From positions 4,030,001 through 4,094,000 of the forward strand of contig JABRWF010000007.1 of NCBI GenBank assembly GCA_018343915.1: 64,000 bases of DNA, written 5' to 3'. Source of the DNA: Agroathelia rolfsii. Taxonomy: Eukaryota; Basidiomycota; Agaricomycetes; Amylocorticiales; Amylocorticiaceae. The notes under the pieces were generated by a model that was not told the DNA's origin, did no database searches, and was given only the letters and a program-made list of their open reading frames with translations. The first letter of the stretch is position 1. Every line of letters begins with the position of its first letter. The position numbers and the translations under genes are program-made. Shown one piece after another: positions 1 to 64,000 of the stretch.

Positions 1-63
1 GAAAAGATAGAAATGGAGGTAGAATTACATGATGAAAAAGAAGACAATCTATTTTGAATATAT

Positions 64-107
64 GGGTCAGCCAGAATGGCCCTTTCTTCTGACCCTCTTA
101 AAAACCC
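64..107 (-). promoter_or_regulatory. Gy1 gag-pol -1 frameshift signal
   Basis: On the minus strand the heptamer GGGTTTT (107-101) is followed by the gag stop TAA (100-98), a 5-nt spacer and a hairpin (95-64) with stem arms GGGTCAG and CTGACCC. Gy2, Gy4, Gy5, Gy6 and Gy7 have the same arrangement, and the stem bases covary between subfamilies. It would let some ribosomes slip into the pol frame. Confidence 0.75.
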
Positions 108-2260
108 AGCCTGTCAAGAGCTGCCTTTGCAGCTAGCTCGGGCGGTGTGGCGATGCCCCTGGAGCGCTAACTGCTACAGCTGCTCACTGCCAGATGGCAG
201 CCCTGTGGGTTCGTGGAGTTGCCTCTTCGATATCTCGGGGCTTGCGGCGATACGGGTGACGCGGCGAGCAGTCACGGCGCACGGCAAGTTGAGTGGGTGG
301 TCCGGCGAGATCAGGCGTGGAGCAAGAGGTGACAAGCCAGAGAGGGAGAAACTAGATGAGATACTCGAGGACGCTCGAGTCCACAGGTTGACCGCTGGCT
401 ATGCAGCGGGTGTAGAGCTTGTTTAGGGCTGAACACACTTAATTTTCCGACTACTGTAACTACTACATCAGGTACAGTACATATATACAAAGTACAGTAG
501 TCGTGAAAATGATAAATAAAGAAGAGCAATGAAAACAATAAAGACAATAAGATCCAGCACGCGCCGCGCGCTCTGGTAGTCGTGCCACGCTGTGCACGAA
601 GGCAGGGGTGCATTCCTTCAGAACCATCGGTGGTCTGATCGTCGATCAGAGTGCGATCATGAGGAAGTCCAAGCGCGATCTTCCCAGATAGGAAGGATCC
701 GCTGGTGCGGGCACATGGTGACTCGGGGATTGTCTTCAAGAAGTCCAGTCGGCATGTGGAATGCTCTGATGGACAGAAGCGCGTTGATGATGAAAAGGAA
801 GCGCGAAGGCAGCCTTGCACATGGCTCCGGAGAAACGTCGGCGGACACATCGGAAACGCTTCCGATGCACGGGATACGCGGCGATGCAGAAGGGAGGGCG
901 TCGCCGGTGACTCCGTCATAGGTGTTTGCATGTGTCGATGTGCGCGATCGGGACGTTCGGCGGCCGGGTGCGTTGGCGGGTCGTGACACAGCCGGTCCTT
1001 AAGTGCCGCAAAGGCTAGTGCTTGATCTTTGACTATTTTTTGCAAGTCTTCCGTAGTCAGCGCCGAGCTGTTTCTGTCCGCTCTGGTAGGTGTCTGAGTA
1101 GTGGAAGACGCTTGAATCCTTGCGGGATTTCGGGGCGGAGGCTTCGGAGGGTTGGTTCCCACTTGTGCTGCCTGGTAGCGGGTTATCCTAGGATTGGTAC
1201 AATCCACTGCAAAATGTCCGTATTGCTGGCAGTTGAAGCACTGCACCGAAGACATGTCCCTTCATGGACGGGGCTGTTGCAGAAAGCCTGCGGAGTGCGG
1301 AGGACTTGGTGTTAGACCTGCATTAATGACTATAGGATTAGCGGAGGTTCCGCTTCTGCTCTGGCCATTTCCGGAAGGCCTCCAGTTATCGCACCAAAGT
1401 CCTACGGACCTAAGGCCTTCTTCCGCATCAATTGCCGCTTCCACCAGGTGCTCCAAGGTGTCCTTGCGATCCTTGCTGTACCCTCTGATTACTCCGCGAA
1501 TTCTTGAGTGGAGCCCATCAAAGAAGCGAACCCGCTGATCCTCCTCCGACAACTTAGTCTGGGCCGCCAGAGAGTAGAACTTGCTGGCGTAGTCTTGCAC
1601 GGACTGGGAACGCTGCTGAAGGTCCTTGAGCTGCTGCAGTGCATGTCTGCCAAAGTCCCTGGCTCCATACAAGGCCTTGAATGGCTTGTAGAAGTCTTCG
1701 AATTTGAAGGACTTAGCCTTCATTTGCTCATGGAACTTTTCTGTCCATGCTCTCAGAGCTCCCTCCAATAGTCCTAGGAGCAGGCGGCCCTTTCTTAGCT
1801 CTGAATTGAAGACCTCCGGATTGAGCACCAGATAATTTTCAAAGCCCACAATGAAGGACCTGTACTTAGTCCAATCACCAGTGAATTTCTCGGGCTTATC
1901 CCCAATTTCCTTACTTGCGGCTACTACTTGCGGAGCAGAGGTTTGTTGAGCGGAGTTTTCGACTATATCCGTTAGTCTGTCTTGATTCCTTTTGACTTCA
2001 AGCAGCATCCTTGTGAGTGTCGCAGTACTCTGCTCTAGGGAGTTAAAGATCCGGAGGGTCTCCTCCGTGGTGAGTAGTACGGGGTTTACTGGAGTACTAG
2101 CTCCGCCATGTCTTCCGGACATTTCGGTATTTAGGGGGTTGGGTGCGGAGCTAGGCTCAATGCTGGATGATTCTATTTGCGTTCATTGGGAAGTTTTGCT
2201 ACCTTCGCCGGTGTGAGAACTAGAATTCTCCGAGTAGTTATCGTCGTCCTCTGAGGACAT
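98..2260 (-). pseudogene. Gy1 gag (capsid/nucleocapsid), disrupted
   Basis: Gag of a Tf1/sushi-type element. I start it at the ATG at 2260, because the acidic Ser/Glu-rich frame from there runs into the capsid region after one TGA (2185-2183). A later ATG at 2122 is the fallback start. The capsid-like segment (EKFTGDWTKYRSFIVGFENY and onward) resembles the gag of Gy4 and Gy6. A second TGA (1264-1262) lies where the relatives have Arg, just before the CCHC knuckle CFNCQQYGHFAVDC. A solo LTR-A then interrupts the C-terminus. Removing it with one TSD copy restores a frame ending ALKD-RLGF-stop at 98, matching the GF-stop ending of Gy4. Both TGAs fit CGA decay. Confidence 0.8.
112..988 (+). repeat. 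solo LTR-A, copy 1
   Basis: 877-bp repeat beginning TGTCAAGAGCTG and ending TCGTGACA, with perfect 5-bp duplications CAGCC at 107-111 and 989-993. Four other copies lie in the window (5368, 7222, 19759, 29364). There is no internal coding region, so each looks like a solo LTR. Strand is given in the orientation that carries AATAAA-type signals; true sense is uncertain. Confidence 0.88.
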
Positions 2261-2691
2261 AAAAGTTTGAGCCCTTTGTCGTTCTTCTTTGTCTCCGGAG
2301 GCTCCGGATTCCAATGCGGAGAGCAGGATTTTTCTTCTTCTTTCTGGGCCTAGAGCTTGGCCGTACAGTAATCACTCGAAAATCTATGTATTGTAAAAAA
2401 TTCTTTAAATGCACAATGCAGTTTTAATCCCCACGAGGGACTCCTAGAACGGAGGGTGTATTAGACCCTTATTCCACTTTGGATACAGCCGGTAGTTCTG
2501 GGGTTATCGTTCCCCTGTTCTATCGTCTAGACAGGGTTGTAAATGAACTCCGGGGAGTCACACAATTGCTTCCCGAAACCGTTTAATGCACACTTAGAGT
2601 ATTCGAAAATGTCCGTTTTCTAAAAATATGCTCTTCGTGCGGGATCGCTAATCACCGCCTTCTTGGACCGCCGGAGTCCAAGGGAAACCTA
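2261..2691 (-). other. Gy1 5' leader, non-coding
   Basis: Stretch between the primer site and the gag start. It contains the Lys/Glu-coding purine-rich tract upstream of the ATG but no convincing conserved frame. Confidence 0.5.
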
Positions 2692-2692
2692 G

Positions 2693-2704
2693 TAGCTTTG
2701 ACCT
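2693..2704 (-). promoter_or_regulatory. Gy1 self-primer binding site
   Basis: Directly internal to the LTR the minus strand reads TTAGGTCAAAGCTA. AGGTCAAAGCT is complementary to AGCTTTGACCT inside the same LTR (3032-3042). It does not begin with TGG, as a tRNA 3'-end site would. Compared with Gy2/Gy4/Gy6/Gy7 both partners carry the compensating base change (TCAAAG/CTTTGA against TCGAAG/CTTCGA). Confidence 0.72.
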
Positions 2705-2706
2705 AA

Positions 2707-3536
2707 TGTCAAGGGTACACTCCTTAACTGTGCAAAGTGTATACTCCTAACACTAAAATCTAAGTACTGCACAAATATGGTTTTCCCACAGATATGTTCC
2801 CTAATTTATTGAAGGGCAACACCGGGTACTCTTCCGTACTTATGTCCGAGGCTCCGACTTTTATTCCGACAAACTTCGTAACTTACTTGAGGGGATTTCC
2901 ACCACCTCCGGTGTGAATATGTGCTATAGCTGAGACGGGCTAGGCCCTGCGGAATGAACCCTGAAGGCAAAGTTTCATTGAGTAATACTATAAGAGAGAT
3001 ACAAACATATAATACTTGCCTGAAGGCAAAGAGGTCAAAGCTGGCCTTTCAGGACAAGTTACATAGACTACTTATACTACTTGCGGAAGCTCCGCGCTAG
3101 TTCCGCTGTGGAGGCAAAGAATAGAGGAAGTAGATTATGCAGGGGAAGACCTTTTCCCTAACTCCGACGGGCAGCCGTGCGGAGATACAACACTTCCGGA
3201 GGTTCCGCGCTCAGGAGCGGAGCTCCGCAGGAGCTTGGGAGCGGAAGCTCGGAGGTGTGTAACGGAACCAGTATCCATTAGGAATCGGTGAGTGGTCGGA
3301 GGTTTGTACTCCGGAGTTGTGCAGAATGGTGAACAGGAAACGCACAACTCACGATTACTCCTATAGCGTGCGGCTTAGTCACATGAGGGCCAATCACCTG
3401 ACCGTTCACTGCCTACAGTCCACGCCCTAAGGGTAACAAAAGAAAAAGATAAAAGGAGACAAAAATTCGTAAAAATAGTTCCAATAAAAATTAAATAATT
3501 TGCAAAAATTCTGTCCATATTTTCCAACTCATGACA
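2707..3536 (-). repeat. Gy1 5' LTR (LTR-B, 830 bp)
   Basis: Minus-strand LTR beginning TGTCATGAGTTGG and ending GTACCCTTGACA. The same sequence occurs as solo copies at 21909-22735 and 31727-32555. The promoter half contains an inverted CCAAT box next to a Tf-like ATGTGAC site, and the R region has the CCTGAA...TTCAGG hairpin enclosing the self-primer. Confidence 0.88.
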
Positions 3537-4539
3537 TGGGGGGAAGTGAGTGCATAATGGCATTTACGTAAACATGATCAGGCACGGGAGTACCCATGTC
3601 TACGAGCTCCTTCTTGATGTTCTCCATTTTGGTCAAATGTTGCCGAATCTGCCGATTGTCCATGTACTTTGTTTGGAAAAGTTTTGCCATTGTAGCGGCC
3701 TCGTTGGCTGGTGAGCGGCTGCCAAATTTGGTTTTGAGTTTGCTGAGAATCTCGCAAACCTCCTCAACGTCGTTATATTTCATTAAAATCAATGTGGGCA
3801 GGCACTGCCGGATTGCATTGCTGATCTGGTCATGAATGTCGATTTCATTTGCTGAGAAATCGTTTTGTCCATTAGTTTTGGCGTCCGATCCCTTATCTAA
3901 AAAGGCTTGGCCCTTCAATGCCTTGATAGCTCCTTTGGTCCTGATAAACTATTCTTGGTAATTTGTGCCTCGCTCCTCGAGCTTTGGTACACCATCGAAT
4001 TCCTTGGAGGGCAACATCTCCCAGTCGTCTTTGTGGATAAAATAGTATTCGAATGCGGTAATAGGGCCTAAAAATTTACTAGGTGTTGCTGGCCGACTAG
4101 GGTCAGGTGATGCGTCAATATAATTGGATACGGAATGTGGGCTTGATGATGCCTGCTTCTTCTCAAGATCAGGGTTGTCAGATCCCAGATAAGGTTTGTC
4201 TTCGTTGAAAATTAAAGGGTTGTAAATATCACGTGAGAAATGAAGAGTTTCCTCTGTGAGATTGCGAGTTGCACGTGATGTATTTGATACGAATTCCTTG
4301 AGTTCTTCGTCCTCTAATTCGAGAAGAAAATATTGCTCAATGGGGAAAGGGTCCAGCCAATTGGCGTGATATGGGTCCTAATTGTCCCAATCTTCTTGCA
4401 ATACGAAATAATCATTGTCTTCTTCTCCTTCAAAATAGCCGTTTTGCCTCAGCCAACGGCAACTATAGATTTGATGACGGGTCCGATAATGTAATACGAA
4501 GTCTGTCTGATTTGTATAATTGATATACTTCACTGGCAT
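3537..4539 (-). pseudogene. Co1 Copia gag N-terminal part, truncated by Gy1
   Basis: Reading on the minus strand from ATG 4539 gives one long frame interrupted only by two TAG codons. The first ~200 residues are an acidic/aromatic extension I do not recognise. The C-terminal part is a Copia gag of the UBN2 type (LSKLKTKFGSRSPANEAATM then LFQTKYMDNRQIRQHLTKME, ending near MHSLPPMS). It stops abruptly at the Gy1 insertion, so protease, integrase and RT are outside the window. No frameshift was seen in about 1 kb, so decay is mild. Confidence 0.75.
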
Positions 4540-4599
4540 CCACTAGCCAAAAGATTAACAGTGTTTAATCCAAAAGATATTGCTGGCCTCAGAGCATGG

Positions 4600-4613
4600 C
4601 AGGGCTTATAACC
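4600..4613 (-). promoter_or_regulatory. Co1 primer binding site (half initiator-Met tRNA type)
   Basis: Minus strand GGTTATAAGCCCTG abuts the LTR. It differs by one transition from GGTTATGAGCCCTG found in Co2, the complement of the initiator-Met tRNA anticodon arm used by Copia elements. Confidence 0.65.
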
Positions 4614-4878
4614 TCTAAAAGGGAATGATACCGGCGAGTAACGCGTGACGCGAGAGAATCGAGCAGCACCGGAGTGTTGGATTTAAATCAGACAGGACGA
4701 ATAAACACACAAGAGACACTGTAGATTGTAGTACATGTAAATCGTTCTTATATACATGTAAAATACTGAATAATCGTAATAATTCATCTCTGGTAAAGTG
4801 GCCATGACAGTGAAATATAAGAGCAAGAGAAAGTTGTACAGTAGAAACACAAAGAGATAGGAAAAACTCGTACATACA
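4614..4878 (-). repeat. Co1 5' LTR, about 265 bp
   Basis: Bounded on the inside by the primer site. On the outside I place the start at TGTATGTACGAG (minus). The second LTR is not in the window, so the outer edge is provisional. Confidence 0.5.
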
Positions 4879-5367
4879 GTGTTACGAGTCGCTCGATGTA
4901 TTATAATTTTATTTTGAATTTTTCATTATTTTTCCGAATTTTTCCTGATTTTTCTCTATTTTTTGATATATATATTGTATATTACATAAACACACACTCT
5001 AATGACTAAGCAAGTCATGTGACCAGTTGACCATGTGACTGGCCATCATGTGACCACTAGTCATATGATATATCATGCAAGCAGAGTCTAGAACATAGGT
5101 CCGGATCATGACACCACTTTAGACTCATTATAACAAATAATGGTGCAATATCACGCCATACTTAGCATTACTGCGCACAGACCATGTTACTGCGCACAGA
5201 CCAGGTAGAATTAGTATATAACCCTGTAGTGCCTCTACCTGAAGACCTCAGATTTGTTCTCTTCATCTTCAGGTAAGCACAGTAGTGCTTTGTATTAATT
5301 AAATGCTAATATAATAAAAAACTTCATCTTCAGAGCTATAACCTCTTAAGGCGTGACTGCCTGTCTC

Positions 5368-6242
5368 TGTCAAGAGCTGCCTTCGCAGCTAGCTCGGGCG
5401 GTGCGGCAATGCCCCTGGAGCGCTAACTGCTAAGTGGCTCACTGCCGGATGGCAGCCCTGTGGGTTTGTGGAGTCGCCTCTTCAATATCTCGGGGCTTGC
5501 GGCGATACGGGTGACGCGGCAAGCAGTCACGGTGCACGGCAAGTTGAACGGGTGGTCCGGCGAGATCAGGCGTGGAGCGAGAGGTGACAAGCCAGAGAGG
5601 GAGGAACTAGATGAGATACTCGAGGACGCTCGAGTCCACAGGTTGACCGCTGGCTATGCAGCGGGTGTAGGCTTGGTTAGGGCGATACACACTTAATTTT
5701 CCGACTACTGTATCTACTACATCAAGTACAGTACTATATACTAGAGTACAGTAGTCGCAGAAAGATAAATAAAGAAATGGGTGAAGAACAATAGAGACAA
5801 TAAGTAATAGCGCGCACCGCGCGCTCTGGTCATTGTGCCACGCTGTACACGAAGGTGGGGGTGCCTTTCTTCGGAACCATTGGCAGTCTGATCGTCGATC
5901 AGAGTGCAATCATAGGAGAGTCCAAGCGCGATCTTCCCAGATAGGAAGGATCTGCTGGTGTGGGCACATGGCAACTTGGGGAATGTTGTTGAGAAGACCA
6001 GTCGGCATGTGGAACGCTCTGATGGACAGAAGCGCATCAATGATGGGAAGGAAGCACGGGAAGGCGCTGTGCACATGGCTCCGGGGAAACGTCGGTGGAC
6101 ACATCGGAAACGCGTCTAATGTACGGGGTATGCGGCGACTCAGAAGGGAGGGCGTCGCCAGTGACTCCGTCGTAGGTGTTTGCGTGTGTCGATGTGCGCA
6201 ATTGGGACGTTCGGCGGCCGGGTGCGTTGGCGGGTTGTGACA
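5368..6242 (+). repeat. solo LTR-A, copy 2
   Basis: 875 bp with the family termini, flanked by perfect GTCTC duplications (5363-5367 and 6243-6247) inside LTR-H. Confidence 0.88.
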
Positions 6243-6387
6243 GTCTCCCCCTCTCTCCCTCTCTCTACCCCTTTCCAAATCCCTTAGGCTTTGTGCCAGA
6301 GGGTTACTGTGTGCTCCGTGCTACAGTAGTTAAAGAGGTTGCTTTGTGCCCCTCTTTTGTTAGCGTGCATAAGACAGGTCCAGGCCT

Positions 6388-7092
6388 TTGGCTGACCATT
6401 TGCATTGCTGTATACACCACATAGTGCTTAGTGCACTCAAGCAAACAAAGGCATTGCCCTGCGTTTGTCACGGTTAAGATACATCGCACCCATATCCGCA
6501 TACACAAGATATTTCTTGTCTTGACAGTAGACCTCATGTGAAAGCTTAGTAAGCTTGGAGTAACACCTGGTGATTGAAAAGCTAGAAGTTGCGTGATAGC
6601 AGAGACCGGGCAAGGAAGTGTACACCCGCGTATCCTAGGTCTTAGGAGTTGTAAAACAGCCTTACTGGCTACCCCGCACCTTACAGGGGTTGACGTAGAC
6701 ACTAGTTGAGTTTTGGTGACAAGAGTCAGGTATGCTCTTGACAATTTGCATTGCTGTATACACAAACATTGTGCTCAGTGCACTTAAGCAAGCAAAGGCA
6801 TTGCCTTACGCTTGTCGTGGTTAAGATACATCGCACACCTAGTGGCATACACAAGATAACTTGTGTTCTGAGTATAGACCTCGCTTGAAAGTCTTGCAGA
6901 CTTAGAGTAAAGCTTGGTGATACAAAGACTCGAGTTTGCGTGATAGCTACAACAGCGCAAAGAAGTATACACCCATGCATCCCTAGTCTTAGGAGTTGTA
7001 AAACAGCCGATACTTGGCTACTCCATACCTTTGAGGGGTTAACGTAGACTTAGGTTGAGTTTTGGTGACAAGAGTCAGGTGTGCTCTTGACA
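6388..7092 (+). repeat. diverged tandem duplication of the LTR-H 3' part
   Basis: Two head-to-tail units of about 350 bp (about 6388-6743 and 6744-7092). Both contain ATTTGCATTGCTGTATACAC near the start, GTTAAGATACATCGCAC, GGAGTTGTAAAACAGCC, and end in GTGACAAGAGTCAGGT...GCTCTTGACA. They differ at many sites, so the duplication is old. Confidence 0.7.
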
Positions 7093-7097
7093 CGTAT

Positions 7098-7152
7098 GTC
7101 AATGTACATGATTGGGATGTTTGGTGGCTGGGTGCGTTGGCGGGTCATGACA
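7098..7152 (+). repeat. decayed LTR-A 3'-end fragment
   Basis: Matches the last 55 bases of LTR-A, but nearly every CpG of the intact copies is TpG or CpA here. It ends GGGTCATGACA. Confidence 0.75.
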
Positions 7153-8180
7153 CTTGACATAATAGGCAGGAGTCTATATATTAGTTTATTTCTTTTGTCA
7201 TATTAATCCAATAGTAATTCCTGTCATGACCCGCCAACGCACCCAGCCACCAAATGTCCCGATTGCGCACATCAACATTCGCGAACACCTACGACGGAGT
7301 CACCGGTGACGCCCTCCCTTCTAAGTTGCCGCGTACCCCGTGCATCGGACGCGTTTCCAATGTGTCCGCCGACGTTTCCCCGGAGCCATGTGCATGGCCA
7401 TCCTTCATGCTTCTCCTCCATCATCGATGCGCTTCTATCCATCAGAGCATTCCACATGCCGACTGGACTTCTCGAAGACATTCTCCAAGTCGCCATGTGC
7501 CCGCACCAGCGGATCCTTCCTATCTAGGAAGATTGCACTTGGTTCTCCACCATGATCGCGCTCTGATCGACGATCAGACCGCCAATGGTTCCGAAGGAAC
7601 ACACCTCCGCCTTCATGCACAGCATGGCACGACTACCAGAGTGTGCGGCGCGCGCTATTCCTTATTGTTTCTATTGTTTTTCATCCCTTTCTTTATTTAT
7701 CATTTTCTCGACTACTGTACTTCGTATATATGTACTGTACCTGATGTAGTAGTTACAGTAGTCGGAAAATTAAGTGTGTTCAGCCCTAAACAAGCTCTAC
7801 ACCCGCTGCATAGCCAGCGGTCAACCTGTGGACTCGAGCGTCCTCGAGTACCTCGTTCTTTCTCCCTCTCTGGCTTGTCACCTCTCGCTCTACGCCTGAT
7901 CTTGCCGGACCTCCCGCTCAACCTGCCGTACGTCTGACTGCTCGCCGCGCCACCCGTATTGCCGCAGGCCCCGAGATATCAAAGAGGCGTCTCCACGAAC
8001 CCACAGGGCTGCCATCTGGCAGTGAGCCGCTTAGCAACTAGCACTCCAGGGGCATCGCCGCACCGCCCAAGCTAGCTGCGAAGGCAGCTCTTGACAATTC
8101 CTACTTATAAGCTCTAGCATCTTTGTATGTCCCGGATGTCCTGCCAATGCTGAGTCATTGTCAAACACATACAGAGGCGG
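7153..8180 (-). pseudogene. Gypsy integrase zinc-finger fragment, split by a solo LTR-A
   Basis: Minus strand from about 8160 reads SALAGHPGHTKMLELISRN. After removing the LTR-A and one TSD copy it continues in frame as YYWINMTKEIN-stop-YIDSCLLC. That is the HHCC integrase finger (H..H..C..C) of a Ty3/Gypsy element. Upstream, the leader-like LYVFD segment resembles the sequence just before Gy3 gag. This looks like an internal-deletion derivative in which leader and integrase became fused. No catalytic core is present. Confidence 0.6.
7222..8096 (-). repeat. solo LTR-A, copy 3
   Basis: 875 bp in inverse orientation to copies 1-2, flanked by perfect ATTCC duplications (7217-7221 and 8097-8101). 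Confidence 0.88.
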
Positions 8181-8315
8181 AGCTCTGGAGAGGCAGTGCG
8201 GAGGTGTCGGATAGCGGAAGGCGGAGGTCCGAAGGAGCGCAGGGATATGTGTGATAAAGCAGAAGAGTGGGTGAGCAGATATTGCAGAGAACACCGGACT
8301 TGGCCAAGACTTATG
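8181..8315 (-). other. leader-like sequence of the deletion derivative
   Basis: Purine-rich spacer between LTR-G and the integrase fragment. I see no gene in it. Confidence 0.35.
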
Positions 8316-8671
8316 TGTCAGGCCCTTGACTAGTTGTGGTCTAGTGGAGAGGGAGAATCGTACAGGGAGGGAGATTGGGAAGTTTAGTCAATTTCCAAAC
8401 TGAGTAACTAAGTACATGCAAGGCATTGTATTTATACTAAAACTGTTCTAGGAGCATACTCAGAGGAAAGGGGTGAGGCCAATTGGCCGAAAGGTACAGA
8501 ATGGAGTGAATCATACAAAAGAAAACTAAAGGACAAAAAGGATACATGTAGAAATAAGGGACAAGGGCAGGAGGCCATATGGGAAAAAGGGACAGTGGAA
8601 TGGAAGGCAAAATGTAGAATGAAGTGATTGGAACAGTGGGAAATGGCGGAGGTTCCAACAGGAGGGAGCGG

Positions 8672-9730
8672 TAATAAAAGGTTATATATATATTATAGAC
8701 AAGTGTAGTGTATCTTTATGTACACTACTGTAGACCTTGTTTAAGCAATTACTTACTTGTGTAGAAAAGTAAAGGCTTGAGATTTCTTTATAGATTTAAG
8801 GCAAATAACTATAAAGAGTAGAAGCGATTAGTCTACCTTGTAATGCAATTAAATATTAGCCAGTACCACTTGTGGTTACTTACTTGATGTAGTTTCTTGA
8901 CTACTAGGCTTGATTTGTCTTGCAAAGACTTTGGTAAGTCCTAATGAGTTGATTAGTTAGCTTGATAGCTAATATAGGGACTTATCCCTGTTCACTCACG
9001 ATTTCTGATGTGAATTCAACTTGTATTTTCATGCTATCTACTACAGGGTTTATATACATTTCCAAATATTCAATTTTACATGATTTTCTGTATGTAAATA
9101 TAGGATTGCTGTGCTCCTATCTATTATTATCCTTATCTCTGACTTAGAATGACTCACTCCTGTGCATCTAGGTTATTCTTAGTCGCTTTCATATGTGGAT
9201 AATCTATCTATAGTGTTATCTATGACTCAGAGTGACTCACTCCTGTGTAGATAAGCTGTATCTATATAGATCAGCTATCTTTGGCTTTATCAGTGAGTCA
9301 GGGTGACTCACTCCTGTGTAGATATGCTAAACATAGCTTTTATCAGCTGTGCATCGATTATCTATAGCATCAACTGCTGTACAGGCTATATTTACTTTAT
9401 CACATGCTATATAGATAAGTTTATACTTAGATATCAGTGAGATAAGAGATATTAGGACTGATTAGGATTGATATGAATCAGATAAGGTTTTATCTTATCA
9501 CTGTAGTAGATAATCAATATCTTTTACATAGTAAAATTGCATATATTCATTTAAATATTCATTTATTTGACTATATGCTATATAGACTAAAACTTATTTA
9601 TCTCTGTAAGTAAAATCCGGATAAATTCAAATAAATTTGTGTAAGTTCATAAGATGGTCTTTTATTTATTTAAGTATTCATTGTACATATATATGAAGTT
9701 GTTTCATTGTAATAAATACAACTTTCAACA
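8672..9730 (-). repeat. Co2 3' LTR (1,059 bp)
   Basis: Minus-strand ends TGTTGAAAG...CCTTTTATTA. Same length as the 5' LTR at 17739-18797 and about 99% identical by eye. A purine tract (GAGTGGGAG) on the minus strand lies directly inside it. Confidence 0.93.
9150..9310. promoter_or_regulatory. cluster of five Gcn4/AP-1-like sites in the Co2 LTR
   Basis: TGASTCA occurs at 9150-9156, 9223-9229, 9233-9239, 9294-9300 and 9304-9310, within a threefold degenerate repeat (TGACTCACTCCTGTGTAGATA). In the transcription direction it lies about 95-250 bp upstream of a TATA box (TATATAAA, plus 9049-9056). The 5' LTR keeps four of the five (18217, 18290, 18300, 18361); the fifth is TGACTTA at 18371. Confidence 0.7.
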
Positions 9731-9758
9731 CTCCCACTCAATGAATGCTTAATAGTTT

Positions 9759-12700
9759 TTATTGACTTTGATTATACCATCTAAAATCATTTATAATACC
9801 TACTAGCTTTGAGAAATTGCTATGTTTAATTTCACCTAGTGGCTTAGTGAAAATGTCAGCTAGTTGGTTATTTGTATTTATATATTCAAGTTTTATGTTT
9901 TTCATTTCAACCTGATTTCTTATAAAGTAGTGTCTTACTTCAATATGTTTAGTACCTCGTCCACCATGTTTAGGATTATTTGAAAGACTTATAGCTCCTT
10001 GGTTGTCTGCATATATTTTTGTAGGTTCACTTATGTCTTCTCCAATATCTTTGAGTAATTTTCTTAACCATAAAATTTGTTTGGCTGTTTCTGTTAGTGC
10101 CATATATTCTGCTTCAACACTGGATAATGCAATTGTATGCTGTCTTCTGGTTGACCATGATGTAGCTCCTTTGCACATCATTGTGATATATCCAGTAGTT
10201 GATTTGCGATCATCTAAATCCATAGCCCAATCTGCATCTGAGTATGCTTCAAGTTTCTTGGATGTTTGGCCTTGATACAGAATGGCTTTGTTTGTGGTTT
10301 TAGATAAATATGAAAAGATATGATTTACTGCTGTAAAGTGTTCTTTACTTGGGCATTCACTATATTTAGTGCATTTGTTTACAGCAAATGTTATATCTGG
10401 TCTTGTTATTATAGTTAAAAATGTTAATGACCCAATCATGCTTTTATAATATGTTTTATTTGATTCAGTGGTTGGGTTCTCACTTTTTCTGAGTTGTATG
10501 CTTGCTGACATAGGTGTTTGGAATCTGTCACGCGCCGCACATCCTGATCAATATCCGGGACATTTTCCGATGCACACCACAATATGCGTTCATTCGGGTT
10601 GCACGGCGGTGACTCACAACGCACTGTCTCGCCAGAACCTCCGTGTCGCACGCGCCTGTCGGAACCAAACCTGATTGCTGATCAACGAACTCCGGACGCA
10701 CTGCGTAGTTTCACTGATGCCCAGCATCGATCAACAACTGCAGCGCTTCTCACCATGCGTGTTGATCCTTCCCTTTCTTATCATTTCCCTTCTTGACTCA
10801 TCATTGATTTTATCCATTTTCTTTATTGTTCTCACTCCATCGTACATGTTCTACTGAGTAGTAGTATATATACACGAATACTTTGTACCTACATACTCTA
10901 GTTCGGAAATTCAAATGTCTAGTGACTAAGAACACTTCCCCTCTCATCCCATTTAGTTGGAAGCAGTGACACAAGGGCCAAAGCCATTCATTTGGCCGAA
11001 GTCCAGACTAAAGCAACTCGCCCTGTCATCCGCTAGCGCCTTCGCATCCGACCCCCTTCCTTCCTCTCTTGACCATCATCTCGTTGAGTCACATCGATTG
11101 ACTTGGCCGTTTGCCGAAGCACCCGACCCTCTCGATTCGTTGCCCATACTTAGCCTCACGCATCCGCATCACGCCATTGCCTCCGCGAGTGCCCTTTGCC
11201 GCAATCGTCTATTGCCGCATTGCCCGTCCGTATTCTCGTTGCGCCAAACCTTCCGTCGGGGTCTCCGGCGAGTTTGGTTCATGACAGAATCCTTTGGAGT
11301 TTTCTTTCTGGAATTTCTTTAGAATACCCTTACAATATTCCTCTTGATCTATTGAAAGTAATTTCTTTGATCTATTTCTTTTTATGTTTACTCCTAAAAA
11401 TGATTTGGCTGGTCCAAGGTCTTTCATTTCATATTTCTTTTGTAGTTGGGTTTTTATTTCATTTATTTTCCTTTTGTTTTTACCCATAAGTAATAAATCA
11501 TCAACATATAGTATTAAAATGATTTTGTCATTTGTGTCTCCCACTTGTTGATGTTTTATATATATTCCTGCATCTGCATGTATTCTTTTAAATCCCATGC
11601 TTTTCAGTGTTTCATGTATTTCAAAGTTCCATTGGCGTCCTGCTTGTTTTAGGCCATATAGAGATCTTCTTAGTCTACATACTAGGTCTTCTTTTCCTTT
11701 TATTGCAAAACCTGTGGGTTGTTCCATGTATATTTCATGGTCTAATTTGCCATATAAGTATGCAGTTGTAACATCCATTTGGTCAATTTCCCAATTTTTA
11801 TGGGCTGCTTCAGCTAATAAAACTCTGAATGCTTCATATCTTGCAACAGGTGACCATGTATCATCATAAGTATCATCTGTTTGTAGATCTCCTCTTGCTA
11901 CATATCTTGCTTTGTATCTTCCATCTGATTTGATGGTTAATACCCATTTTCCTTTAATGACTGATTTGTTTTTAGGTCTAGGTACTAAATTATATACTTG
12001 TCTTGTCTTTAGAGAATTCATTTCTTTTTTCATTGCTTCCTCCCACTTATCATGGTCTGGGGAGTTCATTGTCTGTTTATAAGTTCTGGGAATATTTTGT
12101 ACATCAACTGCTAATGTCAATAAATGATTTATCTTAGGTTCAGAAATATTATCTATAAGTGTATTCTGATTTAGAGTACTTGAGTCCATCCATTCAGAGG
12201 TATTATACCTTGGATTGGGTTTTCTTTCACGTCTTGGTCTATCAATATTATATGGTTTTAGTTGAGCAGTTGATATAGATTCAGGACTTTCTTCTGTAGA
12301 CTTTTCATTTTTATTTTTCCAAAGATTAGATATACTACTACCAATTTCTTGTGGTGAGTTTTGTTCAGTATCTTTTAAATCTTCTATATAGTCAATGTCT
12401 TCTTCATCTTCAAATGATATGGGATTTGTGATATCTCCCATTTTAATATATTCTTGACTTTCTGTATCTGATTCTGGAATGTCTTTGGTTCTGGGATATA
12501 CAATTTCTTTAGATTGAGAATCTGATTGTGAGATATCTGCCTCTAATTCATCCAGATGTAAGAAGTTGCCTTTTTTCCTTGAGTGAAATGGAAAAATATA
12601 TTCATCAAATCTTACATCATAACTATCCCATGTTTTGCCTGTTTGGATATCATATAATTTCCATCCTTTTGACCCTTCTGGGTATCCTATAAACACTAAT

Positions 12701-14934
12701 CTTCTAGCTTTGTTTGCTAATTTATTTTTTCTAGCCTCTTTAGGTATTGTCATCCATGCTTGACATCCAAATACACGTAGCCTAGAAATATTTGGTTTCT
12801 TTTCATACCATAATTCATATGGAGTCTTGTAATTTTGGACTTTTGATGGTGTTCTATTATAAATATATACAGCTGTTTCCATAGCTGCTCTCCAGAATCC
12901 ATTTCTCATTCCAGCATGTTTTCTCATAGCTTTAGCTTTTTCATGTATTGTTCTTTGGAATCTTTCTGCTCTGCCATTTTGTTGGTGAGTATATGGAATA
13001 GAGGTTTGTAATTCTATACCATTTTCTTCTAGGTATTTTGTGAATTCTTTTCCAATATATTCTCCTCCTCTATCTGATCTTATTTGCTTTATCTTTTTAC
13101 CAGTTTGTCTTTCTGACCAATTTACATATTTTTTAAAATAGTCTAATGCTTGACTTTTGTGTGTAATATAGTACATAGTTCCATAAGATGTAGCATCATC
13201 TATAAAGGATATTACATACTTTATACTACTTTTTATAGCATTTTCTGGTAAGGAATATATATCTGAATGTACAAGATCATTTGGGTATTTGCTTCTTTCT
13301 AGAGATAGTTGGTGTGATGCTCTTATAGATTTTCCTAAAGCACATCCTTCACAAATATCTCTAGGTTTTTGTGATATCTTCTCTGGTGCACCTTTTGTAT
13401 TATGCTTGAGTTTGTGTATTACTTCCTCACTAGCATGTGCTAATCTCTCATGTAATAGTTCATATGGGAATTCCTCTTTACTATTTAGGGTTTTTCCTAT
13501 AGAGTGTCTAGAGATTTTTCCACGCAACTCAAAGTTATTGTTTGCATTTATATGTGCACTTAGTATTTTCTTTTTATCAATTATTAATTCCATGGTTTTT
13601 CCATTTCTTCTTATAATCCAGTGCCCTTTTGTCTTTTGTGATATTTGTTGTGGGCTTATCAATCTTTCTTGTGTGTCTGGAATATATCTAACATCTGTAA
13701 TACTTATGTATTGTTCTTTTCCACTTGAGTTTGTGTGATGCATTTTTACTGTACCAGTTCCTAAAATCTGTAATTTTGAACCATCTGATAATACAGTATT
13801 TTTAATCTTTCCAGGGGGGAATGCTTTGTATTCATGAAAGTCATTCATATCAAATGTAGAATGATGACTTGTACCAGAATCTATTAAATAATGAAATTCA
13901 TCATCTAATAATTTCTCTGTTTGATACAATAACTTTGTTATATCCTCTTCATCATTTTCTATTTCTGATGAATATACTTCATTATCATTCTCATCATCAT
14001 CATTATGACTTCCTTGATTTGTTTTTGACTTTCCTTTGAATGATTTTGGTTTATTCCCAGGCCTATTAGGTGGTTTCCAATTATCTTTATGTTCTTCTGT
14101 AGTATGTTTTACATACTTTTTGCATTTCTTACAGTAATTCTTTCTTTCCTGTTGATTATTGGTCCTTGATGGTCCATTAAAATTCTTCTTTTTGCCTTTG
14201 AATCTTCTTGATTTTGATAGGTTGGTTTTACCTTCATTTTGGCCAGTGTGCATATATTGACGTATTATTTGTTCCTGTACTAATTCTGCATGAATTTTCT
14301 CAACAGTTGCATCTTTTATTCCACCTACAGACCTAAGGATAGAGCTCCAACTTAGTCTGTATGTATCTGGTAGAATTCTAGCTAATTGTGTAATAAAGTC
14401 TTTTTCTGTAATTGATATATCACTAGCATTTGCTCGTGATTGGAGATTTTGCATTTCAGAGATCTGTGTACCCATATCTTTATTTTTATATATTCTATAG
14501 GAATAGAATTGGTTATAGTATTTAGATCCTTCTTGTATGCGTTGCTCTTTATATACATTATATATTGTTTTCCACATTTCAGCTGCTGTTGGTTTTTCTA
14601 TGAGAATATTTGCCCATGTTTCATTTACACATTCTCCTAATAAACCTTTTGCTCGATCATCTGCTTGATCCCATGCATGTGCTAAGATCATTTTCTTGTC
14701 AGGTGTATATGATATTCCTGCAACAGATGCTAATTCTGGTGTTAAGTCTTCAGCTGCTTGTGCAGTAGGTCTTAGAATAGGTGTTGGTTCTTCTTTAGGC
14801 AATGCTTTTGAATACATTCCCCAAATTCTAACTTTTTTGGCTAGGTAATAGAATTTGAGTGAGAATATTGTCCAATTTGATCCATTGAATAATGGGAATC
14901 CTGTAGGGATTTCTTTTGTGAATGTGTCTCCCAT
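9759..14934 (-). pseudogene. Co2 gag-pol polyprotein, interrupted by solo LTR-D
   Basis: Copia order on the minus strand from ATG 14934: gag (UBN2-like), a CKKC...H...H knuckle variant, protease LIDSGTSHHS, integrase HHCC finger (H-x3-H, CEGC), integrase core with D (SDIYS), D (RSDRGGEY) and E (NGRAERF), RT with YVDDLLL, then RNase H (DADWAMD, SSVEAEYMAL, DNQGAI). The frame is open for 1,216 codons up to 11287, where a 761-bp LTR is inserted with a GAATC duplication. It resumes in frame at 10520 (QTPMSAS...) and ends at 9759. All catalytic motifs I can check are intact, so the protein was probably functional before that insertion. ORF2 ends one base before the ATG. Confidence 0.93.
10526..11286 (-). 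repeat. solo LTR-D in Co2 RT/RNase H junction
   Basis: 761 bp, TGTCATGAACC...CGCGTGACA on the minus strand, flanked by perfect GAATC (10521-10525, 11287-11291). General architecture (AATAAAG, TATA-like tract, TGTCA/TGACA ends) is like LTR-A but the sequence differs. It is GC-rich inside an AT-rich host element. Confidence 0.88.
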
Positions 14935-14935
14935 T

Positions 14936-15715
14936 TTAGATATTTTCTGGGTTTGTAAGATTATCTTCTATAGGGAATAGATATGTTTCAAAAAGTTCAT
15001 ATATCCTCCCTACTTGGTAATTTATATAATCTTTATATGTTTTCTTCCAGAAAGTCTCAATATATTCTAATTGGTAGTCTGTTTTTATTTCTAACCAATC
15101 TTCTGTGAGATAACTGAGAATAAATTCTTTTTTCTTTGAACTTATAAGCTTTCCTATTTGTTCGTTTATCTCTCCTTGAGAAAAATATGGAAGGCTCCAA
15201 TTACTTAGTGTTGGTGTTAGTTGTAGGATGTATTGGTTATGAATTTTCTCTCTACTATATAGTTCTTTCTGAGAGTATTCTGCTGAAGATAATATTTCTT
15301 TTTCCCAAATACCACTTCCTTTTGCTAGGAATATTTTCTGGATGAAATATTCTTTTATTCTCTCTTGAGAATCTATTGACAAACTCTCCCACTTAAATTT
15401 TGAGTGGTCTAAAATATATTCTTCTGCCTCTTTATATAAGGTAGGGTCATGATGGTATAGTGTATATTCACTATAGAATTCTTCAAGTTTTATTTTCAGG
15501 GAAATATGACCTTGTCTCCTTAGAGATTTATGGTTTTTCTTGTCTATTAGCTTCTCCCTTGTTTTCTTATTTCTCCTTTCTCTTTTAGATTTAGAACTAT
15601 TGACAATATTTGTGTCTTCAAGTTCTTCTTCAGGTAAGAAATCAAAGGGGTTTTGTGTCTGAAAATCCTCTACTAACTCTGTTAATGTTTTCTGTACTTC
15701 TTCGTTAGAATCCAC
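14936..15715 (-). CDS. Co2 ORF2, unknown Lys/Glu-rich protein
   Basis: About 259 residues, hydrophilic and helical-looking, with an acidic N-terminus (LPEEELEDTN), a strongly basic stretch (KSKRERRNKKTREKLIDKK) that could bind nucleic acid, and a Glu/Lys/Tyr-rich remainder. There is no membrane segment and no family I recognise. There is no ATG at its start (the frame opens at GTG 15715 after a possible 3' splice site ACACAG), so it may be joined by splicing to an upstream exon. It ends TAA at 14938-14936, and the gag-pol ATG follows after a single base (TAAAATG) in another frame. Reinitiation or alternative splicing could supply gag-pol. Confidence 0.6.
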   Translation of the reverse strand: MDSNEEVQKTLTELVEDFQTQNPFDFLPEEELEDTNIVNSSKSKRERRNKKTREKLIDKKNHKSLRRQGHISLKIKLEEFYSEYTLYHHDPTLYKEAEEYILDHSKFKWESLSIDSQERIKEYFIQKIFLAKGSGIWEKEILSSAEYSQKELYSREKIHNQYILQLTPTLSNWSLPYFSQGEINEQIGKLISSKKKEFILSYLTEDWLEIKTDYQLEYIETFWKKTYKDYINYQVGRIYELFETYLFPIEDNLTNPENI

Positions 15716-16060
15716 CTTGTCTGTGTTTTTTATACCTTAGAATTATTATTACAATCCTGAAGATAATATATATAATCCTTAAGATATTCAAAACAGCAAT
15801 TTTTAAAGGTAATATTATTCCCCCTTTTTTCTTTACCTTGTGAAAATTTCTTAAGTGATGTTTTAGACTTGTATATGCAAATAATTTATCCAAGCACAAA
15901 TACAAATATTATTTTTGAGGTTTTTACAAGTATTTGTATACAAGTAAGCACTTTCTCAATACAAACTTCCAATCCACAAGATTTTTCAGAAAATAGGAGA
16001 AAATATAGCAAAAGATATAAGAGAAAATTTTAGAAATTTATACAAGCTACAAGTTATTGT
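15716..16060 (-). other. Co2 spacer between ORF1 and ORF2
   Basis: AT-rich, with several possible 3' splice sites (TTCAG, TCTAAG, ACACAG) and a CAAGGTAAAG donor-like sequence near 15840. No convincing frame. Confidence 0.4.
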
Positions 16061-16476
16061 TTAGTAAGGGTTAAATCTAATAGCCCTTTTCTGCTTGGTA
16101 TCTTTTCCTCCTCTGTGTGATACACCTGTCTGATTTTCTAGGATTTTTCTAGACTGCCTTTCAAACCTATCTTTAAAATCCTTGTTGAATTTCTTCTGCT
16201 CCTCCTTAAAGTCTAGAAGGCTAATCCTAAGGTTGTGAATCTACCCAGGATAAAAGTGGGTCAGCCTTGTTAATTCTTTGAGTTGTTGGTCTACAAGCTC
16301 AAAGCGTTCGTTCTGGCTTCTAGTGATTTCAAGAGTCCAGCCAATGGATGACTGTAAGCCAACAATTTCTTGACATAGATCTTCTACTGTTGTGCGGAAC
16401 CACTTGTTCTGCTTAATAACTTCTGCAGAATGGTTAACAAGTGCTTGTACTTGTTGGAGTAGAATGCGATTGTGGT

Positions 16477-16526
16477 CTGAATTTATATAAGCTTTTTATG
16501 TATAGCTTAATAAAATATTTGAGTAC
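16477..16526 (-). other. Co2 ORF1 intron 2
   Basis: 50 nt, donor GTACTC, acceptor AAATTCAG; contains the TAA that would otherwise end exon 2. Phase 1 on both sides. Confidence 0.6.
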
Positions 16527-17390
16527 CTTCTGGCTCTGGTGTGTATTTCTTGAAAGCCCACTCGTTGAGTGTGCAATTGCCTAGGTATGCAGAAGATGGG
16601 ACAGGGGATGCAATGGGGGGTGTCACTTGAATGGGACTAGCTGATTTGCTGGGTGGTGGTGTATTTTGTTTGTTTGGCAAAAACCAGGATGAGGTATCGT
16701 TACCCCAAGAGTGTATATCGTTGATGTTGAGTTCTGGGAGTTTCTGGAGTTCCTTATAAAGCCTTATAAACGTTTCTGAACGAATAAATTCAAGTAAACT
16801 CACTTGAACTTCTGTTACAGTCTTATTAAGGATATTGCTGACTTTCTTGTTGATAGGGGATCCTGAGTGAGGTGATAAAATAGGTGATGATGGCTCAGGG
16901 TCTTTATCCTTGTTCAGTGATTCAGCAAAGACTTGGGATAGACCGTATATAGATGACTCGGCTTCAGAGGGTGTTCTGGATTTGAATAGTGGACCAGATG
17001 GGTTGTATCTTTCTTTTTCTCTATACAGGTCTTCAATAGACCAGCAGGCATATGTATCTGGGATTTCAAAGAATTCACAGAATCTGTCAGAGAAATTTGA
17101 TATCTCCCTTGTAATCCAATGCTTGATGTGATCAAGATCCTCTGTGCCAACAAGTGCTTTTTCAAGGTATTTTAGAGTGGCGATGTAGCTGTTGAGGTTG
17201 TCTTCTCTGTAGATCTTGTCAAAGAATTCGTGGAAGTCCTCGTATATAGGCCAGGCCTCTGTTGGATCGATCTCTTGCTCTTCTTGAGGTGGTGTTGGTG
17301 CCCTAGGCCACTGGTGTTCCTTAAATATCTGTTTAATATGCTGTTCAAGCCTCTTATGTTCCCTTGTTGGGAGATCCTCTTCATGCTCCG

Positions 17391-17445
17391 CTTAATTAGG
17401 GTTTTAAGCTTCCTATTTAATTAATATAAGTCTAAATAGACTTAC
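17391..17445 (-). other. Co2 ORF1 intron 1
   Basis: 55 nt, consensus donor GTAAGT, branch-like CTAAT and acceptor TTAAG. It has in-frame stops and phase 1 on both sides. Confidence 0.65.
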
Positions 17446-17724
17446 AATCTTTTTCCTGCTTAATATATTCGTAATCTGTGTAGTATTGGATATTGGAATC
17501 GTCAAAGTCTTTATCACTATCACTATCGCTGAATATATCTGCCTCAGTGATGGTTGGGAGATGAGTGAGGACTGTTGGAGCTGTAGCAGGGTATTGGAGC
17601 TGGGGTTCCTCCTCTTGGTTGTAGGAGCTGAAGGTGTAGGCTGGGGTGAAGAGCTCGTTGGTGAAGGATGACACTAAATAGAATAATTGTTAGCCTATTT
17701 CAAAATATTTAAATGCCTTTTAGT

Positions 17725-17738
17725 CAGGGCTCATAACC
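17725..17738 (-). promoter_or_regulatory. Co2 primer binding site
   Basis: GGTTATGAGCCCTG on the minus strand directly abuts the 5' LTR. It is complementary to the anticodon arm of fungal initiator-Met tRNA, the half-tRNA primer known for Copia elements. Confidence 0.85.
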
Positions 17739-18797
17739 TAATAAAAGGTTATATATATATTATAGACAAGTGTAGTATATCTTTATGTACACTACTGTAG
17801 ACCTTGTTTAAGCAATTACTTACTTGTGTAGAAAAGTAAAGGCTTGAGATTTCTTTATAGATTTAAGGCAAATAACTATAAAGAGTGGAAGCGATTAGTC
17901 TACCTTGTAATGCAATCAAATATTAGCCAGTACCACTTGTGGCTACTTACTTGATGTAGTTTCTTGACTACTAGGCTTGATTTGTCTTACAAAGACTTTG
18001 GTAAGTCCTAATGAGTTGATTAGTTAGCTTGATAGCTAATGTAGGGACTTATCCCTGTTCACTCACGATTTCTGATGTGAATTCAACTTGTATTTTCATG
18101 CTATCTACTACAGGGTTTATATACATTTCCAAATATTCAATTTTACATGATTTTCTGTATGTAAATATAGGATTGCTGTGCTCCTATCTATTATTATCCT
18201 TATCTCTGACTTAGAATGACTCACTCCTGTGCATCTAGGTTATTCTTAGTCGCTTTCATGTGTGGATAATCTATCTATAGTGTTATCTATGACTCAGAGT
18301 GACTCACTCCTGTGTAGATAAGCTGTATCTATATAGATCAGCTATCTTTGGCTTTATCAGTGAGTCAGGGTGACTTACTCCTGTGTAGATATGCTAAACA
18401 TAGCTTTTATCAGCTGTGCATCGATTATCTATAGCATCAACTGCTATACAGGCTATATTTACTTTATCACATGCTATATAGATAAGTTTATACTTAGATA
18501 TCAGTGAGATAAGAGATATTAGGACTGATTAGGATTGATATGAATCAGATAAGGTTTTATCTTATCACTGTAGTAGATAATCAATATCTTTTACATAGTA
18601 AAATTGCATATATTCATTTAAATATTCATTTATTTGACTATATGCTATATAGACTAAAACTTATTTATCTCTGTAAGTAAAATCCAGATAAATTCAAATA
18701 AATTTGTGTAAGTTCATAAGATGGTCTTTTATTTATTTAAGTATTCATTGTACATATATATGAAGTTGTTTCATTGTAATAAATACAACTTTCAACA
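17739..18797 (-). repeat. Co2 5' LTR (1,059 bp)
   Basis: Transcribed from the minus strand. It holds the Gcn4/AP-1-like repeat (18217-18377), then TATATAAA (18123-18116) about 95 bp further on. Ends match the 3' LTR exactly. Confidence 0.93.
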
Positions 18798-19099
18798 AGC
18801 GGAGCACAGGATTCCAGAGTTCCGCCCAAGCTAGCGTGGGAATTGGAGTGCGGAGCTAGCATGGTGCAGAGATTGGCCCTGGAGTTGGTGTTCTGGGAGT
18901 GGCGTATGATAGTGTCCCCCCCTTAGGTCCTGAGCCCATGAAGGACAGAGAAAAGGGTTGGTGCATTGGAGCTTGAAAACCTCAGAGGTCCTCTGATGCA
19001 AGAGATGTTGCCATAGGATTTCCGCGACCCTGGATCAATCCTCTGCTTCACCTAACCACCACTAAGTAACAATCCCCCCCCTCACACTTCTGCTTAACA

Positions 19100-21069
19100 A
19101 TGTCATCTGAGAGTCTCGCCGCCTAAATCGCCATACTCCAGGTCCAGCTGGCCAAAACCAAATGCCATGAAAAAGAGGAGCGCAAGCAGGCGGAGGAGAA
19201 AGCTTGGCATGAGCGAGAGGAAGCTGAGAGGAGGGTAGCCGAGGAGGAGCGCAAGCGGGAGGAGGCGGAGCGTGCATGGGAAGAGGAGACGCGGCGCATG
19301 CAGTGGGGGGCACGGGTGTCCAAGAAACACACCTGGGGCAGTTCCGGTGACGAGTCGGAGGTTATGGAGATGCCACCACCCTTGGTACTCAGCAAAAAGC
19401 CGCAGCGCGCCTAGATGTCCCACATCGAGGTAGAGAGTCCCAGTCAGAAGAGGCGGAAAGTGGTTGGGTCGACAGAGCCTGCGGACAAGGAGGTTGAGGA
19501 AATTCTGGTGAGTTAAGTGGAACGCTCAGTAGCCCACGCTGATATGCTTTGTAGGGACGTGTTTGCAAGGCGTGTCATTGGCATAGTACCACCTGTGAGT
19601 GGTACACCACTTCTTGGCATCGTTTGTGCAAAGCGTGCCGGGTTGCACATAGAGTCTGTGACGGAGGTGGGCCCGAAGAGACAGTAGAGTCTATTCAGGG
19701 GTCGAAAAAACCGGCCGCCCATGCCAAGATTGAACAGGAGGCAGCGATGCGTGGGCAGTGTCACGACCCGCCAACGCACCCGGCCGCCAAACGTCCCGAT
19801 TGTGCACATCGACATACACAAACACCTACGACATAGTCACCGGCAATGCCCTCCCTTCTGAGTTGCCGCGCACCCCGTGCATCGGATGCGTTTCCGATGT
19901 GTCCGCCGACGTTTCCCCGAAGCCATGTGCAAGGCCGCCTTTGCGCTTCCTTTCCATCATTGATGCGCTTCTGTCCATCAAAGCATCCCACATGCCGACT
20001 GGCCTTCTCGATGTCAATCCCCAAGTCGCCATGTGTCCCCACCAGCGGATCCTTCCTATCTGGGAAGATTGCGCTTGGTTCTCCACCATGATCGCGCTCT
20101 GATCGACGATCAGACCACCGATGGTTCCGAAGGAACGCACCCCCGCCTTTGTGCACAGCGTGGCACGACTACCAGAGTGCGCGGCGCGCGCTATTCTCTA
20201 TTGTTCTTATTGTTCTTCCTGCCTTTCTTTATTTATCATTTTCTCGACTACTGTACTTTGTATATATGTACTGTACCTGATGTAGTAGTTACAGTAGTCG
20301 GAAAATTAAGTGTGTATCGCCCTAACCCAGCCTACACCCGCTGCATAGCCAGCGGTCAACCTGTGGACTCAAGCATCCTCGAGTATCTTGTCTAGCTCTT
20401 CTCTTCTTGCTTGATCTCTCCGCCCTATGCTTGATCTCGCTGGAATACCCGCTCAACTTGCCGTACGCCGTGACTGCTTGCCACGTCACCCGTATCGCCG
20501 CAAGCTCCGAGATATCGAAGAGGCGACTCCACAAACCCACAGGGCTGCCATCCGGCAGTGAGTCGCCCAGCAGTTAGCGCCCCAGGGGCATCGCCGCACC
20601 GCCCGAGCTAGCTGCAAAGGCAGCTCTTGACAGGCGGGCACTGGCAGTGGAAGAGTTGTTGGCGGAGAGCAACACTCTGGCAGGGAGCAGCCATATGGTA
20701 CAGTCGCGGGAGTTGGCAGTGGCAAGTGTGGTCGAAGGGTTGACAAGGGTCTTGGAGCGGATGCAGCAGCAGCAGGTGAATGTAATGCAAGAGTGGGTGA
20801 AGCTGACGTCGGCAGGGTTGGAGCGACTGGCAACAGCACAGATGCGCCTGATTGCCAAGACCATTGCCAGCAGGCGAGTTCAGGAGAACTCGTCACAACT
20901 GCTGGTGGATGTACTGGAAAGCCTGGCGCGACTGAGGGAGAATGGGCCGGATGTCAACAATGACAGGGATAAGGACGCGGAGCCGGAGGATGCGGAGCCA
21001 GAGGATGCGGAGCCGGAGAACCCGGAGGACGGTGGGAATGGAGAGAAGGAAGGAGAGGTGGAAGAGTGA
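19100..21069 (+). pseudogene. Zn2Cys6-type zinc-cluster gene, decayed, antisense to Gy3
   Basis: From ATG 19100 the plus strand codes an N-terminal Glu/Lys/Arg coiled coil, a Ser/Lys linker, then CKACHWHSTTC and CKACRVAHRVC (19564-19659). That is C-x2-C-x6-C-x10-C-x2-C-x6-C, the spacing of fungal binuclear zinc clusters. A second coiled coil and an acidic tail with EPEDAEPEDAEPE repeats end at 21069. Decay: TAA at 19124, TAG near 19411, TAA near 19513, one frame change before the cluster, and a solo LTR-A after residue ARG-GLY-GLN. The halves rejoin in frame (AMRG-RALAVEE). It is tail-to-tail with Gy3 pol (about 200 bp apart net) and starts about 30 bp from the presumed Gy3 LTR. It may be a retrotransposon passenger or a host gene copy. 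Confidence 0.68.
19759..20632 (-). repeat. solo LTR-A, copy 4
   Basis: 874 bp inside the zinc-cluster gene, flanked by GGCAG (19754-19758) and GGCGG (20633-20637), a duplication with one transition. Confidence 0.85.
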
Positions 21070-21146
21070 GGAAGAGGGGGAAAGACTTGTATATACATTT
21101 TTTGTATGTATTTCTTAAAGTAAAATGTCTGTGGCCAAAGTATGAG

Positions 21147-22992
21147 TGTCAAGGCTTGCACTCTTGACATAACCAACTGACGTAAACCCTCTCAAAGGTG
21201 CAAGGGATGGGCTGTAAGACCCCTTTTTACTACGTGCTACTGGGTTGGCTTATTAAGCAGACGCGCACGTGCTCCCGTTGCTACTCCTTTGTAATAGTAC
21301 TAGTCAAACGCCTACTTTGTTAGGGTTGCAATCGGTACTCTAGCGTGAGGCTTCCCGGGTGCTTCCTTCACGTCAAATAGGTATTCCTACTAGTTTCTTA
21401 CTCGGAATAGGCGGCTTAGCCCTCCGTGCTACTACGTACGTCTGAGAGGACTTGTTTCTGCCTCTACCTGAATGAACAGGATTTTGTAATCACGCGCAAT
21501 GCCTCCTTTGTATTGAGGACTTATTGTTCTTACGCCCTCTGGTACTAGGGCTCGTGTATTCTACTTAGATGCCGTTGAGGCCTTATACTAAATAGGCTAG
21601 AGAGAGAGAGGGGTGTGGGCTAAGAGAACAGGCCTGAAGGCAAGAATTATATTAGTGAATCTTATGTAGGGGATACAAGATGGGGGGTGCCCTTACCTGA
21701 AGGCGAGAAGGTTGAAGCTAAGGTTTCAGGTAAGGGCTACAAGCTTGTATTTATACACAAAATGAAGGGCCCGTGTGCAGCCTTGATGGTCTGTGTGCAG
21801 CCAGGGTTCGTAAGCAGGAACATGTAAAAATGCAGGGGCAGTGCTTTATGCCTAAGTCCGATGAGCAGCCGATCGGAATGATGAGTCTAGTACTCCTTAG
21901 TAATCGCATGTCATGAGTTGGAAAATATGGACAGAATTTTTACAAATTATTTAATTTTTATTGGAACTATCTTTACGAATTTTCGTCTCCTTTTATCTTT
22001 TTTATTACCCTTAGGGCGTGGACTGTAGGCAGTGAACGGTCAGGTGATTGGCCCTCATGTGACTAAGCCGCACGCTACAGGAGTAATCGTGAGTTGTGCG
22101 TTTCCTGTTCACCATTCCGCACAACTCCGGAGTACAAACCTCCGACCACTGACCAATTCCTAACGGATACTGGTTCCGTTACACACCTCTGAGCTTCCGC
22201 TCCCGAGCTCCTGCGGAGCTCCGCTCCTGAGCGCGGAACCTCCGGAAGTGTTGTATCTCCACACGGCTGCCCGTCGGAGTTAGGGAAAAGGTCTTCCCCT
22301 GCATAATCTACTTCCTCTATTCTTTGCCTCCGCATCGGAACTAGCGCGGAGCTTCCGCAAGTAGTATAAGTAGTGCATGTAACTTGTCCTGAAGGGCCAG
22401 CTTTGACCTCTTTGCCTTCAGGCAAGTATTAGACATTTGTATTCCTCTTATAGTATTACTCAATAAAACTTCGCCTTCAGGGTTCATTCCGCAGGGCCTA
22501 GCCCGTCTCAGCTATAGAATTCAATCACATCGGAGGTGGTGGAAATCCCCTCAAATAGTTTTTAAAGTCTATCGGAATAAGAGTAGGAGCCTCGCACATA
22601 GATACGGAAGAGTACCCGGTGTTGCCCTTCAATAAATCAGGGAACATATCTGTGGGAAAACCATATTTGTGTAGTACTTAGATTTTAGTGTTTAAGAGTA
22701 TATCCTTTGCACAGTCAAGGAGTGTACCCTTGACATCGCACAGTGATTGGAACGTCCCTGGTTCCTGAGTCTAGACCTTTTGATGAAAAGGAATGATCTA
22801 GACTCCGCCTTCCTAATATACTCTTGTCACGAGCACTCCTGTCACGTGGGGCTAACACAGCTAGTCACACGCGCGTCAAGATGTTGCCTGCAAGGTATTT
22901 CATCCGTATCTCAGTCAATAAAAATCGTAAAAATACAATAAAAATATGTACATGTTCGTAAGAAAAAGGCGAAAAATGTCCAACTCATAACA
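21147..22992 (-). repeat. Gy2 3' LTR (LTR-E), split by solo LTR-B
   Basis: Minus-strand ends TGTTATGAGTTGG...GCCTTGACA. The pol stop lies inside its first bases. A solo LTR-B is inserted at TCGCA. Confidence 0.9.
21909..22735 (+). repeat. solo LTR-B in Gy2 3' LTR
   Basis: 827 bp, flanked by perfect TCGCA (21904-21908, 22736-22740). Same family as the Gy1 LTR. Confidence 0.92.
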
Positions 22993-25900
22993 TTACCCCC
23001 TTCTCAAGGGAGTTACTCCGGAACTTCCCTAGTTCCTATCCTGCGGTTTCCTTCATAATTGTTTCCGTGAAATTTTCTATGGGCCTAAAAGGTAACTCCC
23101 CAAAGACTGCAGCATTCAAGCGTTTAGGTGTATTGGGGTGTTTCTTGTGGAAGTCTTGTATTCTGGCCTTGGCATGAGTTAGATTGTCTGCTGGTTCCTA
23201 ATTGTCTTCTCTAGATGCGTCCTTCCAGCTAACCAGGTACTCAAGCCGCTTAGGTCTTCCCGAGATTCTGGAATCCTTGATCTTGTCAACCTCCCATTCT
23301 TCTTCTCCTTCGACTTCTATAGGTTCTGGCGGGGGTTGGTCTCGGTCAGAAGGTTTATGCCCGGATAGAAGGGAAACATGAAAGACGTCATGGATTGACC
23401 ATGTGCGGGGAATCTTGAGCCAATAAGCAAGTGGACCAATCCTTTCCAAGATTTCGTAGGGTCCTGCAAACTTGGCAGCAAGCTTCCTGGTTAGTTGGGA
23501 GGTCTTGAGATTCTCGGTAGATAACCACACCTTGTCCCCTTTCTTCCATTGAGGGGACTCTTGAATGTGCTTATCAAATGCTTCCTTCATCTTTTCAGCA
23601 GCTAGGTTAAGCGCGGCATGGGCATCTGCTTGTGCATCGGAAATCACATGTAGCCAATCCTCTACGGCTGGGGTTTCAAAGATCCCGGTCAAGGAGAAGT
23701 CCATTCGTGGATCGAAGCCATAATTCATCCTGAAGGGTGACATCTTGGTGGCAGAGTGTTAGCGATTATTCAAGGCAAACTCCGCCAAAGGGAGTAAACA
23801 AGCCCAGTCATCTTGTCAATGTGATACAAAGAACCTCAGATATGCTTTGAGTTCCTGGTTAACACGTTCGGATTGGCCATCAGTCTGGGGGTGATAAGCT
23901 GTGGACATGGCCATGGTAATTCTGAGTTGTTTGTGAACCTCCCTCATGACCTTACTTGCAAACTGGGGTCCCCTATCGGAGGTTATCCTGGAAGGTAGTC
24001 CATGAAGCTTAAATACATGTGACCATAGAAGTTCCGCTGTCCCGATAGCATTGATTTTCTCTGTAGTAGGGATGATATGAGTCATTTTTGAGAATTGGTC
24101 AACTACTACCAGAATGCTATTGTATCCTTGGGAATTAGGGAGTTTAACTATCATGTCCATTGTAATATGATCCCAGGGTCTGGTAGGCGTAGGAAGCGGC
24201 TCAAGAGGACCAAATGCAGGTAAACAAGACGACTTGTTCTGGATGCAGGTTTGACAGGTTTCAACGTATTTGTTAACAGCTTTGGTCATGCCAGGCCACC
24301 AATAGTTGCATGATACCAGTTCAAGGGTCTTGTGTTGTCCTGGGTAGCCACTAAGTAAGCTATTGTGGTACATGGAGATGATCTGGGTACGGATTTCCTT
24401 GTCTGCTGGTACATAGACCTTTTCTTGCCGCAAAATGACGCCATTTTCCTGGTTCCATTCCTCTAAACCCTTCTGAAGCTTAACAGGGCCCAAATCCTTG
24501 ACCAGCCAAAGCGCCTCCGCAACCTCTGCTTTGGGGGAAGCATTCCGGATTTTCCTTAGCAGTTCGGACTCTCCCTCCATCAGTACATGACCTTGTCTAG
24601 CAGCGTTGATTCGGAACAACTTGGGGTCGAGCAGTACTACATCCTGGTTGTCCTCAGCATCCAAAACCTGAAGGTTAGGTCGACGGGATAGTGCATTGGC
24701 CTTGCCGTTCTCGGCGCCCTTCTGGAAATGGATGCGGAAGTTGAAATCAGCTAGGAAGAGGGACTAACAAGCTTGACAATGGGTAAGGTTGCGGGCGGTC
24801 GTCCAGTATTTGAGGTTCTTGTGGTCCGTCCAGATCTCAAAGGGGTAGGGTAAACCCTGGAGTAGATGACGCCAGTGGTCTAGAGCACGGATGACTCCTA
24901 ACATTTCCTTGTCCCAGATATCGTAATTCCTCTTGGCATCATTCATAGACTGAGACAGGAATGCTATTGGGTGCCAAGCACCAGATTCATCCTTCTGACT
25001 AAGGACTGCACCGGTTGCATAGGAGGAAGCGTCTGTTTTGACTCGTGTTGATGCTTTCTGATTATAGGATCTCAAGACAGGGGCTGTGCTGAAGGCCTTC
25101 TTAAGGTTTTCGAAGCTTTCTTGTTCTTCTTGACCCCAGGTCCATTCAACCTTGCCGGTGAGGTGATCCAAGGGTTTGCAGATCTTCCCGAAGTCACGAA
25201 TGAAGCGTCGATAGTAGTTAGCTAAACCTCGAAATTTATGGACCTCCTTGACGTTCTTAGGGGTTGGCCAGTCCAGAATAGGCTTAACCTTTTCTGGATC
25301 CATACGCACTTGTCGATGGGAGACAATAAAGCCAAGAATATTGACCTCAGGTTTTTCTACTTCAAATTTATCCAGGTTGCCATAGAGGTTGTGCTCCCTC
25401 AAGATGGATAGGACTTCCCTGGTAATTTCTCATAGCTTCTCCTTGGATTCGGCTCCAATGATGACGTCGTCGATGTACACCCTGACAAAACCCAACTGGA
25501 CTAATTGGAGGAGAATATCGTCCATTAACACTTGCATCGATGAGGGGGCATTGCAGAGGCCGAAGGGCATGACCAGGGGTTTGAATAAACTGCATGACGT
25601 GATAAAGGCCGCTTTGCGTTCATCTCCTTCCCTAATTCGAATATTGTTGAACCCAGCTCGTAAGTCAATTTTCGTGAACCAGCGGAATTTGGTCATGTGT
25701 TCGACAATTTCTGAGATCAGGGGAAGGGGATACGCATTTTTGACAGTCTGCTCATTGAGGGCTCGATAATCTTGGACAGGGCGAAGCTTCCCATTTTTCT
25801 TGGGTACAAAGAACATAGGGGCAGCGAATTCACTTTTAGATTTACGAATATACCCCTTTGCCAGGTTATCATCAATCCATTCATTGAGTGCATCAGTTTC

Positions 25901-26569
25901 ATTGCTACTGAGGGGGTATACATGCCCTCGTCTAAGCTTGGTTTCATCAAGCAACTCAATTTTGTAGTCAGATGACTTGTGGCTAGGTAGTCTACTCGCT
26001 TCTTCTTCAGAGAATACATCAGCGAAGTCTTTGTAGCCTGGTGGCATAGTTGCAGCAGCTTGTATGGTTTCCTTTTCAGGCAGGAAGGTGATCTCTACAG
26101 ATTTCCAGTCTATTACCGGGTTTTCAAGGCGCAGCCAATCGATACCAAGAATAACGTCTTCCTGGCCTATATCGACAACGCAGAGTGGCAGGTACTTTCT
26201 TTTGGATCCTATCGTAGTATCGAGGATTGCAACAGATTCAATCTTTCCTATCTGATTTGCGGAGTTATCGATGTTATACAGGGGAATAGGACGAGGTAAA
26301 TTTTTTGTAGGTATTTTATGTTTTTCTACGTATCTGTAATTTACAAAAGAAGATGAGGCACCAGAGTCAATCATAGCAGAAGTAGAAAAGTCTCTAAAAG
26401 GTCCATGGAACATAATTGGAACCTTGAGGTGCTGTCCATTTGCACCTGCAAGGGAAAAATAAGAGGAAGAAGAAATGGAAATATTGTTACAAGAAGAAAG
26501 AGAAGAGAAACGATTCTGAACGTATTGGTCAGACTGAATAGCCCTTTCAGCTGACCTTAAGAAAAACCC
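22985..26569 (-). pseudogene. Gy2 pol: protease-RT-RNase H-integrase-chromodomain
   Basis: Entered by -1 slippage at 26569-26563 and open in that frame through GQHLKVPIMFHG. Protease AMIDSGASSSF, RT with VYIDDVIIG, RNase H (TDASSYATG, KEMLGV, TDHKNL), integrase HHCC finger (HPGQH...CQTC), core D (TMDMIVK), D (TSDRGPQF) and E (GQSERV), then a chromodomain (EWEVDKIKDSRISGRPKRLE and onward). Catalytic residues look intact, but five nonsense codons interrupt the single frame (TGA 25430, TAG 24764, TGA 23816, TAA 23759, TAG 23198). All fit C-to-T or G-to-A. The stop is TGA inside the LTR (22987-22985). No frameshift indel was seen. Confidence 0.9.
26527..26569 (-). promoter_or_regulatory. Gy2 gag-pol -1 frameshift signal
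   Basis: GGGTTTT (26569-26563), 6-nt spacer containing the gag stop TAA, hairpin 26556-26527 with stem GGTCAG-CTGAA paired to TTCAG-T-CTGACC. The -1 frame is open from the heptamer into pol. Confidence 0.8.
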
Positions 26570-28047
26570 ATCTAATCCTTAAGAGTGGTGATGGCGGCCG
26601 CTTGTTCTTCTATGATCTGCATTACATGATCAGGGACCGTATACGCAGGCGGGCTGGTAGAAGCTGGAGGTGGGGCAGTGACGGGGGGGACTATTGGTTG
26701 GACAGAGGCAGATATAGATGCTTGTCCAGCAGGGGCGAATGGATGGGGCTTGTATCTGAGGAGTGGGCAGCGGCACTTTGGATGACCTAGTTGGCCACAA
26801 TGGAAACACTGTGCCTTTGACCAATCCCTAGGCGGGAACGATGGTCTTCCCTGAAATGAGGGTTGACTGGTTGAAGGTGTAGCAACTTGAGCCGCATTAA
26901 TCGTGATGGGGTTTGTAGCCGACCCAGCTACAGGGACCTGAGGTCTCCATGTGTCCTGCCACAACCCTGCAGAACGTAGTCCTTGTTCAGCACGAAGTGC
27001 TGCGTCCATTGCCTTTTGGACCGTTTCCAAATTGGATTAGTCCCATCCTCCCAATACATTACGGATCTTGGGGTTTAGTCCATCAAGGAACCTTACACGC
27101 CAATCCTCTTCTGACAGGTCAGTTTGTTGCGCAGTTGACCAGAAGTCCGTAATGTAGTCTTGGGTGCTGCGCGAACCCTGCTTCAGGTTTTTCAGCTTAT
27201 CTAGAGCTGACCTCTTGTAATCCCATGATCCGTACAGTCCACGGAAAGCCTTATAGAAGTTTTCAAAGATGAAGGGAGGTGATCCCTTAACTTCTTCTTC
27301 GGCCTTAATTTGGTCGGACCATTTTTCTGACCATCTTCGCAGACCTCCTTCCAGCAAAGAGATCAGCAGTCTTCCCTTGTCTCGATCTGAACTGTACAAG
27401 GTGGGGTTTAGTCCCAGGTAGTTTTTGAAATCCAGAATGAAGTCCTTGTATTTTTCGCAATCACCCAAGAACTTAGAGGGCTCCTTGCCTCTTTCCTTTG
27501 TTGAGGCCACTGTGACCACCTGAGGCGCAGGTGCCAGAGCAGGGACAAGAGTCGGTGCCAGATGATTGGCAATTTCTACCAGCTTTCGCTGGGTCTTGGT
27601 CATGTGCCTCATCATTTCAGTGGTCTGATGCTGCATTTCCAGCATCTGACCCATGAACTGTTCAAAGCCTGACATGGTGGGAGAGGGGGGGCGAGTGATG
27701 GCAGGTGTGCGGGTTTGTGGAGTAGGTATCGGCGTGCGGATTCTGGGTGTAACAGCCGGTGTGGGAACGCGAGAATGGGTATGGGAGGCTATGGGTTCAG
27801 CTTCTGGCTCACGATAATCAGAGGGTGATGGATAGACCTCTTCCTCAGGTTCTTCTTTGTCTTCGTCCTCCTCTTCTTCAGATTCTTCAGGTGATGCGGG
27901 TTTAGGAGGGGAGGGAGCTTTTGGAGGCGTAGGTACCTTGGGTGGTTGGGAGAAGGTGGGCTGGGGAGCGGGTGCGGAGACGGATGGGCGGGCAGAGGTT
28001 TTTGCAGTGGGTTGTGCGGGTGCCTTTCCTTTCCTGGATTGGCTCAT
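26557..28047 (-). pseudogene. Gy2 gag
   Basis: ATG at 28047. The Pro/Ser/Glu-rich disordered N-terminus (about 130 residues) is followed by a retrotransposon capsid domain (EKYKDFILDFKNYLGLNPTL and onward) and the CCHC knuckle CFHCGQLGHPKCRC. Two TAG codons replace Gln (27036-27034 and 26574-26572), the second just before the final MGFS-stop. Close to Gy5 and Gy7 gag. Confidence 0.87.
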
Positions 28048-28451
28048 ATACAGTGGAGCGAAGGCTCAACACACAGATTTTTCTTCTTCAGACTTAAGGC
28101 GGTAAGCCAACCACCTTCTGGTAACGTAATAAAATGTAGAGTAACAAATTACTTAAACAACCAAGCAGTTTTACTCCTAAAGAGGAGTCCCTAGAAGCAG
28201 CAGACTAACTCTGCACTAGCGCCTTTGGGTAACGACACGAGCTTTCCCTGGAAGTACAGGTACCGGCAAGTACAAATCTTAACGGGTTGAAATTGAGGTT
28301 TTTAAGCCCAATCAATTGCTTCCGCAAACAGTTCGGGGTTGTTTAGGTAAGAACAATCATAGAAAGAAAAAGAGTTTTCTTGGCTTATGCTACTTTGCAG
28401 ATATCTGGGACTGCACACCTGGAGCTATGGCTCAACAGATGGTTTTAGGTG

Positions 28452-28463
28452 TAGCTTCGACCT
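28452..28463 (-). promoter_or_regulatory. Gy2 self-primer binding site
   Basis: Minus-strand AGGTCGAAGCTA next to the LTR pairs with TAGCTTCGACCT in the same 5' LTR (plus coordinates 29028-29039). Confidence 0.75.
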
Positions 28464-28465
28464 AA

Positions 28466-30359
28466 TGTCAAGGCTTGCACTCTTGACGTAACCAACTGAC
28501 GTAAACCCTCTCAAAGGTGCAAGGGATGGGCTGTAAGACCCCTTTTTACTACGTGCTACTGGGTTGGCTTATTAAGCAGACGCGCACGTGCTCCCGTTGC
28601 TACTCCTTCGTAATAGTACTAGTCAAATGCCTACTTTGTTAGGGTTGCAATCGGTACTCTAGCGTGAGGCTTCCCGGGTGCTTCCTTCACATCAAATAGG
28701 TATTCCTACTAGTTTCTTACTTGGAATAGGCGGCTTAGCCCTCCGTGCTACTACGTACGTCTGAGAGGACTTGTTTCTGCCTCTACCTGAATGAACAGGA
28801 TTTTGTAATCACGCGCAATGCCTCCTTTGTATTGAGGACTTATTGTTCTTACGCCCTCTAGTACTAGGGCTCGTGTATTCTACTTAGATGCCGTTGAGGC
28901 CTTATACTAAATAGGCTAGAGAGAGAGAGGGGTATGGGCTAAGAGAACAGACCTGAAGGCAAGAATTATATTAGTGAATCTTATGTAGGGGATATAAGAT
29001 GGGGGGTGCCCTTACCTAAAGGCGAGAAGGTCGAAGCTAAGGTTTCAGGTAAGGGCTACAAGCTTGTATTTATACACAAAATGAAGGGCCCATGTACAGC
29101 CTTGATGGTCTGTGTGCAGCCGGGGTTCGTAAGCAGGAACATGTAAAAATGCAGGGGCAGTGCTTTGTGTCTAAGTCCGATGAGCAGCCGATCGGAATGA
29201 TGAGTCTAGTACTCCTTAGTAATTGCACAGTGATTGGAACGTCCCTGGTTCCTGAGTCTAGACCTTTTGATGAAAAGGAATGATCTAGACTCCGCCTTCC
29301 TAATATACTCTTGTCACGAGCACTACTGTCACGTGGGGCTAACACAGCCAGTCACACGCGCGTTGTCACGACCCGCCAACGCACCCGGCTGCCGAACGTC
29401 CCGATTGCGCACATTGACACACGCAAACACCTACAACGGAGTTACCGGCGACGCCCTCCCTTCTGAGTCGCCACATACCCCGTACATCGGACGCGTTTCC
29501 GATGTGTCCGCCGACGTTTCCCCGAAGCCATGTGCAAGGCCGCCTTCGCACTTCCTTTCCATCATCGACGCGCTTCTGTCCATAAGAGCGTCCCACATGC
29601 CGACTGGCCTTCTTGATGTCAATCCCCAAGTCGCCATGTGTCCCCACCAGCGGATCCTTCCTATCTGGGAAGATCGCGCTTGGTTCTCCACCATGATTGC
29701 GCTCTGATTGACGATCAGACCGCCGATGGTTCCGAAGGAATGCACCCCCGCCTTCGTGCACAGCGTGGCATGACTACCAGAGCGCGCGGCGCGCACTATT
29801 CTCTATTGTTCTTATTGTTCTTCTTGCCTTTCTTTATTTATCATTTTCTCAACTACTGTACTTCGTATATATGTACTGTACCTGATGTAGTAGTTACAGT
29901 AGTCAGAAAATTAAGTGTGTTTGGCCCTAAACAAGCCCTACACCCGCTGCATAGCCAGCGGTCAACCTGTGGACTCGAGTGTCCTCGAGTATCTCGTTCT
30001 GTTCTCTCCCTCTGGCTTGTCATCTTCCGCTCTACGCCCGATCTCGCCGGACCTCCCGCTCAACCTGCCGTACGTCTGACTGCTCGCCGCGCTACCTGTA
30101 TTGCCGCAGGCCCCGAGATATCGAAGAGGCGTCTCCACGAACCCACAGGGCTGCCATCCGGCAGTGAGCCACTTAGCAACTAGCGCTCCAGGGGCATCGC
30201 TGCACCGCCCGAGCTAGCTGCGAAGGCAGCTCTTGACACGTGTCAAGATGTCGCCTGCAAGGTATTTCGTCCGTATCTCAGTCAATAAAAATCGTAAAAA
30301 TACAATAAAAATATGTACATATTCGTAAGAAAAAGGCGAAAAATGTCCAACTTATAACA
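28466..30359 (-). repeat. Gy2 5' LTR (LTR-E), split by solo LTR-A
   Basis: Net 1,014 bp. Contains CACGTGAC near its start, a TATAAATA box and the CCTGAA...TTCAGG-type R hairpin. Confidence 0.9.
29364..30238 (-). repeat. solo LTR-A, copy 5
   Basis: 875 bp in the Gy2 5' LTR, flanked by CGCGT (29359-29363) and CGTGT (30239-30243), a duplication with one transition. Confidence 0.85.
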
Positions 30360-30364
30360 ATGAG

Positions 30365-30489
30365 TGAGAATAAAAGCAAACAACAAACATGGAGGTAAAG
30401 GAAAATATAATGGAGGGCTAGGAAGAAACGGGAAAGTAAGAATGGTAAGGAATGATAGAGTAGATAAGTGAAAAATTAGTGAAACAAAA
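30365..30489. other. spacer between Gy2 and the end of Gy3 pol
   Basis: A-rich, no gene. Before Gy2 inserted it was continuous with 21070-21146, the 3' flank of the zinc-cluster gene. Confidence 0.5.
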
Positions 30490-33319
30490 TCAAAGGTTGG
30501 TTAAAGGACTGGGCTTATCAGGGTACCTGGTGTGGAAATCCGCAACAAGCTTCTGAGCATGAGCAAGCTCCGTGGCCGGAAGCCATTCCTCTTCATCCAG
30601 AGTTCCTTTGTACCTGGCCTAGTGTACATGATAAAGTAGCCGGCAGCGGTGTCGTTTGTTTATCTTGGAGTCCAGGACCTAGGAGATCTCATACTCCAGT
30701 TCTCCATCGACTTCCACCGAAGGTGGCGGAGGCTGCATGCGGTTTAGGATAGTGTTGGCTGGTGCTGGTTTGAGCTAGGAGACGTAGAACACGGGATGGA
30801 CAGAGTGCATAGTGTTAGGCAGGCGAAGAGTGAATGATGAAGGACCAACTTGTGCAATTATGTCGAATGGGCCAAGGAACTTGTCTGAAAGCTTCTTGGA
30901 AGGCCGGGTGGTGTGGAAATACTTTGCTCAAATGAATGCTTGTTGCCTGACTTGGAAGTCAGGAGCCAGGAGGCGCTTCTTATCTGCCGGGGCTTGGTAT
31001 TGCTGCTGGGCTGCGGAGATTTGGGTTCGGAGTTCCTGGTGTAATGCATCCAGATCGACGGCGAACTTGAGGGCTTGTGTGGAGGTAATATCCCGTTCTA
31101 GATGTACGGAGATTGCTGAAGGATTATAGCTCTTATTAGCGAAGAACGGAGATATGCCGGTGGTGTCATTTGGAGCGTTGTTGTAGGCAAATTCCGCAAG
31201 TGGAAGTAATTCTGCCCAGTTGTCCTGCTAGTAGTTGCAGTACATGCGGAGGTACTGCTCAAGCATCTGATTGATGCGCTCTGTCTGTCCATTGCCTTCA
31301 GGGTAGTAGCTGGAAGTAAAATGGAGCTTCATGTCTAGCAGTGTTCCAAGCAAGCGGAAGAAGTGGGACACAAATTCGGAGCTGCGGTCGGAGGTGATGT
31401 GCTGCGGAACTCCGTGCTTGGAGAAGATATGCATGACAAAGAGGCAGGCGAGATCTTGCAACGTAATGGTGTCATGGGTTAGGATGAAAATTCCTTGCTT
31501 AGACAGGTGGTCAACAACAACCAGAATAGAGGTGAAACCAGTGGAGGATGGCAGTTGCTCAATGAAGTCCATTGAGATGGAGTTCCAAGGGCGCTCAGGA
31601 ATGGGAAGTTGGTGCAACAGACCGTACAACTTGTGGCAGACAGCTTTACCATGCTTGCAGGTTATGCAGGTATTGCAGTAGTTCTTGACATATTCGCGGA
31701 GGCCCAGCCATATGTACTCCCAGCGGTGTCAAGGGTACACTCCTTGACTGTGCAAAGTGTATACTCCTAACACTAAAATCTAAGTACTGCACAAATATGG
31801 TTTTCCCACAGATATGTTCCCTAATTTATTGAAGGGCAACACCGGGTACTCTTCCGTACTTATGTCCGAGGCTCCGACTTTTATTCTGACAAACTTCGTA
31901 ACTTACTTGAGGGGATTTCCACCACCTCCGGTGTGAGTGTATGCTATAGCTGAGATGGGCTAGGCCCTGTGGAATGAACCCTGAAGGCGAAGTTTTATTG
32001 AGTAATACTATAAGAGGAATACAAATGTCTAATACTTGCCTGAAGGCAAAGAGGTCAAAGCTGGCCCTTCAGGACAAGTTACATGCACTACTTATACTAC
32101 TTGCGGAAGCTCCGCGCTAGTTCCGATGCGGAGGCAAAGAATAGAGGAAGTAGATTATGCAGGGGAAGACCTTTTCCCTAACTCCGACGGGCAGCCGTGC
32201 GGAGATACAACACTTCCGGAGGTTCCGCGCTCAGGAGCGGAGCTCCGCAGGAGCTCGGGAGTGGAAGCTCGGAGGTGTGTAACGGAACCAGTATCCGTTA
32301 GGAATCGGTCAGTGGTCGGAGGTTTGTACTCCGGAGTTGTGCGGAATGGTGAACAGGAAACGCACAACTCACGATTACTCCTGTAGCATGCGGCTTAGTC
32401 ACATGAGGGCCAATCACCTGACCGTTCACTGCCTACAGTCCACGCCCTAAGGGTAATAAAGAAAAAGATAAAAGGAGACGAAAATTCGTAAAAATAGTTC
32501 CAATAAAAATTAAATAATTTGCAAAAATTCTGTCCATATTTTCCAACTCATGACAAGCGGATGAGCTCGAGGGTCTTACTCTGTCCAAAGTGGCCAGCCA
32601 ATGGGTGATCATGCTTCAAGCGCAGGACACAAAGCCAAAGGTCATTTGCTTCAGGGACGTAGATGCATTTGTCGCAAAGCAGGAAACCATTGGTCATGGT
32701 CTAGCAAGGGTCCGGTGGAGACTTGTGGAGGACTGCTTGGAGGCAAACGTATCTGCAGAGGTGGTGGAGCAAATATCGTCGTGGAGTTGTTGCATGTCAA
32801 GGAGCTCTGATGCACGGAGTGCCGGAGTTATGAGTGTGGTAGCGCGAAGGGACGCGGAGAGCTGTTCAGTGGTGAATATTGGCCATAGGTTGTGCGGATT
32901 AATGCTGGCGTAGCCACTATCCCCCCCTTTTGGGTAAACGTCCCAACGTTGAGTGAGGGAATCGGGTTTTTTGCCAAGGCGCCCGGGGTGGAAACGGATG
33001 ACCAGGTTGAAGGCAGATAGAAATTCTGACCAACAAGCTTGACGCCGAGTCAGAAGCTTGGTTGTGGAGAAATAGACGAGGTTTTTGTGGTCCGTGACAA
33101 TGTCAATTGGAAGAGCCGCACCCTCAAGGTAATGCTGCTAGGTGCGGAACACTTCAAAGATAGCTAGGAGCTCCTTATTGTGGGTGTCATAATTGAGCTT
33201 AGAGGTGCTCAGGAAGCAGGAGTAGAATATGATGGGGCGGATTTCTAAGTTGGAGCACACAATGGAGAGAATCCCAGCGACAGCGTAGTTGGAGGCATCC
33301 ATTTCAACAATGAGCTAGC
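30490..33319 (-). pseudogene. Gy3 pol, 3' half: RNase H, integrase, chromodomain
   Basis: RNase H with MDASNYAVAG, KELLAIFEV and TDHKNLVYF; integrase finger HPLAGHFGQSKTLELIR; after the solo LTR-B, CNTCITC, then core D (SMDFIEQLP), D (TSDRSSEFVS) and E (GQTERINQ). The C-terminus carries a chromodomain (YEIS...LDSKINKRHRCRLLYHVH and WLPATELAHAQ). Several TAG/TAA codons stand where Trp or Gln is expected, and the frame changes at least once between RNase H and the core. Stop TGA 30492-30490. Confidence 0.82.
31727..32555 (-). repeat. solo LTR-B in Gy3 integrase
   Basis: 829 bp, perfect AGCGG duplications (31722-31726, 32556-32560). Removing it joins LELIR to WEYIWLGL. Confidence 0.92.
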
Positions 33320-33399
33320 TGTTATGAGTTGGATATTTTTCGCCTTTTCTTTACGGATATATACATATTTTTCTTATATTTTTATGATTTTTATTGATT

Positions 33400-34243
33400 T
33401 GTCATGAGATGGAATTTTTGCCGATTTTTCGGTCTATTTCTTGTATTATTTGGACCAGTATTTATTTAGTTATTACATTTTCCTTTTTCTTTGTTTTCCT
33501 TATAAAAATTACCCTTTAGGGCGTGGACTGTGGGCAGTGCAGTGGTCATGTGATTGGCCCTCACGTGTTCCAAGCCGCACGTCACAGGAGTAATCTCGGG
33601 GCTGTGCATACTTCTATTTTCACCATCATGCACAGCCCAGGAACATAGCCTTCCTTCCCTGAGCGATTCCTAATGATTACCGGTATCGGTCCGGAAACGG
33701 ATCTCCACACGGATGCCTGGTGGAGTTAGGGTAAAAGCTCTTCCCCTGCATTGCCACATTTATGCTTCTATTTCCCTCTGCACACAGACCACCAAGCTGC
33801 GCACGGACCCTTCAATAGTAGTATAAATAGCGCATGTAACTTGTCCTGAAGAGCTTAGCTTCAACCTCTTCGCCTTCAGGCAAGTAAAGGTTTTGTATTC
33901 CATAGACAAGATTACTAAATAAACTTCGCCTTTAGGGTACTTTTCTTGTTGGCCTAGGCCTTAACGTCCTAGCCCCCCCCTTTTTCTCTCTCTCTCCCTC
34001 CCCTCTACTTGAAGGCGGTGCAAATCCCCTTACGCGTGTGTGTGAACTTGAGTATAAACGATCACGTGAGAGTTAATAAAGTACCCGGCGCACCCTCAAT
34101 AGACAAAGGGATTTGCGTATCTGTGGGAACCCTCTTACGTGGGTACTTTAGCACTTAATTGTCTTAGGAGTATATTATTTGATTGTGCGCACTAGTAGGC
34201 TCTCCAAGCCCAACGTCACATTGTCAAGAGTGTACCCTTGACA
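33400..34243 (+). repeat. Gy4 5' LTR (LTR-C)
   Basis: TGTCATGAGATGG...GTACCCTTGACA. Inverted CCAAT (33553-33557) beside an E-box CACGTG (33562-33567), TATAAATA at 33822-33829, then the self-primer 33856-33867 within a CCTGAAG...CTTCAGG hairpin. An AATAAA and a second GCCTTCAGG follow near the presumed R/U5 border. Confidence 0.93.
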
Positions 34244-34245
34244 TT

Positions 34246-34257
34246 AGGTCGAAGCTA
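34246..34257 (+). promoter_or_regulatory. Gy4 self-primer binding site
   Basis: AGGTCGAAGCTA, two bases inside the LTR, is complementary to TAGCTTCGACCT of the 3' LTR (40194-40205). The 5' LTR copy has one transition (33856-33867). Confidence 0.78.
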
Positions 34258-34258
34258 C

Positions 34259-34720
34259 CAGGTATCCCTTGGACTCCCGCGGTCTGAGAAGAAGCGAGTG
34301 ACGATCGCTTTCGAAGAGCACCCTATTTCTTCTTTTCACACGTACATACAATTTCTGAGTGCATAAGAGATAAACTACTTCGGAAAGCAATTGTGTGTGG
34401 CCCTCCAAAGCCCACTTACAACTCCGTCTAGACAGGAATAACGTGTACGTTCCACGTGATTTCCTGGCTGTATCCAAAGCGCAACATAAGCCTAACACGC
34501 TTAGCGTTCTAGGAGTCCCCCTTGGGGATTAAAGTTTATTATCTCTAAGTGCAAGTGGTGCCTTTCCCACCCCCCCTGCCATTACAAATTATTGTGTGAT
34601 TTGCGTGACTACGTTACGGGCAAGCTCTAGCCCCAGTTGAAGAAGAAAAATCCCGTCATCCGCATTTGGAAACTGGTACGACCACCGGTGACAAAGAAGA
34701 ACGCTATTCTTGCTTGGTGA
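34259..34720 (+). other. Gy4 5' leader, non-coding
   Basis: Leader between primer site and gag ATG, conserved with Gy6 (51688-52144). No gene seen. Confidence 0.5.
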
Positions 34721-36193
34721 ATGAGCACACGCAGGGGTACCACCTACAAACCTAAAGAAGTCCCTGTCCCGTGGGCAACAAAAGCTACCGCCTCACCGCC
34801 AGAAGTAACCAAAGAAGTCGCGTCGAGCTCAGCTCCGCACTTATCCGAAGAAGAAGAGGAATCCGGCAAAGAAGCCGTTTCTACACAAGCATCACCGCCT
34901 AAAACACCAGAAGAAAAAGAGGAAGCTCCATCAGAATACCCTTCGCCATCGGAATTCCGTCGGCAATACACCACTGAGGCCTCTTACCCCGAATCACCCA
35001 TCGTACCACATCCCTCCCCTTCTAAAAGCCGCCGCGAATGCCGCCGCGAAAAGAAAAGAGAACCAACCCCAGAAGAACCCGCAACCATGTCATTACCACA
35101 AGAACTAGGCCAGATCTTGGCCCTCCTCCAAGCAAACCAGGCTCGCATCCAAGACTCTATGGAGCAAATGCAGGAGACATAAGCACGCTTCGCCGATCTC
35201 CTAAAAAGAGAACAACCTGCACCCGTTACAGCCGCCGCCACTTCCACTCCTAAGGAAATTGGCCAATCCCCAGAAAAATGGTCCGGAGATTGGTCGAAAT
35301 ACCAATCCTTTATTTTTGGGTTTGAGAACCACATCAAACTTAACCCAAAAATATACGCTTCCGACTATACTAAGGCGAAATACTTTGTAGGACTGCTAGA
35401 AGGAGCCCCAAAAGCGTGGAGTCAGAAGTTTGACGATGTCATTGACACAAAAGGGTTCAACTTTGAAAAAGACCTTTACGCAAAATTTAAGGCGCTATAT
35501 GGAGCAAGGGACTTTGGAAGGATTGCCTTGCAAAAGTTGCAAGATCTCAAGCAAGGAACTTCCTCAGTGGCAGACTTCACAGCCACTTTCTCTACCCTAG
35601 CTAATCAGACTAAGCTGTCGAACGAAGATCTGAGGGTCCGTTATTGGCAAGCTTTGTCCCCTAAAATCAAGGGTGTCATCGGAGGTTACCCAAAGGAGCG
35701 CCGCAACTCGCTGGAAAGTCTAATGGAAGCTGCTGTGGATGCCGAAGAAGGTTTACGCAACGCAGGGATCTGGACAGACAGCTGGAAACCCCGACCACAC
35801 TTCCAAAACACCCAGGGAATGGCGACAAACCCAATAATGATTAATGCGGCACAAGCGTTATCTGCCCCTCCAAACCCAGCCGTACTAGGAAGCCGTCATC
35901 CGCCTAGAGATTTGAGCACAGTGCAGTGCTACAACTGCCAGCAGTGGGGACATTTCGCCTCCAATTGCACCAACCCTCGAGTCTCTAGATACCAGGGTTC
36001 GAGGCCACGGGTCCAGGCAGCAACCGCGCCAACAGCAAACCCTGTCCCTCCTTCTACCGACCAACTTGGTACTTCGGCCGCCAACGACGATATCAATGAA
36101 GGCTCTTCAACGATGACCATGGCCGATCTACAAGCACTAGTAGAACAGCAAGCAATGGCGCTCGCCGCTTTCAAGGACAAAGCGGGTTTTTAG
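34721..36193 (+). pseudogene. Gy4 gag
   Basis: ATG 34721. The Ser/Glu/Pro-rich N-terminus (about 130 residues) leads into a coiled-coil segment, capsid domain (EKWSGDWSKYQSFIFGFENH and onward) and the CCHC knuckle CYNCQQWGHFASNC, ending AFKDKAGF-TAG. One TAA (35180-35182, Gln in a CAA context) interrupts it. About 490 codons, like the other Tf1-like gags here. Confidence 0.88.
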
Positions 36194-36227
36194 AAGGGTC
36201 GACGGAAAGGGCCATTTCGGCCGACCC
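36184..36227 (+). promoter_or_regulatory. Gy4 gag-pol -1 frameshift signal
   Basis: GGGTTTT (36184-36190), gag stop TAG (36191-36193), 5-nt spacer, hairpin 36196-36227 with arms GGGTCG and CGACCC and an inner GAAA/TTTC stem. The -1 frame is open to IPIMFHGHF. Confidence 0.8.
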
Positions 36228-39200
36228 TTACCTGTCCAATAGATTTTCCTCCTTTCTTTCTTTAAATTCTGTTTCCATTTCCGGTGCGCATGGACAGCAC
36301 CTTCACATTCCAATTATGTTCCATGGACATTTCTCTTCCCTTGTAACAGTAGCTATGATTGACTCTGGTGCCTCATCTTCTTTCATCCATTCTCGCTTTA
36401 TAAAAGAAAATAAAATAAATACAAAAAAACTACCTTGTTCCATACCTGTATTTAATATAGATAACTCGCTCAATGCCCAAGGAAGAATCGAAGACATTGC
36501 TATTCTTGAAACGAGCATAGGGGGAATCCAAAAAAAGTTGCCTTTTCTAGTCACTGATATAGGCCCCGAGAATGTAATCCTCGGAATTGACTGGCTCCGG
36601 TTGGAAAACCCGGTAATAGATTGGTCAGCAGGCAAAGTCACGCACCCCGACCGCCTGACCATTTCTTCCAGTCTCCTACCAGAGTGGGCATCTGAATTTG
36701 CCTCAGTATTCTCTAAGGAAGCTTCCAAAAGAATGCCGCTTAGAAAACCATGGGATCACAAAATCGAACTAAAAGATGGAGCCCAACTGCGAAGAAGTAA
36801 GGCATACCCGCTGTCCGTCAAAGAAGAAGAAGCACTCGTTGACTACCTCAAAGAAAATCTTGAAAAGGGGTACATCAGAAAATCTGAAAGTCCAATCGCC
36901 GCTCCAATGTTCTTCGTGCCAAAAAAGAATGGCTCGCTCCGCCCGGTCCAAGACTACCGAAAGCTCAATGCGGAAACAATTGAGAATGCTTACCCCCTCC
37001 CCCTCATCTCCAAACTTCAGGACAAGATGACCAAATTTCGGACCTTTTGCAAAATCGATCTAAGATGGGGTTTCAACAATATTCGGATTTGAGAAGGGGA
37101 TGAGCATAAAGCGGCCTTCATTACAAACAAGGGACTCTTCGAGCCAACAGTAATGACCTTCGGATTGTGTAATGCACCCGCCACAATGCAAACAATGATG
37201 GATGACCTGTTCTACAAGTTCAATCAGTTAGGATGGTTAGTTCACTACATTGACGACATTATCATTGGGGCACAAACGGAGATAGAGCTACGCCAAAGAG
37301 TACTGGAGGTTTTAGGGGTCCTCAAGGCAAACGACTTGTTTGCAAACCTGGAAAAGTTTGAATACAACGTTCCCGAAGTAGACATCCTAGGAGCTTTGGT
37401 ATCCTTCGGCTCAATCCGCATGACCCCAGAAAAGGTTAAGGCAGTCTTAGAGTGGCCGGTTCCCCAAAAGGTCTCCGACATCCGACGTTTCCAAGGATTG
37501 GCAAATTATTACCGGCGCTTCATCCGAAACTTTGCCCAGATCTGTAAACCCTTGGACCGCTTGACAGGGAAAGTTGACTGGAAATGGGGCACTGAGGAAC
37601 AGGAAGCATTTGACAATTTGAAAAAGGCCTTCATGTCCGCACCAGTCCTCGGAGCCTACTCACAAATGGCAGAGACACGGCTAGAAACGGATGCCTCCAA
37701 CTTTGCTACTGGGGCAGTCCTGCTCCAAAAACAAGGTGATAACTCCTAGCGTCCAATTGCCTTCTTGTCCCAAGCGATGAATGATGCCGAACAAAACTAT
37801 GATATCTGGGACAAAGAAATGCTGGGTATCATTAGGGCCCTGGACGCTTGGCGATATTACCTCATTGGTCTCCCGCACCCCTTCGAAATTTGCACGGATC
37901 ATAAGAACTTAGAATACTGGAAGACCGCAAGAAACCTTACCCGACGACAAGCAAGATGGTCATTGTTCCTGTCTGAATTCCGGTTCACAATTTCCTACCT
38001 CCATGGATCGGAAAACGGGCGCGCTGACCCTCTCTCCCACCGACCCGATTTTCAACGAACTGACAAAGAAGACAATCTTGACCAAGTAGTTCTAGACCCC
38101 AAGCTCTTTCGAATCAACGCGGCAAGAAGAGGACATGTTGAAATCCAAGGAGAGAAAGGAATTCTGGACAGAATTAGAAACAAGGCCAAGGATGCCGAAA
38201 TAGCAAATGCCTTAAGGCTAGTTAAGGAACTCGGACCGGTCAAACTGCAGAAAGGTCTAGAAGAATGGAACGAGGAGAATGGTCTAATCTTGCACCTCGG
38301 GAAGGTTTACGTACCCCGGGATACCGCACTTCATAATGACATTATCCGGCTACACCATGACATCCCGTCAGCCGGCCATCCAGGCCGACACAAGACCCTA
38401 GAACTAGTTTCCAGAAACTATTGGTGGCCCGGACTCACGAAGGCGGTTAACGACTATGTTTCCTCATGCCCTAGTTGCCTTGCTTCCAAAACGTCTAGAA
38501 CGATGCCGGCAGGACCCTTGTCTCCCTTACCGACTCCTGAGCGACCTTGGGAACACGTAACGTCGGATATGATCGTCAAACTTCCCAAATCTCAAGGCTT
38601 CGACTCCATCTTAGTAGTAGTGGACAGGCTAACTAAGATGTGCCACTTAATTCCATGTGTAGAAGCAATCACTGCATCCGAAATGGCAGACTTATACTTG
38701 ACACATATCTTCCGATTACACGGTCTTCCCCGACAGTGGACTTCTGACTAAGGACCCCAATTCGCCGGAAAAGTCATGCGCAAAATCCATAAACGACTAG
38801 ATATCAAGACTTCCTTGTCCACTGCTTACCACCCTCAATCGGATAGGCAAACCGAACGTCTCAATCAGGAAGTCGAAGTATATCTCCAGAATTATGTCTC
38901 ACACCGTCAGGATAACTGGGCCGGGCTCCTTCTGCTAGCCAAATTCGCACTCAACAACCGACAACAAGCATCAACAGGTACTTCCCCATTCAAGATGAAT
39001 TACGGCTTCTCCCCCCGAATGAACCTTACTACGGCAGGGATCCCAAGTACAGAAGGGGCACAACTGTGGACAGAAAGGGTCAAAGAACTTCAGGAAGACG
39101 CCAAAGCAGCCCTGGATCATGCAGCAAGTCGAATGAAGTACTTCTTCGACAAACACGCTTCAGAAATTCCAAAGTACACTGTGGGAAACAAGGTCTGGTT

Positions 39201-39726
39201 AAGCACTGAGAACATCAAACTGGCACAACCCTCTAAGAAACTTGGAGCAAAATGGATTGGGCCATACAAAATCACTGAACTCATTGGAAACCGGGCAGTA
39301 CAGCTTGCAATCCCAAAAAGGTGGACAATCCACGATGTGTTCCACGTATCCTTAATCAAACTACATGTCCAGGTAGAATCTAGGCCCCTTGCTCCCATTC
39401 CGGAAACCGTCAAAGTCGAAGGAGAAGAAGAGCACGAGGTCCTGAGAATTAAAGATAGCCGCTTAAGCCCGAGGACAAAGAAGTTGGAATACTTAGTCGA
39501 ATGGAAGGGATATCCTGGAGAAGATTCATGGGAAAAAGAAGCAAATATCACCAATGCCCCACGATTAATCAAGGACTTCCACAAGAAAAACCCCAAAGCA
39601 CCTAAACGCCTATCGGCTGCAGTCTTTGCGGATTTACCATTCAGACCAATTGAGAACTTCACGGAAACAACGGAGAAGATCGGAGGGACATGGGAACTTG
39701 GGATATTCCGGAGGAAATCCCCTTAG
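36184..39726 (+). pseudogene. Gy4 pol: protease-RT-RNase H-integrase-chromodomain
   Basis: One -1 frame relative to gag. Protease AMIDSGASSSF, RT HYIDDIIIG, RNase H TDASNFATG, KEMLGI, TDHKNL, integrase HPGRH...CPSC, core D (TSDMIVK), D (TSD before a stop), E (RQTERL), and the chromodomain (HEVLRIKDSRLSPRTKKLEY, LVEWKGYPGEDSWE). Three nonsense codons (TGA 37090, TAG 37747, TAA 38749) and no indels over 3.5 kb. The first stands at Arg in the relatives (CGA to TGA). Stop TAG just before the purine tract GAAAGGGGG. Confidence 0.9.
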
Positions 39727-39737
39727 AAAGGGGGTAA

Positions 39738-40582
39738 TGTCATGAGATGGAATTTTTGCCGATTTTTCGGTCTATTTCTTGTATTATTTGGACCAGTATT
39801 TATTTAGTTATTACATTTTCCTTTCTCTTTGTTTTCCTTATAAAAATTACCCTTTAGGGCGTGGACTGTGGGCAGTGCAGTGGTCATGTGATTGGCCCTC
39901 ACGTGTTCCAAGCCGCACGTCACAGGAGTAATCTCGGGGCTGTGCATACTTCTATTTTCACTATCATGCACAGCCCAGGAACATAGCCTTCCTTCCCTGA
40001 GCGATTCCTAACGATTACCGGTATTGGTCCGGAAACGGATCTCCACACGGATGCCCGGTGGAGTTAGGGTAAAAGCTCTTCCCCTGCATTGCCACATTTA
40101 CGCTTCTATTTCCCTCTGCGCACAGACCACCAAGCTGCGCACGGACCCTTCAATAGTAGTATAAATAGCGCATGTAACTTGTCCTGAAGAGCTTAGCTTC
40201 GACCTCTTCGCCTTCAGGCAAGTAAAGGTTTTGTATTCCATAGACAAGATTACTAAATAAACTTCGCCTTCAGGGTACTTTTCTTGTTGGCCTAGGCCTT
40301 AACGTCCTAGCCCCCCCCCTTTTTCTCTCTCTCTCCCTCCCCTCTACTTGAAGGCGGTGCAAATCCCCTTACGCGTGTGTGTGAACTTGAGTATAAACGA
40401 TCACGTGAGAGTTAATAAAGTACCCGGCGCACCCTCAATAGACAAAGGGATTTGCATATCTGTGGGAACCCTCTTACATGGGTACTTTAGCACTTAATTG
40501 TCTTAGGAGTATATTATTTGATTGTGCGCACTAGTAGGCTCTCCAAGCCCAACGTCACATTGTCAAGAGTGTACCCTTGACA
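39738..40582 (+). repeat. Gy4 3' LTR (LTR-C)
   Basis: 845 bp, TATAAATA at 40160-40167, primer TAGCTTCGACCT at 40194-40205, preceded by purine tract AAAGGGGGTAA. Confidence 0.93.
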
Positions 40583-42639
40583 TGATTGAGATACGGACAA
40601 AATACCTTGCAGGCGACATCTTGACGTGCGTGTGACTGGCTGTGTTAGCCCCACGTGACAGGAGTGCTTGTGACAAGAGTATATTAGGAAGGCGGAGTCT
40701 AGATCATTCCTTTTCATCAAAAGGTCTAGACTCAGAAACCAGGGTTGTTCCGATTACTGTGCGATTACTAAGGAGTACTAGACTCATCATTCCAATCGGT
40801 TGCTCATTGGACTTAGGCTCAAAGCACTACCCCTGCATTACTGTCATTTCCGCTTACGAACCCTGCTGCATACAGACCATCAAGGCTGCACACGGGCCCT
40901 TTGTTTTATGTATAAATACAAGCCTGTAGCCCTTACCTGAACCTTAGCTTTAACCTTCTTGCCTTCAGGTAAGGGCATTTCCTCTTGTATACTTACATAC
41001 TTTAACTAATATATTATCTTGCCTTCAGGCTTGTTCGCCCTAGCCCACATCACTCTCTCTCTCTCCTTATTAAGTGTAAGGCCTTTAGGGCATCTTAGTA
41101 AGCATTCCTATAAGCCTTATTACAAGAAGGCAATAAGTCATAAGTCCCCAATACATAAGGGGTATTGCGTGTGATATCAAACCCAGTTCATTCTGGTCAA
41201 GGCAGTAATAAGTCCTTGCAGGGATTTCATAGACCACAGTGGGCTAAGCCGCCTGTCTCGAGTAAGAAGTACTGTATAAGCTATTTGACACAAAGCGAGT
41301 ACACGGGAAGACACCAAGTCTAGAGTACCAAACACAAGCCTAGCAAAGTAGCATATAGAGTACCCTATTATGAAGAACAGCAACGGGAGCACGTGGGTCC
41401 CTGAGAAATATCTGACCAAGTCACACACGTAAAACCCGGCTTTACAGCCCACCTCCGTACCTTACAGGAGGTTGTGTTTGTCAGATCAGTCAAGAGTGCA
41501 AGCCTTGACACTGGCGCTCCAGTTCCCAGTGAGTGAGGATCGGAGCCATAGTGAAAGCATGCTTGAGAGACTCGAAAGAAGCGTGACAGTCCTTGTTAAA
41601 GTTCCAAGGGGCATCTTTGCGGGTGAGGCGAGTCAAGGGGTGGATGATCTTGGAGTAGCCATTGATAAACCAGCGGTAGAAGTTGGCAAATCCAAGAAAA
41701 GACTGGATGTCCTTTACCTTGCATGGTTCCAGCCAGTCCTGGATGGCTTAGACTTTGGACTTGTCCATTGTGAGTCCGTCTGGAGATAGGATATACCCTA
41801 GGTACTTGACAGTGTCTACACCAAACAGACACTTGTCAGCACGGGCATAGAGACCGTGTTTGCGGAGTCTCTGCAGGACTTCGCGGACCTGGTCCCTATG
41901 TTTGTCCGGGTCCTCGGAATAGATGAGGATGTCTTCAAGGTACACAACTATACAGATGTCCAGAAGGTCAGAGAAAATGTCGTTCATAAATCTCTGGAAA
42001 GCCGCAGGCGCATTTGTAAGACTAAAGGGCATAACTCGCCACTCAAACAATCCGTAGCGGGTGCGGAAAGCCGTTTTCCATTCATCGCCCTCGGCAATGC
42101 AGACGAGATGGTAGGCATGTTGAAGGTCAATCTTGGTATAGAGACGGGCCTTGCATGGAGCATTGAGGAGGTCGGAGATTAGAGGCAGTGGATAGCGGTC
42201 CTTCTTGAAGATTCGGTTGAGGCCACGGAAATCTACGCATAGGCGCAGAGATCCGTCCTTTTTCTTGACAAATAACACCGGAGCTCCATGAGCAGATGTT
42301 GACGGGCGGATGAATCCGGTGCGGATGTTTTTGTCAATGAAGGTGCAGAGGGCCTTGAGTTCTGGTGGAGAAAGGGAGTAGATAGGACCAAGTGGAGGAG
42401 CTGTGCCGTCCTCGAGCTTAATTCAAAGGTCGTACGGCCTGTGAGGTGCCAGGGATTTGGACCTGGACTTGCTGAAAACATCGGCAAAGTCATAGTACTT
42501 GTCAGGAATAGAGGAATAGTTGGTGGGTTCCGAGGCAGTAGCAGAGTGTCTGTGGATTGAAAGGTCGGAGGGATTGAGGGCATACACCGTGGACAAGTCA
42601 GCACGGCAGGCTCGGAGGAAGGCCGGTGCACTGACCAGC

Positions 42640-42870
42640 AAGACAGAGATAGAGGGCGGAGACAGAGGGGTAGACGGCAATGGAGATAACGATGGAGATG
42701 GAGATGGAGATGGAGACGGAGACGGAGACGGATGCAGAAGCGGAGCCAGGGATTGCAATAGAAGCAGATGCAGAGGTGGAGACAGAGACGGAGATGGGGA
42801 CGGAGGCAGGGACAGAGACGGAGACAGAGATAAAGTCGTCGTACGAGGTGGGGATTCCAGGGATGGGGGC
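42640..42870 (-). repeat. degenerate hexanucleotide repeat in Gy3 linker
   Basis: Runs of GGAGAT/GGAGAC on the plus strand, (TCTCCx)n on the minus, coding a SPSPSP/SLSP tract between protease and RT. Confidence 0.75.
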
Positions 42871-43336
42871 GGAGATGGCAAGAGAGCAGGATCCTCTGTC
42901 ATAGACCACTTAAAGTCTTCCGAATCGAACAAAATACTGCCCTGAGCCCAGTTAATCGACGGATTATAGCAGGCAAGCTAGTTGTGTCCTAAAACGGCAG
43001 AACATGAGGGGTCCAACAGAGTAACGTAGAAGGTCAGTGTATGTATACAACCAGAAGGAAAACAAAGCGGAAGGAAAACAGATTGAGAGATAGTATAAGA
43101 ACTACTACCATCAAATAAACAAAGTTTAATTGGAGAAGTTGAAGAAGTAGGTAGGGAATATTTAGAAACAAAAACAGAATCCAAAAAACAATGAGACGAG
43201 CCGGAGTCAATGAGCACAGAAAAGGAAATTTTATTGTTTTCAACAAGCAGGGAAGTACATGATAATGTAAGTGAATATGAAGAGAGTATAGTAGAAGCGT
43301 TCAATTTGACTACAGATGGTGCGCGGTAATTGCCTG

Positions 43337-43386
43337 GGCAACTCGTTGCCCGTGCAGGACTATCCGAGTTGCCTGTTATTTTAACT
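43337..43386 (-). promoter_or_regulatory. Gy3 gag-pol -1 frameshift signal (non-canonical)
   Basis: Gag ends TTA-AAA-TAA. The AAA codon can re-pair one base back, and the -1 frame is open from there through protease. Two bases after the stop begins a hairpin with perfect 9-bp arms GGCAACTCG (43373-43365) and CGAGTTGCC (43345-43337). Confidence 0.65.
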
Positions 43387-44689
43387 GGTCAGCAGAGGCA
43401 TCAGAGTTCTGGTCAGGACTAGCATTGGAGGCGCGAGCTTTGATAGATAAGGCACGTTTCTGGCAATCTTTCACCACATGTCCGGCATTTCCACAGAATA
43501 GGCAGAGGTTGTTAGTGATGCGGCGTTGGCGCTTGTCCGCTGTGAGCTTTCCATCGGAGCCTAAGCTAAGAGGGGGTTTAGTGGAGGAGGATAGGGCGCC
43601 AGACATTTTGCTGTCAGGTTTTGCGGAGGTAGTCGGTGCGGTAGACGTCCTGTTCTGCGGAGCTATTGAGGCCGAAGGCTGGCTTTTGCTGGGTATAGAG
43701 GCGGAGGAGGAGCCGGAGGACCGGTTGCACTGCGAAAGTTTGCTCTTCCGCTCCCAGTATTGTGCGTCGAGGGCTATGGCCTGAATGTGGAGGTCGACGA
43801 GTTGCGTCAGCTTTCCACCTTGGAGGTTGCAGAGAGCATCCTGAAGGCGGTCCGGAAGTCCAAGGTAGAAACGTCGGGCCAGTGCGCATTTGCCCCATTG
43901 AGCCAGGGTGGCCCAATGGTTGAACTGGACAATGTAGAGCTAAATGCGCTGGTTGTCTTTCATGGCGAGGGATTCAAGGGCAGACTTGGCTTCTTCAATG
44001 GGCCGATATGGACCAAAATTAAGGCAGAGCTCCTCCTTGAATATGCTGTAGAAGGACATCCAGGCAGGAGGGACGTCGCCAATGGGGTTGAGGATGTGCG
44101 GCTCAAACCAGTCAAGAGCTGTACCAGTTATATAGGAGATCATGTAGATGACCTTGCGCAAGTTGCTGGTGAAGTCCCGGGGGCAATCCCGGAAATTGAG
44201 CTCGCCTTGGAAAAGGAAGGAGCAGAGCTTCTCAGGGTGAAGCCCATCAAAAATTTCTGGGGCCAGAATTTTGGAACCACGAGGAGCAGGCGGAGATGCA
44301 GAGGAAGCGAGGGCAGTGGCAAAGGATTGCATCATCCAATTGAAAAAATTGTCCATGGACGGAGGGCTACCAGAGGACAATGGTTGAGTCGGAGGATCGC
44401 CAGGAGGAGTTTGGAGAGGAGGATCTTCAAGTTGGTCTTCGACCTCATCAGCATCTTCAAAATTGCTGTCTCCCAGTTGCACTGTGGCTTGGTTGCTACC
44501 TCCGGAGGCCGTAGAGAGGGTCTTTGAGGCAGCTTGCAAGGCTGAGTCCAGCGGTAAGGGAAAGGAAGAAGAAGCGGATGGAGATGGAGAGAAACCACTA
44601 GTTGTGCCTTCGAAACCAGTGAAGTCCCTGCCCACTGGAGGTCCAACGGGGATGAAACGTCCAAACTTGTCACGGGGGCAATTGGACAT
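43376..44689 (-). pseudogene. Gy3 gag
   Basis: ATG 44689 (MSNCPRDKFGRF). Low-complexity Ser/Pro region, capsid domain (PEIFDGLHPEKLCSFLFQGE and onward) and the CCHC knuckle CLFCGNAGHVVKDC, ending ADQLK-TAA. One TAG (43942-43940) where Gln or Arg is expected; otherwise one frame of about 438 codons. Different from the Tf1-like gags of the neighbours. Confidence 0.83.
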
Positions 44690-44745
44690 GGGGTGCGACT
44701 AGACAAGTGGAGTTCAGAAATACTATCAAATACATACAGAGGCAG

Positions 44746-45748
44746 TGTCAAGGCTTACACTCTTGACTAACCAAACAACGTTAACCCTCTCAAAGGTACG
44801 AGGGTGGACTGTAAGGTCCCTTTTACAATGCGTATATGTCTGGTCTTAGATAGGCACGTACGTGCTCCCATTGCTATCCTTTGTAATAGGAGCCTAGAAA
44901 TTCTACTTTGCTCAGATTGCGGTCGGTACTCTAGCCTGTGGCTTCCCGTATGCTCTCTTCACGTCAAATAGACTTTACAAGACTTTCTTACTCAGAGTAG
45001 GCGGCTTAGCCCTCCGTACTCTACTAATGCCTAAGGGGACTTGTTACTGCCCCTACCTGAATGAACAGGGTTTGGTTTCATGTGCAACGCCTCTTGTGTA
45101 TTGAGGGCTTGAAGACTTACTGCCTTCTTGTATCAAGGCCTTATATATGTACTTAATAAGCTGCCCTTGAGGCCTTATGCTTACTAAGAGAAGAGTGAAA
45201 GGGGAAGGTGGGCTAGGACAAGTGTAGGCCTGAAGGCAAAATATATTAGTTCTTATGTAAGTATACAAATGGGGGGGTGCCCTTACCTAAAGGCGAAAAG
45301 GTTGAAGCTAAGGTTCAGGTAAGGGCTACAGGGTTGTATTTATACATAAAATGAAGGGCCCATGCACAGCCTTAATGGTCTGTGCGCAGCCAAGGTTTGT
45401 AAGCAGGAACATGTAAAATGCAGGGGCAGTGCTTTGTGCCTAAGTCCGATGAGCAACCAATCGGAATGATGAGTCTAGTACTCCTTAGTAATCGCACAGT
45501 GATCGGAACGACCCTGGTTCCTGAGTCTAGACCTTTTGATGAAAAGGAATGATCTAGACTCCGCCTTCCTAATATACTCTTGTCACGAGCACTCCTGTCA
45601 CGTGGGGCTAACACAGCCAGTCACACGCGTGTCAAGATGTTGCCTGTAAGGTATTTCATCTATATCTCATTCAATAAAAATTGTAAAAATATAATAAAAA
45701 TATGTACATGTTCGTAAGAAAAAGGCAAAAAATGTCCAACTCATAACA
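44746..45748 (-). repeat. Gy5 3' LTR (LTR-E, 1,003 bp)
   Basis: TGTTATGAGTTGG...GCCTTGACA-type ends on the minus strand; pol stop lies at its first bases. Confidence 0.9.
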
Positions 45749-48700
45749 TTACCCCCTTCTCAAGGGAGTTACTCCGGAACTTCCCTAGTTCCCATCCAGC
45801 GTTTTCCTTTGTTGTAGTTTCAGTGTAGTTTTCTATAGGCCTAAAAGGTAATTTCCCAAAGACTGCAGCATTTAAGCATTTAGGTGCATTGGGGTGCCTT
45901 TTATAAAATTCTTGTATTCTAGCCTTGGCGTGTGTCAGGTTGTCGGCGGGTTCCCAATTGTCTTCTCCAGGGGCATCTTTCCAACTGACCAGATATTCAA
46001 GCCGTTTGGGTCGTCCAGAAATCCTAGAATCTTTAATCTTATTGACTTCCCATTCCTCCTCTCCTTCTACTTCTATGGGTTCCAGTGGGGGTTGATCTTG
46101 TTCAGATGGCTTGTGTGCAGATAGAAGGGAGACATAGAAGATGTCGTGAATAGACCATGTACGAGGGATCTTTAAGCGATATGCAAGAGGACCAATTCTT
46201 TCCAGTATTTCATAAGGTCCAGCGAACTTAGCAGATAATTTTCTTGTGGGTTGAGATGTTTTTAGGTTTTCAGTGGACAACCACACTTTATCGCCCTTTT
46301 GCCATTGAGGTGATTCTCGTACATGTTTATCAAAGGATTCTTTCATCTTTTCGGCTGCCAGATTAAGGGCAGACGAGGCGTCGGCTTGAGCATCCGCAAT
46401 TACATGTAACCAATCTTCTACCGCGGGAGTTTCAAAGATACCGGTTAGGGAAAAGTCCATCCATGGGTCAAACCCATAGTTCATCCTGAAAGGTGACATT
46501 TTGGTGGCTGAGTGCTGTCGGTTATTCAGGGCGAACTCAGCAGAAGGAAGTAATCGAGCCCAGTCATCTTGTCAATGTGACACAAAGAACCTGAGGTAAG
46601 CTTCTAGCTCCTGGTTGACTCATTCGGATTGTCCATCAGTCTGCGGGTGATATGCTGTAGATATGGCCATAGTGATCCCTAGTCGTTTGTGAACCTCCTT
46701 CATGACCTTGCTTGCAAACTGGGGTCCTCAGTCAGAAGTGATCCGGGAAGGTAACCCATGGAGCTTAAAGACATATGACCATAACAGTTCTGCTATCCCA
46801 ATGGCATTGATCCTTTCTGTGGTAGGGATGATATGGGTCATTTTTGAGAATCGGTCGACTACTACCAGAATACTATTATAGCCTTGGGAATTGGGGAGTT
46901 TGACTATCATGTCCATTGTAATGTGATCCCAGGGTCTGGTGGGCATAGGGAGCGGCTCAAGAGGACCAAATGCAGGTAAACGGGATGACTTGTTCTGGAT
47001 ACAGGTTTGATAGGTTTCGACGTATTTATTAACAGCCTTGGTCATGCCAGGCCACCAGTAATTGCGTGATACCAGTTCAAGGGTCTTATATTGACCTGGG
47101 TGGCCACTAAGTAAGCTATCATGGTACATGGAGATAATCTGGGTATGGATTTCCTTGTCTGCCGGTACATAGACCCTTCCTTGTTGCAAAATGATGCCAT
47201 TTTCCTGATTCTATTCCTCTAAACCCTTCTGCAGCTTAACGGGGCCTAGATTCTTGACCAACCAAAGCGCCTCTGCAACCTCTGCTTTGGGGGAAGCATT
47301 CCGGATTTTCTTTAGCAGTTCGGACTCTTCTTCCATCAGCACATGACCTCGTCTGGCAGCATTGATTCAGAACAACTTGGGGTCGAGTAGTACTACATCT
47401 TGGTTGTCCTCAGCATCCAAAACCTGAAGGTCAGGTCGACGGGATAGTGCATCGGCCTTGCCGTTCTTGGTGCCTTTCTGGTAGTGAATGCGGAAATTGT
47501 AGTCCGCCAGGAAGAGAGACCAGCAAGCTTGTTGTCGGGTTAGGTTGCGAGCCATTGTCCAATATTCCAGGTTTTTTGTGGTCTGTCCAGATTTTGAATG
47601 GTTTAGGTAACCCCTGGAGTAAATGACACCAGTGATCCAGAGTGCGAATGACTCCGAGCATTTCCTTGTCCTAGATATCATAGTTTCTCTTAGCATCATT
47701 CATAGATTGGGACAGGAAAGCAATGGGGTGCCAGGCACCGGACTCATTCTTCTGGCTTAGAACTGCGCCGGTAGCATAGGAGGAAGCATCTGTCTCAACT
47801 CGAGTCAGAGCCGATTGATCATAGGAACGTAGCACAGGGGCGGTGCTGAAGGCCTTCTTGAGATTCTCGAAGCTTTCTTGTTCCTCTGAACCCCAGGTCC
47901 AATCTACCTTGCTCGTAAGGTGGTCCAAAGGTTTGCAGATCTTTCCAAAGTCTCAAATAAATCTCCTATAATAGTTGGCTAGTCCGCGGAACTTTTGGAC
48001 CTCTTTAACATTTTTTTGGTGTTGGCCAGTCTAAGATAGGTTTAACCTTTTCTGGATCCATACGGACTTGACGATGGGAGACAATGAAACCAAGAATATT
48101 GACCTCAGGTTTCTCGACTTCAAATTTGTCCAGGTTGCCATACAGGTTGTGTTCCTGTAGGATGGAGAGAACCTCTCGCGTGACCTCGTGCAGTTTTTCC
48201 TTAGTCTCTGCTCCAATGATAACATTGTCGATGTATACCTGAATAAATCCTAGTTGGACCAACCGAAGGAGGATATCATTCATTAACGCTTGCATGGAAG
48301 AGGGAGCATTGCAAAGCCTAAAGGGCATAACCAAGGGTTCGAAAAGTCCACGCGATGTAATAAAGGCCGCCTTGCGCTTATCTCCCTCCCTGATCCGGAT
48401 GTTGTTGAATCCTGCTCGTAGATCAATCTTGGTGAACCATTGGAACTTGGTTATGTGTTCGACAATTTCGGAAATCAAAGGGAGAGGGTAAGCATTTTTG
48501 ACTGTCTGTTCATTGAGGGCACAATAGTCCTGGACAGAGCGGAGTTTCCCATTCTTCTTGGGTACAAAGAACATTGGAGTGGCGAATTCACTTTCAGATT
48601 TGCGAATATATCCCTTAGCCAGGTTGTCGTCAATCCATTTGTTGAGTGCATCAGTTTCATTGCTACTGAGGGGGTATACACGCCCTCATCTAAGCTTGGT

Positions 48701-49327
48701 TTCATCAAGCAACTCAATCTTATGATCCAACGGCTTGTGGCTAGGTAACCTACTCGCTTCTTCTTCAGAGAAAACATCGGCGAAGTCTTCATACCCCGGT
48801 GGCATAGTAGTGGTGGCTTGTACAACTTCCTTTTCAGGTAGGAAAGTAACCTCTGCAGATTTCCAGTCGATTACTGGGTTTTCAAGATGCAACCAGTCAA
48901 TCCCAAGAATGACATCCTCTTGACCAATATCTACAACACAGAGTGGCAGGTATTTTTGTTCAGATCCAATTGTAGTATTGAGTATGGCGACAGATTCTAT
49001 TTTTCCTATCTGATTTGTGGAGTTATCAATGTTATATAAAGGAATAGGACGAGGTAATTTTTTTGTAGGTATTTTATGCTTTTCTACGTATCGGTAGTTT
49101 ACAAAAGAGGAAGAGGCACCAGAATCAATCATAGCAGAAGTGGAAAAGTCTCTAAAAGGTCCATAGAACATGATGGGAACCTTGAGGTGCTATCCATTTG
49201 CACTAGCAAGGGAAAAATAAGAGGAAGAAGAAATAGAAATAGTATTACAGGAGGAGAGAGAAGAGAAACGATTCTGAATGTATTGGTTAGACTGAATAGC
49301 CCTTTCAGCTGACCTCAAGAAAAACCC
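45741..49327 (-). pseudogene. Gy5 pol
   Basis: Same domain order as Gy2. The RT centre reads VYIDNVIIG: the second catalytic Asp of YIDD is Asn (G-to-A). Integrase core has TSD followed by TGA at an Arg position. Chromodomain intact (EWEVNKIKDSRISGRPKRLE and onward). Besides several nonsense codons there are two single-base T insertions in T runs (near 48010 and 47572) that shift frame, so this is more decayed than Gy2. Confidence 0.87.
49285..49327 (-). promoter_or_regulatory. Gy5 gag-pol -1 frameshift signal
   Basis: GGGTTTT (49327-49321), 6-nt spacer with TGA stop, hairpin 49314-49285 (GGTCAG-CTGAA with TTCAG-T-CTAACC; one G-to-A makes a mismatch). Confidence 0.75.
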
Positions 49328-50802
49328 ATTTGGTCTTTTAATGCAGCAATTGCAGCTGCCTGTTCCTCCATGATCTGCATCACGTGGTCTGGGACCATAT
49401 AAGCTGGTGGGCTCGCCGAGACGGGGGGCGGGACGGGGACAGAAGGGGCTGCTGGTGCAGCTGCTGGTTGGATGGAGGCGGATATCGAGGCTTGTCCGGC
49501 AGGATTAAATGGCCTGGGCTTGTATCCAAGGAGAGGACAGTGGCATTTTGGGTGGCCTAATTGTCCACAGTGGAAACACTGCGCCTTTGACCAATCCCTG
49601 GGTAGGAACAATAGTCTTCCCTGGAAAGAGGGTTGACTGGTCAAAGGCGTGGCGACTTGGGCCGCATTAATCGTGATGGGGTTTGTAGCTAATCCGGCTA
49701 CAGGGACCCAAGGCCTCCATGTATCTTGCCATAACCCTGCAGACCATAATCCTTGCTCAGCACAAAGTGCTGCATCCATTGCCTTCTGCACAGTTTCCAG
49801 GTTCGTCTGGTCCCAACCACCAAGGACATTCCAAATTTTGGGGTTCAGACCATCCAGGAATCTGATGCACCAATCTTCCTCCGACAGATCAGTCTGCTGC
49901 GTAGTTGACCAGAAATCCGTGATGTAGTCCTGGGTACTGCGCAACCCTTGTTTCAATCCCTTTATTTTGTCTAGGGCTGACCTCTTATAATCCCAAGATC
50001 CATAAAGACCTTGGAAAGCCTTGTAGAAGTCTTGGAAGATGAAAGGGTTTTCTGCCTTGACCTCTCCTTCCTCTTCTTGTTTGATCATATCAGACCATTT
50101 CTCCGACCACCTTCTTGGACCACTCTCCAACAACGAAATGAGTAGCCAGCCCTTGTCACGGTCCGAGCTATACAAAGTAGGATTTAATCCAAGGTAATTT
50201 TCGAACCCCAGAATGAAATCCTTATATTTTTCATGGTCACCCATGAACTTCGAGGGCTCCTTCCCTCTTTCCTTTGTCGAGGCCACCGTGACGACCTGAG
50301 GAGTGGGTGCAGGGGCAGGGACAGGTGCTGGTCTGTCAGCAATTTCAACCAGCTTACGCTGGGTTTCTGTCATGTGCCTCATCATTTCTGTAGTCTGACA
50401 CTGCATTTCCAGCATCTGACCCAGGAATTGTTCGAAGCCAGCTGACATAGTGGGAGAGGGCGGACGGGTGACTGCAGGTGTACGGGTGCGAGGAGTAGGA
50501 ATAGGAGTTTGGATTTTAGGCGTGGTGACAGGGGTTGGGACGCGAGAGCGGGTACATGAGGTAATTAGCTCAGGGGCTGGTTCTGGCTTTCTGTATTCTG
50601 AAGGGGACGGATACAGTTCCTCTTCCTCCTCCTCAGATTCTTCTAGAGATGCGGATTTAGGGGGGGAAGGAACTTTAGGTGGAGTTGGAACTCTTGGGGG
50701 CTGGGAGAACGTGGGCTGAGGGGCGGAGGCAGATACGGAGGGACGGGCAGAGGTTTTAGCAGCGGGTTGTGCAGGTGCCTTTTCTTTTCTGGATTGGCTC
50801 AT
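49315..50802 (-). CDS. Gy5 gag, open reading frame intact
   Basis: ATG 50802 to TGA 49315, 495 residues with no stop: the only complete gag in the window. Pro/Ser/Glu-rich N-terminus, capsid domain, CCHC knuckle CFHCGQLGHPKCHC, and a Pro/Ala-rich linker, ending ALKDQMGFS. It still carries many substitutions towards Trp, Cys and Ile relative to Gy7, so the protein may not be functional. Confidence 0.88.
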   Translation of the reverse strand: MSQSRKEKAPAQPAAKTSARPSVSASAPQPTFSQPPRVPTPPKVPSPPKSASLEESEEEEEELYPSPSEYRKPEPAPELITSCTRSRVPTPVTTPKIQTPIPTPRTRTPAVTRPPSPTMSAGFEQFLGQMLEMQCQTTEMMRHMTETQRKLVEIADRPAPVPAPAPTPQVVTVASTKERGKEPSKFMGDHEKYKDFILGFENYLGLNPTLYSSDRDKGWLLISLLESGPRRWSEKWSDMIKQEEEGEVKAENPFIFQDFYKAFQGLYGSWDYKRSALDKIKGLKQGLRSTQDYITDFWSTTQQTDLSEEDWCIRFLDGLNPKIWNVLGGWDQTNLETVQKAMDAALCAEQGLWSAGLWQDTWRPWVPVAGLATNPITINAAQVATPLTSQPSFQGRLLFLPRDWSKAQCFHCGQLGHPKCHCPLLGYKPRPFNPAGQASISASIQPAAAPAAPSVPVPPPVSASPPAYMVPDHVMQIMEEQAAAIAALKDQMGFS

Positions 50803-50819
50803 GAACAGTGGAGCAAAGG

Positions 50820-51673
50820 TGTCATGAGTAGGGAATTTTCGCCGATTTTTCGGTTATTTTTCTGTATTATTTGGACTATTATTCATTTAGTTATTGCATT
50901 TTCTTTCCCTTTTCTTTATTTTCTTATAAAAATTACCCTTTAGGGCGTGGACTGTGGGCAGTGCAGTGGTCATGTGATTGGCCCTCACGTGTTCCAAGCC
51001 GCACATCACAGGAGTAATCTCGGGGCTGCGTGCACTTCCATTTCATCATCGCGCACAGCTCAGGAACACAGCCTTCCTTCCCTGAACAATTCCTAACGAT
51101 TACCAGTATCGATCCAGAAACGGATCTCCACACGGATGCCCGGTGGAGTTAGGGTAAATGTTCTTCCCTTGCATTGCCACCATTCATGCTTCTATCTCCC
51201 TCTACGCACAGACCACTAAAGCTGCGCACAGACCCTTGTATAGTAGTATAAATAGTGCATGTAACTTGTCCTGAAGAGCTCAGCTTCGACCTCTTTGCCT
51301 TCAGGCAAGTAACGGTTTGTATTCCATAAAGATAGATTACTAATAACATCTTTGCCTTCAGGGTATATTCTTTTGGCCTAGAGCCAGGTTCCTAGCCCCC
51401 CTCCCTTTCTTTCTCTCTCTCCCTTCCCCTTCTACTTGTAGGCGGTGAAAATCCCCTAACGTGTGCGCGTGAACGTAAGAGCTTCGAATATAAGTGAGAT
51501 AACGGAGTACCCGGTGCATCCCCAATAGATTAAGGGAATTGCGTATCTGTGGGAAACCTCATTTATAGGTACTTCATAAGACTTAAATCGTTAAGAAGGG
51601 CAATCTTTGCATTTGAAGTAATTTGTGGGTGTTGACCTACAATTTCGTCAAGTCAAGGAGTGTACCCTTGACA
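50820..51673 (+). repeat. Gy6 5' LTR (LTR-C, 854 bp)
   Basis: TATAAATA 51247-51254, primer AGCTTCGACCT 51282-51292, complementary to AGGTCGAAGCT at 51676-51686. Confidence 0.9.
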
Positions 51674-52144
51674 TTAGGTCGAAGCTACCAGGTCTCCCTT
51701 GGACTTCCACGGTCTGAGAAGAAGCGAGTAGCGATCGCTTACAAAGAGCACATTTTCTTAAATTTTTACAAACACCTTCTGAGCACATAAGCAATAAACT
51801 ACTTTGGAAAGCAATTGTGCAGTGCCCTCTAAAGCCTGTTTACAACTCCGTCTAGACAGAAATAGCGTATACGTCCTACGCGATTTTCTGGCTGTATCCA
51901 AAGCACTATACAGGCCTAATACGTCTGGTGTTCTAGGAGTTCCCATTGGGAATCAAAGTTTATTATTGCTAAGCATAAGTGGCACTTTTACCACCCCCCC
52001 CTTGCCATTCAAAACTTTGCATGATTTTTGTGTGACTACTGTACGGGCAAGCTCTAGCCCCGGAAGAAGAAGACAATTCCGCTAATCACATAAGGAAACC
52101 GGTATGACCACCGGTGATGAAGAAGACCGCTCTTTGCTCTGTGA

Positions 52145-53620
52145 ATAAGCACGCATAGAGGCACAGCCTATAAACCAAAAGAAGTCCCTGTCCCATGGGC
52201 AACGAAAGCCACCGCTTCTCCACCAGAAGTCACAAAAGAAGTTGCGTCGAGCTCAGCCCCGCACCCGTCAGAAGAAGAAGAAGAAGAGGAATCCGGCGAG
52301 GAAGCCGTTTCCACCCAAGCATTACCACCCAAGACACCCAAAGGGCAGGAAGAAGCCCCTTCAGAGTATCCCTCGCCCTCTAAATTTCGCCGACGTTACA
52401 CTACCGAGGCTTCCTACCCCGAATCCCCCGTTGTCCCTCACCCCTCACCATCTAAAAGCCATCGCAAACGTCACAAAGAAAGAAGACGCAAACCCTCCCC
52501 TCCTCCCAAAAGAGAAATGTCCCTTCCCCAGGAGCTCAGCCAAATTTTGGCCCTCTTACAAGCAAACCAAGCACGCATCTAAGTCTCCATGGAGCAGATG
52601 TAAGAAATGCAGGCCCGCTTTGTGAATTTATTAGAACGAGAACAACCACCCACAGCAACTGTTGTATCATCATCCACTCCAAAAGAGATTGGGCAGGCTC
52701 CAGAAAAATGGTCAGGCGATTGGTCGAAGTACCAGTCCTTCATCTTTGGGTTTGAAAATCATATCAAACTCAACCCGAGGATATATACTTCAGACTACAC
52801 AAAAGCACGCTACTTTGTGGGTTTGTTAGAAGGAGCTCCAAAGGCCTGGAGTCAAAAGTTCAATGATGCAATCGACACAAAGGGGTTCAATTTCGAGAGG
52901 GACCTCTATTTGAAGTTCAAGGCCCTCTACGGCGCAAGAGATTTTGGGAGGATCACCCTCCAAAAGCTGCAGGACCTGAAACAGGGCACCTCTTCAGTGG
53001 CAGATTTCATGGCCACCTTCTCTACTCTTGCCAATCAGACCAAATTGTCGGGAGAAGACTTGAGAGTCCGCTATTGGCAGGCTCTGTCCCCCAAAATCAA
53101 AGGTATTATCGGAGGTTACCCAAAAGAACGTCAAGATTCTCTAGAACACTTGATGGAAGCAGCCGTGGATGCAGAAGAAGGGTTGCAAGATGCCGGAATT
53201 TGGACCGATGGCTGGAAACCCAGACCCCGGTTCCAGAATCCGCAAGGCTCCGCGGCAAACCCAATTACAATAAATGCCGCACAAGCTACACCCCCCACGC
53301 CAATGTCATCAGCAACAGCTCAAGGTAGTCATTGCCCGCCACAAGATCTAAGCACGGTGCAGTGCTACAACTGCCAATAATGGGGGCACTTTGCTTCCAA
53401 CTGCACAAACCCTCGGGTCTCTAGGTATCAAGGCTCCAGACCAAGGGTTCAGGCAACTACGGTAGCCACGGCATCTTCTTCAGCCGATTAGCTAGGAACA
53501 TCCGCCACTGCTGACGACATCAACAAGGGCTCTTCTACAATGACGATGGCCGACTTATAGGCACTAGTTGAACAGCAGGCTATGGCGTTAGCCGCCTTTA
53601 AAGACAAGGCGGGTTTTTAG
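52145..53620 (+). pseudogene. Gy6 gag, start codon lost
   Basis: Aligned to Gy4 gag, the ATG is ATA (52145-52147). At least five in-frame stops stand at Gln positions (two near 52580-52602, one at the CCHC knuckle near 53378, two near 53490 and 53558). Capsid part open 52607-53380. Every defect fits C-to-T or G-to-A. Confidence 0.87.
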
Positions 53621-53654
53621 AAGGGTCGACAGAAAGGGCCATTTCGGCCGACCC
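53611..53654 (+). promoter_or_regulatory. Gy6 gag-pol -1 frameshift signal
   Basis: GGGTTTT 53611-53617, stop TAG 53618-53620, hairpin 53623-53654 with arms GGGTCG/CGACCC, as in Gy4. Confidence 0.78.
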
Positions 53655-55715
53655 ATATCTCTCAAATCATTTTTCTTCTTTTCTTTCTCTCAATTCAGTT
53701 TCTATTTCTGGTGCGCATGGACAGCACCTCCATATTCCCCTTATGTTCCATGGACATTTCTCCTCTATTGTAACATTAGCCATGATAGATTCCGGCGCCT
53801 CTTCCTCTTTTATTCATTCTTGTTTTGTTAAAGAAAACAAAATAAATACAAAAAAATTACCACAACCTATCTCTGTACATAATATAGACAATTTGCCCAA
53901 TATCCAGGGAAAAATCGAAGACATTGCCATTCTTGAAACAAGTATTGGAGGAATCCAGAAGAAACTCCCTTTCTTAGTCATAGACATAGGGCCCGAAAAT
54001 GTGATCCTCGGGATAGACTGGCTCCAGTTGGAAAAGCTGGTGGTAGACTGGTCAGCGGGAAAAGTCACGCACCCAGACTGCCTGACTATTTCCTCTAGTC
54101 TTCTACCAGAATGGGCTTCTGAGTATGTATCAGTCTTCTCAAAGGAAGCCTCATAGAGACTGCCACTCAGAAAACCCTGGGATCATAAAATTGAGCTCAA
54201 GGATGGCGCACAACTTTGAAGAAGTAAAGCATACCCATTATCTGTCAAGGAAGAAGAAGTACTTGTCAATTACCTTAAGGAGAACCTGGAAAAAGGGTAC
54301 ATCAGGAAATCAGAAAGTCCTATTGCCACTCCTATGTTCTTTGTCCCGAAAAAGAATGGTTCACTTCGACCGGTCCAGGACTACCAAAAGCTTAATGCCG
54401 AAACGATTGAAAATGCCTACCCTCTTCCTCTTATCTCCGAACTCTAGGACAAGATGACCAAGTTCCGGACCTTCTGTAAAATAGATTTGAGATGGGGCTT
54501 CAACAACATTCAAATTAGGGAAGGGGACAAACATAAGGTGGCCTTCATCACAAATAAGGGACTTTTTGAACCAACGGTAATGACCTTTGGGCTATGTAAC
54601 GCACCAGCCATGATGCAAACAATGATGGATGACCTCTTCTACAAATTCAACCAGTTAGGCTGGCTAGTCCATTATATCAATGATATCATCATTGGGGCAC
54701 AAATAGAAGCAGAACTACGCCAGAGGGTATTAGAAGTTCTAGGGGTCCTCAAAGCAAATGATCAATTCGCAAACCTGGAAAAATTCGAATACGATGTACC
54801 TGAAGTAGATATCCTGGGTGCACTGGTCTCCTTTGGCTCAATACGCATGACCCCGGAAAAAGTGAAAGCAGTCTTAGATTGGCTGGTTCCCCAAAAGGTC
54901 TCCGACGTCCAACGTTTCCGAGGATTGGCGAACTACTACCGACGCTTTATCCGGAATTTTGCCCAAATCTGTAAACCACTGGATTGCTTGACAGGCAAGG
55001 TCAACTGGAAATGGGAAAAGGAAGAACAAGAAGCATTTAACAGTTTGAAGAAGGCGTTCACCTCGGCACCGGTACTTGGTGCATATTCACAAACAGCAGA
55101 AACCCATCTCAAAACCAACGCATCCAACTTTGCGACAGGAGTGGTCCTTCTCCAAAAGCAGGAAGACAATTCATGGTGGCCAATCGCTTTCCTCTCACAA
55201 GCCATGAATGATGCAGAGAGAAATTATGACATTTGGGACAAGGAAATGCTGGGAATCATCCGGGCATTGGACGCCTGGCGACACTACCTTATCGGGCTCC
55301 CCCATCCCTTCGAAATCCGTACCAATCACAAAAATCTTGAGTATTGGAAAACGGCCCAAAATCTGACAAGGCGACAGGCCAGATGGTCATTGTTCCTGTC
55401 CAAATTCCGCTTTACCATTTCTTATCTCCGAGGTTCCGAAAACGGTCGTGCCGATCCTCTCTCCCAACGACCTGATTTCCAGAAGTCAGACGAAGAAGAC
55501 AACCTCAATCAGGTAGTTCTAGACCCTAAACTATTTTGGATAAACGCTGCTAGAAGGGGCCATGTGGAAATTCAAGGCGAAAAAGGAATCTTAGACAGAA
55601 TCAGAAGTAAAGCAAGAGATGTCGAAATCGCAAACGCTTTAGGATTAGTCAAGGAACTTGGGCCAGTCAAACTGCAAAAGGGTTTAGAAGAGTGGAATGA
55701 GGAAAATGGTTTAAT
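53611..55715 (+). pseudogene. Gy6 pol, truncated and catalytically dead
   Basis: Protease AMIDSGASSSF, RT, RNase H and the start of integrase. The RT centre reads HYINDIIIG and RNase H reads TNASNF and TNHKNL: three catalytic Asp-to-Asn changes, each G-to-A. Stops near 54154, 54218 and 54447 replace Lys/Arg and Gln. Ends at the Gy7 insertion within EENGLIV. Confidence 0.88.
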
Positions 55716-56728
55716 TGTTATGAGTTGGGGATTTTTCGCATTTTCTTTACGGACATGTACATATTTTTATTATATTTTTACAATTTTATTTGACCGAGTT
55801 ATGGACAAAATACCTTGTAGGCGACATCTTGACGCGCGTGTGACTGGCTGTGTTAGCCCCACATGACAGGAGTGCTCGTGACAAGAGTATATTAGGAAGG
55901 CGGAGTCTAGATCATTCCTTTTCATCAAAAGGTCTAGACTCAGGAACCAGGGTCGTTCTGATCACTGTGCAATTACTAAGGAGTACTAGACTCATCACTC
56001 CGATCGGTTGCTCATCGGACTTAGTCATAAAGCACTGCCCCTGCATTTGACACGATCTTGCTTACGAACCCCGACTGCGCACAGACCTTCGAGGCTGCGC
56101 ACGGGCCCTTTCATTTATGTATAAATACAAGCATGTAGCCCTTACCTGAACCTTAGCTTCGACCTTTTTGCCTTCAGGTAAGGGCAACCCCCCCTCTTGT
56201 ATCCCCTACATAAATTCACTAATATATTTCGCCTTCAGGCTTACATACGTCCTAGCCCCCTCCCTCTCTCTCTCCTATTTCCCCCTTATTAAGTGTAAGG
56301 CCTATAAGGCATCTTAGTAAGCGCATAAGGCCTTGCTATAAGGAGGCGTCTAAGTGTTTTAAAGTCCCTAATACATCAGAGGGCACACGTGTGATAGAAG
56401 TCCTATTCATTTAGGCCAGGGCAGTAACAAGTCCCTGCAAACATTTTGTAGACCACGGTGGGCTAAGCCGCCTATTCTGAGTAAGAAGTACGACCACAGT
56501 ATTTGACACGAAGCGAGTAACACGGGAAAACAAATGTCTGGAGTACCAATACACAAGCTTAGTAAAGTACTAAGGAAGTACCCTATTATGGAAGGATAGC
56601 AACGGGAGCACGTAGGTGTTCGTACATATCCAACCAAGTCATACACGTAAAACCCGGCTTTACAGCCCGCCCTCGTACCTTACAGAGGGTTGTGTTTGTT
56701 GGATTAGTCAAGCGCGCAAGCCTTGACA
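55716..56728 (+). repeat. Gy7 5' LTR (LTR-E, 1,013 bp)
   Basis: TATAAATA 56120-56127, self-primer TAGCTTCGACCT 56154-56165 inside CCTGAA...TTCAGG, CAGGTAAGG at the hairpin end. Confidence 0.92.
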
Positions 56729-56730
56729 TT

Positions 56731-56742
56731 AGGTCGAAGCTA
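56731..56742 (+). promoter_or_regulatory. Gy7 self-primer binding site
   Basis: AGGTCGAAGCTA, complementary over 12 nt to 56154-56165. Confidence 0.78.
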
Positions 56743-57142
56743 TACCTAAACCACCCGTTGAGCCTTAGCTCCAGGTGTGCAGTTCCAGATATCTGCAAAA
56801 TAGCATAAGCCAAGAAATTCCTTTTATTTTCTTACTTGTAAGCACACGAAAACCTCGAACTGTTTGTGGAAGCAATTGGTAGAGAAGTAAAACCCCTCTA
56901 TTTCAACCCATTCCAATTTTGGCTTGCTAGTACCTGCACTTCCAGGGAAAACTTGTGTCGTTACCCGAAGGCGCTAGTGTGGAGTTAGTCCACTGCTTCT
57001 AGGGACACCTCTTTAGGTGCAAAACTGCTTGGTTTTCGTGCACATTTTTACTATACACTTTATTACGTTACCAGAAGGTGGTTGGCTTACCGCCTTGTTT
57101 GAAGAAGACAAATCTGTGTGTTGAGCCATCGCTCCACTGTAT
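56743..57142 (+). other. Gy7 5' leader, non-coding
   Basis: Conserved with the Gy2 leader; no gene seen. Confidence 0.5.
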
Positions 57143-58630
57143 ATGAGCCAATCCAGAAAAGGAAAGGCACCTGCACAACCCGTCGCCAAAACCTCTGCTT
57201 GCCCATCCGTATCTGCCCCCACTCCGTAACCTACCTTTTCACAACCTCCTAAGGTACCTACGCCACCCAAGCTTCCTTCTCCCCCTAAACCCGCTACTCC
57301 TGAAGAATCCAAGGAGGAAGAAGACGAAGAAGAAGAACCTGAAGAGGAATACCCATCTCCTTCTGATTACCGTGAACCCGAACCAGTTGCCTCCCGAACC
57401 AGGTCACGAGTACCTATACCCATAGTCACTCCCAAAGTCCGCACCCCAGTTCCCACTCCTCGCACTCAAACACCTGCTATTACACGACCCCCTTCACCCA
57501 CCATGTCTGCAGGATTTGAACAATTCTTAGGACAGATGCTGGAAATGCAGTGTCAAACTACGGAAATGATGCATCACATGACGGAGATGCAACGCAAATT
57601 GGTTGAGATTGCCGATTGTCCGGCACCTGTACCTGCTCCTGCACCGACTCCGCAAGTGGTCACGGTGGCCTCTACTAAGGAAAGAGGCAAGGAGCCTTCG
57701 AAGTTCACGGGCGACCGTGAAAAATACAAGGATTTCATCCTGGGATTTGAAAATTATCTTGGGCTAAACCCTACCTTGTATAGTTCGGATCGTGATAAGG
57801 GAAGGCTGCTCATTTCATTGTTGGAAGGAGGTCCGAGAAGGTGGTCAGAGAAGTGGTCTGACATAATCAAGCAGAAGGAGGAAGGGGAGGTCAAGGCAGA
57901 GAATCCTTTCTCTTGGCAAGACTTCTACAAGGCGTTCCGGGGCCTCTACGGGTTATGGGACTATAAAAGATCTGCATTGGACAAGCTGAAAAGCTTGAAA
58001 CAGGGGTCCAGAAGCACCCAAGATTACATTACGGACTTCTGGTCCACGGCACAACAGACGGACCTGTCTGAAGAAGATTGGCGCGTGTGGTTCCTCGACA
58101 GATTAAACCCCAAAATTCAAAATGTGCTTGGTGGTTGGGATCAGACCAACCTAGAAACAGTGCAGAAGGCCATAGATGCAGCCTTACAAGCCGAACAGGG
58201 GTTACATTCTGCCGGTCTTTGGCAAGACACTTGGCGTCCTAGGGTCCCTGTTGCTGGGTCTGCAACAAACCCCATCTCCATCAACGCAGCTCAGGTTGCT
58301 GCTCCTTTTACCAGTCAACCCTCATTCCAGGGTAGACCATCGTTCCCGCCAAGGGATTGGTCGAAGGCTCAGTGCTTCCATTGCGGCCAGTTAGGACATC
58401 CCAAGCGTCGTTGTCCTCTTTTAGGATACAAGCCTAGGCCTTTCGCACCTCAGGGACAGGCCTCGATCTCTGCATCGGTGCAACCCGCCACAGCTCCATC
58501 AGCTCCGCCCGTAACCTCGTCTCCCTCTGCAAACCCACCGGCATACACGGTCCCCGATCACGTCATGCAAATCATGGAGGAGCAAGCGGCCGCCATCGCC
58601 GCCCTCAAGGACTAAATGGGTTTTTCTTAA
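57143..58630 (+). pseudogene. Gy7 gag
   Basis: ATG 57143. Same architecture as Gy5 gag with CCHC knuckle CFHCGQLGHPKRRC. TAA at 57227-57229 and TAA at 58613-58615 (Gln in Gy5) interrupt it; the native stop is TAA 58628-58630 after MGFS. Capsid frame open 57503-58612. Confidence 0.88.
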
Positions 58631-58660
58631 GGTCAGCTGAAAGGGCTATTCAGTCTGACC
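58618..58660 (+). promoter_or_regulatory. Gy7 gag-pol -1 frameshift signal
   Basis: GGGTTTT 58618-58624, 6-nt spacer with TAA, hairpin 58631-58660 (GGTCAGCTGAA with TTCAGTCTGACC). -1 frame open to pol. Confidence 0.8.
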
Positions 58661-61600
58661 AATACGTTCAAAATAGACTTTCTTCCTTCTCTTCCTGTAA
58701 CAATATCTCCATTTCTTCTTCTTCCTATTCTTCTCTCACTGGTGCGAATGGACAGCACCTCAAGATTCCTATTATGTTCCATGGACCCTTTCAAAATATT
58801 TCTACTTTTGCAATGATTGACTCCGGTGCCTCTTCCTCATTTGTAAATTATCGATACGTACAAAAACACAAAATTCCTACAAAAAAATTACTCCGTCCTA
58901 TTCCTCTGTATAATATAGATAACTCCGCCAATCAGATTGGGAAAATCGAATCCGTTGCTATACTAGACACTACAATTGGATCAGAAAGAAAGTACCTGCC
59001 GTTATGCATTGTCGATATTGGTCAGGAAGACGTCATCCTGGGTATTGACTGGCTCCAGCTAGAAAATCCCATAATCAATTGGAAATCCGCAGAGGTCACT
59101 TTCCTACCTGAAAAGGAAGTTATACAAGCCACCACTACTATGCCGTCGGGTTACGAAGACTTTGCCGACGTATTCTCTGAAGAAGAAGCAAGTAGACTAC
59201 CTAGTCACAAGTCATCTGACCATAAGATTGAGTTGCTTGATGAAACCAAGCTCAGACGAGGGCATGTATACCCCCTCAGCAGCAACGAGACTGACGCACT
59301 CAATGAATGGATAGATGACAACCTGGCCAAGGGGTACATTCGCAAATCTGAAAGTGAATTCGCCGCACCTATGTTCTTTGTCCCAAAGAAAAATGGGAAA
59401 CTCCACCCCGTCCAGGATTACCGAGCCCTCAATGAACAGACTGTCAAAAACGCGTATCCCCTCCCCTTGATTTCTGAAATTGTAGAACATATGACCCAAT
59501 TTCGCTGGTTTACCAAGATTGACCTCTGTGCTGGATTCAACAATATTTGGATCAGAGAAGGAGATGAATGTAAGGCCGCCTTCATCACCTTGCATGGCTT
59601 ATTCAAACCGTTGGTCATGCCGTTTGGACTCTGTAATGCCCCCTCATCAATGCAGGCTCTTATGGATGACATTCTCCTTCATCTAGTTCAGCTAGGATTT
59701 GTACGAGTCTATATTGATGATGTCATTATTGGAGCCAAGAACAAGGAAAAGTTACAAGAGGTGACTAGGGAAGTCCTATCCATCTTGAGGGAACATAACC
59801 TCTACGGGAATCTGGATAAGTTTGAGGTGGAAAAACCAGAGGTTAATATCCTAGGCTTTATCGTCTCTTATCGTCAAGTTCGTATGGACCCAGAAAAGGT
59901 CAAACCCATCCTTGAATGGCCAACCCCAAAAAACGTCAAGGAAGTGCGGAAGTTCCGAGGTTTAGCCAATTATTACCAATGATTTATCCGGGATTTTGGA
60001 AAAATCTGCAAGCCCTTGGATTGTCTCACAGGGAAGGTTGACTGGACCTGGGGAACAGAAGAACAAGAAAGCTTTGAAACACTCAAGCAAGCCTTCAGCA
60101 CTGCCCCCGTCCTACGCTCTTACGATCAAAAGGCTCCAACACGAGTTGAAACCAATGCCTCTTCTTATGCCACCGGAGCCGTCCTTAGTCAGAAGGATGA
60201 ATCAGGTGCTTGGCACCCAATAGCCTTCCTTTCCCAGTCCATGAACGACGCCAAAAGAAACTATGATATCTGGGATAAGGAAATGTTAGGGGTTATTTGC
60301 GCTCTAGATCACTGGCGCCATCTGCTTCAAGGCCTACCCGAGCCCTTTGAAATCTGGACAGATCATAAGAACCTGGAATATTGGACAACGGCTCGCAACT
60401 TAACCCGACAACAAGCCCGATGGTCCCTCTTCCTGGCAGATTTCAATTTCCGTATTCACTACCAGAAGGGTGCCGAGAACGGCAAGGCCGATGCGCTATC
60501 ACGACGTCCTGATCTTCAGGTCTCGGATGCCGAGGATAATCAGGATGTCGTTTTACTTGATCCCAAGCTATTCCGGATAAACGCCGCCAGACGAGGTCAT
60601 GTGCTTATGGATGGAGAATCCGAGCTGCTCAAGAAAATCCGGAATGCTTCCCCTGAAGCAGAGGTTGTAGAGGCGCTTCGGTTGGTCAAAGATTTAGGAC
60701 CTGTCAAACTTCAAAGGGGATTAGAAGAATGGAATCAGGAAAATGGGATTATCCTATGACAAGGAAGGGTTTATGTACCAGCAGACAAGGAAATACGTAC
60801 CCAGGTCATTTCAATGTACCACAATAGTTTGCTCAGTGGCCATCCCGGTCAACATAAGACTCTCGAACTAGTATCCCGCAACTACTGGTGGCCCGGTATG
60901 ACCAAAGCCGTAAACGAATACATGGAAACTTGTCAAACCTGCATTCAGAATAAATCCTCCCGACTACCTGCCTTTGGCCCCCTAGAACCTCTACCTACGC
61001 CTGTTCGCCCTTGGGATCATATTACAATGGACATGATTGTCAAACTTCCGGATTCGCAAGGCTATGACAGCATCCTCGTAGTAGTCGATAGGTTTTCCAA
61101 AATGACCCATATCATACCAACTACGGAGAAAATCAATGCCATTGGAATAGCAGAACTCTTGTGGTCACAAGTATTCAAGCTCCACGGTTTGCCATCGCGG
61201 ATTACTTCCAATAGGGGACCCCAGTTTGCGAGCAAGGTCATGCGCGAAGTTCATAAACGTTTGGGTATTACCACAGCCATGTCCACAGCATACCACCCGC
61301 AGACAGATGGCCAATCAGAACGTGTCAATCAAGAACTGGAAGCATATCTGAGGTTCTTTGTTTCACACCGGCAGGATAACTGGGCCCGACTACTCCCGTC
61401 TGCTGAGTTTGCTCTGAATAACTGACAACACTCGGCTACCAAGATATCCCCATTCCGAATGAACTACGGGTTTGACCCACGAATGGATTTTTCCCTTACC
61501 GGCCTTTTCGAAACTCCTGCCATAGAAGATTGGATGCATGTGATATTAGATGCACAAGCTGATGCTCAGGCCGCTCTCAATCTAGCAGCAGAGAAAATGA

Positions 61601-62202
61601 AAGAATCCTTCGATAAACACGTTCGAGAAAGCCCTCAATGGAAAAAGGGTGACAAGGTCTGGTTATCCACAGAAAACCTGAAAACTTCCCAGCCAACCAA
61701 AAAACTAGCTGCCAAGTTTGCAGGACCCTATGAGATTCTAGAAAGAATTGGTCCTCTCGCCTATTGACTGAAAATCCCTTGTACTTGGTCTATACATGAT
61801 GTTTTCCACGTTTCTCTCTTATCTGGTCACAAGCCATCAGACCGGGACCAACCACCACCTGAACCTGTAGAGGTTGAAGGAGAAGAAGAATGGGAGGTTG
61901 CTCAGATTAAGGACTCCAGGATCTCTGGAAGACCCAAGAGGCTCGAATATCTTGTTAGCTGGAAAGACGCTCTAGGTGAAGACAATTGGGAACCCGCAGA
62001 TCACCTGACACACGCCAAGGCTAGGATACGGGATTTCCATAAAAGGCACCCCAATGCACCTAAATGCTTAAACGCTGCAGTCTTTGGGGAATTACCTTTT
62101 AGGCCAATCGAAAACTATACGGAAACAACGACAAAGGAAAACGCGGGATGGGAACTAGGGAAGTTCCGGAGTAACTCCCTTGAGAAGGGGGTAATGTTAT
62201 GA
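58618..62202 (+). pseudogene. Gy7 pol: protease-RT-RNase H-integrase-chromodomain
   Basis: Single -1 frame, no indels. Protease AMIDSGASSSF, RT VYIDDVIIG, RNase H with TNASSY (Asp-to-Asn) and TDHKNL, integrase HPGQH...CQTC, core D (TMDMIVK), then TSNRGPQF (Asp-to-Asn), E (GQSERV), chromodomain. Four nonsense codons (59980, 60757, 61423, 61765) are all TGA and all at Arg positions of sister copies. Two catalytic Asp losses make it dead despite young LTRs. The stop TGA (62200-62202) lies inside the LTR. Confidence 0.92.
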
Positions 62203-64000
62203 GTTGGGGATTTTTTGCATTTTCTTTACGGACATGTACATATTTTTATTATATTTTTACGATTTTATTTGACCGAGTTATGGACAAAATACCTTGCAGG
62301 CGACATCTTGACGCGCGTGTGACTGGCTGTGTTAGCCCCACGTGACAGGAGTGCTCGTGACAAGAGTATATTAGGAAGGCGGAGTCTAGATCATTCCTTT
62401 TCATCAAAAGGTCTAGACTCAGGAACCAGGGTCGTTCCGATCACTGTGCAATTACTAAGGAGTACTAGACTCATCACTCCGATCGGTTGCTCATCGGACT
62501 TAGTCATAAAGCACTGCCCCTGCATTTGACACGATCTTGCTTACGAACCCCGACTGCGCACAGACCTTCGAGGCTGCGCACGGGCCCTTTCATTTATGTA
62601 TAAATACAAGCATGTAGCCCTTACCTGAACCTTAGCTTCGACCTTTTTGCCTTCAGGTAAGGGCAACCCCCCCTCTTTGTCATGAGTTGATCTTATGGCT
62701 TATCTTGTTCTCCTAATTTTTCTATATTTTCTACTATTTTTCTTGAATTTATATCTTTTGATTTGAGTGTATAGGATTTATTTCTTTATTTTTGGTTTAT
62801 TGTTGCTTTGTTCATATGGTACTGTACTTCATTTGGGTATGCTTCCTGATCTTCTGATGTACATCATTGATTTGCTTCTCCCATCTTTGATGCTTCTTTC
62901 ATCTTTGATCTTTCCCATACTGTACTTCTGTTCTAACTCCCTTGATCCTTTCTCTTTCCTTTCTTCTATTTCCCTTGATGTGGAGTTAAGGACTATTCTT
63001 AGAGTACTTGTAAACAGTATATAGAGGCCTGCCCTTGGGGCCTTTGCAATCCAGCTTGACCACCTTTTGCCCTCTGAGTCATTCTCACTCACACCTGAAA
63101 GTTCTTATCTCCCACTCTCTCTCTTGTGTGTTTTACCCCCCCCCATCATCATTTTGACTTGTTATACCTGGACCCCAAGGTTAAGGGGATATGCTGTGAC
63201 TCCATGCTCTAAGGGAGTATAATACTGAGTGAAAGCATGTGTCACCATGATGTGTGAACATGGACTCCTAGGATCAGGGAGTATAAAGAATTGTGTCTAG
63301 TCCAAGACAGCATGTCCCATCTGGCAAAGGGACTTTAAAGAATACCAGTAATTATATGTTGCATGGAAGCCTTTATGAAACAGTGGGAGACCTTGCCTCT
63401 AGGTCTTTAAATATGAGTTGCACCTCCCTACTGGGGGAGATTAAAGATATCAGTAGTACCCCCCCCCCTTTGCCTAGCCTTCCCAGGCTAGATGTGTTTG
63501 GTTGGTTTGAGTCATGAGTGACCCATGACACTCTTGTATCCCCTACATAAATTCACTAATATATTTTGCCTTCAGGCTTACATACGTCCTAGCCCCCTCC
63601 CTCTCTCTCTCCTATTTCCCCCTTATTAAGTGTAAGGCCTATAAGGCATCTTAGTAAGCGCATAAGGCCTCGCTATAAGGAGGCGTCTAAGTGTTTTAAA
63701 GTCCCTAATACATCAGAGGGCACACGTGTGATAGAAGTCCTATTCATTTAGGCCAGGGCAGTAACAAGTCCCTGCAAACATTTTGTAGACCACGGTGGGC
63801 TAAGCCGCCTATTCTGAGTAAGAAGTACGACCACAGTATTTGACACGAAGCGAGTAACACGGGAAGACAAATGTCTGGAGTACCAATATGCAAGCTTAGT
63901 AAAGTACTAAGGAAGTACCCTATTACGAAAGGATAGCAACGGGAGCACGTGGGTGTTCGTACATATCCAACCAAGTCATACACGTAAAACCCGGCTTTAC
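62195..64000 (+). repeat. Gy7 3' LTR (LTR-E), split by solo LTR-F, runs off the window
   Basis: 62195-62687 plus 63536-64000; by alignment to the 5' LTR about 65 nt remain beyond the edge. Preceded by purine tract GAGAAGGGGGTAA. Confidence 0.92.
62688..63530 (+). repeat. solo LTR-F
   Basis: 843 bp, TGTCATGAGTTGATC...GACCCATGACA, perfect CTCTT duplications (62683-62687, 63531-63535). Unlike LTR-B/C/E except at its ends. Youngest event in the right-hand nest. Confidence 0.9.

What the first reader, a model, noticed from the sequence alone, without database searches (positions are those of the whole stretch)
19100..21069. Antisense Zn2Cys6-type gene apparently carried by a Gypsy retrotransposon
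Seen: a plus-strand coding remnant with coiled coil, C-x2-C-x6-C-x10-C-x2-C-x6-C and an acidic repeat tail. Once nested insertions are removed it lies between the end of Gy3 pol (about 200 bp, tail to tail) and a TG...CA LTR preceded by a purine tract (about 30 bp from its ATG). Known: this spacing is that of fungal binuclear zinc clusters. Inference: Gy3-type elements may carry a regulator transcribed from the LTR in the opposite direction, possibly controlling element or host genes.
Basis: partly seen in the sequence, partly recalled or inferred. Interest (0 to 1): 0.85.

Follow-up and report, generated by a model that had tools for sequence, protein, structure and literature searches.

The report
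Antisense zinc-cluster gene in Gypsy retrotransposons
A lineage of fungal jumping genes carries, on its opposite strand, a small intron-containing gene for a protein that looks like a fungal DNA-binding regulator, kept by natural selection and so probably useful to the element.

Summary
The window holds a decayed copy of a chromodomain Ty3/Gypsy element ("X", minus strand). A plus-strand gene (coiled coil, C-x2-C-x6-C-x10-C-x2-C-x6-C, acidic tail) lies tail-to-tail between its pol and 3' LTR. The gene or its remnants lie antisense at the same place in 18 of 19 copies found here that keep the pol 3' end, across subfamilies X, X2, X3, X4 and Y (integrase 67-70% identical to X2). Intact genes have one short GT-AG intron just before the zinc cluster (splicing inferred). 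One X2 copy has identical 603-bp LTRs and a target duplication: the gene moved recently. dN/dS is 0.17-0.67 in 13 comparisons; RIP-like mutation lowers the neutral baseline. Four gene-less Gypsy elements in the window form a separate integrase clade. A template-free model fits Gal4/Ppr1-type domains weakly; Pfam scores stay below cut-off. CGGAG ranks first or second among pentamers in X and X2 LTRs, clustered at both non-alignable ends on one strand: candidate, untested binding sites. Closest known: antisense accessory ORFs of plant Retand/Grande and Botrytis Boty (brtn). New here: a Zn2Cys6-type product.

The parts
8159..8671 (-). 3' LTR of the gene-bearing Gypsy element X, first piece (split by the 10-kb element 8672-18797)
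   Evidence: 94.3% identical to the other LTR of this copy outside the window (L016, C7:4098630 on), and matches other X LTRs
18798..18911 (-). 3' LTR of X, second piece, ends ...GATA before the GTGT and C-tract
   Evidence: boundary set by the identical LTR pair of the X2 copy
18912..19101 (+). leader between LTR and ATG; holds the polypurine tract (18916-18922, read on -) and a block of about 35 bp conserved in X, X2, X3 and X4
19102..19507 (+). antisense gene, exon 1: coiled coil (by eye) and basic KRRK motif; decayed here (in-frame stops, length not a multiple of 3)
   Evidence: 76% aa identity to the intact C4 copy over residues 1-136
19508..19554 (+). predicted intron, 47 bp, GTGAGT...TAG
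   Evidence: same position in X2, X3 and Y
19555..19758 (+). exon 2, first piece, with the six-cysteine cluster at 19564-19659
19759..20632 (.). nested LTR (874 bp) of a high-copy family that interrupts exon 2; not part of the gene
20633..21069 (+). exon 2, second piece: C-terminal helix and acidic tail, stop codon at 21067-21069
   Evidence: 73% aa identity to the intact C4 copy
21070..21143 (+). 3' end of the gene region, tail-to-tail with pol; about 74 bp retained also in the gene-less X copy at C1:426 kb
   Evidence: L014
21145..30361 (-). separate gene-less Gypsy element nested in X (itself with nested LTRs)
   Evidence: LTR pieces 21147-21908 and 28466-29227, 97.8% identical over 762 bp; about 416 bp from the end of the integrase match to the LTR, against 324 bp from the same point to the pol stop in X2, so no room for the gene
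30365..33319 (-). X pol 3' part (RNase H to chromodomain end; nested LTR at 31727-32555)
41514..44723 (-). X gag, protease and reverse transcriptase part; the 5' LTR starts at about 44724 and continues outside the window
   Evidence: reverse transcriptase PF00078 at 41751-42422

Best explanation
A clade of chromodomain Ty3/Gypsy elements in this fungus encodes, antisense between pol and the 3' LTR, a conserved accessory gene with one spliceosomal-type intron. Its product has a charged coiled coil, a basic KRR-type stretch, a Zn2Cys6-type cluster, a C-terminal helix and an acidic tail. Shown here: position, orientation, predicted intron site, cysteine spacing, presence in 18 of 19 copies, excess of synonymous change, recent transposition with the gene. 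Inferred: the gene is transcribed from the 3' LTR or leader, spliced and translated, enters the nucleus and binds CGG-type sites (CGGAG clusters at both LTR ends), acting as an element-encoded regulator of LTR transcription, in the manner of retroviral accessory regulators. The first part is about 0.95 likely, the LTR-regulator mechanism about 0.4.
Against: No transcript data. Pfam Zn_clus scores 10.9-15.8 bits, cut-off 21; none for three Y sequences. Foldseek E-values 0.76 and worse. Some comparisons are weaker: X2 vs X4 exon 1 0.67, X vs X2 exon 2 0.67 (near saturation), X C4 vs C4b 0.50. RIP-like CpG/CpA mutation biases dN/dS: X2 copies separated mostly by it give 0.30-1.08 in 8 comparisons, not 1. 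The antisense frame that shares third positions also looks constrained (0.29-0.39 in five of six pairs), but holds stops in all six. Transversions favour third positions only modestly (16 of 29 in exon 2, 6 of 15 in exon 1, X2 vs X3). One LTR family with no known copy of the gene (31727-32555) is also CGGAG/CTCCG-rich. One X copy lacks the gene.
Confidence: 0.6

Rival explanations
1. The protein works after transcription, not on the promoter: it binds the element's DNA or RNA as a nuclear-import, targeting or chaperone factor of the pre-integration complex.
For: The cluster, basic stretch and coiled coil would serve this as well. PMC7264820 suggests such roles for plant antisense ORFs.
Against: An antisense, separately expressed gene is an odd way to make a particle protein. 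CGGAG clusters at the LTR ends are not needed by a particle factor, although LTR ends are also integrase substrates.
Confidence: 0.3
2. The antisense RNA itself is what matters (double-stranded RNA or interference), and the reading frame is incidental.
For: Tail-to-tail arrangement with pol; antisense RNAs of retroelements are known (PMC7264820).
Against: Low dN/dS in the coding frame; the frames that do not share its third positions lie at 0.60-1.43 in the six pairs tested, except one at 0.44. Nine non-cysteine residues inside the cluster are invariant in the three proteins of X, X2 and X3, which are otherwise 37-38% identical; the cysteine pattern is kept in Y.
Confidence: 0.1
3. A host transcription-factor gene was captured recently and is a passenger.
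For: Has a spliceosomal-type intron and a host-like domain.
Against: Present in five subfamilies with integrases down to 67% identity, constrained, and no host copy seen, whose sensitivity is limited.
Confidence: 0.05
4. Chance neighbour: an unrelated gene next to which Gypsy elements inserted.
For: The window is a nest of insertions.
Against: Same order and orientation at 18 of 19 loci; one copy between identical LTRs and a target duplication.
Confidence: 0.01

Closest known systems
Antisense accessory ORFs (aORF-3R) of plant Ty3/Gypsy elements: Grande gene23, RIRE2, Retand (TRP28)
   Same: Extra gene between pol and 3' LTR, antisense, in most copies, suspected nuclear or DNA-binding role (PMC7264820, parts 1 and 2 of 3 read; PMC11963269, passages seen).
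   Different: Plant hosts; TRP28 or SMC domains, not a zinc cluster. 'zinc', 'intron' and 'fung' do not occur in the main text of PMC11963269.
Boty-like Gypsy elements of Botrytis cinerea with antisense gene brtn (Zhao et al. 2011)
   Same: Fungal chromodomain Gypsy with an additional antisense gene (PMC8365987 and PMC4227169, passages seen).
   Different: The 2011 paper itself was not seen; no sequence of brtn was compared, so homology is open.
Fungal Zn2Cys6 transcription factors (Gal4, Ppr1, Put3, Hap1)
   Same: Cysteine spacing, modelled fold of residues 1-48.
   Different: Below the Pfam cut-off; coiled coil lies N-terminal to the cluster; encoded by a retrotransposon.
Retroviral antisense or accessory regulators (HTLV antisense gene, Tat)
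   Same: Proposed role: element-encoded nuclear regulator, antisense origin (comparison made in PMC7264820).
   Different: No sequence relation known or tested.

Membership tests
Antisense accessory ORF of Ty3/Gypsy (aORF-3R) | Between pol and 3' LTR, antisense to gag-pol | tested here: met
Antisense accessory ORF of Ty3/Gypsy (aORF-3R) | Present in all or most copies of the family | tested here: met
   18 of 19 loci, several as remnants
Antisense accessory ORF of Ty3/Gypsy (aORF-3R) | Antisense transcript and protein | not testable with these tools
   no RNA data held
Ty3/Gypsy with chromodomain (chromovirus) | gag, protease, RT, RNase H, integrase and chromodomain in Gypsy order, LTRs, short target duplication | tested here: met
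   X2 copy: Pfam gag, RVP_2, RNase H, integrase zinc-binding domain, SH3_Tf2-1, Chromo; RT in X; Ty3 integrase match; LTRs and target duplication
Zn2Cys6 binuclear cluster (PF00172) | C-x2-C-x6-C-x5-12-C-x2-C-x6-8-C | tested here: met
   X, X2: x10 linker; Y: x9; one X3 copy has lost the fourth cysteine. General motif recalled, spacing counted here
Zn2Cys6 binuclear cluster (PF00172) | Score above the Pfam gathering cut-off | tested here: not met
   best 15.8 bits against 21
Zn2Cys6 binuclear cluster (PF00172) | Binuclear-cluster fold | tested here: inconclusive
Zn2Cys6 binuclear cluster (PF00172) | Binds two zinc ions and CGG-type DNA | not testable with these tools
   CGGAG enrichment in LTRs is a lead only

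The most novel reading that the evidence does not exclude
A whole clade of fungal Gypsy retrotransposons encodes its own Zn2Cys6 transcription regulator on the antisense strand, which binds CGGAG clusters at both LTR ends and works as a Tat-like switch of the element (perhaps also of other CGGAG-rich LTR families and host genes near insertions). Part of the 'Zn2Cys6 genes' annotated in such fungi would then belong to retrotransposons.
Probability: 0.35. Interest if true: 0.85.

Novelty: new variant of a known kind. Interest (0 to 1): 0.68.

Why it matters
The role of antisense accessory genes of LTR retrotransposons is still given as unknown (PMC7264820). Here the product resembles a well-studied fungal DNA-binding domain, and candidate target sites lie in the element's own LTRs, so function becomes directly testable in yeast. 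It also warns that fungal Zn2Cys6-like genes can be retrotransposon genes, which would inflate counts of transcription factors, and that solo LTRs may place such sites near host genes.

Tried and rejected
Chance or neighbour reading rejected by the census. Pfam, PDB-sequence and Foldseek searches with the gene product give no significant hit to a zinc-cluster family. Viral contigs: 49 stretches matched a pattern, none a relative. Protein database (only the 7987 and 7999 candidates sharing most words were scored): 5 metagenome fragments (P0001, P0003-P0006, E 3e-31 to 3e-26) match exon 1 or the C-terminal helix, so relatives exist elsewhere; none of the five includes the cluster. P0002 (bacterial, E 3e-4) was set aside as low complexity. 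The Y exon 2 query gave none. A conserved leader block in Y was first suspected and dropped: those stretches belong to nested LTRs of another Gypsy. Whether pol adjoins the Y2 genes L079 and L080 could not be seen, because an 875-bp LTR follows each. X against X2 dN/dS (0.67) is near saturation and is not used as support. Paper searches for a zinc-cluster or Zn2Cys6 antisense gene in Gypsy listed no such report by title or abstract start; the library holds open-licence papers only.

Full report
What is there. The window is a nest of LTR elements. With pieces matched one by one, the layer that holds the gene is a minus-strand Ty3/Gypsy element, X. Its 3' LTR is 8159-8671 + 18798-18911. Then come a 190-bp leader, the plus-strand gene 19102-21069, pol from 30365, and RT, protease and gag at 41514-44723. 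The 5' LTR begins at about 44724 and continues outside the window (C7:4098630-4099252, L016; pieces 94.3% and 93.1% identical). The element next to the stop codon, 21145-30361, is a different Gypsy nested in X. The same order LTR-gene-pol is undisturbed at C4:31488-34280.

The gene. In the C4 copy the frame is intact: exon 1 of 136 codons, a 47-bp intron (GTAAGT...TAG, phase 0), exon 2 of 209 codons. Subfamily X2 has intact genes of 313 aa with a 48-bp intron at the same site in two copies; X3 has an open frame of 318 aa but has lost one cluster cysteine. Subfamily Y, with integrase 67-70% identical to X2, carries a gene of the same plan: coiled coil, intron of 52-58 bp at the same site, cluster with a 9-residue linker, acidic tail; the three Y genes read have one or two in-frame stops. 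One Y gene, seen as C1:4561901-4562950, appears to continue across a nested Gypsy next to its pol at C1:4571024 (inferred from the two halves of the query match and the nested LTR at both breaks). The splice sites are predicted, not observed. The coiled coil was recognised by eye.

Census. One search gave 24 matches to the pol 3' end. After merging pieces judged to be of one copy and setting aside one 177-bp fragment without the 3' end, 19 loci remain. The gene or remnants lie antisense in the same place at 18 of 19. The exception, C1:426879, keeps its LTR and about 74 bp beyond the gene. Several of the 18 are broken: at C8 and C6:211429 only exon 2 was found, C5 has an internal deletion, the window and C4:2960 kb are split by insertions, and the four Y loci are remnants. 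A tblastn search with the protein found 15 matches, all at these elements or, for C1:1026941, at an X fragment without a pol match; it missed several known copies, so it does not exclude host relatives. DNA searches with Y pieces listed further loci (13 and 18 matches), most not read.

Movement. The X2 copy at C6:3220462-3228117 has LTRs identical over 603 of 603 bases and the target duplication GTATG on both sides. Gag is an open frame of 430 codons; pol carries one in-frame stop. The gene therefore moved with a recent insertion. Pfam finds gag, protease, RNase H, integrase zinc-binding, SH3_Tf2-1 and Chromo domains.

Selection. Pairwise NG86 estimates, 13 comparisons between subfamilies or X copies. 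Exon 1: X2-X3 0.17, X2-X4 0.67, X3-X4 0.33, X C4-window 0.41. Exon 2: X2-X3 0.31, X2-X4 0.22, X2-X4b 0.36, C4-C8 0.35, C4-C4b 0.50, C4-window second piece 0.31, C8-window second piece 0.30, C4b-C8 0.44, X-X2 0.67. Fisher p for X2-X3 is 5.7e-11 and 1.5e-8. Four of the six frames as control: 0.60-1.43 in six pairs, except 0.44 for one shifted frame of window exon 1. The antisense frame that shares third positions gives 0.29-0.39 in five of six pairs but holds stops in all six. Copies that differ mainly by RIP-like C>T (CpG 22-26%, CpA 10-13%, CpT/CpC 1-3%) give 0.30-1.08 in 8 comparisons, so the neutral baseline is below 1. The constraint looks real but less extreme than the p-values suggest.

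Candidate target. Among all pentamers in dinucleotide-shuffle tests, GCGGA and CGGAG rank 1 and 2 in the X LTR, and CGGAG ranks 1 in X2 (11 and 10 copies; expected about 1.5 and 2.3), against 1 CTCCG each. LTRs of three gene-less Gypsy families have CGGAG 0-1 and CTCCG 0-2. The sites cluster at the two LTR ends (5+5 and 4+5), where X and X2 are no more alike than shuffled sequence, and are rare in the alignable middle (1 and 1); 1 site shares an alignment column. X3, with approximate LTR borders, has 9 CGGAG at the two ends and no CTCCG. Three other X LTRs have 8-9 CGGAG; three older, mutated X2 LTRs have 1-4. Against specificity: the LTR family at 31727-32555 is also enriched, on both strands; beside its copy at 2706-3538 lies sequence 68% like the start of a gene-less Gypsy of the window, and whether it has an antisense gene was not checked. 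The motif was chosen for testing after reading the sequence, then ranked against all pentamers.

Comparison. [quoted passage not shown] PMC11963269, passages). In fungi the known case I found is Boty's brtn (passages in PMC8365987 and PMC4227169; the 2011 paper not seen). A Zn2Cys6-type product with a conserved antisense intron and LTR site clusters was not listed in nine paper searches.

Verdict. Observation confirmed with two corrections, interpretation supported on anatomy, mechanism open. Five metagenome fragments show the family is not private to this genome.

Noticed in passing
8672-18797: A 10.1-kb element with 1059-bp direct terminal repeats 99.1% identical splits the X LTR; its type was not identified (294-codon minus-strand frame at 16507-17391).
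   Followed up: no
19759-20632 and 106-993, 5367-6242, 7222-8096, 29364-30238: An LTR family of about 875 bp is very common (65 listed matches, fragments included) and lies inside or just after several of the antisense genes (also L056, L081, L082).
   Followed up: partly
L042 against L043, L045, L046: RIP-like mutation: C>T at CpG (22-26%) and CpA (10-13%), 1-3% at CpT and CpC, in older element copies.
   Followed up: yes
C1:760212-764661 (L019, L028): X LTRs in inverted orientation flank a stretch like window 41522-44743, and a match to the 5' part of the Y-type gene follows at C1:764686: a rearranged or chimaeric element.
   Followed up: partly
18912-18949; L033 1508-1545: About 35 bp beside the polypurine tract (AGTGTCCCCCCCTTAGGTCCTGAGCCC..GAAGGAC) are nearly identical in X, X2, X3 and X4 although LTR ends and leaders diverge; role unknown.
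   Followed up: partly
L077 near 2400: The internal sequence next to the 5' LTR of the X2 copy does not start with the usual TGG of a tRNA-primed binding site; self-priming is possible (by eye).
   Followed up: no
2706-3538, 21905-22739, 31727-32555: LTR family rich in CGGAG and CTCCG on both strands; beside the copy at 2706-3538 lies a 306-codon frame that looks gag-like by eye; whether the family has an antisense gene was not checked.
   Followed up: partly
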